Positions 1-64,000 of a DNA stretch of 64,000 nucleotides are shown piece by piece. The position numbers and the translations under genes are program-made. This DNA comes from Mycteria americana (Eukaryota > Chordata > Aves > Ciconiiformes > Ciconiidae), in contig NC_134366.1 of NCBI RefSeq assembly GCF_035582795.1, positions 6,554,828-6,618,827 on the forward strand. The letters run 5' to 3'. Position 1 is the stretch's first letter. Each line of letters opens with the position of its first letter. Below the pieces are notes generated by a model. The model ran no database searches. It worked only from the letters and a program-made list of their open reading frames with translations, and was not told where the DNA came from.

Positions 1-3000
1 AGGCTCTGTCATTGGCAATTACGCTTGAAAGCCAGAGATTTAATTATTGTGCGAGAGAAATTGAAAGAGAAATTGCAACAGTCCCATCACTTGAGAGGTT
101 TCAGCGCTAAAACAGATGACTCATGAAATGTCAAGGAGCGAAAAGCACGGCACTCGTGTATTTCCCACCTCCAAATCCTGGTGCAAGGGTTTCTTGTTGA
201 CACCGAAGTTAACTACGAGTTGGGTTAATTGAGGACACAGGTGCCCCACTTGAATTCAGCTGTCTGGATAACACAGTTTTTTTGTCATATATATTTTCCT
301 TGCTGCTAAGCACTGCTAGTGAGCGGTGGAAACGACACAGCACTTTCACAATTCCCATTTCATGCCTGCATTTTAAGTTAACACTTACTCGCTCAGGTTG
401 ATGATTTTTGCGTGTTTGTTGGGAATCTAACAATTATATCGGCGCTCCTCAGCAAACAGGTCATATTCTCCGTCTCTCTCAAAGGTACAGGGTGCCTGTA
501 CATTTAGGAGAGCACCATGTTACGATGTCCCAATCTCTATCAAGGATTGACAGCATAGCGAAATGTATGAAGCAAGCACATAAATAATTACCCAGCAGGT
601 ATATAACAGCACAGCATATAGGGCCTTAAATGCTATAGATCCGACTGTCTTCCAGGATCAGCTCGAATCAGGAGCAGCTTCGCAGAAGCTGATGGAGTTG
701 TGCTGGTGTGAAATCAATGAGGAAACCACAGGACACCTTCTATCACATCTTCGTGGCCAGACTCACTCACCCAAGGCTGTCCCAGCAGAGCCGCATCCCT
801 TCCCCAATTCCCGGTGTAGGTGAATAGCCCAGAGCATGGCTGAAGCAAAGTCTTTGATTTGCCACTTTTATGTCCATCTTCCAGGGGAAAAAAACCCCAA
901 ACAACTCAATGCCCTTGTTCATCTCGTGTTTCTGATACGTGGGGTGAGAAGGAGCCCTGGCACCAAGACAGGCAGCCCGTGAGCAGCCGCGGCAGTTCAC
1001 TGCGATTGCACAACGCGTTATAAAAGCTAAGCGTTCATTTTATCTGAATGAGAAACAGGATGAGTTGGGGCCACGGGGCGAGTCAGGGCCATGGGGCCGG
1101 CTGGGGGTGATGCCGGACATACGATTGCTCAAGCAGGGTTGGTTCAGCCGTGGTTTCTTTTCCCATGTCCCCGTACCTTCATTCTCAGACGGGTTGCTAC
1201 AGTACCCAGCAACACATCCACAGCCAGATACGGCCGATAAGCCCTTTCAGAACCACGCTTGGGATGTGCACGTAAAACTCGGAAAAAAATTCCTATCTCC
1301 AAGCCCAGATACTCCTGATTTATCCATCCCTAAGCACCAAGAGGCTTTCAACCCCAGGGAAAGCGCTTCTCCCGCTGCAGGGCAAGCACAAAACTGGCAG
1401 CAAAGAGCTTGACATCCAGAGCTTCCCCAGCTCACACCTCTTATCTCGCCGCCGCGGGTATCACGCAGCATCCTCCTCCGGTCCTTTCCCGCTGGGCTCC
1501 CCGCTCCCTGCACTTGGTCTGCGGTCTCTGCCAGACCACTTATCACCACCGTGGCCGGTCAGCAGGGAATCTCCTCCCGCCGGAGCAGCGCTCGCGGGGC
1601 ACCCGGCCAGGGAAACCAGCTCCAGGCCGCTGCTGCCAGCAGCCTTTGCCAAAGGAGCGAGGGCTTTCCTGGGCGCAGGGGCTGCGTGCCGCCCTGGCTG
1701 CGTGGGGAGAGGAGGATGCTCCTCAAGAGGTGAAAAAGCTGTGTTAAAAACCAAACCAACCTGGCTCAGGTTAAAGAAAACCAGTTGGTTTTTTTTTCTT
1801 CTCTCTCTCTTGAATTCATTTGTTGGAGGAAGGAGGCTCGGAGACGCAACCACAAAATACACCTTGAGTCAAACTGAGATATTTCTTTCAAACTACACAG
1901 GAAAAATATCTTATATTGGTTGAGGGCTATTTATTCTTCTGTGTAAGCTTCCACTTATTTATGTAGTAGTGCTTTTAGGTTGATTTTAAAACAAAAAAAA
2001 TGCTGCTTCAAAAAGAAGAGCCAGAAAGTTTCGTTTCAAACCTCCCTTCTCTTTCACACACACACAGGTATGGGCAGTTTGGGGTCAGAATTGTTCATGG
2101 CCTGATTAAATCCCTAAATAATTTCTGCCCTGCATGGGACTCTATCTCACAGTGGCTTTACTTTAATTAAAACTAATAAAAGCAAGAGAGAAAATCTAAC
2201 CCGGGGGTCACTGGCAATTTTACCCAGTGTTTTCCAGGATATCCCCTTCCCCTCATACCCTGGGTTTCACGCCAAACTCAGCTTGGGGATGGTGACAAAT
2301 GACCCCCCCCCTCATCTCACAGACACAGTACGTATAGATAGGTGACGTTATGCCCTGGTCTCATCATACCAAAGCTCTCCAGGTTCCCTGGGGTTGTGCG
2401 GTGAGACCTCACCGGCACCAGGACCCATTTTGGGCTCAGCGATGGGCGACTGTGGCTGCTGGGAGGGGGGCTGGCGGCTGCCAGGCTGGCGGGGAGGCAG
2501 CGGCCGGCCAGGGTGTAGTCTCCAAGGCAGAGGAAGTGAGGAGCCAGTGTATAACCTGAACTTGGTCACCCTCGACCCAAACCCCGAAGAGGAAAGCCTG
2601 CACGCATGACGTCTTCCTGTTAGGAAATATTAATCATGGCCATGTCCAAACATGGTAAACGAAACCTCAGGAAAACCGCTCCTTTGGTGATCAAGTGCTG
2701 TACGCCGGCATATTCAGGAAGGCCCTTGTGCCTCAAAGACAGGACCCACCCGTCATCAGGGCACCATCTCTAATTACGTATTGCCTCCACGATATTTGCA
2801 TCTTTGAAGTAAACTCTCAACTCATTGCTCCTGTGCTTCTGTACCGCTGGGAGCCGTTGCCGTTGTTTCATGGGCTGGGGAGGGAGACACAGGGAGGCGA
2901 GACAGGTACTGGGGTGAAGCGCCTGGAGATGAGAAGCGGGGGGCAACCACGGGGTTATGGAGTCTCATCATGTAACAGCAGCAAAATCGGCTTGAAGATG

Positions 3001-4210
3001 TTCTCAGTTCACCCTGGTTTCTCACCCTCGCACACCACTACGGTTTGCTGCCCTTGCAGCGGTGCCATTAGGGTGACCGGTGGGGCTGCCCTGTCCATGG
3101 GAATCACTGACACATACCGGGGTAAGACCAGAAGCAAAAATCCTGGTGGGACCACTTCACATCGTGCTATCAAACTGGCTGTGGCTTTGGTGACAGAGAG
3201 GACCTTTTTTGGCATCAGATTATTTTTTTTTCCCAACATTTTAGCTCCAGAGTTTGAAAGCTTTCACTGGTGAAAGGACTAAGGGTAAGACTTTCACAGC
3301 GGTCTATCCTGAAAGAGCTGTACCGCTTTGAAGTTCTCATCTCGTCTGCTCCACTCTTCATGGTCAGACCAGGCACCTTCCAAATGAGACACCTGTGTCA
3401 CAAAAAGAAAAAAAAAAAAAAAAAAAAGATGAAAGGTATCCCAAGAAGTTTACAAGTAAAATAATATTCCTTGAAAGAGGTGCCAGCACCCCGGCTCGCA
3501 GCACCGTGTGGGAAGCGTCTTGGAGCTAAGGGGCTCACAACGGACCGCGGGGGTACGTGTGCTTGGGGAAATCCCCCCACACCCCAATCCAACCTCGTCC
3601 ACCTTCTTGTCCAAGGCAAATCCAACCCAACTCCATCTGATTTTGAGTTGAAGCCGTGGCAAGCGAAGGATCGAAGCAGGACCTTGGAGTAGGAAGGGGG
3701 TACACCCCCCCTCAGAGGCTGGATGCAGAGGTGGAGTTGAGGAGACCCTGGTACAGCTGTCTTCAGGCTCCTCCATGGAGCTGGAGGAGACAAGTCTTCC
3801 CACCTCCATGGACTTGGTCCTACACAGGGACTCCTGCAGCTTGGCTGTACCCAAACCCTGTGGGATACAGCTGGGCTACATTTTAAAGAGTCGGCCCGAG
3901 AGCAGGCATCTTCATAGCCCGGGGACTCTGACCATGCCACTGGCCATTGGCCTCGCTCCAGCTCGTGGGGCGAAAATCCAGCCAAGTGCCGAAATTGGGA
4001 AACGCCGGGTCAGTCTGCACCTCGCCTACCCCTGCAAGGGCTTTAATCCCAGTGGTGCAGCTCTCTGAAAGCTCCTGGTAGTCAACGGGAAGCACGTGGA
4101 GATCCTCAGCTGAACACTGCAGTGACCAGAGCTGGGGGCTGACCTGGTGCAGGCTCCCAGACGTCCCTCCCACCCCAGCCGTGCTGGGAAACGAACTCCC
4201 CAAAACATCG
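1..4210. other. Intergenic DNA upstream of CSRNP1
   Basis: No exon-like sequence, RNA gene or complete mobile element was recognised here. Short open frames occur on both strands, but none has a recognisable protein signature or plausible splice sites around it. The stretch contains a poly(A) run near 3408-3427 and several short G or C runs. In human the next gene beyond CSRNP1 on this side is XIRP1; nothing resembling it is visible. Confidence 0.5.
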
Positions 4211-4214
4211 TGTC

Positions 4215-6118
4215 TCTTGCCTGTGGGGCCTTAAATCCCTCTGGGGGCCAAGCCTCACCTATAGGGCCAAAGTCCCTTTCAGAGACCCCCTTTTGGGGGA
4301 CAACTCTTCCTTGTGGGGTTCAAACCCATTTTGGTGGTCAACCCTTGCCCATGGAGCCCAAGTTCCTTTGGGGGGCCCAAAGGAGATTTCCTCGAGGGAT
4401 CAACCTTTGCCTGTAGGGCCCAAACACCTTTTGAGGATCAAATCCCTGTGGGTCCAAAATTCCCTCCGGGGGGCAGGTCTTGCTGCTATCCCCCAAGCAT
4501 CTTCAGGTGGGCCCAAATCCCTTCAAGGGGCCAAACCTTGCTTGTGCATCCCAAACCCCTCATGGGAACAGAACCCCTTTTGGGGTCCAAGCCTTAGTTG
4601 TGCGGCCCAAAACCCCTATGGGGCCCAAATCCCTTTTGGGGGCCAAGCCTTTTGCGTAAGTGCCAAAGCCCCTTGGTGTCCAGAAACCTTTCTGAGGGCC
4701 AAACCTTGCTTCTGGATCTCAACCACCTTGTGAGGCCAAAACTCTTTTGGGGGCCAATTCTTGCTTGTGGACCAAGCCTTGCTTTTGGATCCCAACCCCT
4801 TTTGGAGGCCAAGCCTCTCCTGTGGGACCTAAACCCCTTATAGGGCCCAAATCCCTTGTGGAGGCCAAACTTTGCTTGTGGGTTCCAAACCCCCTGTGGA
4901 TCCCAGATCCCTGTGGGACCCAAATTTGTTTTGGGTTCCAAGCCTTGCTCATGGGTCCCAAATTCCTTGTGGGGCCCAAACCTGTTCTGGGGCCCAAATC
5001 TGTTTTGGGGTCCAAGGCTGCCTGTGGGTCCCAGGCACTCTGTAGGGCCCACATCCCTTTTGGGGGCCATTGCTTGTGGGGCTGGAAGCTGCTGTGGAGC
5101 CCAAATCCCTTTCAGAGCCCAGCCTGCTTGTGAGTCCCAAACTCCTTGTGGGGCTCCAACCCATTTCAGGGATCAAACCATGCTCATGGGTCCAAAAACC
5201 CTTGAGGGCCACAAACCCCCTGTGGGACCCAAATCCATTTTGGGGTCCAAGCCTGTGGGTCCCAAACCCCCTGTGGGGTCCAAACCCCTTCCAGGGACCA
5301 AGTCTGTTTGTGGGTCCCAAAACCCTGTGGGGCTCAAAGCCCCTGTGGTGCCCCAGTCTGTCTTGGGATCCGAGATGTGCCTGTGGGTCCCAAAACCCCT
5401 TGTGGGGCACAAACCCCCTGTGGGACCCAAATACATTTTAGGGTCCAAGCCTGCTTGTGGGTCTCCAACCTCTTGTGGGGTCCAAACGCCTTGAGGCACC
5501 CGCATCCATTCTGGGGTCCAAGTTGTGCCTGTGGGTCCCAAATCCCATGTAGGGACCCAAACCCTTTGTGGGGTCCAAATCCCTTTCAGGGGCCAAACCT
5601 ACTTGTGGGTCCCAAACCCCCTGTGGGGCCCAGATCTGTTTTGGGGTCCAATCCTTGCCTGTGGATCCCCAACCCCCTGTGGGCTCCAAACCCCTTGAGG
5701 CACCCAAACCCCTTACGGGGTCGATGCCCGCTTGGGGGTCCCTAACCCCCTGTGGGACCCACATCCATTGTGGGGTCCAAGCCTTGCCTGTGGGTCCCCA
5801 ACCCCTTGTGGGACACAACCCCCCCGTGGGACCCACATCCATTGTGGGGTCCAAGCTGTGCCTGTGGGTCCCCAACCCCCTGTGGGACACAACCCCCCCG
5901 TGGGACCCACATCCATTGTGGGGTCCAAGCTGTGCCTGTGGGTCCCCAACCCCCTGTGGGACACAACCCCCCTGTGGGACCCAACCCCCCCGTGGGACCT
6001 ACATCCATTGTGGGGTCCAAGCCTTGCCTGTGGGTCCCCAACCCCCTGTGGGACACAACCCCCCCGTGGGACCCACATCCATTTTGAGGTCCACGCCCGC
6101 TTGTGGCTCCCCAATCCC
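4215..6118. repeat. G/C-rich minisatellite, 18-19 base unit with 55-74 base higher-order period
   Basis: Tandem variants of a short motif resembling CCTGTGGGGCCCAAA recur without a break. At the right-hand end the array is nearly homogeneous: the block starting GTGGGACCCACATCCATT begins at 5752, 5826 and 5900, a spacing of 74, then at 5992 after one extra 18-base unit, and again at 6066. Leftwards the copies diverge and the spacing becomes irregular, which suggests recent expansion at the promoter-proximal edge. Because the unit lacks stop triplets, long open frames appear in most frames of both strands. They have no start context or domain and are not genes. Confidence 0.9.
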
Positions 6119-6129
6119 CCCCCCCCGTG

Positions 6130-7300
6130 TCCCGACCCCTTCCAGGCTCCCCCGTGTCCCCCGCCCGCCTCAGCGCGGTGCCGGCGGGGCGGGGCGGGGC
6201 GGGGCGGGGGGGCGGGGCCGTCCCTCCGGCCCTGACTCAGCGCCCCGCCCACTGGGGAGGGGGGGAGGGGGCAGGAAGCCGGGCGGGCCGGGCGCGCGCC
6301 GGCCCCGCGCCTGTCACCGCCTGCGTCAGAGCCCGGAGTTTTCCACTGACGAAAAAGGGCAGCGCGGCGCGGCGCGGCGTCAGCCCGGCCCCGGCAGCGG
6401 CAGCGGCAGCGGCAGAGCGGGAGGCGCCGCGCCAGGCACCGCCGCTGCAGCCGGAGCCGCCGCGCCGAGACCCGCCGCCGCCGCAGGTAGAGCTCCGCCG
6501 GGGGCAGCCGGTGTCGGGATGGGGCTGAAGGGAAGCGGGGGCGGGGGCTCCGCCGCGGGGGAGGCTCCGCGCTCCGTCGTCCGGGACTGGGGGTCGAGGG
6601 GCCGGTGCAAGTGTCCGGCGCGGTGCTCGGCGGTCGGGGGCGGGGGGGGGCCGGTTCAGAGCCGGGTCGGTGCTTGCCCGTCGCGGGGTCCGGTGCGGCG
6701 TCCGGCGCGGTGCTCGGCTGTCGGGGGGCCGGGGCAGAGCCCGTCCCGGTGCCCCTCCGCCGTCGGAGGGTCCGTCTCGGTTCCCCGCCGTCCAGACCCG
6801 GGCAGGCGCGCCGCGGCGGCGCCGTCTGGCCGGGCCGCTCCTGCCCGGGGGCGAGGGGAGCCCGGCGGGGCTGGGGCTGGGGCCGGAGCCGCCCCGGCGG
6901 GAGGGTCCGGGAGCCCCCGGGGCAGCGGGACCGCGTTCCTGGGGGGGGGCTTTGCTGCTCCCCCGGCCCTCCCGCACTTTCCCATCGGCAGAAAACGCCG
7001 CGCTACAGCTGCATCTAAACACCTACACATTGATTTGGAGTAGCGCTGAGTTTTCCCTCTGTCAGTTAAGGCTCTGCTCCATCTTTACGGCTGCGGTTCC
7101 AATTTTCTGATGTTGAAAGAAAGGCGGGGGGGGGGGGGTTGGGGGGAGCCTTCCCGGCCCGCTCTTCCCCAGATCTGCCCGGCTGGGGATGCTTTCCCGT
7201 CGCTACAGCAACACCTACCGACCGGCGCACGGATGGACCGACCGACGGACGGGGAGCGGCCCCCCCCGCCGCCTCCCGAAATAAAAAAATCAGGGCTTTT
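6130..7300 (+). promoter_or_regulatory. CSRNP1: CpG-island promoter of CSRNP1
   Basis: A GC- and CpG-dense block directly follows the minisatellite. It contains four tandem GC boxes (GGGGCGGGGC type, about 6186-6218) and no TATA box. Inducible-type elements follow within about 150 bases: an AP-1 site TGACTCA at 6233-6239, TGCGTCA at 6322-6328, a kappa-B-like GGAGTTTTCC at 6335-6344, and CRE half-sites at 6347-6351 (TGACG) and 6378-6382 (CGTCA). This arrangement is what one expects of an immediate-early or stress-responsive gene. The sites are sequence matches only; the transcription start is not determined. Confidence 0.75.
6360..6486 (+). other. CSRNP1: Probable non-coding exon 1 of CSRNP1
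   Basis: The stretch after the regulatory cluster ends in CCGCAG followed by GTAGAG, a credible donor at 6486/6487. The first coding exon lies 6.9 kb downstream behind a good acceptor, and human CSRNP1 likewise has an untranslated first exon. The left boundary is a guess, because the start site cannot be read from sequence alone. Confidence 0.5.
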
Positions 7301-10300
7301 ACAGCGCACTTGAGAAAAAGGAAAAAAGGCAAAAAAGACCCAAAACTATTAAGTTTTCTCAGTGTGGGTTGTTTGGGTTTTTTTTGCTTGTTCCCCCCCC
7401 CCAGCATCCTCCAAAGTGTCTGTCACCTCCGAGTTACATAATGTCGCTGTAGGAAGAGGCTGACACATAGGGACAGCCCTTTCCTAAAGCAGCCCTGCCT
7501 TACTAACGTCTGTAATGACAACGCCTCGGTGGGATGGAGAGAAAACCCTCACGGCCATTTACAAACCTCAAAGTCTTGTCATTTGTTACAGCGAACTCAT
7601 CAGCAATTTTTTTTTTTTTTAATTTTTTTTTCCCCCATGATATTTTATTTTATTTCTTCCCCCCCCCCCCCCCCACCTCTGCTGAGCAGTTTGCAGATGA
7701 GGCCCGTCAAGGTTGGGGGGTTTATTTTCGGGATGGCGCGTTTGTTCTCCGTGTGGAGAGACTCTGCAGCTCCCGGCAAATCTTTAATAATTCAGCGCAG
7801 GAAACGCGTGCGTATATATAGCAGGCAAGGTAATGCACAGCGTGTACCTACAGGAGGACAAATATGGAAACCTGGTGTGAATTATTCATGAGGTGTAATC
7901 AAATAGAGGATTTTCCTAGACAAAGCACACTTTGCTGTTTTCATATTTATTACAGCACAATCTGCGCCTAGTACATTTGAACCTCGTTTCATTTGGGCCG
8001 TGTCAGATAACCTTTAACGTATTTGCTAATGTTTCTTATTTACCTTTCAAGCTGTCAGCAAGAAATAAGGGCTTGATAGAAAAATCTTGAAAAGCCTTTT
8101 TCTCTGTGGCCTTCTGAAAATTAGTAGATGGAGTAAATGCTTCTGATGCTCTTCCCAGGGAAGGTGTTTTGCCTGTTCAGTCTCTGGCAGGAGAATAAAC
8201 TCGTGGTGCTACGAACTGATTCATGCTCCTGCTCCGCGGCACGGGGTACTTTGGGTTTTGCTGTTGCATAGTAGGCAGAGGCTATTTTTAACCGGAGCAA
8301 GGTTATGAAACCTTAGACCCAGCTGGGTGAAAATAATCTGGTGTGAACTGGAAAGCACAGCTCGCGTGGCTGGGAACACGCGTGGGACCGTCCCCCGGAG
8401 GGTCCTGATGGGATGATCCCGCTCGCCTTGGCCCGGTCAGCCCCGAAATTAGGAAATGTTGTCATCGTGGAGGCTGTCACAGCGGCGCTGGGGAAACCAC
8501 TTAAGTAAATATGCAAAGAATTAAAATAGTTAAATGAACAAGCAATGAATCAGTGTTGATAGTGTGGTGATTATTAAGTAACCCAGAGGCGTTACTGGAA
8601 TCACTGCTGCTGTTAGACATCAAATATCTGGGATAGCTAAACGGGAAGCTCAGCTCCGCACCAGTTTTTGGTGATACCCGTACCAAGGTGGCCTGACCCG
8701 CAATAAACAGCGGCGTGCAAATAAATACCCCAAAAACTTCCCCAGGTTTGCTCTGCGAGTCGCCTTCGGAGCCGTACCTGGCTAAAATATGCAGTGGTGT
8801 TTTTTAAACTAATATTTACTCCTGCTAGACCTGCACAGCCACTGCGGCTCAGGGGGAGGGAGCGGGAGCTGCTCTGACTCACGGCTCAGCAAAGTTAACT
8901 CGCTCCCGAGCCCTCGTCCCGGTGTGTCGGGGAGAGTCCACCTTGGCTTCCCAGGCTGCGGGGAGATGGCTGGGCTTGTAAAGTCAGCAAACTGGCTCAA
9001 AAAGTCGGAAATAAATACTTTTAGTGCGTTGCACTGAGGTTTGGGGTTTTTTTTTGTTTTTACCCAAATTGCTTTGCAGAAGAAAGTTTGCTTTCAATAG
9101 CTCATGCACAGATTTGGGATCCTTCTATTCTTTAGGATGCTCCACTGACGGAAACCCCAACATTTGAAATATCCTTGCTCGTAGGTGTTCTCCTGCAATA
9201 GCATGGGAGTTGTGGCACAAGCGGCCGCAGCTGCTGGACTTGCTGGGAGAATTTTCCTTTGCCTTGCTTGCACTGCTGCATTTGCCTGCCCGATGCAAAG
9301 CACATATACAGCCCCAAAATACAACACCGAAACATCTTCGCTGCATACTTCTGCACAAAGCCACGATGCCTCTTTGTGCAATCTCTTCTAAATAGACTAA
9401 CTGGACACTGGTAGAGGTTTTAGTTGCCTTCCCCTGCGCTTGGCTAAACAAATGCCAAACCTTCTTAAATCTAAATTACTCGAAATATTTACTGTTGAGA
9501 CGTCGTCCAAGAGGAGGATAGTTAAAACATTAATTCCTCGCATTCCAGTGTATTAGGGCTTTACCCTGCGACTTGTCGAGCACCAGAAATGGGACTTTGC
9601 AGATTCAATTCCCTTCCCCCCAACTAGACAGCCACCCCCCCACCCAAACTTTAATGCTTTTAAAAAAAAAAAAGGAGGGAGAGAAAAAGAAAGGAATGCA
9701 CATCTGGGCTAAATATTTGTTAGAAAGTATTCCCAGGATAGTGGGAGTTCTGGTGCCAGAGAGGAATTCCTGCGGGTTTGATCCATTGCATTATGTACTT
9801 GTTCCAAAAGCTGTTTTCAGTAAAATAGATGAGTAAGAAGTCTTAGCCAAGAACAGAATGTCTTTTTTGGCAACTAAAAGGAAGATAGGATTATTTTATT
9901 TCAGGTTATGTAAAAAAAAAAAAAAAAAAAAAAAAAAGGTGGTAAAATCCTGCGCTCGGTGGTGCCTGCAGAGATTTGCAATGGCATGCACAGAGATAGA
10001 CATAGATATATAGAAACTTGGGGTTTTTTTATGCTGCTGTGCACATTTTTGTGTCTTCTTTGTAAGACATCAATGTGGATTTAAGATTACTTGCGGAATT
10101 ACTGCAATTAAAATATGCTCGCTGTGTCTGAATTGGCCTCTGAGTTTTTTTGGCTGAGCGGCCAGTGGTTTGGGCAACATGGCTTTCAAGGCAGCATCCA
10201 AATCGCTGGCGTGAATTCTGCTCCCAAGTGCCGGGGCGAGGAGGGAGAGGAGAGGATCACCTCTGCATTGACAGCAAAACCCCCATCTGGAGGATTTTTT

Positions 10301-13300
10301 TGGGGGTGGATACAAGTAGACACCGATGGGTGCAGCCCCACTACATCGCCTATAGCTCCTGAGAAGGATTTGAAAACTTGACCTGGAAAATGTCGCAGCT
10401 GTAAATCAGCAAGGAGGGAGAAGGCGTTACGGGGGAAAATTAATGTGTTTTGGCTGGTGGGCAACAGGTTCACCAGCTTTTTCCCATTAATTGAGAATCA
10501 TGTTTGCACGACACCTACTTTGCATTAACAAAACAATAGGCGTTTTGAATAAGACAGCATGCCAAAGGTGTTTTTTTTCTATACATTTGGCTTATTCTCG
10601 TAGATGGGAGATGCACACACCTCCCTTCATCCTTCTGCCAGACGTGGCTAATCAGCAATGATAGTATTTAAAAAAAAAAAAAAAATAGAATTGCACCATC
10701 TTATACACAGCTTGCCTTGGCTCTGGCTTGGTGTTTGTGTTAATTCGGTTAGCTCGCTTGAGGAAAACAGTTTGGTTTTCCTTGCTGTGTGGTTTGGGGG
10801 GAGGTGGTGTGGCTTGTGATGGGTGCTGTTGGGTTTGCAGGTGACCTGAGCATCAGGGCTGCGTCGCTCTGCAGCATCACGATGTCCACCTTCTCGCTTC
10901 TCTGGGAGTCCTGCAGACCGGGTAATTCCCAGTAGAAATGGATGCTGCGCGGGGTTGGATTTGGGGTTTGTTTTGGTTTGGTTTCTTGGTCCAAACCTGG
11001 GAGTTATCCCCGTTTCAGCGATGTGACCTTGGCTGCCCCACCACCCTCCGGTGTCTCCTGCGAGGCTTGGATGTGGTCAACATTGCATCTCCGAGGGCGT
11101 TTGCCGTTGGACGTGTGTCCTGTGGGCTTTTCGGGGAGCTGGTTTCTCCCTCCCTTGGTTAGACAATTGCATCCTTCACCGGCAACTTCAGCGGTGTCCC
11201 GTGGAGCAGCAAGCGGTTGCTCTGCGGTACAAACCGATGCTCTTTGAAGTCACGTGTGGGGTTTTTTCACAAAGTTTTTGGCCGCTCCGGGTGGACGCTG
11301 GGGTCAGCTGGTATGAGCAAATGTCCGGCTGCAGCCCAGGCTTTGGTTCGGACCCCTGCCGTGGGTTTGGAGGGTTTCTTTGCTCCTGGGCGTTTCTTAA
11401 AGCAAATGTGAGACAGAGCAGAAGGTACAAATAAAATAAATCAATAAAAAGTTTGTAAATGCAGCCAGGTAGCTGGTTTGGGCGTCGTGGCTGCCTGCGA
11501 GCTTGCGCAGGCAGGAAAGGGGTTAATCCAGGTGTCAGGTAGGACATGTGCTGCCGGGGCTGGAGGGTGGCCAAATCCACCTTCTCCCCATCTGTTTTGG
11601 ATTAAGGCCAAAAAACCAACAATCCCTCCGTGGCAAAACCACCTGCAGCTCCGGGGCTGCCGAGGAGGCGGCGGGATGGAGGGGATCGCCTCTTCCCGGC
11701 CCCCGGATTCGGGGGGCCGTGGGGGACGCAGCAGCCCCATAGGCGCGTGTTGCAATGAATGATTAACTTCTTCAGGCCGAGGAACTGCTTCACCCAGGGA
11801 TTTTTTTTGACCTTTTAGGGGACTATTGTCTCCTGGGAAGCTGTTGGTAAACATAATTAATGAGGGCTGGCGTAGGGCTTTGAAGGCACCGCGTGTGCTC
11901 CCGTCCTGCTACGGGTTACCGCGCGGCATGGTCGAGATATTGAAAATCCCATCGTGAGGAGGTTTTGAAGCCAGCGTGGTTTCTGTGCCGCCTGCTCGGG
12001 GCTGTCAGGAGGGTGGGTTTGGTGGTGGTTTGGTTTTTTTTTGGTTTTTTTGTTGTTTTTTTTTTTCTTTTTCAGAGACTTAAATTAACTTCAGACATGC
12101 AAAAGAGGGTGAGAAAGTGCTACGGTTATAAAGAACAAATTTGGCCAGGGGAGGAGTTTCAGCTGGCGGGAGGGGATGGGGACCGGGTGTCTGGCACCCC
12201 CGTATCTGCTCAGTCACCGTCCCGGGGCCGTATGTGTCTGAAGCATCCCGCTGTCATCCGAATTTCAGGGATGCTTTAGGTTTTGCCTGTTACCTCTGGT
12301 TTTATTGAAGCGCTGGGGGTGGCTGGTAGCATCCCGCAGTGCCGGGGCTCTCCCCTCCTTTCTGGAGGGAGTTTCTGGGCTGGGGCTGCATCTCTTCCGC
12401 CATGGTTGTGCCTTACAGCCCGGTGGGATGGGGTCAAAGCAAGGCACTCCTCCGGCAGCAGCCTGGTTCTCAGCTTTGGGTATGCCTCACTGGCTTCAGA
12501 ATAAGCTGGCAGTGACTTCTGCAGAAGCAGGGGCATCTGGTGCGGTGTTGCCAGCGTCTAAAAGGAGAAACAGTCCATCGTCTGTGCAAGAACATCCCAG
12601 GTTAGGTGGGCTCTGATATCCATTAGCCTATTGTAGGCAAAGTGTGTAGCTTTTGTGCAATTTCAGGAGACAAAAAAACCCCAAACTTCATAAAAGCGAA
12701 GGTTAAAAGATGTGACAAAAGTTATTTTTGTTTTTTCTTTTTTTTCTTTAAGATGAGTAGGGGAAAAGCATGCAGGAAATTTAGGAATCTAGGCAAGTAT
12801 GGAGCTCCTTTGGTTTTAATTAGCTGCGTTGGTTTTTAATTGCTACTATGCTTGATACATAACCCAGCCTGAACAAGAATAGCTTCTTGAATGGGGGACT
12901 GACTATGAAAGGCACCGTGAGGAGAAGGGCTGTTCTTCACAGTTGATATATTTGTATTTCAGTGCTTCATTTAATAAGTCTGTTTCCCCAGGGGGCTGTA
13001 GCAAGTAAATCATGCCAACAGATTGTTCTCTGCAAACTGGCTTATTTTTGTAATTAGCAAGACGTTAAAGCTGTAACTGCATAGAAAGCGATCTGGGTAA
13101 GGAGTTAACATAAAAGAATTAGTAAGCAAAATGTAATACTTATTGTTTGATAACATTTGTGTTGATTGAATTGGTTTCCGGACAGTTTGTTGTCTGCAAT
13201 AGTCGGGTTTTCTGCAGCGTCGTAAAATGGGAGAGAAATTCAGCAGGTGTGCACAGCGAGGGTAGTAAGGTGTGGGTTTTGGGGGGAGAGCACTTTTTGG

Positions 13301-13428
13301 GAATCACACACACGTGGCCAGGTGGACCTGGTGGAGAAGTCTTGCTGGGGATTAAAGCCATCCTGCTCATCACCAGAAACTGCCGGTATTTCCCTCGCTT
13401 TATTTTGCTTTTCTCCTTTGTTTTCCAG
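6487..13428 (+). other. CSRNP1: CSRNP1 intron 1
   Basis: This 6.9-kb interval runs from the proposed GTAGAG donor to the TTTTCCAG acceptor at 13428. I see no additional exon, RNA gene or complete transposon in it. It holds homopolymer tracts: C run near 7659-7674, A run near 9911-9937, A run near 10670-10685, T-rich 12030-12075. Enhancers may be present but cannot be recognised by eye. Confidence 0.5.
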
Positions 13429-13624
13429 TTATATGAAAATTACGGCGTCACCATGAGCGGGGTATTGAAAAGGAAGTACGAAGAGCTGGGGGATGACAGC
13501 ACCTACTGCTCCTCCTCCTCCTGCTCCCCCCTCTCCTCCTCGGCGTCCTCGGGCTGGGAATCAGACGAGGAGAGCTCCCGCGGAGAGCCCAAGCCCAGCT
13601 CTGCCTTAACGCCCAGCTTCACCC
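13429..13624 (+). CDS. CSRNP1: CSRNP1 exon 2 (start codon exon)
   Basis: The acceptor TTTTCCAG precedes a 24-base leader and the start codon at 13453, in the strong context GTCACCATGA. The exon encodes [15 protein letters not shown] and a serine/cysteine run rich in TCC codons, and ends at 13624 before GTGAGT, leaving one base of the next codon. Low-complexity serine coding is typical of this family's N-terminus. Confidence 0.93.
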
Positions 13625-16600
13625 GTGAGTATCTCCGGCAGCCCCTCTCCCGGGATCAGGCATCCCCACACACGGGTTTTTTGTAGCGTGGTGGTGAGTT
13701 GTCACCTCTGTCCATGCAGAGACCCCCTTGGAGCACACCTTCATGGGTGGAAGCAGCCGTGACACCAGCTCCCTGTCATTACACCAATTTATCTTGTTTT
13801 TATAGTTGGCCAGCATCCTCAGGGTAGTCTTTCTCAGCCCTTCCTCTCAGCATTTATCATTCCTTTATAACGTTTTTGCTGAAGTCCAAATTGCCCGGAA
13901 TAGAAATCCAAGGACCTGGGTATGCAGAGACCTGCAGGTGTCTCCAAGCCGGTGCTGTAGGACCATCCCACCATCCCTCAGTCCCCTGTCAAGCTAGTTC
14001 CTAGGCAATGACTAAACAGACAGCCAAGGCCTTTAACGCTGGTTTTTAAAAATGATTAACCAGTAGCGTAATTACCATTTCAGAACTAGTTTCCTACGTA
14101 AGTTGGGTACTTTGCCAGAGAACGTGACACGCTTGACATTGCCTCCGCTGTTAGTACAGATAAATGCTATTTTGTTTTCCCAGCAATATCAGTTTTGATA
14201 GCTTTTAGGAAAACACACAGAAGACAGGGTTGTAAAATCCTTTATCTGCCATGCGAAGGGAAAAATAAAAAATACAATAGGGGACCATCTTCACGGAGGA
14301 GGAATAGTCCAACTGAGTAAATTGTACTGAACACCCACTGTATATAGCAGTTAAGGTCCACTTAGCAGACATACACAAACACACAGTGGTCTGAAAAGGC
14401 TTTAGAAGTCTTGTAATAATAAAGCGTCTCATTCTTGCTTGTCTTCCCAGGTTTTGTGACAAAACAATGAACTTTTTGTATTCTCTGGCTCAATTGGAAA
14501 AGGGTCAGGAATGGGAAAACAATTTCGGAGGAGGGGTGTGGGGGGGGAGAAGCAAATGCCAAAGTGCAGCAGCTTAGCCGATAGATGATCGCGGTGGTTA
14601 ACTTGCCTTTTGATAAAGAGCTAATGTTTTAGAAGACTGAGTCAAGGTTATTATGAAAATGCAACGTGCAGTGCAAAGATATCATCAAAGCGACTGCAGA
14701 GCCCAGTGTGAAACCCTCAGCTATTTAGCAGAAGCTGCTGACGCAGCTGGGTGAACGCTTTTTTTTTTTTTTTTCATATGAAACTGAAATGCTGTATTTT
14801 GGCAAGCGAGGCTTGTGAAACGTGGGTGCAGCTAACTGTCCAGTCTTGCACTTTCTCAGCCTTTGGGGCCAGGCAAACCAGCCGAGCCCCTTGGGTTTTT
14901 GGCAGGCCTTTCGTTGGCTCCCTGCAGTAGGGCTGCCTGCGGCTCTGCCATCCGAAGAGTGGGGCTTGGATCCCAGCTCTGCAGGAGTCACCCATCCTTT
15001 CTGGCTTGGTTTTTTTCCATGTTCTCCATGGTGGCAACCAAGACATCCATGCATCAGCAGAGAATGGGACCAAAAGACCCCACCACCGAATCTGTGTATA
15101 GCTGACTCTTGTTCCTGACATGGTCATGCAGCAGACAAAGCAGCTCTCTAACCCAGCACCACTGCGTTTTGCTTTGCCTTCTGTGGCCAGCTACGTTCGT
15201 GGAAACTCATTGACTCTGAAACTGTCCTGGCTAATTAGTCCACCTCCATCTGCTACGTTTGCACGTGCAAATGTGCAGAACTAGGTATCTCTGGAGAGGC
15301 TCCGCTTTAAATGGTGTGTAGCGTGTTTGAACAGTTTAAGATAAACCAGAGTCATGTATTGCCGTGTTTACCCTGGGATCACCTGCATAAAGATTAACAT
15401 CTTTGCAGCTGCTCTCAAATGAGTCTCTTGAGAATAAACTATAGATTCATAGTTCCTCCCAGTGGATGGTGAAAGGAAGTACCAGAAAAATAGCCGTTTT
15501 GGCTATTTTCTGCCCTGCCACAAAAGCTGGAGCCACGCAGCACTGGAGTGTCGGTGCCCCGGCATCCCGGGAGCAGACCGCGAGCTCTTGAACGTGGGGC
15601 AGGGTGCTTGGGTTTAGAGCAAGACAGGCGTGTAGGATGGTTTATTGCTTGTTCGTTATGCTCTGCTGCACATGAAGAATAGGCAAATGCATGTTTCTTG
15701 GAGGAAGTCATGCAGGAAGGAGAAGCAGCAGCCGTTTCTTAGGGCGAATCTGATCAGTGACTCCGATGCATCGGAACTTGGCTTAGTTTCCTCTCCATCG
15801 TCCAAAGTGTTAGGTCCTAAAACACCAGAAGCCGTCAGGTGATGCTGTGACCTTATCCTGTCATGTTGAGAGAGTAATTGCAAGTCCTGCCTGTTTGTAA
15901 TATTTACAGCCTGTTTGTAATATTTCTGTCCCGTCTGCAGGATGGCCGTACTGACTTTGTGCCTTTTTTTTTTTTTTTTTTTTCTTCCTCCATTTTTAGC
16001 CACGTCTATCCTGAAGAAATCCAAGCGACTAAAGAAGAACAATGTGGAGTTTGACCGGGTCACTGTGTTTTACTTCCCACGCTGCCAGGGGTTCACGAGC
16101 GTGCCTAGTCGTGGGGGCTGTACCCTGGGGATGGTGAGCAAACACAGCTCCTCCCGGCAGTTCACGCTAGCGGAGTTTTCAAAGGAGCAGGAAAACGTTC
16201 GTCGGGAGAAACTCGAAGAGAAATTAAAAGAGGAGAAGTTGGAAGCGTTGAAATGGAAAGTGAGTAGGAGCGTGGGGTTGGGTTGGTGAGGAGCGGGTGG
16301 GTGTCGTTCGTTAACGGCCATTTTTTAGTAGGAGCCTCTCTGAGACCTGGGGTCATTGGTCCTTAACCCTGTTTGGGTCTCCAAAAAACACAGGCTCCAG
16401 TGTGGGATTTTCAGCTCAGTTCTCCACCTTTGGAACGTGATGGAAAAGACACTGAACTCCAGGTCTTTGGGGGCTCTGACGCAGATTTTGGTCTTGGGGT
16501 TGGCCGCCATGGGGGGGAGATCTTTCCTTTCTTGTTTCTCCTGACCTGGGGGTGCTGATGGCTCTGTGTCCCCAACAGGTCCCTAATGCTTTGCCCATTT

Positions 16601-19050
16601 TTTGCCCTCAGCTAACCATGAACGGCACGAAGGAGTCAGAAGAGGCCAACCAGCTCACCATCGAAGACATCTCCAGCGATGACATCGACATTAGCAACGT
16701 GGACCTGGAGGACGGCTTCTTCCTCCAGCCCTACCCTGCCAAGAAGAGACGTGCGCTGCTGAAAGCCGTAGGGGTGAAGAAGATCGACAAGGAGGAGAAG
16801 CGGGAGCTGCACAACATCCGCCTGTCCCGGGAGGACTGCGGCTGCGACTGCCGGGAGGTCTGCGACCCAGAGACCTGCAGCTGCAGCTTGGCAGGCATTA
16901 AATGTCAGGTACTGCCCTCGCCTCCGGGCACAGGCGAAAAGCCGCGGCTCCAGCTGATGTGTATGTTAAAGCAGGGGGGTATTGAGCAAGCAGGACAGAG
17001 TTAGGGCAGCTTGTAAAATGCATCTGTTCCCACCTGCGCTCGGGCTGAAGCAGGCGAGAAAAGCTCTTGGAGATGCTCCCCAGGCTGCGAGGCAGATGCC
17101 GCTCGAAAGCATCAGCTTCCCAAATCACACGTGCAGCCGTCCTCACGCTGCCGCTGCAGCCGTGGGGATGTGCCCGAGCCTGCAGCGTGAATGCACCCGC
17201 CCCGTCCGTCCCCGCGAGACTCGTACCTGCTCGGTCTCCTGTTGGAGACGGGACACATGGGAATGTCTTCGCAAACGAAAGCTTCTTGCTCCTCACGCGA
17301 GGCTGCGATTTCTCCTCCTCCCCCTGGTTTTATTTTTGATTTTTTTTCCCTTGGTGTGTATCACAACTCCCAGCGCGCTCGGGCGAACGTGGGAGTGTTA
17401 GCTGAGCATCAGCCCACAGCTCGCTGTGCAGACCGCCTGCAAAGTGGGATAATCCCTGTATATTCGACTAGCTTACTATATCTTCATTTTATTTTTTTAT
17501 GGGTGCCTGCCCGGCTGTGTTGGGGGAGCCATATTCCCTATTCTGGGTGCTGCTCGCTCCCTCGATGCCGTGGTTGCAGGCTGGGGGTGGCGTAGGGTGG
17601 GTGCGCACGGGCGGGTGGGTGCGGACAGGGCAGGCGGTGCTCCACGTGCGTGTCGCAGCCCCCCCAGCGCCTACTGATAACAGGGAGATAAAGGTGCCGC
17701 AGATGCCTGTTGAGCAATTTGTCCTTGTCTCAGCAAGGGGCAGGAGCTCATGATACGGATCAGGTATGAAATATCATGATGCAACGTACAAAAACTCATG
17801 TTTGCCTCCTCATGTCTACTTTTGGAGCGTTATATTTTGCTTTTTTTGGAACCTTTTAACTTTCTTCAGTTGTACTGAAATCCAGCTCTTTTATGACAAG
17901 CCTTCAAAAGAGCAGGGTGCCTTTTATTATTAATTTTTTTTTTTAGTCTGCTTTTAAACCCCTTAGCTGTTACTTGGTTTCTCAGGGTGGGTGAGTCACG
18001 GGCAGTTTCGATTTTGCGCTGCCGGGTTCTGTCCTAACCCTCTGTCTCTGCTTCTCCCCACACCAGATGGATCACACCTCCTTCCCCTGCGGCTGCACCA
18101 AGGACGGCTGCGGCAACACCGAGGGCCGGATCGAGTTCAACCAGGCCCGCGTGCAGACCCACTTCATCCACACCATCATGAAGCTGGAGCTGGAGAAGCA
18201 GCAGCAGAGCAGCGAGAAGGTGGTGGAGGCCGAGCCCCCTTTTCGGGAGCGGCTCCCACCCTTGGGATGTGCAGCAGGGAAGGGCTCCTTGGAGGAGCGT
18301 GCCGTGCCGCTGGCACCCGCCTTCCAGTTCAGCCCCGACCTGGAGGCCCTGGGGGAGAACAGCTGCAGCAGCGACATGACGGACTCCTCCATCTCCTCCC
18401 ACCCCAGCGAGGACCTGGAGGAGCCCTACGAGAGCCTCCCCTCCGACAAGTCCCAGTCGGACGTGGACGACGATGGCTTGGCACGCATCCTCCACTTCAA
18501 TGACTCGGATGCGGAGGAAGAGGGTGGCCGCGGCCAGGATGACCTGAGCTGCTTCCACCCCGCCGACTTCTTCATTGAGGACCATGGCGGCGAGGCCAAG
18601 CCTGTCCCTGGCCACTTGTCCCACCTCTCCGAGTGCCTGGATGAGAACGCCAACCAGGATGGCGGAGGTTTGCTGGAAGATGCGGCCCACGCGCGGTGCG
18701 ATGGGCTGTCCTGCTGCGCCTCATCCCCGGCCGAGCCCTGCTCCAAGAGCTACGCCGACCTCAGCCTTTCCTCTGACTCCTTGGATTTCTTCCAGTCCTT
18801 CTCGGACTATAACTTGGGACCTCTTTACAACTCCTTAAAGGAGTACGAGAACCTTGATAACTTCTCAGCGTTACAGTTTCAGTTGCCTAATTTCCCTGGC
18901 TTCCCGCAAGCCGGAGATCAGGGCTCCTGTTTCTTGGAGTCCCTCATCGGTTTGTCCGAATCCGTCCCCGAAACCCCGGCCCCTTTCACAGACAATCAAC
19001 TTTTGGAGGATGCCATCAAGTCATCGCTGATGGAGACGGTGAAAGTGTGA
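13453..19050 (+). CDS. CSRNP1: Cysteine/serine-rich nuclear protein 1 (CSRNP1, AXUD1), 570 residues in four coding exons
   Basis: Coding parts are 13453-13624, 16000-16259, 16612-16908 and 18067-19050. They join in frame with GT-AG boundaries and end at TGA 19048-19050. The family consists of nuclear proteins that bind DNA and activate transcription, induced by axin or cytokines and linked to apoptosis and development. Visible features in order: an N-terminal acidic/serine-rich stretch (residues about 15-55), the conserved CSRNP block containing [15 protein letters not shown] (about 71-85), a Lys/Glu-rich helix, a basic KKRR cluster (about 188-191), a cysteine-rich block with CGCDC, CSC and CGC motifs (about 217-263), and a long acidic, serine-rich C-terminal half. 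Human CSRNP1 has 589 residues, so the length fits. Paralogue choice (1 rather than 2 or 3) rests on the neighbouring GORASP1 and TTC21A sequences. Confidence 0.95.
16000..16259 (+). CDS. CSRNP1: CSRNP1 exon 3, conserved CSRNP N-terminal domain
   Basis: The exon starts after a long T tract and TTTTTAG, and ends before GTGAGT. It encodes [17 protein letters not shown], the invariant [12 protein letters not shown] segment, a Gly/Cys turn (SRGGCTLGM), and a charged helix rich in Glu and Lys. These are the hallmark residues that identify the family. Entry phase completes a proline codon with exon 2; exit is in phase 0. Confidence 0.95.
16612..16908 (+). CDS. CSRNP1: CSRNP1 exon 4, basic and cysteine-rich region
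   Basis: This 297-base, 99-codon exon has phase 0 at both ends (acceptor CCCTCAG, donor CAG/GTACTG). It encodes an acidic stretch ([14 protein letters not shown]), the basic cluster AKKRRALLK that could serve in nuclear import, and the first half of the cysteine-rich domain ([17 protein letters not shown]). The cysteine block continues across the intron into exon 5, as in the rest of the family. Confidence 0.95.
18067..19050 (+). CDS. CSRNP1: CSRNP1 exon 5, rest of cysteine block and acidic C-terminal half
   Basis: The exon begins [17 protein letters not shown], completing the cysteine-rich domain, followed by [20 protein letters not shown], a conserved predicted helix. The remaining 270 residues are rich in Ser, Asp, Glu and Leu and contain many acidic-aromatic clusters (for example [12 protein letters not shown]), the usual look of an activation region. 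Coding GC content is high at third positions until about 18780 and then drops. Confidence 0.95.
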
Positions 19051-19704
19051 AATGCCCGCATGGCTGGGGTGGGAAGGACCAGCACCGAAAGGAAAACAGA
19101 AGAACAGTCAGACGGGCAAACTTTCACTGAAAGGATGACGTGCTACTCAAAAATAAGGAGGAAAAAACAACAACAACAAAAAACTCGCTAAGCAAACAAA
19201 CTATTTTTGGTCTTTATAGAACGTGGACGTTTTGACATACTGCAGCTACAATCAGTTCTCTCGCTGTTTGTGCAAAAATTTCTAAACTTTCATGGTGGGG
19301 TGGGGAGGGAGGGAAAAAGACTTTCATGTATGAATTTCATTGTGTTTTGTATGAAAAGACCTGTTGAGAAATACTCCTTGCTAATGTTGCCAGTCGTACA
19401 CACAGCCCCTTCTAGAAACGTTTCAGTGTTGCAGGAACTTTTTAAGACAACTTTTTGAAGCTGTATTTATTGTGAAAATTTGTGGTTTGCGTAAGAGTTA
19501 GCCCAACACGCTCTTATGTTTAAATCTGACAAGGTTTACAGAAGAGATCCATACACTATATACATAATCATTCTTCATCTATTTATTGCAAATTCCAGAA
19601 TTTAACTAGCCACTGAAGCTTGAACTAGCATGAAACCTTATTTAAATTGGTAATACCTCAGATGTATTATGTGTACAATCATATTTTTTTGCATAATATA
19701 TCTG

Positions 19705-19718
19705 TATTTATTTATTTT
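19705..19718 (+). promoter_or_regulatory. CSRNP1: AU-rich element in the CSRNP1 3' UTR
   Basis: Overlapping ATTTA pentamers form a nonamer-type AU-rich element (TTATTTATT core). Such elements are bound by TTP/ELAVL-type proteins and shorten mRNA half-life. Function here is inferred from motif and position. Confidence 0.6.
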
Positions 19719-21943
19719 CTACCTGTAGTACATGAATAGCACTGTGGTTTATCAATGACCTGGAAGGGCAATAAGGTCTTCAGCAGCACCCATCCTAAAG
19801 ACAACCCTGGTTTTTTCTGAGTCTGAAAGATGTTGGCTGTTTGGTCTTCACTTCACATTTCTAAAAGAGCTGAATGCAAGCGGGTGGGAAGGGAGGGATG
19901 GAGGGAACATTGGTGCAACGTCCTTTGGTTGCTATCAGCCCTCTAGTAGACATCGTGATGGTGTCTGATCTCCGAACTATCGCTATGGAGAGGAAAACAA
20001 GCAAAAACGCTCAACTATTCAAGAAATAACATGAACTAGCTCTATTTAAACAAACAAAAAAAACCCCACCCAACCCCTTTTCATAAATTATTTTGTAATT
20101 TATTTAATTTCCTAAGGATTTGGCAATGAGATCTTTCCCGATCAATTATGGTGCCTGAATATGCAGAGGAACCGTTAGCAGCGAGGGGGTTGTAATGAGA
20201 AGGACCTTTGCAGCCTGGGGGGGTTTTGGGAGAGCAAAGCCAACAACAGCAACACTGTGCTCACGCTCCTCAGCAAGTGCTCCTTAGGGCTCCCCAATGC
20301 CGAGGGTATCGCAGCTCCAAAATCCCGTCGGTCAGACTGTTTATACTATTTTTTTTTTTTTTTAATGTAGGTAAATCAGGTAAATCAAGTAAAATAGATG
20401 GCTATGAAGGTTATTGGGTTATTTATGCTTTGTGTATGGTTTTAGAGGGAAGAAAAAAATAACACCTGACAACAAAGCTGTTCAAAATGAGAGAAATCGG
20501 CGTGTTTAGGAAGGATATTGGGGGCCCTCTTGGTCTTTTGCTATTTAAATCAGTCTGAGAACATGACACTATTTGGCCACGAGATATAACTGGACATAAA
20601 ATCTGTACGTCAGTGATACACTAAGTGCCTATGCCAGCGGTATGAAAAAAACAAAAAGGCTTTAAAACCTACCGGCTTTAAATCCCCCCCTTGGAAAACG
20701 GGAGATTTGGTGATGGGAGTGATTGCCGGCATTGCCGGCAGCGGGGCGAGGCGGCGGCTCTGGCGTCCCAGCCCCGTGGCCCTGGGAGCGGGGCGCTGGC
20801 GGGAGCTCCCGAGGGGTGCGGGGCCACCCAGATGGAGGGAAGAAACCCCAAAATACGGATTTGAGGATTTTTCCTGATTGGCTGAACTGTTTATACCCCC
20901 ACGACGGGGATGGTGCTCTTGGGTACCCGCTATTCGACAGGCGCCTCGTGCAAACCTGCCGGCAATTTAGAAAACCTCTGGCGTACGAATGTGGCGAAGG
21001 CTGGGTGTTTTGGGGTTTTTTTTAATCATTATTATTACTATTTAACTGTACATCTCTGGTATTGAGCCGGTCAACTTGGAAGTGGAGCTGACCCGCCACG
21101 GCCGTGAGCGGGTGCTCGCCCCGCGCTCGCTGCCGCATCCTCCTGCGAGGCATCGCCCCCGGGGACCCCCGCCGGGCAGGAGGGCGACTGTAGGAATACT
21201 ACTGGCAGATGGAGGATTTCCTGGAGATATATATATATATATATATAATATTATTATTTTTTGTTGTCGTCGTCGTTTCTTTAGACTGAAAAATCCCCTT
21301 CGGTTATCTCCTAGGTGGTAGTTTCTATCCTTCAGACTGCATCAAAAATACTGACAGTTGAAAGTCTGGTACCATTCTGTATTTATTGGCACTAATATAT
21401 TTTATAACATTCCTAGGTTTCTCTGCATATATATATATTTATATATATAAAATATATACATATATTTTATATATATATATACACACACTTTTTTTTAAAT
21501 GAATGACGGGGATAGACTCCTGCCTTTGTGGATTTTTTTCTATAATTTATTCTTTTTATTTGTGTTGGTGCCAAAAAAAAAAAAAAAGATTTTTTCTCTT
21601 TTTTTTTTTTTCCAGGGCACTGAATTGTAAATATATAATTTTTTTTTTTTTTCTTCTCGGTATCTGTGTAAAAAGTTGCCTGTTAAACAGTTTAAAAACT
21701 GGGTATTTATTGACACAATCTGTAATTATCTAATGTATTGATTGAAACGCTTTGGTTTCAACATAGCTTTATTTTAGCTTTCTTTGTGTATATATTGTGA
21801 TTATGTTGCTTAAAGGTACAAGTTAAAAAAATGCTTTATTTTTACCTTATCCATTTGCATTTGTTTATAAAAAAGCATATTTGTCTACAGCTGCTGTCTC
21901 TCATTTCATCAAAGCAATATGAAGAAATTTCCATTACACTTTC

Positions 21944-21949
21944 AATAAA
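21944..21949 (+). terminator. CSRNP1: Poly(A) signal of CSRNP1
   Basis: An exact AATAAA hexamer sits about 2.9 kb after the stop codon, followed within 30 bases by T/G-rich sequence. It is the best 3' end signal between CSRNP1 and the next gene. Confidence 0.8.
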
Positions 21950-21968
21950 AGAATTTTGTTTGAATACG

Positions 21969-24900
21969 TCGGCGTCTTCGCCCTCTTTATCCTTTACTGT
22001 GGCTCAAAAATTTGGATGACGGGTGTGTACGCTGTACTGTATGTCCCAGTTGTCCCTTCTTTGTTTGTTTTTGGCTTTTTTGGCCCCTTTTTGAAGCTAA
22101 TGAGTGCCCTGGAGTTCCCACCCCAAATATCGAGATGGGAGCATCCTACCAGGGCAGGAGCAGCCCTTGTCCCAGCCTGGTGTCCTCCAAGAGGCTTCTC
22201 CTCAGCTTGGGGACCCCCGTTGCTTTTCTCACCCCCCCCCAAAAGCAGCCCAGGGAAGAGCATCCCCATACCCTCGTGCTGGGGGAAAGGCACGGGGCGG
22301 GGGGGGAGCCTGAGGGGCTGAGCACTGGCATGGGGCCAGGCCCATAGTGGGAAACCAGCCGTAGGGTCAGTCCCCGGGGCGAAGGGGACATCTTCCCTGG
22401 AGGAGGCACGGAGCCGAGGCAGCTCATCCGTTCCTGTGGAGACCTCCACCTGTGGCAGCTGGATATGCAAAGCGGGGGGGCTTCCCAGGTAGCCTCCAAG
22501 GTGTCCCCAGGTCCATCACAGCCTTGACGTCACCTCAGCACTGAAATGTCGTGGGGAACGTTACCAAAGCCCTGGGAGGTCACGCGGGAGAAGCTCTTGG
22601 GGCAGCTGGAGATTCACGAGGGGCGCCCCGAAGTCCCCCAGGCATGGGTCTCCTCGCAGAGGGTACCCAGTGCCAGCCCCTGCTTTCAAATTTTGAGCTA
22701 AAATAGCACATTGTGGCTAGGGGAGAGTCTGGGCTGGCAAGAGCAGTTTCTCCCAGGGCTGGGACTAGAAGTGACCTTTTTGGCGATTTGCTTAATTTAT
22801 TTGAGGGTAAAAATGTCACGCAACCTCTTGCTTGGCAGAGCAAGACCCCTGTCCTGGAGAGCATCGCCTGAGGCTCCGAAGGTGTCTCCTGCTGCTCGGC
22901 CGTGCCGTTGCAATGTCCCCAGCACAACATCTCGTCACACAGGGCACGTGACAATTGCCCTGTTCAAGTTGCTGCCTGCTCCACCTGTGTCACTCTGTGT
23001 GACCAAGTGCCTTTTTTTTTTTCCCCCTAAAAAAGGTAAAATTCAGTGCGTGGGGGTCTGGCTGCGCTGCTTGCCAAGCTTGTTTGGCTTGTGGACGGTA
23101 GCTGCACCTCTCCACGGGACAATGGAAAAGACGGCGGGGGTAGCAGCATCCCCGTGGCCAAGGAGCATACAGGAGAAATCTTGGGAAACCCTTGGAAAAC
23201 CCTAGAAATCCCTTTCCCTTGCAGGCCACAAACTTTCTCATCGCCCCGCGGCACCCCTGGGACCTGGAAGGATGCAGCCAAAAGAAGCGTCACCACGATC
23301 CTGCGCCCCAGAGGAAAAGCAGAGAAAATACGCTTGGTCCTGGCGACAGCAGGGAAATGAGAAGAGGGTGAGGATGTGTGAGCCAGCCCACGGTGCAAAG
23401 GAAAAGCTGAACAGATCCCAGACACCTGGATGGGGAAATGCACACCTATCCCAGCCACTTGCGCCCGGCACTATGGGCATAAATCATAAGCACTGGCATT
23501 GACCTGAAAGCAAGGGAAATTGGCCCAAGAATGCCATTGTCTAGTTTTCCAGCAGGAATCCATTTCTGAAGGTTGCCATCCACCCTCAGAGCTGAGAAGT
23601 TTAATTAACTCACTAAATGATTTGTTGCAAATTATTTGCTGGGCCATAAACGCAACAATACTGAAAAGAGGCCCGTTTTTTTTAATTTAATTTAATTTAA
23701 TTTAATTTAATTTAATTATTTTATTTTATTTTATTTTATTTTATTTTATTTTATTTTATTATTATTTTATTTTATTTTATTTTATTTATTTTATTTTATT
23801 TTATTTTATTTTATTTTATTTTATTTTATTATTATTTTATTTTATTTTATTAATTTTATTTTATTTTATTTTATTTTATTTTATTTTATTTTATGGGGTT
23901 TATGCCTATAATTCCCTCTTATGTTAATTGTTATCTGACTGGGAGGAGCAGATTGTGGAGCTCCAGCTGCCACACCGGTGGGTTTTCGGCTGACGGTGAT
24001 GACTTTGAGCTGTGCCCCAGCAAAGGGCATCACGGCCGGGGGACCCACCACCCAAGGGACGGTGCTGAACCAGCCCCGAGGTGCCGCATCTCATCAACCA
24101 GCCTCCGGCGCGGGCATCCACCATCCCGGCGTCTCCACAGGGAAGCGGCGGAGTTTATAACAGCCTCTTCGTGCCAAGAGGAGTTCACGTTTGCTTTGAA
24201 GAGCAAGGCAGGAAAAGCCCCGGAGGAGCTTCCCCGGCTGATTCGGGATGGTGCCTCTGCAAGGCGTTGCCCTTAAAGCCGCGGCCACTCTGCTTTTACA
24301 GGGCTGCATCTTCAAAGGGGTGCAACCAGGTGCAACCCTCGATTTGCTCCCCGGCCGTGGAGGGGTTGAGGCCAGCCGGCTCTCTGCACCACCAGGGCGG
24401 ATGTGCCCCAACCCGGTGACACGGAGCTGGGACGCACGCCCCGTTTGACAGCGGGCGGTGGTGCTCCTTCCCGTCCCTGGGAATCGGTGATTCATCCACC
24501 CCAATTAAACTCGTCTGTGCGCTCTCCGCCTTGCTTAGGTCTTCATCGCCCTCTTTATTTTCTTTTTTCCTCCGTCCAGCCACCCTGCATGCCTTGCTCG
24601 TAACAACCAGAGGCACAGAATTACTCATCGCCTGCTTTCGTTTCATGTTTAGGTGCCTACAAGAGCTGAACTGTGCGTGTAGCCACCAGACTAGAAAGCA
24701 TTTCTCCCCGGGTGGCGGAGCAGCCTCCGGAAAAGGCATGAGTCATTTGACGACCGGCGGCCGGCGGGGACGGGCTGTGACGCGAGGCGAGGCTCCTGCA
24801 GACCTGGCGCCGTGCGGGAAGGAGACATCTGAGGACTTCTCTCGCCAGGAACAGCTATAAAATGATGGTTAGGATGGACTTTCTCTCCGGCAGGGAGAAA

Positions 24901-27900
24901 AAAAAAAAAAAAGACCCAACCCAGGAGCTCCAGGGCAAGGCGAGGGCAGGGGTGTTGGCTCTGCAGCACCGGGGGCATTTCTGTAGGGCCAGATCCTGCA
25001 CGCAAAGGGCTTGTGTCCGCTTAGGAGGCGGGAGCGTTGGGAAAAAATACCTTTCCTCATTGCTTGTCCGGCTGGTAGAAGAAAAAGGCAGGTTTGTACT
25101 GCATGGCTGAGCAGCGTGACACTGCAGAGGATAAGGTTGCCCCGGGCCTTCTGCAGAGGCAATAAAAAGCATCCTCGGTGGTGCCTCTGCGTCCCCGCTG
25201 GCTTCAAGACCTCTGTCAATGTAACAGGCACCTTCTCCACCCGTGCATGTGCATCTTCCACGGAAATGAGAAAAAGTTTGCAGGTGCTAAGGTTTTAACT
25301 CAGACCTGTTGAATGACTTGGCTTTCCTATAAAAAAGCACTGCAGAATTGGCAATCCTTGACACGTTCCTGTGGCCCGTTCGAGTTGTAGTCTGTCAATG
25401 CTATGGGATGGGGAAAAAAACCCGTTCAGCTGTTATTCCTTATTCTTTGGGGGAATGATGTTCAACAGCACAGAAATCATCAGGCTGTAAGGAAGTGTCC
25501 TCCCCACAAAATCAACCCAAATTACACAGCAAGATAAAAGCAGTTTGATTTCTGCACCCTGTGAGGGCCCCTCTGTGGTCATCGTCTCTGGAGGAGCTCT
25601 GAGTCCTCAGCATCTGGGGAAACAGGTGGTGCTAAATGTAGTGAATAAATGTAAGTATCCCGCCTTCAGTGTTTTCCCTGCATAAACCAGCAAAAATTCC
25701 TGTTTTGCCAGAGCTCTGGCTCAAGTGAGACTTCAGATAAGCAGTTAACAGAGAGAACTAAGTTTTCTTCTTCACAGCTACGACCATTAGGAGTTTTCAG
25801 CGCTGCTTAATCCATGTATTTCCATCAGCTTCTTTTCTACCTCTAAGCCTGCTGCTGAGTGAATGGCAGTATTGCCATCTACTGGGCAGCTGCCTCCTTC
25901 TCCCAGCCTCTCCCCTGGCCAAATTGCTCTTGGGCAATGCTTGTCCTCCTCTGTGGGACCAGAGACACTGTAGCTCACTGAGATATCATATTAAAACAAC
26001 CCTAAAATAAGTCTTAAATGGCCCACTCAGGTCTGGAGGAAGGGTGGGGATGTCCAGGGGCTTGTCTACACTCCCATGCCTGGCCCGGCACACACGTTCA
26101 CAGCAGGAGGAAACCATCTCCAAAAGGTAAATGCTCAAAAAACCCCATGGAGGCACCCACATTTTGGCCACGGAAGCTGGGTGAGGGACCAAAACGCCTG
26201 TGGCTGGAGGTGCCCTGACTCCATTGCATTGGTAGGTCCACGAAACCTGCCAAAGGGAGAATATCTGCAACCAGCGGAGCTGAAATATTTTCGCATGGGC
26301 GTGGAGGCTGTGAAGACTTTCAGGTCAGTCCAGCTGAGGAGGCTGAAAGGCTCGAGATGGTCTGGGGACCCGATTCCCCAGGGACCGCATGAGCCACATG
26401 CAGGGTAAAACGTGACCAGAGAATCCCACCTCCGTGATGAGTAACATAAAAAGATCTCCCTCCAAAATCAACCTGCTCCACCGAGATACCCTGTGTAGGA
26501 AACTATTATCTATTACACTTGCCTGGAAATAAATACTTGGATGCTACTTTGGAGTAAATAGAGATGAGAACTTAATGGTCCTTAAGTGCCGTTCATATTC
26601 AAAGCGTCCCAAAGTTCTTTCTGGTAATTTAGGCTGAATAGCTGTCAGGAGACAAGGGAGCCCGTTGTAGTCACGCTCCCAAATAACCATCATCTTTGCC
26701 TGCAAGTGAGTGAGCAAGGGAATGGTTGGGTGAAGGAGTGATACAAATTTGACTAGAGATTTTAGGGGTTAATCTGATAAAGGGCAGCAGCCCCAGGGTA
26801 GGATTTGGATGAGGACGTGTCCATAACCAGAACACCTCTATTCAGCTGTGACATGATTGAGGGCCCCATTGCTGAACTTATTGCTGTGTAACTTTAAAGC
26901 TCCTATTGGTTTCAGGCCAGTTGAGATGCTCAAGGGTATGAAGACAGCCCCATGTGGCTGGTGGAGATGACAAGGGACCTCAGGAGAGCTGTGCCTGTTT
27001 GAAGCAGCAGGAGGATGGGGTGGGATGTCCTCAGACATCCCTAATGGCACTGACCACTGTATTTGATCCCTGTACCTCCAAGCTGTGTTTCACAGCATCT
27101 GCAGCCTTACCTCCCCCAAAGAGCTCAAGCTGTTGTAGACAGTCCTACACCTCACTGGAGCACCCTACACCTGGTGGGACCAGCCCCAGGAGATACGTCT
27201 CCTGTTGCCGTGGTTGTCTGCTTTTTCTGCTCTCCATGAAGACATAGGGAGCACCAGTTCTCCAAAGATCTAGTTCATTCCCTGGTTTAGCGGCGTCTTC
27301 ACCACCCAGCTTTGGAGAAAAGGATGGGAACATTATATATGAATATTATAGTACTGTGCCCAGCCGTGTTTTCCCAATACCATTGGATATTATATCGCTG
27401 TGACACGTAGTATCTTCACACAGTAAAACCTGCGTGAAGCACTGCATTTTCCGTAGGCTTCCCGAGGTGTGCTCCTGGGATCACAGCTTTGCCAGGCAGC
27501 GCTGGGGAACAAGTAGTTCTGTCAAGGCTCTTGGATAGTGAGAGGTAAATGAGGCACAGAAGAAGCACATGCACTCTGTCTGCGTGCTTCCAGGCTATCA
27601 CCTCCCTCTTATCCTACGCAATAAATCACGGCTGAGCAGCACAAGCTGTTCCTGTCATCGAAATGCGGAAAGAAACGTTCCTCTTGGCACCGGGGACGTG
27701 ATAATGACCCTGAATTAGAGCTGTATGTCTCCATCACCTGATTCTCCTGCTCCTGCGGGTGCAGCCTGATGTTTCTCCTCCTGGCTGTTGCAGGAACAGG
27801 TCCAGGCCTTGCTCATGCCGAGGACGAATTTAAAGGAGCAATGTCCAGCCTGGCTTTCGGAGCAGCTTGTGACAAGAGCTTTCAAGCACCCGATGGCCAC

Positions 27901-29685
27901 GGCTGCCCCGTGGAGACCAGGGGCAGTTGCAGAGCTGCGGGCAGAAGCAGGGGCAGCCCGTCACCGCTGTCACGTCAGGGGACAAACAGGGGCTGACTGT
28001 GGCGTTTTGGGTTGTGGCAAGGCACGTGCATACTCATTAAATTGCTAATGCAGTCCTGGGCTTGCTTTTGGCCCAGGGAGCAGCAACTCCCCCGACGGTT
28101 CCCAGCTCTGCTCAGCCCAGGCCAGGGACGGAGGCTGATGAGACTTTGGGACGCCATGTGACATCCCCAAATCCCCCCATGGCCCATGCACCGAGCACAC
28201 AGAGTTAGACCCCCAGCCCAGGCATCAGGCTCTGCAAAACCACCAGGCACTGTAATACTTCACTTCTCAGCATCTGAGTAATTTTTTGGAAGTGGTTTTG
28301 AGGGGCTCCCTTTGAAATCTCATTTCCCAAAGCCTTTGATCTGTGTCTTTTTAATTCCTTCTGAAACTCAAAGGGAAATGTTTGAGTATAGTCAGGCCAA
28401 GATCTCAGATGCCAGCGTGCTCCTGTCACTCGGCTCCTAAGTGAACTTTTAAGGGACATTACTCCACCACTGAGCCTAACAGACCTAGGCTCCTTCAGGA
28501 GAAGTTCAATATTTGAACTTGATATTGCAGCAGAAATCACACATGCTGTCTGAAGAGGAGCAAGAACATTCAGTAATCTTAAGGGGCAGGAAAGCTGAGA
28601 TTTAGGGGTTTTTTTAACTTGTCAGAAGAGGAAAATTGCCAAACTACTGAGCACCCAGGAGACACTGCCAAGTGCAGTCCAATAAAGCAGAGAGCTAAAA
28701 ATACAGCTGGAACTCCACTCCTTTTACAAGCCTTAAAGAAAGCGCCGCTGGTTTCGTTTTCATTTGCGCTTGCCGTAATAAGGAAGATTTATCTGTTTGC
28801 AAATCGGACTTCTGGATAAGGGCGGTGGAAAGCAGCTCCTGTGTGTCATTGCTTAGCTGCGTGGCTGCAAGCAAACACGAAGGGCAGAGTGCAAGGCTGC
28901 CTACATGCCATTTTATCACTCTCGGCCCACGAAACTTCTTTAGCCGTCGGTGATAACTGTATGGGATATTCCTTCGGTTTGCCAATGCCCTCTAGTGGCT
29001 TTTGGAGAGAAGGAATGTGCATTCCCCCCAAAAAAGAGAGGATTTTGCATAAATACTGCTATGCCTTAGGTGTGTGCAGGCTTTAGGAGAGATGGGACCT
29101 AGGTAGTTTAAAATGGAAAAAGAGCTAAATCAAAATCCTTCATTCATAAATGCTCATCTCATACACAGCAAAAGGGGGAGAGGGAAGGTTGCGGGATTCC
29201 CCATGCATTCCCAGGAGATGGTTTTGTAGTTCATCAAAAGACAGTTCTGGCTTTATTGTGCACGTACATCTCCCTCTCCTCCTCCTTCCCTCCCTTTACC
29301 GACCCTGCCGTGTGCCTAATAGGAATGTGGCTTTTACTTGGAAATGTTATACGCTGCAGCAGGCTTGCCCAGCTGGCCGGAGTACAGGCCCCTGCATGTC
29401 TAACAGCACAGGGGATTGTTTTACACTGAATTTATTACTTCCTCACTAGAAAAGCACCCTCCAGAAATGCCCTTTTCTATGCACTTAGTCTTAGAAAATG
29501 AATTAAAAAAATCACCATCCTGCAGAGAGTGAATTTAAGTCAGATGGATCGTGCTTTCTGCGGGTTGAGTTTGCCAATCCACTTGAGGCAGATGCCCTCT
29601 GTGTGAGCAGAACTGTAATGAAGTTGTTTGTTTAGGAATATAAAAAGAACCCAGTTCTGCAAGCAAAACCTCTGCTGGCTGCTGT
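21969..29685. other. Intergenic DNA between CSRNP1 and the first CR1 copy
   Basis: No coding exon with credible splice sites or recognisable protein similarity was found in these 7.7 kb. The only distinct structure is the (TTTTA)n microsatellite at 23676-23894. The many short open frames in the GC-rich parts (22.1-23.5 and 24.0-25.1 kb) show no domain. Confidence 0.5.
23676..23894. repeat. (TTTTA)n / (TTTAA)n pentanucleotide array, about 219 bases
   Basis: The tract begins as TTTAA repeats, changes to an almost pure TTTTA array, and is interrupted three times by an ATTATT or TTATTTATT slip. It is probably length-polymorphic. Its A-rich strand resembles an expanded oligo(A)-linked repeat, but no SINE or LINE body adjoins it. 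Confidence 0.95.
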
Positions 29686-29720
29686 TAGACTAGACTAGAC
29701 TAGACTAGACTAGACTAGAA
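29686..29720. repeat. (TAGAC)6 TAGAA tail microsatellite
   Basis: Six exact TAGAC units and one TAGAA unit abut the 3' end of the minus-strand CR1 element to the right. Simple repeats at this position are the usual 3' terminus of some avian CR1 subfamilies, so this tract probably belongs to the element. Confidence 0.9.
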
Positions 29721-30330
29721 CAGCATATTTCAGTTGGAAGGGACCTACAACAATCATCTAGTCCAACTGCCTGACCACTTCAGGGCTGACCAAAAGTTAA
29801 AGCACGTTGTTACGGGCATTGTCCAAACGCCTCTTAAACACTGACAGGCTTGGGGCATCGACCGCCTCTCTAGGAAGCCTGCTCCAGTGTTTGACCACCC
29901 TCTCGGTAAAGAAATGCTTCCTCACATCCAGTCTAACCCTCCCCTGGCCCAGCTTTGAACCATTCCCACGCGTCCTATCGCTGGATACCAGGGAGAAGAG
30001 ATCACCACCTCCCTCTCCACGTCTCCTCAGGAAGCTGTGGAGAGCAATGAGGTCGCCCCTCAGCCTCCTCTTCTCCAAACCACACAAGCCCCAAGCCCGT
30101 AGCCGCTCCTCACAGGACATTCCTTCCAGCCCTTTCTCCAGCTTTGTCGCCCTCCTCTGGATGCATTCAGGGACCTTCACCTCCTTCTGAAATGGTGGGG
30201 CCCAGAACTGCACACAGTGCTCCAGGCGAGGCCGCACCAACGCTGAATACAGCGGGATAATCACCTCTTTTGACTGGCTGGTTATGCTGTGTTTGATGCA
30301 CCCCAGGATATAAAGCAAAACCGACTAGAA
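29721..30330 (-). mobile_element. CR1 LINE fragment, 3' part, minus strand
   Basis: Read on the minus strand, the copy encodes the C-terminal end of CR1 ORF2. Recognisable segments include [36 protein letters not shown] and [19 protein letters not shown], with no stop for about 170 codons. The element is 5'-truncated, as nearly all CR1 copies are, and its 3' tail is the TAGAC array. It lies just downstream of the elastase gene's poly(A) site. The intact reading frame points to a fairly young insertion. Confidence 0.9.
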
Positions 30331-30526
30331 GCACATTCATTTAGAAGAAAGGGTAACGTAAAACAAAACCGACAAAGATCAACAACTGATTCTGGATCCC
30401 CCCTGTATAATTCAGGTTGCAGAAGAGAGACTTTTTTCCTTTGCCTTTCCAGCTAGGAAGCGACAAAGAGCCGGTGCCTAAAGCCAGGCAGACACAGTAA
30501 CAACCACTGGTTGAAAGCACAGATAC

Positions 30527-30532
30527 TTTATT
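30527..30532 (-). terminator. Poly(A) signal of the elastase-like gene
   Basis: AATAAA on the minus strand lies about 125 bases after the proposed stop codon, consistent with the short 3' ends of pancreatic protease genes. Confidence 0.65.
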
Positions 30533-30655
30533 ATACTCTTAGCCAAACCTTGCTATTAACAGCCCGAAGAGGCGTAGAAGGGATCAGAGGAGGGTTAATG
30601 AGCAGAGACACTTCGTTCTAGCTCTTCTCATACTCAGGCATCAGTTGACCCTTCT

Positions 30656-30682
30656 CTAGAAACCCCCGTTATTCATTGCAGT
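30656..30682 (-). CDS. Elastase-like exon 8, last eight codons
   Basis: Acceptor TTTTCCAG precedes ACT GCA ATG AAT AAC GGG GGT TTC and the stop TAG at 30658-30656. Elastase genes usually have a final small exon after the WI(N/Y) segment, and the phase fits, so I place it here. A short exon is easy to misplace. Confidence 0.6.
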   Translation of the reverse strand, partial: TAMNNGGF

Positions 30683-31427
30683 CTGGAAAACAAAAAAGAG
30701 GTGAATTCAGGAGAGAGTCAGAATAACGCATGTCTCCATCCCATGTAAGTGCTCTGAAGAAGGGCTTGTTCCCAGCTGTGCCAGGGGACTGCTCTAACAA
30801 CCTGTTCCCACCCAGAAAGGTTTATGGACCGCAGTAGCCTCCCTCTTCCTTGCAGTGATTTAAAATACCTCTCCCCACCTTTCTTTCCAGCAGGCCCCAA
30901 CGGTTTACAGCAGCATTTCCACAAAACCATCCCCCGTGCCTGGGACATGGCTACTCCTCTTGCCAGACATTATTTCTAGGAGCAAAGAGCTCGTTGCTCA
31001 TTCCCAAATGTAAAGCTGAGAGTGCGTAGTGCGGCACTGCAGGACTTGCACTCGTAGAGATGCTTTACGTTTGCTGTATTTCCCATTCACCGGCCAGCTA
31101 ATTCCTTCAGTGGTTTCCTGCAATGAGGTTTTGTCTGGGTGAATGGCAATGATCATTTTTTGGACCCAAAGCCCAGCTCCTGCCTGGCTTGAATTTTGTC
31201 AGTGGTCCTCAGCAGAGTGTTTCAGCTTCAAGGCAGCAGCTCCTTCCTTCCTTCCCGTTGTTCAACTACACCAAAAGTAGCACCAAATATCCCGATTTTA
31301 GACCTCCCCAGATCTCCCAGTTCAACTCCTAATGGTTTAATATAAATAAAAGACTCCAATTCCTCTGGCACTCCCTTGCCTTCATGGGAGGTGCATCAGG
31401 TTACCTCGCAGGCACTACGCGACTTAC

Positions 31428-31577
31428 GCTGTAGATCCAGTCCACGTAGGCTGACACACGTGTGAAGACTGTTGGCTTCTTGTAGGTGTTACAGTAAGGA
31501 ACTAGCCCAAAACTGACAATCCCATGGACTTGCCATTGATTGTCTTTGTAGCAGCTGAGAGGGCCCCCAGAGGCCCC
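31428..31577 (-). CDS. Elastase-like exon 7 with catalytic Ser195 but Ala194
   Basis: The exon begins GASGGPLSC, where the family has GDSGGP. It continues through [11 protein letters not shown] and ends [18 protein letters not shown] before GTAAGT. Ser195, Cys201 and Cys220 are present. The GCC codon at 31574-31572 replaces the Asp194 codon with a single base change. Asp194 forms the salt bridge with the new N-terminus during zymogen activation, so an enzyme made from this gene should activate poorly or not at all. Confidence 0.85.
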
Positions 31578-33077
31578 CTGGACCAGAGCAAGGAGAGGAA
31601 CATATTAAGCCAAATTATCTGAGCAATTGAGGAATGACTGGATAGGATTAAGGAGCACTAGTTAGTTAATCACTGTCCTGAACATGAAAATAAAAATTTG
31701 TCCTGCTTTCTTTGCAAAGGGCTGACTGCTCCCCACCAGCATGGGAAGAGAGACGGCCCAGAACCTCCCAAGATGTCGCAAAGATCAGACTCACTATTTA
31801 TTATCTCAGTCTACACACACATACGTACACACAAATACACACATACACCCCCCAGGAAGGGCTGAAACCCTAATTTCCCACCACCATTGCAAATATAGTG
31901 ACCGTAAGCAACGAGTCCAGTGCACACTGCATGACACGCAATCCTTCCCAGCAAGGTCCACCCGCACGGCATCTCTGTTAAAATATCAGCTACGAGGAAC
32001 CAGGTAGAAGGGAAACGCTGGTCCCCTTGTTCTTTGCAAAAAAAGTATATTCAAAGGGTCCCAGGAAGTTAAGGCGGTGAAAAAGAAAGCAATTTGAGTT
32101 AAAATATATGAGAAGATAAAGGCTCTTGCTTGGCTCAGATCCCGGTTTGTAACAAGGTTCTGCCATAATTAAACCACACCAAAAAATAGGCTAAGTATCT
32201 ATAGACCTATAATTATACTATACCTGTAATTGTACTACGTATAATCGTATAACCTGTTTTATTTCTATATGTTTCTATATCCCATTCATATATTTACATA
32301 ATCAAACATCTTATGTATTTGTTCATTATTTTTTAAAGGCTCTCCATGGTTGCTTTCACCAGAAGCCACCTCTGTAGTGAAGGGAATACAGGCAGAGGTA
32401 ACGTATCCTCTGCCTTCGCACACCAAACCTCCTTGCCTTGACTCTGGGGCCATTTGGAGCCCCTGGGATAAAAGGGACCTCACAGCATCTTCCTTTTCCA
32501 CCTAACCTGGGCCAGATGGTGCAACTCGGACATAGCCAAAACTTGCAGCAACCTCAGCTGTCCACGTAAGCAGCGAGGCTGGGGAGGAGAAGGGTGACAA
32601 GCAGGGCGAAAGCGTGGGGGAGCACTGCCTGGTCCAAGGTGCGACATGACAGCAACATGGGAGGAATGGTAGGACGTCCTGAAGCTTCATCCTCTGGATG
32701 AGGGCAGAGGGGACTGCCAAATTCGCAACCCATTCCCCAGAATCAGGTCAATGGGACATGCTGCGGGAAGGAAGGGCAAATCTCCTCTCCAAAATCAGAG
32801 GGGAGAGGGGCACCCTGAGGATTTGGAGGTTTCCTCTCTGCTGGCTGCTCTGTGGGGAGATGCAGGAATGTGGAGCAGTCTGGTTTAGAAGACACTCAGA
32901 AAAAAACCAGTGAAGGGGCCAGGATTTACAGGAGAGCTGCTGCAGGTGGAGAAATGGGAAAAACAGGTCCCAGCTGAAGGAACAGCAATGGTTACCAACT
33001 GAAGGAACAGCAAGGTCAGATAGGAAGGAAAACATTTTCAAGGAGCTTGAAAATGCTCTGCTAATAACAGATCTTAC

Positions 33078-33223
33078 ACTGCATCCGGACCTCACGCCGT
33101 CTCCACCCGCACAGATCATAGTGACTTTTGCTTGAGATCCCCACCAGTCATGCTGGGAGCAGATCTCATGGTCGACCACCGGCAGCATCACCTCCTGCAG
33201 CGTGGCTGTGCTTCTGCCATCCA
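33078..33223 (-). CDS. Elastase-like exon 6
   Basis: The acceptor GCTTAG and donor AGT/GTAAGA bracket 146 bases. They encode [20 protein letters not shown], a CSQHDWWGS loop and [13 protein letters not shown]. Ser189, typical of elastases, and the cysteines of the 168-182 and 191-220 bridges are present. The exon ends in phase 0 directly before Gly193. Confidence 0.85.
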
Positions 33224-33367
33224 CTAAGCAGAGAAAGGGTGAGATTTTGGTCCAGGAGCTCCAGCAGTTGAGGAAGGAAGCCCGCACCCCGCCTCGGGCA
33301 GCCTTACCTGCACGGTGGTCCCTCTGAAACCAGGAGGGACCCTCAACACTCCTTCCCTCTTACTTAC

Positions 33368-33504
33368 CACTAACCACCGCCCATCCGGTAATATAGCAGG
33401 GATAGTTATTGGGCAAAACTTCTCCTTGAGGTGGAAGCAGTCCCAGCTCAACGAACCCATTGTCATAGGCAGAAGAACTGAGGCGCAGCAGGGCAATGTC
33501 ATAG
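33368..33504 (-). CDS. Elastase-like exon 5 with catalytic Asp102
   Basis: The exon encodes [20 protein letters not shown], then [11 protein letters not shown] and [10 protein letters not shown]. Asp102 (YDIALL) and Cys136 are present. ITGWA replaces the almost invariant ITGWG, another small departure from the family. Donor is G/GTAAGT. Confidence 0.85.
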
Positions 33505-34165
33505 CTGAAATGGGATACAGGTAAAAGACTCTTTACTGAAAATCCTGAATTAGTCATAAACCAGATGTCCACACTCACATTTCATCACTTATACAGGTCT
33601 CTAGCCTCTGGCGTGATGATAGACAAGCACCTTGCAAACATCGTTAATTAATCCTTATAGCTATCACAGGCGACAGGAAAACATGAGCAATTAAGAGAGA
33701 AGAGGCCATGGTACAGACTGATAAAGGGCTAACACTCCCCAAAAATCCCCTATTCCTTCGGAGGCGCCCAACCTCAGAGTGAATTTCAGTGGACCCTGGG
33801 TGGGCAGGCATGCCTCTGAGGGGGGATTTAAGACAGTCCCTTGGCATTTCCTTGTTGGCTTCCCTTCATCAGATGCAAACAGCGGTGTGACTGCTGGCAA
33901 GCCCCTGAATCTGCTGTACATCCTGGATCCGTCTGTGAGGCCCATCTTTCCTCCATCTTGGGCAAAACAGGACTGAGCTCATCCACATAGACACCGTGTA
34001 ACACCTCCAAGAGAGGAGGTCATTTGGGAAATCTCCATTGCATCATCTTCTAGTGCTTCCCACAAATCCAACCTCAGTGGGAACGGGACTGAATATACAC
34101 GTAAATGCTAGCGGGACAGGGTGCTAAGTACCATTCAACCATCTGATGATATTCAAAATAATTAC

Positions 34166-34297
34166 CCCTTGGCAATGTCATAGGGATTCCAGCCATTATG
34201 AATGAAGACTTTATCTACATCAATATAGTACTCGGTGCCATCCACTCGCAAGAGATTGTGCTCACCCAGAGCCACTCGGTAGGTTGCTCCTGGTGGC
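34166..34297 (-). CDS. Elastase-like exon 4
   Basis: The acceptor TTTTCAG and donor GG/GTAATT frame 132 bases. The product contains PPGATYRVALGEHNL, then VDGTEYYIDVDKVFIHNGW and NPYDIAKG, the segment between His57 and Asp102 that includes the elastase GEHNL/DGTE motifs. No damage is seen. Confidence 0.85.
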
Positions 34298-35074
34298 CTG
34301 AAAATGAATCACAGAATAATTAATATAAAAACTACTCCCCGCCGCTAGCTTTGCCGTGTAATTCCTGCACCACTGAGACCTTCCACCAATGTCATAATTT
34401 CTAAAGCACCTTCCACCAGAGGATTTTCGATGGACTGTAGCTAAATGCTCTTATGAATTAGGCGAACGCTGCCTGCAGTTTGCTGGCGAAGCAAGCGAAG
34501 GTGCAGCATCAGCTAATACAGTGCTGAGCTCGGTCTTGAACGAGAACGTTCATTTTGCATCTTTGCATCTATCTGAAGCAGAGTGTGAAGAATCAGCTTG
34601 TTACACTTTATTGTAAGTACATTCGCTAAAGGCATGAGTAATTAAAGAGGAGTGTTCGCTTATCGGTGTCATGCTGTATCGTTTAGGGGGTGCATGTTAG
34701 ACGTGCTGCAGAGCAAGTTGTACAACACGGCCCGTGAGCTACAAAACATGCCTTGCGTTCAATCTTTCCATCTCTGTGCGGGTTTCTCAGGATGTAAACC
34801 CATTCAAAATGCTCACATTCATGCAATGCACCTCCTCGTATACAAATCAGCAATCGGCTTGATTTCCACTCCCAGGAAGTCAGCAATTAATGCGTAAAAT
34901 CAAGGCTAAAGCAAACAGAGTTTTCCAGTTCCCTTGATTAAGTGCACAGAGAGATGTCCATCTGTGCAAGGAATGGCACCAGTGGGGAGCTCAGAGGGTG
35001 AGAAGGGTCTGACTCCTGTCTGCAGCAAGAATGAGGACCAGAACAGGAGTTTTAATGCCGTCTATCCTACTCAG

Positions 35075-35184
35075 AGGCTGAGGCAATGGGCTGCAGTCAC
35101 GACCCATTTGCTGCTGATAAGGGTTCCACCACAGATGTGAGAGTAGTACCCTGGGGAGTCAGCATAGGCAATCTGAAGTGATAC
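35075..35184 (-). CDS. Elastase-like exon 3 with catalytic His57; donor mutated
   Basis: The exon encodes [26 protein letters not shown] and VVTAAHC, so His57 and the Cys42-Cys58 pair are present. By alignment with elastase gene structure and the phase-2 entry of exon 4, it must end at 35075. The next six bases on the minus strand are CTGAGT, one substitution (plus-strand base 35074) from the ideal donor GTGAGT. No substitute GT in the right phase lies nearby. Confidence 0.8.
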
Positions 35185-35331
35185 CTGTCTCAAACAACAA
35201 CATATTTTACACCCAAGCCATGCCATGCCACTGCAGAAACGGCGTGTGTGGCTTTGGACAGTGGAAGCTGTCATTTTCTCACTGTTTCGTCAAGTATAAG
35301 GCTTTTTTCAAGTATAAGACACCAGCATTAC

Positions 35332-35435
35332 CTGCCACTTCCAGCTGTTCGGTTGGGCCTCGTGGCCTCCAGTTACTCGCCCTGTCAGCACATCCTTCTG
35401 AAGAGCATCCCTTAGGGGACTTCCAGAGATTGCCC
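35332..35435 (-). CDS. Elastase-like exon 2, propeptide and mature N-terminus
   Basis: The acceptor GGTCAG and donor CAG/GTAATG bracket 104 bases in phase with exon 1. The encoded propeptide ends LTGR and is followed by VTGGHEAQPNSWKWQ. Arg-Val is the expected trypsin activation site. Residue 17 is Thr where elastases normally have Val or Ile, a mild oddity. Confidence 0.8.
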
Positions 35436-35988
35436 CTGACCACACAAAAGAAGGGGTGCGATTTGTCATGTGGATTCCTAACAACCATCAGCCATCGCGG
35501 GCTACAGCCAGCAACAAACTTGTGCCGCACAGGGCAGCCAGCGAAGCAAGTCTGAAAGATGAAGTGATTGAGACTTGCACATGGTGACACCGTGACCGCT
35601 CTCCATCCTGGAGGCTGTCTTTAAAGCCTCCATGGTTGAAAAATACCATAAACAGGCTTCAAGATGCCAAGCTTTCATATAAATTGATTTCTGTTTCCCA
35701 CAGTCCCTACAAGCCCACCGTAAGTGCCAGGTGGCTGTGCACCAACCTAAATCCCCTTCTTCTGGGGGTGTAGGTTTCCCCTCCTCTCCCTCAGAGCACC
35801 AGATCTTTCTCATGGAGATCTTGTTCCCTCAATAGAGAAAAACCCTTCCAGCTAGAATAATTGTGTCCACGTTAGGTTTTGCCCTAGCACAGTAACTGCG
35901 GAGAAAAACCTTATACGCTCTAATCTGCACCACGTAGAGGTTGAGAGGTTCACCCTTTCCCAGCTCAAATACTTCCATTGCAACTTAC

Positions 35989-36022
35989 CCAGGCAACTAA
36001 GAAGAACCAGATACTGAAGCAT
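35989..36022 (-). CDS. Elastase-like exon 1, signal peptide
   Basis: The exon encodes MLQYLVLLSCL plus the first base of a Gly codon, a hydrophobic secretion signal, and ends before GTAAGTTG. A small first exon with a signal peptide and phase-1 exit matches elastase gene structure. Confidence 0.8.
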
Positions 36023-36060
36023 CTTTAATGAGGTGGTAGCATTTTTGCAAGAAAAATTAT

Positions 36061-36067
36061 TTTTATA
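36061..36067 (-). promoter_or_regulatory. TATA box of the elastase-like gene
   Basis: TATAAAA on the minus strand lies about 39 bases before the start codon at 36022. That predicts a very short leader of around 10-15 bases, as is usual for pancreatic zymogen genes. The promoter therefore still looks intact although the coding part is damaged. Confidence 0.7.
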
Positions 36068-36699
36068 CTAAAATATCTGATAAGAAGCTGTGTCTAAATT
36101 TGTGATTAATACAATTTATCTATACTCATAACTCGTTAAACTGATCAAAAATGTTCTCTATGTGGAAAAAAAGGGGGAGCAGTGACCTGTTCAAGGTAGA
36201 GCCCAAGGTTACACAAACACCTCCACGCTGCATAGTTCCCACAGGGCAATGAAGCAGAAAAAAACCTGATAAATTTGGAGAGCTCTCAGATCAAGTAAAA
36301 ACCAAAACAATGCAAACCCGAGCTCAACAAGCCAGCACTTCAGACTAGTAATTGTTCCTGCACATGTTGTATTCCCTTGTTAGAAATTTGTCTGTCAGTC
36401 CAGCTGTCTTCTACTCCGTGTAACATGAACTGATCTTTGACAACTAGATAAAAGCAGCGACAGCAAATGCTAAACCTGGCTGAACGTGTTAAACCAACCT
36501 TGGCTGGACATGCTGACCCTTTTTTAGGATCCTTTTCTGCTCCCTCTTCCCTGCTGAATGAGTTTTCCTCTGCCTGCCCCAAAACGCTGGCTCTCAGTGG
36601 CAGGAGGGGAGGTAGGGAGCTGGGCTATGGCCAGTGGGGAAAAAAGGGAATGGTGCAGCTGGCAAAGACATGTGCTATGTCTGAGGAATGGAAAAGTTC

Positions 36700-37410
36700 C
36701 CAGAATCACAGAATGGCTGCGGTTGGAAAGGACCTCTGGAGATCATCTAGTCTAACACCCCTCCTCAAGCAGGGCTACCTAGAGCTGGTTGCCCAGGACC
36801 GTGGCCAGATGGCTTTTGCATATCTCCAAGGAGGGAGACTCCACAACCTCCCTGGGCAACCTGTGCCAGTGCTCCGTCACCCTCACAGTAGAAAAGCGTT
36901 TCCTGATGTTCAGAGGGAACCTCCTGTGTTTCCGTTTGTGCCCATGGCCTCTGGTCCTGTCACTGGGCACCACTGAAAAGAGCCTGGCTCCCTCCTCTTT
37001 GCACCCTCCCTTCAGGTATTTACATACATTGATGAGATCCCCCTGAGCCTTCTCTTCTCCAGGCTGAGCAGTCCCAGCTCTCTCAGCCTCTCCTCACGGC
37101 AGAGGTGCCCCACTCCATCATCTTTGTGGGCCTTTGCTGGCCTCTCCCCAGTATGTCCATGTCTCTCTTGTACTGGGGAGCCCAGAACTGGACACAGGAC
37201 TCCAGGTGTGGCCTCACCAGCGATGAGCAGAGGGGAAGGATCACCTCCCTCGACCTGCTGGCCGTGCTTTGCCCTATGTAGCCCAGGATACCATTCACCT
37301 TCTTTGCCGCAAGGGCACATTGCTGGCTCATGTTCAACTTGGTGTCCACCAGGACCTCCAGATCCTTTTCTGCCATGCTGCCTTCCAGCAGCTTGGGACA
37401 GGCAGTAGGT
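36700..37410 (-). mobile_element. CR1 LINE fragment, 3' part, minus strand
   Basis: The left end shows the typical CR1 3' terminus in reverse (AATCACAGAATGG, then GTTGGAAAGGACCTCTGGAG). To the right, degraded ORF2 C-terminal sequence follows, including [20 protein letters not shown] and HWHRLPREVVESPSLEICK, in more than one frame. It is older than the copy at 29.7 kb. It lies immediately upstream of the elastase promoter region. Confidence 0.9.
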
Positions 37411-38960
37411 AGGGTAGGCACCAGGCAATATTCCCAAGACCTGCATCCCATCTTTGACAGTGGCCTTCATATAGCACTTCAGAAGAAAATGTAGAAGCCT
37501 TTGTAATGGATAACCTTGTTCTAGGGTGAAGTATATTTTGCTTTTTTATATCACCATTAACTTCAGTCCCTTAACCATTTTATACTTGTGGAGCGTGATG
37601 ATTTATATCCCTTTAATGGTTTAAGGCATCTATCTAGGAGCATAGCAGATGCACAGGTTCTTCAGTTAAATGTAAAATACAGCCCTGCTTTACATATCTG
37701 TGAGGAAGAAAACAAGAAATGCCTGTAGCTGGTGGAAACCCAGAGACTTGTTTCCATGGTCCAGAGGAAATCCCTTTGGGACACACAGGCCATCCACGGG
37801 TGGGCAGTAAAGCTCACCTTGAACTTTAACTGCAGCCACAGACCACTCAAGTAAAAAAGGAAGAGTTAAGGAAATGAACTGGAGAAGATAGCAAGGCTTA
37901 TCTACCCAAGTATACTAATGGGATCCACTGTCCATGGAATGGATTCGGTAGGACCAGGACCTTTTCCATATCATCCCAACAGTCCTCTTTAACAAATCCT
38001 TTCTACTTTATTGGAAGTCATAAAAAGTTCAGTGTGCTATTTCAGCACTGGGGCTGTCTTTAAGTCATTGAACACTTTTTCCTCCTTACATCATAGATCA
38101 TTTTTAGCTTCCAGTTAGTTTTGGCTAGGAGGTCAGAAAGTGGCCTCCTAGCCAAACAGTGTCTTCACTCACTTTCACTACATTCATCATCCCTCTTAGA
38201 CTTGGCAAACTCACTCATTTTCTATTGCTAATTTATTTTTCCAAAGACTTTATGTGTTCCCTGCATACAATCTTGCTGAAGAACATTGTTGTCTGTTTAT
38301 TCTCCTTTTGGACATCATGCCATTTAGCTTGAGTAATTGTTTGTCCATAATCTGTACTCTACAGCAATGCACATGGTATCATACTCATTTTGCAGCTCAG
38401 TGGCTTTGATGTTGGGCTGTGTTGTAACACCCAAGGGAGAAATAAGTTACACTGAGGATGATGAATTACAGCTGTTTTCAGAATTCCTCCACTTCAGACG
38501 TTGTTTTAGCGTAGAGCTCTTGAGAGACTGTCTGTGTTTTGCTCTGGGCTCTACATATACGCTTTGCGGAAGAGGTGAACCTACGGGACATATGTGAATG
38601 AAGAGAGGGGAGTTTGAGCATTGGGACTGGAAGCTGTTCCATGTACAAGCACTTGCCAGGGTGAAAAAAACTGAATTTATGAGTTAGGACTTTAATTGTA
38701 AGGGAAGGAAATGAAAAAACATGGCGATTGGTGTTAATGCAAATGAGAAGGCTGATTAGTTTTTGATATTGCAGCATTACCATGGAGCTCCAAATGTGAA
38801 GCTTGGCTTGAAATGCCGAAACCTAGAGCTGCCATCCAAAACACAACATCTCACCTACTGCTAAATCTCAGAGGCCCATAACTTTCCAGGGGCTATGAAA
38901 TCTATTTCAGAACATGCACAGTCCGGGAATCGGAGTCCAGGACTCTTCCTCTCTGAAGGA
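37411..38960. other. Unassigned intergenic DNA
   Basis: No recognisable exon, repeat or RNA gene was found in this 1.5-kb AT-rich stretch between a CR1 fragment and a solo LTR. Confidence 0.4.
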
Positions 38961-38965
38961 CCATC

Positions 38966-39540
38966 TGTGGTGGTTTTGGCTGGGATAGAGTTAATTTTCT
39001 TTATAGTAGCTAGTATGGGGCTATGTTTTGTATTTGTGCTGAAAACAGTGTTGATAACACAGGGATGTTTTGGTTGTTGCTAAGTAATGTTTACACTGGC
39101 CAAGGACTTTTCAGCTTCCCGTGCTCTGCCAGGCGTACAAGAAGCTGGGAGGGGACACGGCTGGGACAGCTGACCCCAACTGCCCAAAGGGCTATTCCAT
39201 ACCATATGGCGTCATGCTCAGCAGAGAAAGCTGGGGAAGAAGCAGGAAGGGGGAACATTCAGAGTGATGGCGTTTGTCTGCCCAAGTCACCGTTAGGCGT
39301 GATGGAGCCCTGCTTTCCTGGAGATGGCTGAACACCTGCCTGCCCATGGGAAGCAGTGAATGAATTCCTCGTTTTGCTTTGCTTGCATGCGTGGCTTTTG
39401 CTTTACCTATTAAACTGTCTTTATCTCAACCCATGAGTTTTCTCACTTTTAATCTTCTGATTCTCTCCCCCATCCCACCCGGGGGGAGCGAGCGAGCGGC
39501 TGGGTGGGGCTTAGTTGCCAGCTGGGGTTAAACCACGACA
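38966..39540 (+). mobile_element. Solo LTR of an endogenous retrovirus
   Basis: A 575-base unit starts TGTGGTGGTTTTGGCTGGG and ends GGTTAAACCACGACA, giving TGT...ACA termini. It is flanked on both sides by the five-base duplication CCATC (38961-38965 and 39541-39545), which marks a genuine insertion followed by LTR-LTR recombination. A poly(A) signal ATTAAA lies at 39409-39414. No internal viral genes remain. The type is common in bird genomes, and a five-base duplication fits an ERVL-like element; the exact family is not verified. Confidence 0.9.
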
Positions 39541-39545
39541 CCATC

Positions 39546-42500
39546 TCAAGCCAGAGCCATCTCAGGGTTTCTCACAAGTGCAGGCAAAAATGAATTTCTG
39601 TGCTCCAAGACTTTACCAGTAAATAAAACGGGATATCTTTCACATCACAATGCCAACTCAAGTGGCCCTGTTTGTGTCCATATGGGAAAATTCTTTCATC
39701 CTCTAAAATAGAGATGTCTTACCCATGCTGCCTATGGAGCACGCTCTCTCGTCCACACTAACTTCCCAAACCATGCGTAAGAGTTGCTATGGGGAGCATG
39801 GGCTGGTGCAAATGCTAGACTGTGCTAACATTGAACTGTGCAGAAAAAGCAGGACAACGTCTGAGTTGGTGCTCTAGCACTGTTAAGTTAATTGGTGCTC
39901 TAGTATTGTTTAGTTAATTAGTGATCTAGCACTGTTTAGTTAATTAGTATATAGCCTTTTTGTCCTTGTTCTCAGAGCATCAGAATTAAATATTTTGATG
40001 ACAGCAGCATTTTCTGGGCGAGCACATTATTTTAGGAGTGATGGGAAGGTTGTGAGGGAGAGGATGAATGGTGGGGAAAGATTCCAGGACTGTACAAGCA
40101 AATAAGGAGGTTTGGGTGGACTTGATGAGATCCATTAGGAGCTACTGAGCACAAAGTTGAGGATATGGTCATCTTTCAGGAAGGTCCTAAAGCACAGACT
40201 GACTTCCAGACATCGGGAGGCTTTACTGCGCATGTTTATTGTGTAGCTTTATGTTTGCTCTGCTCTTACATCCTTTTCCTAAGCATCTGCTATCACCCAT
40301 TGTCATTAGGATATTGGCTAGATGGATCTTTGGCACGACACAATTCAGCCCTACATATATCTTTATTTATTGACTATGTTTCTAGAAATGAAAGCCTCAG
40401 ATTTATTTTTGCAGTGCAAACGCCAAGGTTTCCTTTCTTCTTTATAGCAGCAATTTAACATAACATCTCTATTCAGGATAGTATTAAGCACATTGTTAAC
40501 TTAAGTATGTGCTAATGTAAAGCACATGCTCCTCTTAACAGAGATGGTTTTAAACGTATTAAGCAGGACTCCTTCCAATGCACCCAGAGTATTTAATTTT
40601 TCATTATTTTTTATCTATATTCCTTCTCTTGCATAACTGAGTTTGAGTTGATCAACACACTAATAAACCCATAAATATTCCTAGCTTATCAGCATTTGGC
40701 AACAAGTTAGAGCAACATGAACAGAAACCCTTTTATTACTGAAGTAAAAAAGTCTATGGATCCTGAAGACTGACAAAACCTTGATCTAATGTTCAGTTCT
40801 TAATAAATATAATACAGTGGCCTCAATCATCAATAAATGAGGATAAAGGAACAAATGACTTACTTAACTTTTTCCTCCTCTTTCTATTGCTATAGGATGA
40901 AGCCTTTATTGCAGTATGAGTACTGTTGAGGTTTAAAAAGGGATGCATGATATGCAATGGCTAATTTGCCAGACCACAGTCTCTGCATCTGGAGGCACAT
41001 CTTTGAAGATTCATCTAAAATATATCTGACTTAAAAGAAATTCTTAGCAAGAAGGAAACATAAAATCAGTAAGTGAGGAAACTTTACATTTCAACACTGG
41101 AAATCATAAAATGACATGAGGTAATGTCTGCACGTTCATTTTAATGATAGAAATGTATCTTAAATTTAAGGTCAGTCTCATGAAATACACACACTTAACC
41201 CATATTTACTGATGTTTCACATGATGATGTTTGATGGAAAGCGCAGGTGACCGAGTAACATTAGTTATTGTACACCGCGATGGATGCTTACATGAAAAAT
41301 GCTACCTGGATAAATTTATTAGGCAGCTGAGGTGCAGGCAAGTTATAATGCACACATAAACTCTACTCTGAAAGTGATTTTTAAAGAAGTTTGATATACA
41401 GACTGTTGAGGGTACGTGGAATGTGAGAGTGTCTGCTTCATTAAGGCTACAGGATCAAGGACCTTTTCAGTTCAGAGGGGATAACAAGTAAAAGGGAAAG
41501 GGACAAACAAAACATAGAGACACAAACCTGCCAGACAAGGGATAACTAAGGTGATGATGAAGACCAAAAGTCTCCAGATGGTAGCTGATGGGCTGCTAAG
41601 GAACTACAGGCACAGCTTTGGAGACAGCTAACCCGGATGGTGCAACTGATAAGAAGGGAAAAAGAAGAAGAACTTGAGGACTTGGGGTATTCAAGGGGGC
41701 TGTGCAGGACAAGCAAGCTGGACTAGCTGACAAGTGGGAGATCGTATAGGAGGTAAGAGGGCCCAGTGTTCCCACTGAGGGTGCACCAGAGTGGGGTCCA
41801 GCAGCTGGGCAGGAGAAAACCCGGGTCCCGGAGGCTGCTGGAGACAGCAGGTCTTATAATGTCCTTAACACATATATAATACTGTATATGACGGCCTTAC
41901 TGGTTTTATTTAAAACCTTTCTGCACCATCTGGGCAGGTAAAGGATGTTTAAAATTGGTAAATCTGATTTACTGCCACTTTAGGGTTCTTTCAGTCTGAG
42001 CAAATAATATAATTGGCTGCAAGAGAGAGGGTCTGATATTCACTGTCTTTTAAATTGAATCATCTTTATGATATGATATGATATGTGTCATCTTTATGAC
42101 ACAGCTATGATAAATGCAGTGTCCCCTGTTGGCGAACCGAAAGCTCTCCCTTGCTGAACACACACAGACTTCATTGTTCATGTCTGAATCATCTTACTCT
42201 TTTCTTAAACAGTTGTCTTTCCATGTGTTTCTTCTAAAAAATGAAAATTTTAATTTTATGTTAGTTAGAGAGTCTAAAATACATATTTACTCAACATTTT
42301 TTTTATTTCTAGTGTTTACTGACATCTCTAATAGCTAAACATTCTGTATTAAGATCTTATTTTTAGGGTTTGATTGCTGCTTGTGCCTTCGCTAAAATTT
42401 TTGTGAAGCTTTGGATAATTTGGAGAGAGCGTCAAAACCTAGTTAAAAAAAAAAGACAGTTAATAATAAATTAAAAACTCTTTTCCTCATGGTGTAATTA

Positions 42501-44100
42501 AAAATTTTGTGAATGAGTTACATCATGACAAACTTCTATTGCCTCCACATATCTCTTCGTTTGAAACCTTCAAGAGACACAGAAAAAATAGTGGTTTTCC
42601 ATCTGTATGGTGTTCCATCTCCAGCTTCTTGAGATTAACCTGAGATTAAAACAGCACTTTGGACCAAATATCGCACCAGATTTAGAGTTACAATAATTTT
42701 AGAGTTAAAATAAGCATTAAGATAATGAACATGTGACCCCGTGGTGCAATTTTTTTTCTATCTGGACATTTTACTTGGATTAATGCGTATGTTGTGTTAG
42801 GAAACACCCCAGAAAAGAGCTTGAGGGAAAGGTTTTATGCACCTTGGATCCTTACACTTGGTGGGCTCACACGACCCAGGGCTGGGAAATGAGGGCTAAC
42901 GAACAGGCTCGCAGCCATTGCAGTCCCGGGAAAGGCGCCTGTCACGTCCCCATGCCTTTCAGAGCCCAGATGCTGACGTGGCTCTCGGGGACCGCAGGCT
43001 ACTGCTTCAGTATACGTTGTATTTCCAGAGTAAACCAGTACATAAAGATCAATGAACTGAGAGATGAGTAACAACAACTAACACCCCATTTTTTCTGACT
43101 CTTCAGCATGTGACAACATCCCGTTTACTTTTGCTAAATGTTTTAGTTGAATTCTGGCCTTGGCAGTCTGTGTTAAGTATCATATGGGGCTGGGACATTG
43201 CCAAAATAATCTGAACGCTTTCCTTCTAATAAAATATAAATCACATGAGTTACAGCAATGTCTCCTCACATGTTAGTGATCGTATCGTGTCTTGCACTGT
43301 TGTATTACAAAAGGCTAATGCAAAACCAAACAGGTTGTTAACAGATTGTGAAATAAACCTCAGTACTTCCATTTATCGTAAACACCCAATATAGCATAAA
43401 AAACCACTGAACATATACCTGCACTTTTATCTTTTTCCTTGCAGCTGAATTCCTATAGGCAGGTTTTTAGGATCTCATAACACAGAGGAATTTATATGCG
43501 AAATCTTTAAATTGGAGCAACATATTATTGACAAACTAGATGGAATATATGGTTCAAAAGTTCTTGTAATTTAAACACCTGTAAAAGCTTTTCAGCTTGT
43601 CTGAACATGGAGCACAGAAGATCCAAAAGGAAAACCATCTCCTGTGTTACAGGCAAAGATACAGTTTCCAGGAATAACCTTTTACAACTGGGTGCTGTCA
43701 ATGTGATATGTTTCCTCAGTGCAGTATGAAGAATTTGGATGATTCAACTCTTAATTATTCAAAACACCGTTAATCACATCAAGGTCAAGGGGCTCCTTCA
43801 AGTAGCAAAACACGTTACCCACTTTAATATGTTTGATGATTGATGATTAGTTTTGAGCATTCATATAGCTCTATTAAAATCGTTAAGTATTCACATTCAT
43901 GAAGGAGAAGCATGTGATTAAATACTTTGCTGGATCAGGACCAGAGTGTCCAGCTAGTTGTAGTTTCACACTGCTATTTCCCACTATTGATTTGACTATA
44001 CTGAAAATCTTGGGAAAGGAGCAAAATGTCAACAATTCAAATTACTCATGCACGTCATAGAATTCAAAGAGCAAGTCTTGAAACATAATGTCCTTTTTAT
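39546..44100. other. Unassigned DNA downstream of the TTC21A remnant
   Basis: The last exons of TTC21A (about 100 residues, with an AYEYMGFIMEKEQ-like segment) should lie here if conserved, but I could not find them on the minus strand. No other gene or recognisable transposon was seen. Confidence 0.4.
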
Positions 44101-44103
44101 TTA

Positions 44104-44215
44104 CCTTTAACAGCAGAGTAGCTTGATCTTGCCTCCAGATTCTGCAGAACATCCAGTACATAATTCAATCTCTCGTTTCAGTTTTTTAAGTAACTGTTGT
44201 GCTCGCAAGCAGTTT
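44104..44215 (-). pseudogene. TTC21A: Possible fragment of the following TTC21A exon
   Basis: The minus strand contains RAQQLLKKLKREIE, comparable with the family's KARMQLKRLAK, and a possible donor AAAG/GTAAAT. Surrounding frames are interrupted by stops. Position is right, similarity is short. Confidence 0.3.
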
Positions 44216-44681
44216 ACTGAAATCCACAGTTTTCATAACTCTTAAGAGTTATGGGTGTGATTTTCTACATGCAAATAAACCGTATGCTTTAGAAAAATTA
44301 GTCTATGCATCTTTATAAATACTGGTATTCCTAACTCCACTGAAATCAATGGAAAAGTTTAGTATTAATGACATCAGAATCTCACCCAGTGTGTTTACTG
44401 GAGAAGCTCGCTTTGACTTTAAGTAAAGATGAAAAAGTACAAAATAAAGAGCACACATTCTGTCTTTTTTAGTCCTTACTCAACATGGAAAAAAGTAGTA
44501 AACACATTCATATATAAGTATTTTAATATACTTATTAATTTAATTTCAAAGCTTTTAGTTTAAAGTTAAGAAGAAAATGCTATTCATTGTGAAGAAAAAG
44601 CAGGTAAAAAAGCAAAGCAGGAGTCTATTAGCAATTTATAGCAGGAAGGAATGTGAATGAAAAGATCTTAAGGAGTCTTAC

Positions 44682-44878
44682 CTCATTTTTTGCCATTTCT
44701 ACAAATACACTGAGAGCATTTTCTACATAGTGTATGCCTGTAGTAGCCATTAAACAGTAGTTCTGTAATGTCTTTAGCTGATTTTTGGCCCTCTTGCAAA
44801 CAAGGACAAAACTCCTTTAATAATTTTTCTGCTGTTCTTATGCCCTGTTGCACAGCTTCCTTCTTCTCATCTAAATTA
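44682..44878 (-). pseudogene. TTC21A: TTC21A exon with +1 frameshift
   Basis: The exon (acceptor TGTTACAG, donor GAG/GTAAGA) first reads NLDEKKEAVQQGIRTAEKLL and KEFCPCLQEGQ. A different frame then gives LKTLQNYCLMA and YVENALSVFVEMAKNE, matching LRIMENYCLMAT and the following helix of the family. The switch occurs around an AAAAA run at 44790-44781 and corresponds to one extra base. Confidence 0.85.
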
Positions 44879-45499
44879 CTGTAACATCAAATTCTATATG
44901 GCATTTCCTAGTTTATCAAATAGTCAGTAATATAAAGCAATACACATCTTTGTCTGTAAATTCTGACTACTCCATATGTAACCAGAGTGGTTATGTATTT
45001 GTTTTTCTAAGTATCTCATAAATCACACTGTTTCCCAGACCAGAAATGAATCACCTTAAACTGCTACTATTTGTGTATCTGTTCTATAGCTAATGTCATC
45101 CTACTCCAGGTCTCACACGCATGGCAGTTTTCAGAAGTGCTACATTTTCCCTTAGTTTTAAAATGAAAATACATTTAAAAAGAATTGTTATATATTAATA
45201 TTCTATTTCTAGGTATGTTATCAATATGTACGTTTGCGGTTTTGCTGTACATAAATTCACGGACTCAAGATTGATAAATCTTTATCTCAGCAGTATGCAC
45301 AGGGGATACATATAAGTTACCCTCCTCTGTTTTCCCTCATTTCTTCTTTCTCATGTCATTCATGCTGGTGTAATAAGAAAGGCACACACCCTACAATGTC
45401 GGTTTCTCTCAACATCAGAATTTCTGGAAAAATACTTACAGTCCCAAAGCAAGACATGTAGGAAAATACATACAAAAACATATCTCAAAGAATAGAATT

Positions 45500-47400
45500 T
45501 CAGCCAATTTCAGGAAACTCAACATAAAGAGCAGGAAAAGGCTGAGCGCCTCCACCTGTGGATGCTGAGATGGCAGCTAACTATTCACAACTGATTGGTG
45601 GAGATGCCCATCTAGTTTAGCTTCAGTTAACCGTGTTTGCAGTGGCTAGCATTTCAGGCGAACCGATAAAAGCACCTGAGATGACAGAAGTTGACAGACG
45701 TTGTGTACTCGGATGCACAGCAGAGCAATTTTTGACTGAGGATCAGAATTCCTCTTGCTGAGAAGTTGCAGGTGTGCTCTCATCCAGAAGGACAACCAAC
45801 ATAAGCACTGTTGAACAGGGACAGCAGAGCCTGGGATGGCAATTCTGGCCTGAAACAACCACAAGAAGACGTGGAAGGAAGGGCAGGGCTCTTGGACTTA
45901 CTGGATACCCTCGAAACAGAAGAAGGTTCTTGGCCAAGAGTAAGATCAGCTGAAACTCTACTAGCAAACCCCACTTGGCAAGGGTCCTGAGTGCACCAGC
46001 AGGTGCTGCAACCCCGTCCTCACATCCCCTGCGTGTCCAGATGCCTGTGTTCAGGGTCAGCTCTGATATAGTGGAGCTGCAACCTTGGATCAGACTTCTG
46101 TGGAAACTGCTACGTTGTGAGAAAATGCTGAATGAGAAAAAAAACCCTGAGAAGCCTCATCTGGGGCCATACCCATTGGGCCTGCTGGCCTTGGTCCTTG
46201 CTTGAGCTATGTTGCTTAGGACACAATTCCCCATCCCTTCTTCCCCTCCCCATTTCATGGTCATCAGCTTTAAACAGATTAGCACTGTCACTAATATGTC
46301 TGAAGCTCTTGGCAAGTCACTCATTGATAAACTTGATGCTAAATGCTGCTTGTTGGTAAAGAAGATAGGAACCTTCCAGTACCTTATTTATTGATATTAT
46401 AGCAGTGATATTACCTGTTACTACATGTGGTTGGTGGATCTTCTTCATGTAGAGCTTTGGGATATTCCCAAGCATGACAAACTTCGAGGTTTCAGGTCAC
46501 TGGGGTGAACCTTCCGACCAAGCAAGGAGGCATAACTATTAACTAGGGTAGCAAAGATAATTCGAAAGGCATTCTGATATATCCTTTCTCCATGTTTGCC
46601 ATTGATAAAGAAAATCCCAGACTTTCTACAGAAAAGGCATATTAATGCTGATCAAGTGATGAAGCGATCAGGAGAGTTGGTACACTGACCAACTTCATGC
46701 TCTGCATCTTCAATATCACCCAGTCCAAGTCAAAGCCAGCACTCCAGATGTTTAGTTGGTTCAAAAGGAACTTTGCTACATTTATCTTGAGACCCAGAGC
46801 TCCTTCTACGCCAAGAACTAAACAGCACCAGAGCAAAGGGCTTGGCATTGCCTTCTGTTGTCTATATTGTGAAACTGTTTGCACGGTTCCTGGTGTGGTT
46901 TTGCCCCATGTCAGCCACCACAGCCTCAGACAATTCCTGGTCACATTTTAGTGTATAATATGGGCCAGGAACAATTCCAATTGGCAATTGGGACTCACAC
47001 ACTCCGGTTTAGAAATGAAATATTTTAATCCCATGGATGTGAGCTGTGTCTTGCCAGTTGGCCTCAGGAACAAAGAATGGGTGCCACCCATTTGATATAC
47101 CAATAGACTCAGAATGAATTTTTTTGTCATCTGGAACTCTGTCCAGATGCCTCCTTTTTAAGCCTGCCGCTGATGCAAAGTGAAGCAATTACTCTTCTCA
47201 CCCTCAAGTTTCTGACAAGAGGTATCACCTTTTTGAAAAGTCTGAACGCAGAGGCAATGGTGATACGTTGTTCTCTCCCTGGAGAATAACGGGATAACTC
47301 ATGGAAAGTGGTGAATCAAAACAGTCTTTTGCAGAGTGCAAGAACTTGGTTTAGGCATTGAAAAGGACTCTACAAAAGGTGCTGTACTTGACAATTAAAT
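45500..47400. other. Unassigned DNA in a TTC21A intron, possible relic repeat
   Basis: The stretch has several interrupted open frames on both strands (for example minus-strand 46944-46642) with no recognisable family. Its more even base composition, compared with the AT-rich surroundings, suggests an inserted element or a decayed processed copy, but I cannot name it. Confidence 0.25.
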
Positions 47401-47630
47401 GAAAATGCACAGGAAAACCTCAAGACAGCAGCAAACCTAACTTACAGACATCCCTACAGGTAGAAGTCTTGGATTTGATAGAGGCAAAGCATTGCTCAGG
47501 AGTGCAGTCTTAAGCCAAAAAATGGAAGGAATGGCTAAGTTCACCAGAGCAGAAAAATCACTTCCATAAGTTATAAAAAGTCTGTCAGAAAAGTTGTGGT
47601 CATGTGGCACATGAAGAGCCAAAGTCCAAG

Positions 47631-47739
47631 AGGATTTAGACAAATCTGAATCGTATCGTTGATAGCTCTCTGGCCCCAGTCACTGCTCTTTCTAGCTTTG
47701 TTAAAGTATTTCAGAGCTTGATCAGATTGTCCCGTGTGC
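47631..47739 (-). pseudogene. TTC21A: TTC21A exon encoding ALKYFNKARKSSDWGQ
   Basis: After GGTAG, the exon reads HTGQSDQALKYFNKARKSSD, WGQRAIN and IQICLNP, matching HIGQPNEALKFLNKARKDSTWGQ and QICLNP of the family. Similarity stops abruptly after CLNP at 47631, where the following bases are CTTGGA rather than a GT donor or the expected DNEVVGGE. Either the donor is mutated or the rest of the exon is deleted. Confidence 0.85.
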
Positions 47740-50159
47740 CTACCTGAAAAGAATAGAGGGTGATCAATCTTCTCAATATGAAATTTCCATATTTACCTAT
47801 ATAAAGCACTACAAAAAAGAGAGGTTTTTTTAGAAAAAGATAATTTTGAAATATTTGTGGTAAGCATACCTCTGTGTACAAACCTATAAACAACAAGTGT
47901 ATGAATTTCTTCAGATAGATGTTTAATTTATTTTATAATATATTGATGGATGTACAGATTTTCCCATACATATGCAATCCTTTAATTTATAGCTTCACAG
48001 TTCTTACAGTTTTATACATCATGTGCTTGCCAGTTCTGATGCACAGATTAATGCAAAATCAACCATTTAAAAAAGAGACAAATCTGGCACCAACCATGTA
48101 AACTCTGCTAATGAAGGAGGAAGTTAGCCCGGGAAAAGAATGAGTTTGTTTACTTTTCCCCAAGTACCACAACTCTTGCATTGAATCATGACTGCTTGAG
48201 TACCTAGTTTCTGCTTATATGCTTAGACAAAGAGTGCTTCTGCAATTAATGAAGTACTTTTGTTTAGGAGCTGAATGAATTTAAACTCTGTCAATGGTAT
48301 GTGTTGCTGGAAACCTGCCAATTCAAATCTCTCTCTGGGGACACAGATGCTTACATTTCTCCAAACTTCTACCTTAATGTCAAAGTTGATGCTCTCACTC
48401 TCACCCTGAAATCCGAGCAAAACCACGAGCTTTACTAAATGCACAATGTGCCCTTCACGAAACAGCGAGCAAGAGAACAGATGGGTCGTGCAAGATGTTA
48501 ACTATATTGTTTAACACAATTCACAAAGATACACCTGTGCTACCACGATGCTGACAAATAAAATAGTGAAGAGCAATATTGATAAAGAACAGCATTTCCT
48601 TTAACAACTGAGGTCTAGAAAGAACCCCTTTGAGCAACTGGCAAGGATAATTTATAATTAGAGTAGCATACAGCATTAGGGTATTGGCTCATGTGCTCTC
48701 CAGTTACGGGTACTTACATAGCTCAAAACTGATGACTGGGCAAGCTCCGTCAGCTGTGCCAAGGCTAATGTTACATACCCGGTTTAGCTGCTCTAATAGC
48801 TTGTTGCTACAAAAAAAGTGACTTGTTATCACTCTGTTCCTGGCAACAAGGTCCTTACTTGCCTTGAGCTCTGGAACTTTTCCTCTCATATGGTAAAATG
48901 ATTTGATTCTCTAACGCAGGGAAAATATATTCATATTTTTGCTGGTTATTTCTCTGTCATTTTAGAAAGCTGACTCAGGCAGGTACAGAATTGGATGATT
49001 TTCAGAGCCTGTGCAAAGAAGCAGGTCAGACTACGTGGCAAGAAGCAAGGCAGGAGGAAGAGCAGGACCTTACCATTTCAGCACAGCAAGTGCCTGAATC
49101 TGTATCATAAAGTTAGACATCAATGTTCAGAAGTAAAAAAATTGCACATCTCCATAATGAACATTTTAGTAAGTTTTTCATTCAGTGCTGCAAAGACAGT
49201 CCAGTGTAGGCTGAAAGAACTGTCCAATATACTCTCTATTGTGTCTTCACATATTTAATACGTTCCAGTCGCTTATGCCTGTAGAGACCTACTCTGAGCA
49301 ATCAAGTCATAAAGAAATCACTAAAGACCCAAGTTAAACAGATTCTAGTTACAAACTATTTGGGTTTGTGTATTCTGCATTATAAAGTAAAAGGAAAAAA
49401 AACCAAACCCGTTCTTGCTATCAGATTGATTATATAGTCCAAATTAGTTTTATTCAATTGTATTTTGATATATCATTTACAGACACACATTAGATGTGAA
49501 ACCGTATAATTATAATCTCTCATTTTAAATCCAAATGCCAAGAAGATCTAAAGCCAAAAAGTAGTCTAAGAACTACCTGGACTTACGTATAGAACTGGAA
49601 AATGGGTAAAAATGCAAATTTGTAGAATATAGAGGTCATGTATAAATGTGTAGAAAATGTTTTGAGATCCCCAAAATAAAGAGATGCCTTTTACAGTATG
49701 TTAGAGGACTTATTTGAATTCTCTTACTGACTACATTATAGAAAAAAATCTTGGTCAGAATCCTGGCTTACTGAAATAATTTAAGCCAGGATTTGTCTTC
49801 TAATATTTGCAGATGGAGGACTATGTACAATCAAAGCTCTTGTGTTAAGTATCTGCAGTTGATATATTCAAATCAACATACTTCTCTTCTGTTTGGAGTA
49901 CACTATTTCACTATACATATAGCTTTCCCCACCTTCATGCTCCAGTACTTTCCAGAAGAAGTCTTGACCTATTAAGAAGTTTGTATTTTCACCAGCTTTA
50001 ACTTACAAGCAAATCTGGAAACACTCGTTTCATTTCTGTGCACATGAAGAAATAACATTTAACAAACTGAGCCTTAAAGCAGTCACATAAACTGCACAGA
50101 GGTCCTGCAGCACTGCTCTGAAAATCCTAAATCCACAAATATTCCCTTGCGTGCCTTAC

Positions 50160-50291
50160 CAGCAGTAGAGTTCTTTGCAGTAGTTATATCCAGGTTCCAA
50201 AAATAATCAGGTTTCTTCACCATTTCAAAGAGAAATGTAGTTTTATCAAGGTTACCACTTCTTCTCAGCACATCAACTAATCTTTTTAGGG
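50160..50291 (-). pseudogene. TTC21A: TTC21A exon with internal frameshift
   Basis: The first half reads LKRLVDVLRRSGNLDKTTF and LFEMVKK. The second half, LEPGYNYCKELYCW, is clearly homologous to the family's LEPGFNYCRGIYCW but lies in the next frame. Between KK and LEPG there are 11 bases where the family has 18, a net loss of seven. The donor TG/GTAAGG is intact and matches the phase of the next exon, so splicing signals outlived the reading frame. Confidence 0.85.
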
Positions 50292-50779
50292 CTGAAAAGT
50301 TACCGAAAAATTAGAAAGCAATAAAGTAGATTTTATCTCTACCTTACAACAATTCAGATGCTTTCAAATCTGGCAAAATTTAAATTGTGACTTAAATCAT
50401 GAAGAATCTTTTTGTTTTGGGGCACGTGATTAATAAGATACAGCAATACTGCTTATCTCTTGGGAAGAGGGTAAGGTCTTTAAAAGAAAAAATGGCAGAG
50501 CCACAGAGCCAAAAAGAATTGCTGAAAAAGAATAGATGTTGCTAATATTTCCAGCTTCTTGAAGTAGAAAGCTCTTCCAGAAAACTTCAGATCTATTCAT
50601 ATTCTACATATGACACTACAGAAAGTCCTGAGAAATCCTGGATTTTACTCAGAAGGGGAAAATTTTGTAGGTGAAATTAAGAAAACAGAGTTTTCACATT
50701 TTCATGAGTTCGTTTTTTAAAACTTGGAGTGGAAATCTGAACAAACACACAGTCTTCAAGCTTATTTAATGTTATATAC

Positions 50780-50861
50780 CTGGTGATTTTTCCACAACAT
50801 TCTCATAAAGGTTTATTGCTTGTTCATACTTCTGTTTCCTGAACATGAGATCTGCCATCAT
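50780..50861 (-). pseudogene. TTC21A: TTC21A exon encoding MMADLMFRKQKYEQAINLY
   Basis: This 82-base exon (acceptor TCCTCTAG, donor CCAG/GTATAT) encodes MMADLMFRKQKYEQAINLYE and NVVEKSP. The segment is almost identical to the most conserved TPR of the TTC21 family and shows no damage. Confidence 0.9.
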
Positions 50862-51279
50862 CTAGAGGATAAAAACTTGTAAAAATAAAAGAAGATGCAC
50901 AAATAAAAAGTCCTACATATGAACTGGCATTAAACAATATTCCAAATTTTGTTCTTTTAAATATTATCAGAATAAATAATAGAAGAACTAATAATTACCA
51001 TACCAAAAAGCATGTGGGACATTTCCACTTTTTAGGAACAGAGAGGTCCAAACCCATTGTTAGGTGTCACACTATAACAAATGGATCAATGTCACTACTT
51101 GGCATACAACTGCCCACAAAAAGCAAACATTTCTTCTATTTTCATACATGTGTCTAGAGTGAACATTTTTTCTGTCCTACAAAGACTATATTTGGGGGAT
51201 ACAGATCTCTGATTTTCATCATTCCATTACTTCACTCCTTTTCTATGACTTTTTCTGGAAAAAAATTAGTGATGCCCAC

Positions 51280-51409
51280 CTATCAGGCCAGCAATTTCAT
51301 TATTAGTACTTTCAGGTAAAAATAGTGTGCTGGTGTGTAGACTGAGAAAACAGTTATTGGATCTTGACAATCAATCATCCAAATTAAAATAAGCCAACTT
51401 CAGTATTAT
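51280..51409 (-). pseudogene. TTC21A: TTC21A exon with in-frame stop
   Basis: The acceptor TTCTCAG and donor ATAG/GTGGGC bracket 130 bases that read ILKLAYFNLDD, stop, LSRSNNCFLSL and later STNNEIAGLI. This corresponds to MLELAQLYL.QDD...C..C..LL and NHETASV of the family. The stop codon TGA lies at 51373-51371. The exon's end phase does not fit the next exon, indicating a further indel. Confidence 0.55.
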
Positions 51410-52431
51410 CTGAGAACATAAGAAGTAATTAAAAATGAAGTATTTAGATAACAATTTTAATAAGTATCAAGAGCCTCTTATTTTCTCTCTACTGAGTTCT
51501 ATCACAGAAGACAGAAACAGAGTAGATCGATTTTTTCCAACGCAATTTCAATCTACTTTTATAATTACACCAAAGATAGATTTCCCCATTAGCACAACTA
51601 TTGCAGTATCCCAGTAATTATGAATAATCAGCAAAGGATATTCTTTACTGATTTTTCTTGTGCATCATTAATTATCTGAAGTGACAGGGCTAACATTACT
51701 TCTATTATGAACAAACAACTAGAGGAAACATGGAGGGAGTCAAATACAAATAATAATAAGATGGCTGCTCTTCAAAAATCAGTGTAATCCTGGAAAATGT
51801 TAATAGCAGTTCTATTTAAATGAAGCTGCATGGGCTTGCTAGACATTAAAGCTTGTAATATGTTGCGTATCATTAGTTCTCAGTGAAAGCGTAGATGGAA
51901 CTCATATCTAATTCAATGCTATTTTCTGCCAGTTAATGACCCTGAGAATCAAGCATTCACAAATGTAAATGGGAGTTTTTCCAAACCCATACTTTATGGG
52001 CTTTAAGAACTAGCTTTTACTGCGAGTAGAAAACCATACCTGCGCAATTTTCTTTGTTGTAAGTGTGACCCGATTTTTACATTTGCAATATGATACTCTC
52101 TTCTGATGATTTACTATATTACACATGAATTTTTAAATATTTTTCAATTTGATACATTTTACTTAATGGATAAATAAGTACAAAAATGTCTAACATGGCT
52201 GTATTTCCTTTTTGTGTTCGTGTTCCTTTTTGGCTCTTACTCCATTCCAATGTCAGAAATATGATTTAAGAATTCACCCATGGTAATTCAATGGTTTTGA
52301 AAAATCAATAAATATTTCCTTTTCTATATTTTTGAGGACACAACACTAAGAGAAAAATTTCTCTCGCTTACCTTGTATATAGATACTATGAATGAGATGT
52401 TGCCTGAGACTTTAAAAAATACTTTCTTTAC

Positions 52432-52606
52432 TATCTGTTGAAGTATACATTAATGTATTTTTATAGCTTTCAGTAGCTTGTACATAGTCCTTCTGACTCA
52501 GATAGTGCTGGACATTAATCAGTGCTGCCAGCTTCTTCTGAGAAGAAATGGATCCTGGCTGCTCCAGAGGGACGCATTTCAGTGTTCTCTGTTGTATTGC
52601 AAAAGC
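52432..52606 (-). pseudogene. TTC21A: TTC21A exon with the VPLEQP motif
   Basis: After TGCTACAG the exon encodes AFAIQQRTLKCVPLEQPGSI, SSQKKLAAL and HYLSQKDYVQATESYKN, ending D + A/GTAAAG. It matches the family segment ALDLQSRILKRVPLEQP, PSQKQLAASI and HYLAEKNYDKAVQSYKD, with three residues lost before HYL. The frame is open over 58 codons. It is the clearest identification of TTC21A in the window. Confidence 0.85.
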
Positions 52607-53689
52607 CTGTAGCAATGATGAACAGTGTAAGAGAGATTCATGAAAATGAAGTAACAATTGTAACAATTCCTGACAGTTTTTCAGAGCAGTTTCTTTTGTG
52701 GCTGTGCGTTTGGGCATCCACCTGAGGAGTGGACGTCTGCCTTTAAATCACCTTTTCCTGGTCCAAAACAGAGAACTCAATTCAACTCCTACCACCGGAT
52801 TTGTGTCCTAAAAGCCAGGCTGGTATTAAAAGATAAATCTCTTTCAGTCACTGCCCACTGAAGCTCTTCCATTTTGCATAAATAACATATTAACTAGACT
52901 TGTGCAAGCTGACCCGTGCCTGTGGGGAAGGCATGGCCATTGGACTATAATGTCAATATTTTTTTTCTTCCAAGCATGTTTCATACGTAAGTGTGGATGA
53001 CTGAGAATACAGTTAAATAACCAACCATCCATTGAAATATCATGCCTCTTCCTAATGAATAGACGGTTCTCCCCATCTCCTGGCTTGACCCTTTCCTCTC
53101 TTAAGTTCACTTCAATGAAACCCTTTCTTAAAATGCTTAACTCTTCCAGTGCAGTATACGGGGAGACTGATGGGGGCAGATGCAGCTATGAATTCCACCA
53201 CTGCAGTGACTACATCCTGATTTTAGCACTGCTTTTTATCAATGGGTAATTCTCAATGTATAAAATTTACCCTTTTTCAGTATGTCACCCCAGGGATTAT
53301 GGACTTTAAATGGTGTCTGGGATGGTGCTGTCTCTGCAGGCAGGTGAACTGTATTAAAAGAACTATGTTTACATTAAAATTCCTGCTCTATCTCTGAAGG
53401 ATTCACAAATGTATTTCTAATATGAAATCAGTTTCCCACTCACTGAAACACACACATATACCTGGCTCTCACACCACGTACCCTACTCACTGAGTCATCT
53501 GGCTTAATATTTGCCACACGCTGACATACATACCCTCACCCACTCCAGCTGCTGGAACTACAGACACACAAGCCCCTATGACCCATGGTCCCACACCCCA
53601 GTTGCTGGCACTTAGACCTTCATATAGACATCGCAGATGTCCAGGAGAATGGATGAGGGGCTCTCTGCCCCTCACGGAATGGAGAATGG

Positions 53690-54940
53690 AATCACAGACA
53701 ATCAGAATGGAATCACAACCAGGAGAGATAAAAAGGCACGATATCACAACCATCTTCAACACTGAAGATCAAAGGAAGTACAGGCTGGTCAACCTAACCT
53801 CAGTTGTTGGGAAGGTTATGGCACAAATACTCCTGGAAGTCATTTCCAGCCACCTGAAGGACAAGAAGGTGATTGAGATCAGCCAGTATAGATCTACCAA
53901 GGGAAAATTGCACCTGACCAACCTAACTGCCTTCCATGATGAGATGGCTGGCTGTGTGGACAGGAGGACCGCAGCAGATGTTGTGTATCTTGACTTTAAC
54001 ACAGAATCTTTATAGCCAAATTGGTGACATATGGACTGGAAGACTAAGTAATAAGGTGGACAGGTGGATTGTCAGGTCAATTGTGGCCAATTACTAGTGG
54101 TATGCCTCAGGTCAATACTGTTCAATACCTTTATTAACAACCTGGATGATGGGACAGAGTGCTCTCCCACTAAATTTGCAGATATTACCCAACCAGGGGA
54201 GTGGCTGATATGCTGGAGGACAAGATTGCTCTTCAGAGAGAGGTAGACAGGCTGGAAATGGGCTGGCAGAAACCTCCTGAAGTTCAACAAAGGCAAATGC
54301 AAAGTCCTGCCTCTGGGATGGAATAACCATGTGCAACTGTGCAGGCTGGGGAATGGCTGGCTGCAAAGCAGCTCTGCAGAAAAGGATCTGGGAGTCCTGG
54401 TGAACAACAAATTGAACATGAGTCAGCAGTGAGCCCTTGCAGCAAATAAAGCCTATCACGTGTTGGGCTGAATTAGCTAGAGAGTAGCCAGCAGGTCAAG
54501 GGAAATAATTCTCCCCCCCGCCCTATTCAGCAGCTGTTAGACTGCATCCCTGAAGCAGTGTGTCCAGTTTGGTGCTTCCCAGTGCAAGAAAGACACTCAC
54601 ATACTGGAACAAGTCCAGTACAGGGCTACCAAGAAGATAAGGGGGCTGGAGCCTAGAGAGTTAATCAGCTTGCCCTAAGTATAAACCCATATTTTATCAG
54701 CAGAATAAGTCTTTAGACTCCCTTGGGAGTGATTCAGTCACACATAGGCTTACACAGACATTTTAAGTGCCCCAGAATATCTGACACATCCTCACTGGGC
54801 TGGCAGTCTGACATAGGACCTATGTCTAGACATGGTCCTGCGCAACTGGCTCTAGGCAGCCCTGCTTGAGCACTGGGGTTGGACAAGGTGACCTCCAGAG
54901 GTCCCTTCCAGCCTCAACCATTCCTTGATTCCATGGGAGA
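53690..54940 (+). mobile_element. CR1 LINE fragment with reverse-transcriptase core, plus strand
   Basis: The plus strand encodes YRLVNLTSVVGKVMAQILLE, then KGKLHLTNLTAFHDEMAG and VVYLDFNTESL: the reverse-transcriptase palm of CR1 with several later frameshifts and stops. The 3' end shows the CR1 terminus TGACCTCCAGAGGTCCCTTC near 54890-54910. About 160 bases (54655-54815) in between do not look like CR1. The element lies in the gap where the central TTC21A exons would be expected. Confidence 0.85.
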
Positions 54941-57840
54941 CCCATTCACTTCTGAAGCTTTGAGGTAACTTAATCCAAACACTATTCAACTTATTTCAAT
55001 TTGCTGATGACTGTATTACTGCTTGACTGCTATCAACACAGTTAGGCTGCTCCTTCATCAAGCAGCGCAGCTTAAACGGTGGAACATTTCCAAGAGCTCT
55101 GTTTGTACAGGAAATACCTCTGCCTACCAACCTGAGCAGTTGTGATAGCACTGGCACGCTGCTACAGTAACGGAGACAAAAGAACAAATTGCTTAGTTTC
55201 TGCAAGTCTCAGTGATAAGAAAAATAAGACTATTAAAGACGTGTTATGCTATACTGCTATACTAAATTCAGTTGCACCCTAGAGCTTTGGAAACACCACA
55301 ACTTTCTTTACCAGTGAACATCAATATGTTATTTACATTACATGGGGATTCTCTCTCGTGAATACAAGAAGGAGCTTGAAACCCACTTATGACTGTTCAC
55401 CAAAATCAACAAAACTGGATACAACTGACCCCCTGCCTCTGCCTGGCAACTTTTATGTGTAGAAATACCTTTATTTATGCTTTGCCAGGGTTGCAATTCT
55501 TCACAAGTTCTGTAGAGGTGATACTTCTAACAAGGTGATGATCATTTACATTTTTAATGTATGATGTACATATGAAAATGCTGTTTTATCATTGTTACGG
55601 AGACAATTGCTTTCAGAATTCCTGTTCACGAGCATCCTGTGCATGTCTTCAAAGAGGTATAAACAAATATGACTGAAGATCTTAACAGATTTATTAATAT
55701 TTGCCAGTGAAATAGATAATCTTGTCAGATACAAAATCATTCAGGACTAAATTCAGCTGCTCACAGGTTGGCATCTAGCGTCCCTGGAGATCCCCCAAAC
55801 TACGTGAAGTGAGGGCTTACCTCCTTCTTCCCCTGGGAGCTGCTTTTAAGCTGAGGCTTTACCACCAGCCCCAGCCTGGGCTAGACTGCAGCAGCGCAGC
55901 AGCTGTGTCTGTGCCCAGTCTCGAACTGTGGCCCTGACCTGGATTCGTTGGCTTAGCCAGCTAGAAGAGGAAAGTGCTCAGGCCCTAACACCCTGCCGAT
56001 CTCCGACACACTAGGCTGCCCCAAGTTCCAGTAGCTGTCCAGTGCAGACAGGTGAACCAAGCCCTGGCCGGTACGGTCAGTGGAGTTTACAATGCTGTTG
56101 ATCTGACTTAATGTAGGCGTCTACTTTAGGTGAGCTGAACAATTCTCCACTTTCTAGACCTCCATCGACTATAATGGGAGCTTTGACACCTAAAGCTCAA
56201 GTCATTTACCTGCACGTAGCTGTCTTGTACCATCTGAGATGCCACACAGTATCTCACCTCGCTTTCAGGCACTGTTGCAGAAAGGCACTAGCATCCTGTC
56301 CTTCGCGCGTAACAGCTAACAGTCTTGTTCAGATGTCTCAAGTACCCTAAGGCATCTCAGCTGGCACTGAAAACCTGTGGTTAAGCAAATGAATTAGGAC
56401 CACAGGCATTATATAGATTACAGGCATTATACAGACATCTTAACATTGACCTGAACACCACCCTAATAAGCACTATTCCACCCAGGACAATAATACTGCC
56501 AGCAAGTAGTTTCCAACTCAATGTCAAGTTCACTTTTTTTTTTTTTCCCAAAACAGATCAAGCCATAAAATGTATCTTTTGAAGTAAGTTTAGCATCTTT
56601 AAGAGATGGACAAAACCACTTTTTCAGGACAATAAAGGTCCTGTAAATCATCTGCACAAGTTTGAGAGGAAATTAATCTCCTTAAGAAAATGTAGTTTAA
56701 ACAAGTTCGATCTACTAGATGCTCTTCCTCTTATTTTTGCATAATGAATTTCTGTAATCTGTCCTCAGTAATGCTTAGTTTCTATTCCCCATCATTTTCA
56801 CCAAAATGTTACTGCTTCTTTAGGGTCAACTTCTTTGATCATCTTAAAATTTATTATAGGAATATTAATATACAAATATTTTAGATTGATAATGACCAAA
56901 GAATTAATCTTCCATGAACATTTTTCATCCTTCTTGATTTTTCTAACTAAACTCATTCACAGAATTTCCTCTGGATTGCAAGCTTGCTTCTGAAGCTTAC
57001 TGAGTTTAGACAGTATAACATTTGAAAATCTGTACTCCTTTGAAATTTTGAATTTGAACGTTTACTCCTTTATAATTTCTGATGAGTTCTACAGAAAACA
57101 CTTCCGAAAGAGGCCAAAGATCTTTATTCACACTACACAATACTTCTGCCATACTGAACGATTACTTGTACAATGGGGATGAGAAATCCTTAATTATAAG
57201 AGCTACAGCCGAGAAGTGCCTGTTTTTCTCCACTGACAGAAAAAAAGGAACCTATGACTAACTCAGCTGCAGCTTTGTATACTATATCTACATATCTAAA
57301 TGTATTCTAGAACGGTCAGCACACATTTCCTGTATCAACTTTCATTTCCATAGGAACCTTTAGAAAGGACTGATATTGCAAGAAGGCTGTAATTGCTAAG
57401 CATACAAAGAGCTTTGGAAAATACGCATTTCAAGTTTACAGTACTCTGCAGAATCTGTCAGTTCTGTATTACATTGGTTTAGTTTCATTACCATGAATGA
57501 TAAATGACATTTCTTTCAAAATTCAGTATCTGCAAAAGCAAAGATATCATTATGTGAAAATGCGGTAACACTGCATTATTTCTAGTGGCTTAAAGCCCTA
57601 TAACAATCAGAATATATTTCTAATGACCGGCCAATTGTTATGTTTTTAACCTTGCATTACCAATTAGCTGGTTTTTATCATGCACTGACTTTATTATAAA
57701 AAGAAAATCCTCTGTTGACAAAGTATTTTGGAGAATGCCTAAAATATATCTCTTAGTCATTTACTAACAATCCTATTTTCACTGTCTAATACACAATTAA
57801 CAGAATAAAATTTAAAAAGTAAGGTTTCGAAAATTATTTA
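54941..57840. other. TTC21A: Non-coding stretch lacking expected TTC21A exons
   Basis: In a complete TTC21A many exons covering residues about 240-900 would lie between 52.6 and 57.8 kb. I found no convincing one. A minus-strand open frame at 56657-56463 contains SLKDAKLTSK, faintly like NPHDASLASR of the family, but this is too weak to call. Confidence 0.35.
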
Positions 57841-57841
57841 C

Positions 57842-57997
57842 TAAGAAACTTGACAACCAGTTTCATCCACCAGTTATGGAGTAGCCAGTTTTGACAACAT
57901 CGGTATGCAGGTAGGTAACCTTTGTAAAGTGTCACGGATGTGACCGGACAGTCCTCTTCGTATATTTTCAGAAACTCTTTTAAATGCAGACTGTTTC
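57842..57997 (-). pseudogene. TTC21A: Probable diverged TTC21A exon
   Basis: The acceptor TTGTACAG and a possible donor A/GTAAAT bracket an open stretch containing LKEFLKIYEED, GYLPAYR and LLHNWW. The order fits the family segment FLPA....L.LA.QDW, with shared LPA and the Trp. Divergence is high, so the call depends mainly on position and splice sites. Confidence 0.4.
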
Positions 57998-58104
57998 CTG
58001 TACAACACAATTCATGAGGAAAGAAGAATCACAGAAGGAAACACAGGAAGAAGAGGCTTGAAATTCTTCTTAAACTCCTTGCACCTTTTTCTCAGTAGGT
58101 CAGG

Positions 58105-58195
58105 ATTTGCCTCTTAGTGGAGCAGTCTGTAAGACCTGTTCAGAAAGCCTTTTAATTCCAGACTCCTTGCCCCTGGCATATAATTACATCAAAGT
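58105..58195 (-). pseudogene. TTC21A: Possible remnant of the next TTC21A exon
   Basis: On the minus strand GIKRLSEQVLQTAPLRGKS followed by a TGA resembles the family segment AIEYLEQGIQDTKDVLGLMGKA and lies in the right order. Similarity is weak and splice sites are not clear. Confidence 0.25.
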
Positions 58196-58532
58196 AGCTC
58201 CAAAGTTACAACCAAAGGTAAGTAGAACTGATGAAACAGTTTTACCCCCAACAATTAGTTTATTTTCCCACTGTAGAAAAAAATAATAAACATTCTTCCT
58301 CATCAGAAAAAGAGTTTTGGACTAATGTAGAAATATCCACTAAAAAAAAAAAATCAGTTAATTTCCCCAGATTTTATAGTAAACAAGAAATGTAATCTAG
58401 ATAATTATAATTTTAGGTACAGTATACATTAGTTTTTGCATATTTATATTTTCTTATGTTTGGCTAAAAGTCTGATGATCTCATTTGACTTTTTAAATAG
58501 TGAGAACTTCTGTCTTGTTCTGGATGAAATAC

Positions 58533-58698
58533 CATTTATACACTACCTCTCTAGATCCAGGAGACATTTTCAGCATTCTGTCAAGTCCTTCATAATTTTT
58601 ATCCATTCGCCATAAAAACATTCCTGCATAATATAATTCATTAGTCCCTGCATTTTTCCTGTTTCTTTTGTTTTGCAGCTCTAAAGCAGCTTCACAAT
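58533..58698 (-). pseudogene. TTC21A: TTC21A TPR exon (ELYYAGMFLW segment)
   Basis: The exon follows TTTTTAG and ends TG/GTATTT. It encodes ALELQNKRNRKNAG, ELYYAGMFLWRMDKN and DRMLKMSPGS. This is the family segment ALYYASLFLW.TGR.DKAREYIERMLK, but three residues are missing between the LW and RMLK parts and two more near the end. In-frame deletions in a normally rigid TPR helix pair suggest relaxed constraint. Confidence 0.75.
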
Positions 58699-60239
58699 CT
58701 AAAAACAAATATTCAAATACAAATGTGGTAAATGTGTTAAATTTTGAAAAGTCATGTAATGACAAAACCAGTCAAATGAAACAAGCCTCCTAATCCTTGA
58801 AACACGTGTAGGTAGCTTCTTAGATTGTGTTACTGAAATCAAAATTATTCAGCATTTGCCAGACTGGCAAGTAAATTAGTAAGCTTTTCTCCTTTAGAAA
58901 TTATATCTTTAAAAAATGAATTATTTTTGCACAAAGGCACGCTGAAAAATAATATACAGTTCTCCACTGATATAGAATGTAAATCTCCCATCACCTTGTA
59001 TGGGACTTCAGCTCAGTCCCGACTGCTGTTGAACCTCGGGTCACTCCCATGTGAGCTGCAAGTGTTTTGTGTCTTTCAGGATCCCTGTGTTCCTAAAATT
59101 TATTACTTCTAATAGAAGAAATAGCTATTAGTTCGTGTTCTCCTCTAGTGCATGAAATACTCTTGTGCTGATGTTCTAGAAACACCCATGCAACCCTTCA
59201 AAATAAATCTTTAGTGTAGTGCAGAATCATCTTCAAGGTAGCTACATGAAAATAAAACTGGACTTCTTTTCATGAGAATACCATAATGAGATGAATACGA
59301 ATTCTCCTATGCAATGCTGTTGTTTAATAATTTATTGAAGTCTCGGAGCTTTCTGCAAGTTGACAAATTGAATATGCAAGCACTGCTTAAGTGTTGAACA
59401 AACACAAGCTAAATTATTTTCCTAAATAAACAAAAATGTGTTGTACAAGAGTGGTCCAGTGCAGATTAGATTTTTTCAGTAATTCTAGTGACAGCAGCGC
59501 TACTTTTGGTACTATTTTGTTTAGCTAATTAGACAAAATATTACTTAAAACATACCTACATTTATCCTAGAATATTTTTCATTCTACAGCTCCTAATTTA
59601 ACCTGGATAAGTGGATGAAACACTGGACTAATGTATCACCAAGTTTCTGACTGTTGAAACTTGTGACAAGTCATACGTAAAAAAAACCCCCAACCCCTTA
59701 TCTATATTTTTACACCTTTTGTCTGCATAAATAAGTTCCAAAAGACAACACAATGACACACCAGAATGGTTCTTTCTGGCTTTTCCTCACTGTAAGACAG
59801 GACCTTGCATTTGACCAGCAGAGATGTTGCAGATGGATGGTTGATTCAGATGTTATTAGCAAACACCAAAAAAGTTATTTGTATAAATGAATTCCGAGCC
59901 ACAGTCTAACTAGGTAGTTTGTTTCATTTGCATACTCTAGCACAATAAGCTATTCTCAGTGCATGTGTTTCTAGATAGCTCTGTAAACGACGTGGAATAG
60001 CAAGGAGTAAAGAGCTATGAGCATTAGCATTAAGAACAGCTGTGTTGGGCCAAACCAAAGCTACATCTAGCCCACTCTCAACCTGCAACAGCAGCTCTAA
60101 AGCACCTATCAAGGACTAAGACTGGGACACATGTAAATGATACTTCCTTCGGGGAGTCTTCCAGCCTTCAGATGGCTTCAGCTCAGAAAATATCTTTTCT
60201 TGTATTGGTGTACTTATTGGTCCTCCCCAGATTTGGGGC

Positions 60240-60352
60240 ATTTTAGGGACATGGTATAGCGGTGGTCTTGGTAGTGTTAGGTTTATGGTTGGACTCAAAT
60301 GATCTTAAAGGTCTTTTCCAACCTATACAATTCTGTGATTCTGTGATTTTTC
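60240..60352 (+). mobile_element. CR1 3'-end fragment, plus strand
   Basis: A short fragment ends GGTCTTTTCCAACCTATACA followed by ATTCTGTG ATTCTGTG ATT, the eight-base terminal repeat typical of CR1. Only about 110 bases are recognisable. Confidence 0.8.
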
Positions 60353-61880
60353 TTCAGTGAAATTGTCCACTGCCTCCTTGGGTCCAAATAAACTCTTGGC
60401 ATCACAATCTCCTGTGGCAGAGAGCTGCAGAACTCAATTAACTGTTACATGAAAAATCACGTCTTTTTGCTTACTTTGAAGGTGTGCCCTCATAGTTTCA
60501 ACAGTTCCTCTGTTATTCAATTGAAAGAGAGCAAACGCTCAGTTCCTGACTACCCTCTCCATACCACAAATGACTTTATAGCACATTCTCTCTTCAGTTG
60601 TCTCTCTTCAAATGAAAAAGCCTTAGTTCACTTATCATTCCCTACGGGGTAACTAGCGATACCTTTAATCATTGCTGCTGCCCTTTTTCAAGCTTTCCTA
60701 TTGCTATTTTTTTTTTAAATGGAAGGACAAGATGTTGGAAAACTATGAGTTTATACAGTAATTCAACAATGTCCTCTTTCTTAGTCTCCATTGTTTTCCT
60801 GATAGTTCTTAATAATGCATTTGCTTTTTGGCCATTTCTGATTTCTGAAATGACACTTTGTAAACTCTACATCTCACTTCAGACTGTTGCTGAAGAGCTC
60901 AAACCCCATTATTTCACATGTGGATTTAGTCAGGATTTTTCCCCACACGTATCATTTTATGTTTACCTACACTTCATTATACCTGTGGTTTTATTGCCCA
61001 CCTAATCTTCTAAGATCCTTCTGCAGTTCTGCAATTGCTCTTTAGTTTTGCTATTCTGAATAATCCCATGCCACCAGTACATGTTGTCATCTCACCGCTT
61101 ATCTCTTTTTCCAGGACTTTTAGAATATGAAGAAGAGCAAGGTCTAACCATTTTTTTTGATAACTCTTTGGATGATCTTTCCAAGCAGCAGGAGTGATCA
61201 TTCACTCCTATCATCTACTTCTTATCTTGTAACCATTCATCTGAATAAAGATATCTTAGGTATTGCTGCTTAGCTTCCTTGATAAGCCCTTGACAAAGCT
61301 TTGATAAGGGACTTTTTGAAATCTAAACGGCCAGATCACTCCTTTCTGTATGTTTGTTAACGCCTTTAGGAACTCTAATACATGTGTGAGACAGGACATC
61401 CCTTTATCAGATCCACATTGACTCTTCCCAAGAATATAATACTTGGGTACCCACTAAAACTATTATTTATTATAGCTTCTATTACTTTGTTGACAGAGGC
61501 TTATAGACCTCCCCTTCAGATCTCAACTAGAATCCTTTTTAAAAAATAGGGTATTTGCTACTTCCTAGTCCCCCGCAGCCAATGTGCTTTTAAGCAAGAA
61601 GTTCAATAGAACTGTTTGTAGGTGTGCTGTCTCATTCCTGAGTCCCTTGGAAGAGATTGGTACCACCTATACCTGAAGAGGTAAGTACCACCTATTCCTG
61701 CAAACTGTTATTGTTCATTTTGTCTGTTCCATAGTCTCTTTGACCTTCACCTTAATTTAAGACAGATGTTCTGATGAGTTCCCTACAAAGAAAGGTTTGG
61801 GGATGGGAACCTCCTCACTATCTTCCATGGTAAACACAGATGCAAATAGTTCCTGTAGACTTTGTTTGCTATGGTCTTAT
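60353..61880 (-). mobile_element. Ancient CR1/L3-like LINE relic, minus strand
   Basis: The plus strand follows the order of reversed CR1-type reverse-transcriptase sequence known from reptile and bird genomes: a TTAATAATGCATTTGCTTTT segment, then AGATCCTTCTGCAGTTCTGC, then CCACATTGACTCTTCCCAAG, then a truncated 5' part. It is saturated with stops and indels. Much more diverged than the other CR1 copies here, it probably predates most avian CR1 subfamilies. Confidence 0.65.
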
Positions 61881-62714
61881 ATTTCCTAGGTACTCATACT
61901 GGGATAGACTCTTTGGCATCTACTTTTGGTATGTCTGAAGAAAGATTTCTTATTTCTGTTATTTGTAGAAATATAATTACATGGGCAACATTGCAGTTCA
62001 TCATTGGCACACCTGTTGTAAATGATGCTCTGAAGAAAAAGAATTTAAGAAAAAATATAATTATGTGATAAGGTTCCCAAATATGTAGCAGAAAACACAG
62101 AAAAATGACACAATTTTATTTTTTTCTGAATGCCTACGTGCACTTCTACCATAAGCTCAATGAATGCGATGCACAGATATGCAATCACAGCTTAGAGATA
62201 ACACCGGAAAAAGGTTACTTAAAAAGGCTCCTGAGAATATCCTGGCCTTTCTTTGGAGAAAAAATGAGCCAGTATGTATGGCTTTTGAGCATAAATAGTT
62301 ATTCAAGTGACAGGGAATTTAAGAGTTTCACTTGGAAGCAAAGGCAGAGGATGGAGAAGGCAGCTTTTTTTCTCTTCTCTCTTTATGCATCGCACTTGAA
62401 CCACAGAAATTATGTGGACGGATCCTTTGGAAAAATGACATCTTGGAGGTGAGAGCAGTAACTACCAAGGAGTTTTACTAAAATGGATGCTTTTATACTG
62501 AATGAAAGTACGTATGCAGGAAATATAACTACATTATAACACTTTAACTACATTAATATAATAATGCTTCAAATTGTTACTATTACTTTGAAAACTTTCA
62601 GAACTTTTCCATTAGTGAGTTAAAGGCAGAATCAGAATTCATCCTAAGTAAACCAGAGTGGAACAGAGATGAAATTTCAGGGGAATGGAAATATCACCAC
62701 TTCTTAATAATTAC

Positions 62715-62832
62715 CTAAACACAAGGCTCCCTGTGTCTTGAAAAACAGCAACACTGGACCATTGATTTGCTTCTTCAAAGTCTGAAAACTTCTCAGCTGG
62801 TGGAAATACTTTTCTTGAGTGCAATACATAAT
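62715..62832 (-). pseudogene. TTC21A: TTC21A exon 2 remnant
   Basis: After GGCATAG the sequence encodes IMYCTQEKYFHQLRS and PVLLFFKTQGALCL, then a G/GTAATT donor. It matches the N-terminal segment INYYCQ..Y, DPV..FF.AY of the TTC21 family with one residue missing after Ile. The frame is open over 39 codons. The first exon, expected in the CpG island to the right, could not be fixed. Confidence 0.65.
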
Positions 62833-63705
62833 CTATGCCTACGGGGAAGAACAGAACAGAAACACTTGCTCTTTTGAAATGTGCAAATTAGGTATTGGTA
62901 GAAAATAATAATCTCTTTCTGGAGTATACTAACAGGAGTATAATTTTTAAAAAGCTGTTAGAATGAGAACAGTAGTCAACTGTTTTTTTACAGAGATTTG
63001 TAAGAATATAGGTGGAAAAAAAAAGAATTTATAACTGAAAGTCTGTTTCTGCCAAAAAAAAGGCTCTGAGACCCAAACCGCCATCCGGCTGCACGCCGGC
63101 TGCTGGAGGGGCTGCCCCGGCTCGGCAGGGAGCATCCCGATCCTCATTCCAAATGGAAGCAGCTCAGGGCATTCCGAGCACCGGGAGAGGCCGAGGGGAG
63201 AGCGAGGGCCCACCGCCTGCCTGCCTTCCCTCCCCGGGAGCGGCGCCTGGGTCTCTGCCTCCCTCCGAGGGGCCGGGGGGGGGGGGGGAGCCGCAGCCCG
63301 GCTCAGGGCTGTGACAGATCCTCTGCGGACCAGACAAGCCCTGACCAGGCTCAGCGACCCCCGCACCCCCCCGCTTCTCCTCAGCGCTGCCCCCGGCCGC
63401 CGCTCGGCCCTTTCCCGCCCAGAGACCGGTGGGAGCCCCCGCCGCTCGCGCCCCGCCCTCCCGCAGCAACGCCTCGCTTCCCCCGCCCCCTCCCCGGTCG
63501 CTAAGGGCGTCAGGCGTCACGCGCTCCGCCAGCCCGGCAGGGAGTGGAGTAGAGCGAACGCCTGCTCCCCTCTGCCGTGTGCGGGCGCTGCGCTCGGCGC
63601 TCGCTTGCTCAGGCCTGCGACGCCCTCATCTGGGGGAGCGGCGGGAGGGCGATGCTCGTTGCTGTTGCCGCAGCTGCCTGAGTGTCCCGTCCCGCGGCGG
63701 TGGGC

Positions 63706-63768
63706 ATGGGGCTGGGCTCCAGCTCCGAGGTCCCTGACGGCGGCGCCGAGGGCTTCCACGTACACGGG
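63706..63768 (+). CDS. GORASP1: Golgi reassembly-stacking protein 1 (GRASP65), exon 1
   Basis: The start codon at 63706 opens MGLGSSSEVPDGGAEGFHVH plus Gly (21 codons), followed by donor GTGAGG at 63769. Human GORASP1 begins MGLGVSAEQPAGGAEGFHLH plus Gly, identical in length and exon end. GORASP1 is a peripheral cis-Golgi protein that links cisternae through its PDZ-like GRASP domain. Gly2 is the N-myristoylation site and is conserved here. The other exons lie beyond the window. The divergent neighbour and CpG promoter support the call. Confidence 0.92.
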
Positions 63769-64000
63769 GTGAGGCGGCCGCCGCGGGGGCGGTTTCGCGG
63801 GAGGGCCGTGAGGGGCGGCGGGCGCTGGGGGGGGGCGGAGGGGTGTCTGGCGGGGCGCGGGGTCCCGCTTCCCCCCCTCTGCTGTGGTGGCTCAGGCAGG
63901 CCGAGCCCGGCACGGGAGAGGGCGCTGGGCTCGGGGCGGCAGGCCTGTCGGCCTCGGGCTCCCTGGTACCCACTTGTTGGCCCCTTCCAGGGAACTGCCA
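63769..64000 (+). other. GORASP1: Start of GORASP1 intron 1
   Basis: CpG-rich sequence after the GTGAGG donor continues to the window edge with no further exon. Confidence 0.8.

What the first reader, a model, noticed from the sequence alone, without database searches (positions are those of the whole stretch)
44104..62832. TTC21A appears to be a unitary pseudogene in this species
Nine exon-sized segments with clear or fair similarity to TTC21A occur in the right order and strand, at the syntenic place. They carry two frameshifts, one in-frame stop, missing or altered splice donors, and a large gap where the central half of the protein should be. TTC21A serves sperm flagella and cilia in mammals, so its loss would be of interest for avian sperm biology.
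Basis: partly seen in the sequence, partly recalled or inferred. Interest (0 to 1): 0.8.

Follow-up and report, generated by a model that had tools for sequence, protein, structure and literature searches.

The report
Wrecked TTC21A gene in wood stork
A gene that mammals use to build sperm tails, TTC21A, lies broken beyond use at its ancestral place in what appears to be a wood stork genome; in the protein collection searched, the only birds listed with an intact copy were ostrich and tinamou, so it was probably lost early in the history of most living birds.

Summary
Confirmed and extended. The window (wood stork, Mycteria americana, inferred from an exact contig-length match) holds the wreck of TTC21A on the minus strand between CSRNP1/a trypsin-family gene and GORASP1. 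Seventeen units are not detectable. The remnants carry 3 in-frame stops, 5 frameshifts, 2 truncated exons, and 6 of 21 splice sites lost. In a tree the remnant sits beside ostrich+tinamou TTC21A on a long branch. The paralogue TTC21B looks intact; an N-terminal profile search of the genome found no other TTC21 locus. So the loss is probably neognath-wide, like the published losses of STK33, CatSper and CDKL3. Shared lesions in other neognaths, testis RNA and a whole-protein search of the genome were not obtainable here.

The parts
62715..62838 (-). TTC21A remnant unit e01 (ostrich residues 26-67); acceptor AG and donor GT present; in-frame TAG at 62835-62833 where ostrich has Tyr26
   Evidence: score 128 vs decoy max 51; 27/39 aligned residues identical to ostrich; edges and stop read
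59702..59815 (-). remnant unit e02 (residues 68-105); in-frame TGA at 59789-59787; acceptor reads TG instead of AG, donor reads AT instead of GT
   Evidence: 130 vs 62; 26/38 identical
58547..58698 (-). remnant unit e03 (residues 106-161); two in-frame codon deletions; splice sites AG/GT present
   Evidence: 155 vs 50; 35/51; Pfam ARM_TT21_N 5.6e-5
52607..58546 (-). interval where e04-e18 should lie; none detectable; holds stretches similar to a dispersed repeat elsewhere in the window
   Evidence: 15 units at decoy level, or (e13) best match elsewhere; blastn matches at 54360-54638 and 54825-54938 to window 37.1-37.4 and 36.7-36.8 kb
52427..52606 (-). remnant unit e19 (residues 872-934); 3-codon deletion; acceptor AG present, donor lost (GA)
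   Evidence: 213 vs 45; 45/60; Pfam ARM_TT21_4th 1.4e-9
50780..50861 (-). remnant unit e21 (residues 972-998), the one unit with open frame and both splice sites and no gap
   Evidence: 117 vs 38; 21/27
50160..50303 (-). remnant unit e22 (residues 1000-1049); frameshift (-1) near 50212, TGA at 50209-50207; acceptor AG lost (CG), donor GT present
   Evidence: 191 vs 48; 39/48; Pfam ARM_TT21_5th 2.1e-4
47631..47739 (-). remnant unit e23 (residues 1052-1085); last 17 residues and donor missing; acceptor AG present
   Evidence: 156 vs 40; 29/34; Pfam ARM_TT21_5th 1.2e-9
44682..44878 (-). remnant unit e24 (residues 1103-1167); frameshift (+1) near 44783; both splice sites present
   Evidence: 237 vs 49; 48/65
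43086..43225 (-). remnant unit e25 (residues 1168-1214); frameshifts (+1) near 43170 and (-2) near 43094; last 28 residues and donor missing; acceptor AG present; outside the interval given
   Evidence: 143 vs 51; 34/47
42522..42567 (-). remnant unit e27 (aligned residues 1292-1306); an apparent 24-nt in-frame deletion (by eye); splice sites AG/GT present; outside the interval given
   Evidence: 65 vs 39; 12/15
42363..42438 (-). remnant unit e28 (residues 1307-1330) with frameshift (-2) near 42401, then TAA stop at 42365-42363; acceptor AG present; outside the interval given
   Evidence: 69 vs 42; 15/24
63706..63771 (+). start of GORASP1 (exon 1), divergent neighbour in a CpG-rich stretch from about 63.0 kb
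   Evidence: N-terminus recognised by recall; downstream exons match Pfam GRASP55_65 (8.2e-16 and 6.4e-5); CpG values
16480..19047 (+). CSRNP1 coding exons, convergent neighbour on the far side
   Evidence: Pfam CSRNP_N 1.7e-43 and 2.3e-21

Best explanation
The locus is a unitary pseudogene of TTC21A, the IFT139-type paralogue of TTC21B. Shown here: the parent gene was the orthologue that ostrich and tinamou still carry; in this assembly it has lost 17 of 28 exon units to detection, most of them in one central gap, and its remnants carry stops, frameshifts and broken splice sites, so no TTC21A protein can be made from it as it stands. Inferred: loss of function came early on the neognath line, before most living orders of neognaths arose, and the locus has since decayed with little or no selection. 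Inferred mechanism of tolerance: TTC21B, which looks intact here, covers ciliary IFT-A function, and the special demand on TTC21A in sperm-tail building fell away in neognaths, whose sperm tail sheath is reported as simplified.
For: Orthology: in an IQ-TREE on the aligned sites the remnant joins ostrich+tinamou TTC21A, with support 100 for the three birds against the rest and 100 for ostrich+tinamou without the remnant; FastTree agrees (0.988, 1.000); identity 331/446 to ostrich TTC21A against 210/445 to stork TTC21B. Synteny: CSRNP1, trypsin-family exons, GORASP1. Lesions: 3 stops, 5 frameshifts, 2 truncated exons, 6 of 21 splice sites lost, 17 of 28 units not found. Constraint: at sites invariant in seven working TTC21As the remnant deviates at 35/201, ostrich 4/205 and tinamou 6/207 by leave-one-out; stork TTC21B 5/324 over the same exons. 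Remnant branch 0.238 against 0.039 and 0.091 for ostrich and tinamou on a 0.049 stem. Unitary: PF25062 over the genome gives 5 matches at E<=1e-3, all within 7 kb on the TTC21B contig. Breadth: best 120 of 966 hits to ostrich TTC21A contain two named bird rows, ostrich (5 members) and Nothoprocta (13 members), and two unnamed rows at 60-61% identity; best 120 of 650 for the remnant query contain the same two bird rows; best 120 of 733 for TTC21B contain 39 neognath rows from 33 species. Function: TTC21A loss causes sperm-flagella defects and male infertility (passages of PMC9984195, PMC11506864); Thm2 deletion alone gives no overt structural defect in mice (passage of PMC9149932).
Against: No reads, RNA or second assembly were seen. 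The genome test used an N-terminal profile only, and the whole-protein search did not complete. The invariant-site excess is not decisive on its own: working human TTC21A (45/246) and Varanus (27/228) deviate as much or nearly as much, over much longer separations. Neognath absence rests on capped lists, on proteins of 0.55-1.75 times query length, and on clusters whose 13 and 5 members I could not inspect. e21 is intact and 15 of 21 splice dinucleotides survive, which is more than I would expect of a very old wreck; a loss well after the neognath stem is not excluded.
Confidence: 0.93

Rival explanations
1. A stork-line or Ciconiiformes-only loss: other neognaths keep a working TTC21A that the protein collection does not show.
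For: No other bird DNA could be read; the lists were capped and the two palaeognath clusters could hide members. Intact e21 and 15 of 21 surviving splice dinucleotides would suit a younger loss.
Against: The lists reach down to 59% identity and include many mammals and amphibians; a working neognath protein of near full length should rank above them, and 33 neognath species are listed for TTC21B. The long branch speaks against a recent loss.
Confidence: 0.12
2. Several independent losses within neognaths after they split into orders.
For: Nothing here shows shared lesions. A rough age from the branch length, with recalled neutral rates of 1.2-1.9e-9 per site per year, is some 55-90 million years and so does not fix the loss to the neognath stem (inference).
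Against: One early loss is simpler; STK33 shows a deletion shared by all 28 neognaths analysed in PMC4509753 (passages).
Confidence: 0.25
3. A degenerate duplicate or retrocopy, with the working TTC21A elsewhere or missed by the assembly.
For: The whole-protein genome search did not complete, so only the N-terminal profile bears on this.
Against: The remnant is spread over 20 kb with intron-exon structure, so it is no retrocopy; it sits in the ancestral neighbourhood; the profile search found only the TTC21B locus.
Confidence: 0.03
4. A short but working gene that kept some exons with new splicing.
For: e21 and several splice sites are intact.
Against: Stops or frameshifts in 6 of the 11 units (e01, e02, e22, e24, e25, e28), and truncation of e23 and e25. 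No Rfam match in the window either.
Confidence: 0.02

Closest known systems
STK33 pseudogene of neognaths (PMC4509753, abstract and passages seen)
   Same: Working in palaeognaths; in the 28 neognaths analysed there, remnants at the syntenic place with exon losses, indels and stops; STK33 acts in sperm-tail assembly (PMC11276731 passage, PMC10245119 listing).
   Different: Different gene and pathway (kinase, not IFT-A); shown there in 28 genomes with transcript searches, here in one genome with protein-collection support.
CatSper genes in birds (PMC6660944, passages seen)
   Same: Of the birds sampled there only two palaeognaths (Apteryx australis, Tinamus guttatus) keep CatSper; pseudogenes reported in chicken and zebra finch.
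   Different: Ion channel of the mature sperm tail rather than an assembly factor.
ANT4/SLC25A31 remnant in chicken and other birds (PMC3155547, passages seen)
   Same: Testis gene reduced to a fragment with a stop and a 2-bp frameshift at the syntenic place; loss dated before the Galliformes-Passeriformes split.
   Different: Palaeognath status not stated in the passages that I saw.
CDKL3 (PMC12075339, passages seen)
   Different: No sperm role stated in the passages that I saw.

Membership tests
TTC21A orthologue | Branches with TTC21A, not TTC21B, and with other birds | tested here: met
   Tree support 100; 331/446 identical to ostrich TTC21A, 210/445 to stork TTC21B
TTC21A orthologue | Sits between CSRNP1 and GORASP1 in opposite orientation to both | tested here: met
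   Pfam CSRNP_N and GRASP55_65 on the flanks, plus strand; remnant on minus strand. The human order is recalled
Unitary pseudogene | Multiple disabling lesions in the only orthologue | tested here: met
   3 stops, 5 frameshifts, 6 of 21 splice sites and 17 of 28 units lost
Unitary pseudogene | No working copy elsewhere in the genome | tested here: inconclusive
   PF25062 search finds only the TTC21B locus; whole-protein searches unanswered
Unitary pseudogene | Not transcribed into a working mRNA | not testable with these tools
   No RNA data
Neognath-stem loss (STK33 type) | Working gene in palaeognaths | tested here: met
   Full-length proteins of Struthio camelus (1330 aa) and Nothoprocta perdicaria (1303 aa), 86% identical
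Neognath-stem loss (STK33 type) | No working gene in neognaths | tested here: inconclusive
   No neognath row named in the best 120 of 966 or of 650 hits; capped lists, cluster members not visible
Neognath-stem loss (STK33 type) | A lesion shared across neognaths | not testable with these tools
   No other bird genome could be read

The most novel reading that the evidence does not exclude
TTC21A went on the neognath stem as part of a joint dismantling of the sperm-tail programme (with STK33, CatSper and others) that left neognath sperm without the ribbed fibrous sheath which emu and tinamou keep; birds then offer a natural experiment on which IFT-A functions TTC21A serves that TTC21B cannot.
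Probability: 0.3. Interest if true: 0.75.

Novelty: new member of a known kind. Interest (0 to 1): 0.55.

Why it matters
TTC21A is counted among genes whose loss gives malformed sperm tails and infertility in humans and mice. If some 10,000 neognath species build sperm without it while ostriches and tinamous keep it, then its need is conditional, and the palaeognath-neognath contrast makes that condition testable. It adds an IFT-A gene to a small set of sperm-tail genes already reported as lost in neognaths.

Tried and rejected
A TTC21B origin of the remnants was rejected (tree and identities). e13 at 46.4 kb was rejected as out of order. An earlier weak tblastn match to e18 within 52783-52427 was not kept, since e18 alone scores at decoy level and a splice acceptor precedes e19. 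The finding's first 600 bases (44104-44681) gave no TTC21A match. Rfam search of the window gave 0 matches. Pfam found nothing in three ORFs that I took by recall for LINE pieces. No codon-level (Ka/Ks) test was made, as no coding DNA of ostrich or tinamou was at hand. Paper searches for TTC21A with birds (4 papers), pseudogene (6), chicken (11), avian (3) and gene loss (2), and a mixed search (25 listed of 79) showed no paper on TTC21A loss in birds in their listings; supplementary lists of missing bird genes were not readable, and subscription papers are not held.

Full report
Where the window lies. It is G000:C2:6554828-6618827 of a 1.35-Gb assembly. A TTC21B protein of Mycteria americana (P0032) is recorded on a contig of 44,957,592 bases, exactly the length of G000 contig C9, on which I find TTC21B. 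I therefore take the genome as wood stork, a neognath of the order Ciconiiformes; this is an inference. The window has no N.

Neighbourhood. CSRNP1 lies on the plus strand (Pfam CSRNP_N, 1.7e-43 and 2.3e-21), trypsin-family exons on the minus strand at 32.75-33.58 kb (E 3e-4 and 9.5e-4, weak), and GORASP1 on the plus strand beyond the right edge (GRASP55_65, 8.2e-16 and 6.4e-5), with its first exon at about 63706 read by eye. By recall this is the neighbourhood of TTC21A in mammals. A Chelonia mydas record, P0151, carries TT21 domains and a trypsin domain together, perhaps a fused model of two neighbours.

The remnants. Exon units were taken from stork TTC21B (28 units read by eye, joined) and carried over to ostrich TTC21A by alignment, so unit edges are transferred, not observed; a short first coding exon was not sought. 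Each unit was aligned with frameshifts allowed to the minus strand of 63500-42200 and to 20 decoys. Eleven units (e01, e02, e03, e19, e21-e25, e27, e28) are found in order with scores of 65-237 against decoy maxima of 38-62. Sixteen are at decoy level. One (e13) beat its decoys by a point but lies out of order and is counted as not found, which makes 17 of 28. Over the 11 units 331 of 448 aligned residues equal ostrich. Tblastn with ostrich or tinamou TTC21A found nothing at E<=1 on the reversed window; with tinamou one chance match (E 0.49) appears at 32.4 kb on the true window.

Lesions. In-frame stops: TAG in e01 (62835-62833), TGA in e02 (59789-59787), TGA in e22 (50209-50207). Frameshifts: e22 near 50212, e24 near 44783, e25 near 43170 and 43094, e28 near 42401. 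The last 17 residues of e23 and 28 of e25 have no match. Of 21 splice sites of these units, 15 keep AG or GT at the expected place; six are lost (e02 both, e19 donor, e22 acceptor, and the donors of e23 and e25 with the exon ends). One unit, e21, is intact with both sites. The original stop codon, TAA, survives at 42365-42363.

Is it TTC21A, and is it decaying? In an IQ-TREE (LG+G4) on the aligned sites of 18 proteins and the remnant, the three birds stand apart from all other TTC21A with support 100, and ostrich+tinamou from the remnant with 100; FastTree gives 1.000 and 0.988. The remnant branch is 0.238 against 0.039 (ostrich), 0.091 (tinamou) and their stem of 0.049. At sites invariant in the seven TTC21As used, the remnant deviates at 35/201. 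By leave-one-out the working genes deviate at 4/205 (ostrich), 6/207 (tinamou), 11/212 (alligator), 1/202 (Caretta), 2/203 (Pelodiscus), 27/228 (Varanus) and 45/246 (human); so the excess is clear against its sister birds and nearer reptiles but no larger than in human, which split much earlier. Stork TTC21B over the same exons deviates at 5/324 against six outgroups. A rough age from the branch, with recalled neutral rates, is 55-90 million years; I put little weight on it.

Unitary? PF25062 (N-terminal TT21 domain) over the genome gave five matches at E<=1e-3, all at C9:23153524-23160783, which is TTC21B. One of these rows counts a TAG inside; it lies at the 5' edge of the exon, where the open frame starts, and I read it as intron. 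The same call's control rang in 6 of 14 prokaryote genomes, so the profile also catches other TPR proteins; it still found no second TTC21 locus here. Whole-protein and further family searches of the genome did not complete.

How far does the loss reach? The remnant query (11 pieces joined, X-padded) gave 650 proteins at E<=1e-3; of the best 120 shown two are birds, Struthio camelus (1.2e-147) and a Nothoprocta perdicaria cluster of 13 (1.7e-135). Ostrich TTC21A as query gave 966, and of the best 120, down to 59% identity, the same two are the only named birds; two rows (P0263, P0267) have no name, at 60-61% identity. By contrast the best 120 of 733 hits to stork TTC21B hold 39 neognath rows from 33 species and 6 palaeognath rows from 4 species. 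Limits: only the candidates sharing most words were scored; proteins under 0.55 of query length are not candidates; cluster members are not shown. I conclude that loss across neognaths is likely, not shown.

What it means. Passages of PMC9984195 and PMC11506864 state that TTC21A loss or mutation gives malformed sperm flagella and male infertility; a passage of PMC9149932 states that Thm2 (Ttc21a) deletion alone gives no overt structural defect in mice but interacts with Thm1 (Ttc21b). Birds with only TTC21B would then keep cilia. PMC4509753 (abstract, passages) reports STK33 intact in three palaeognaths and a wreck in all 28 neognaths analysed; PMC6660944 (passages) reports CatSper only in two palaeognaths among the birds sampled; PMC12075339 (passages) reports CDKL3 lost in Neognathae but not Palaeognathae; PMC3155547 (passages) reports ANT4 broken in chicken, turkey and zebra finch. 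PMC11276731 (passages) says that emu and tinamou have ribs and longitudinal columns of the fibrous sheath and Neognathae lack them. Against a simple link, a table passage in PMC8812575 calls the passerine outer fibrous sheath prominent and uniform. A joint loss of sperm-tail parts on the neognath stem is thus a hypothesis that these reports suggest and that this locus adds to; no test of it was made here.

Noticed in passing
window 4508-6120: Degenerate GC-rich minisatellite (periods about 18, 55, 74 and multiples) beside a GC-rich stretch upstream of the CSRNP1 coding exons.
   Followed up: no
window 32751-33581, minus strand: Two open exon-like pieces of a trypsin-family protease, elastase-like by recall, between CSRNP1 and the TTC21A wreck (Pfam Trypsin 3e-4 and 9.5e-4); whether the gene is intact was not tested.
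   Followed up: partly
window 54360-54938: Within the central gap, two stretches 71% and 80% identical to 37.1-37.4 and 36.7-36.8 kb, a dispersed repeat, CR1-like by recall.
   Followed up: partly
window 50861-50780, minus strand: Unit e21 keeps an open frame and both splice sites among otherwise broken neighbours; probably chance.
   Followed up: no
window 23676-23894: TTTAT pentanucleotide array, 44 copies, 92% matches.
   Followed up: no
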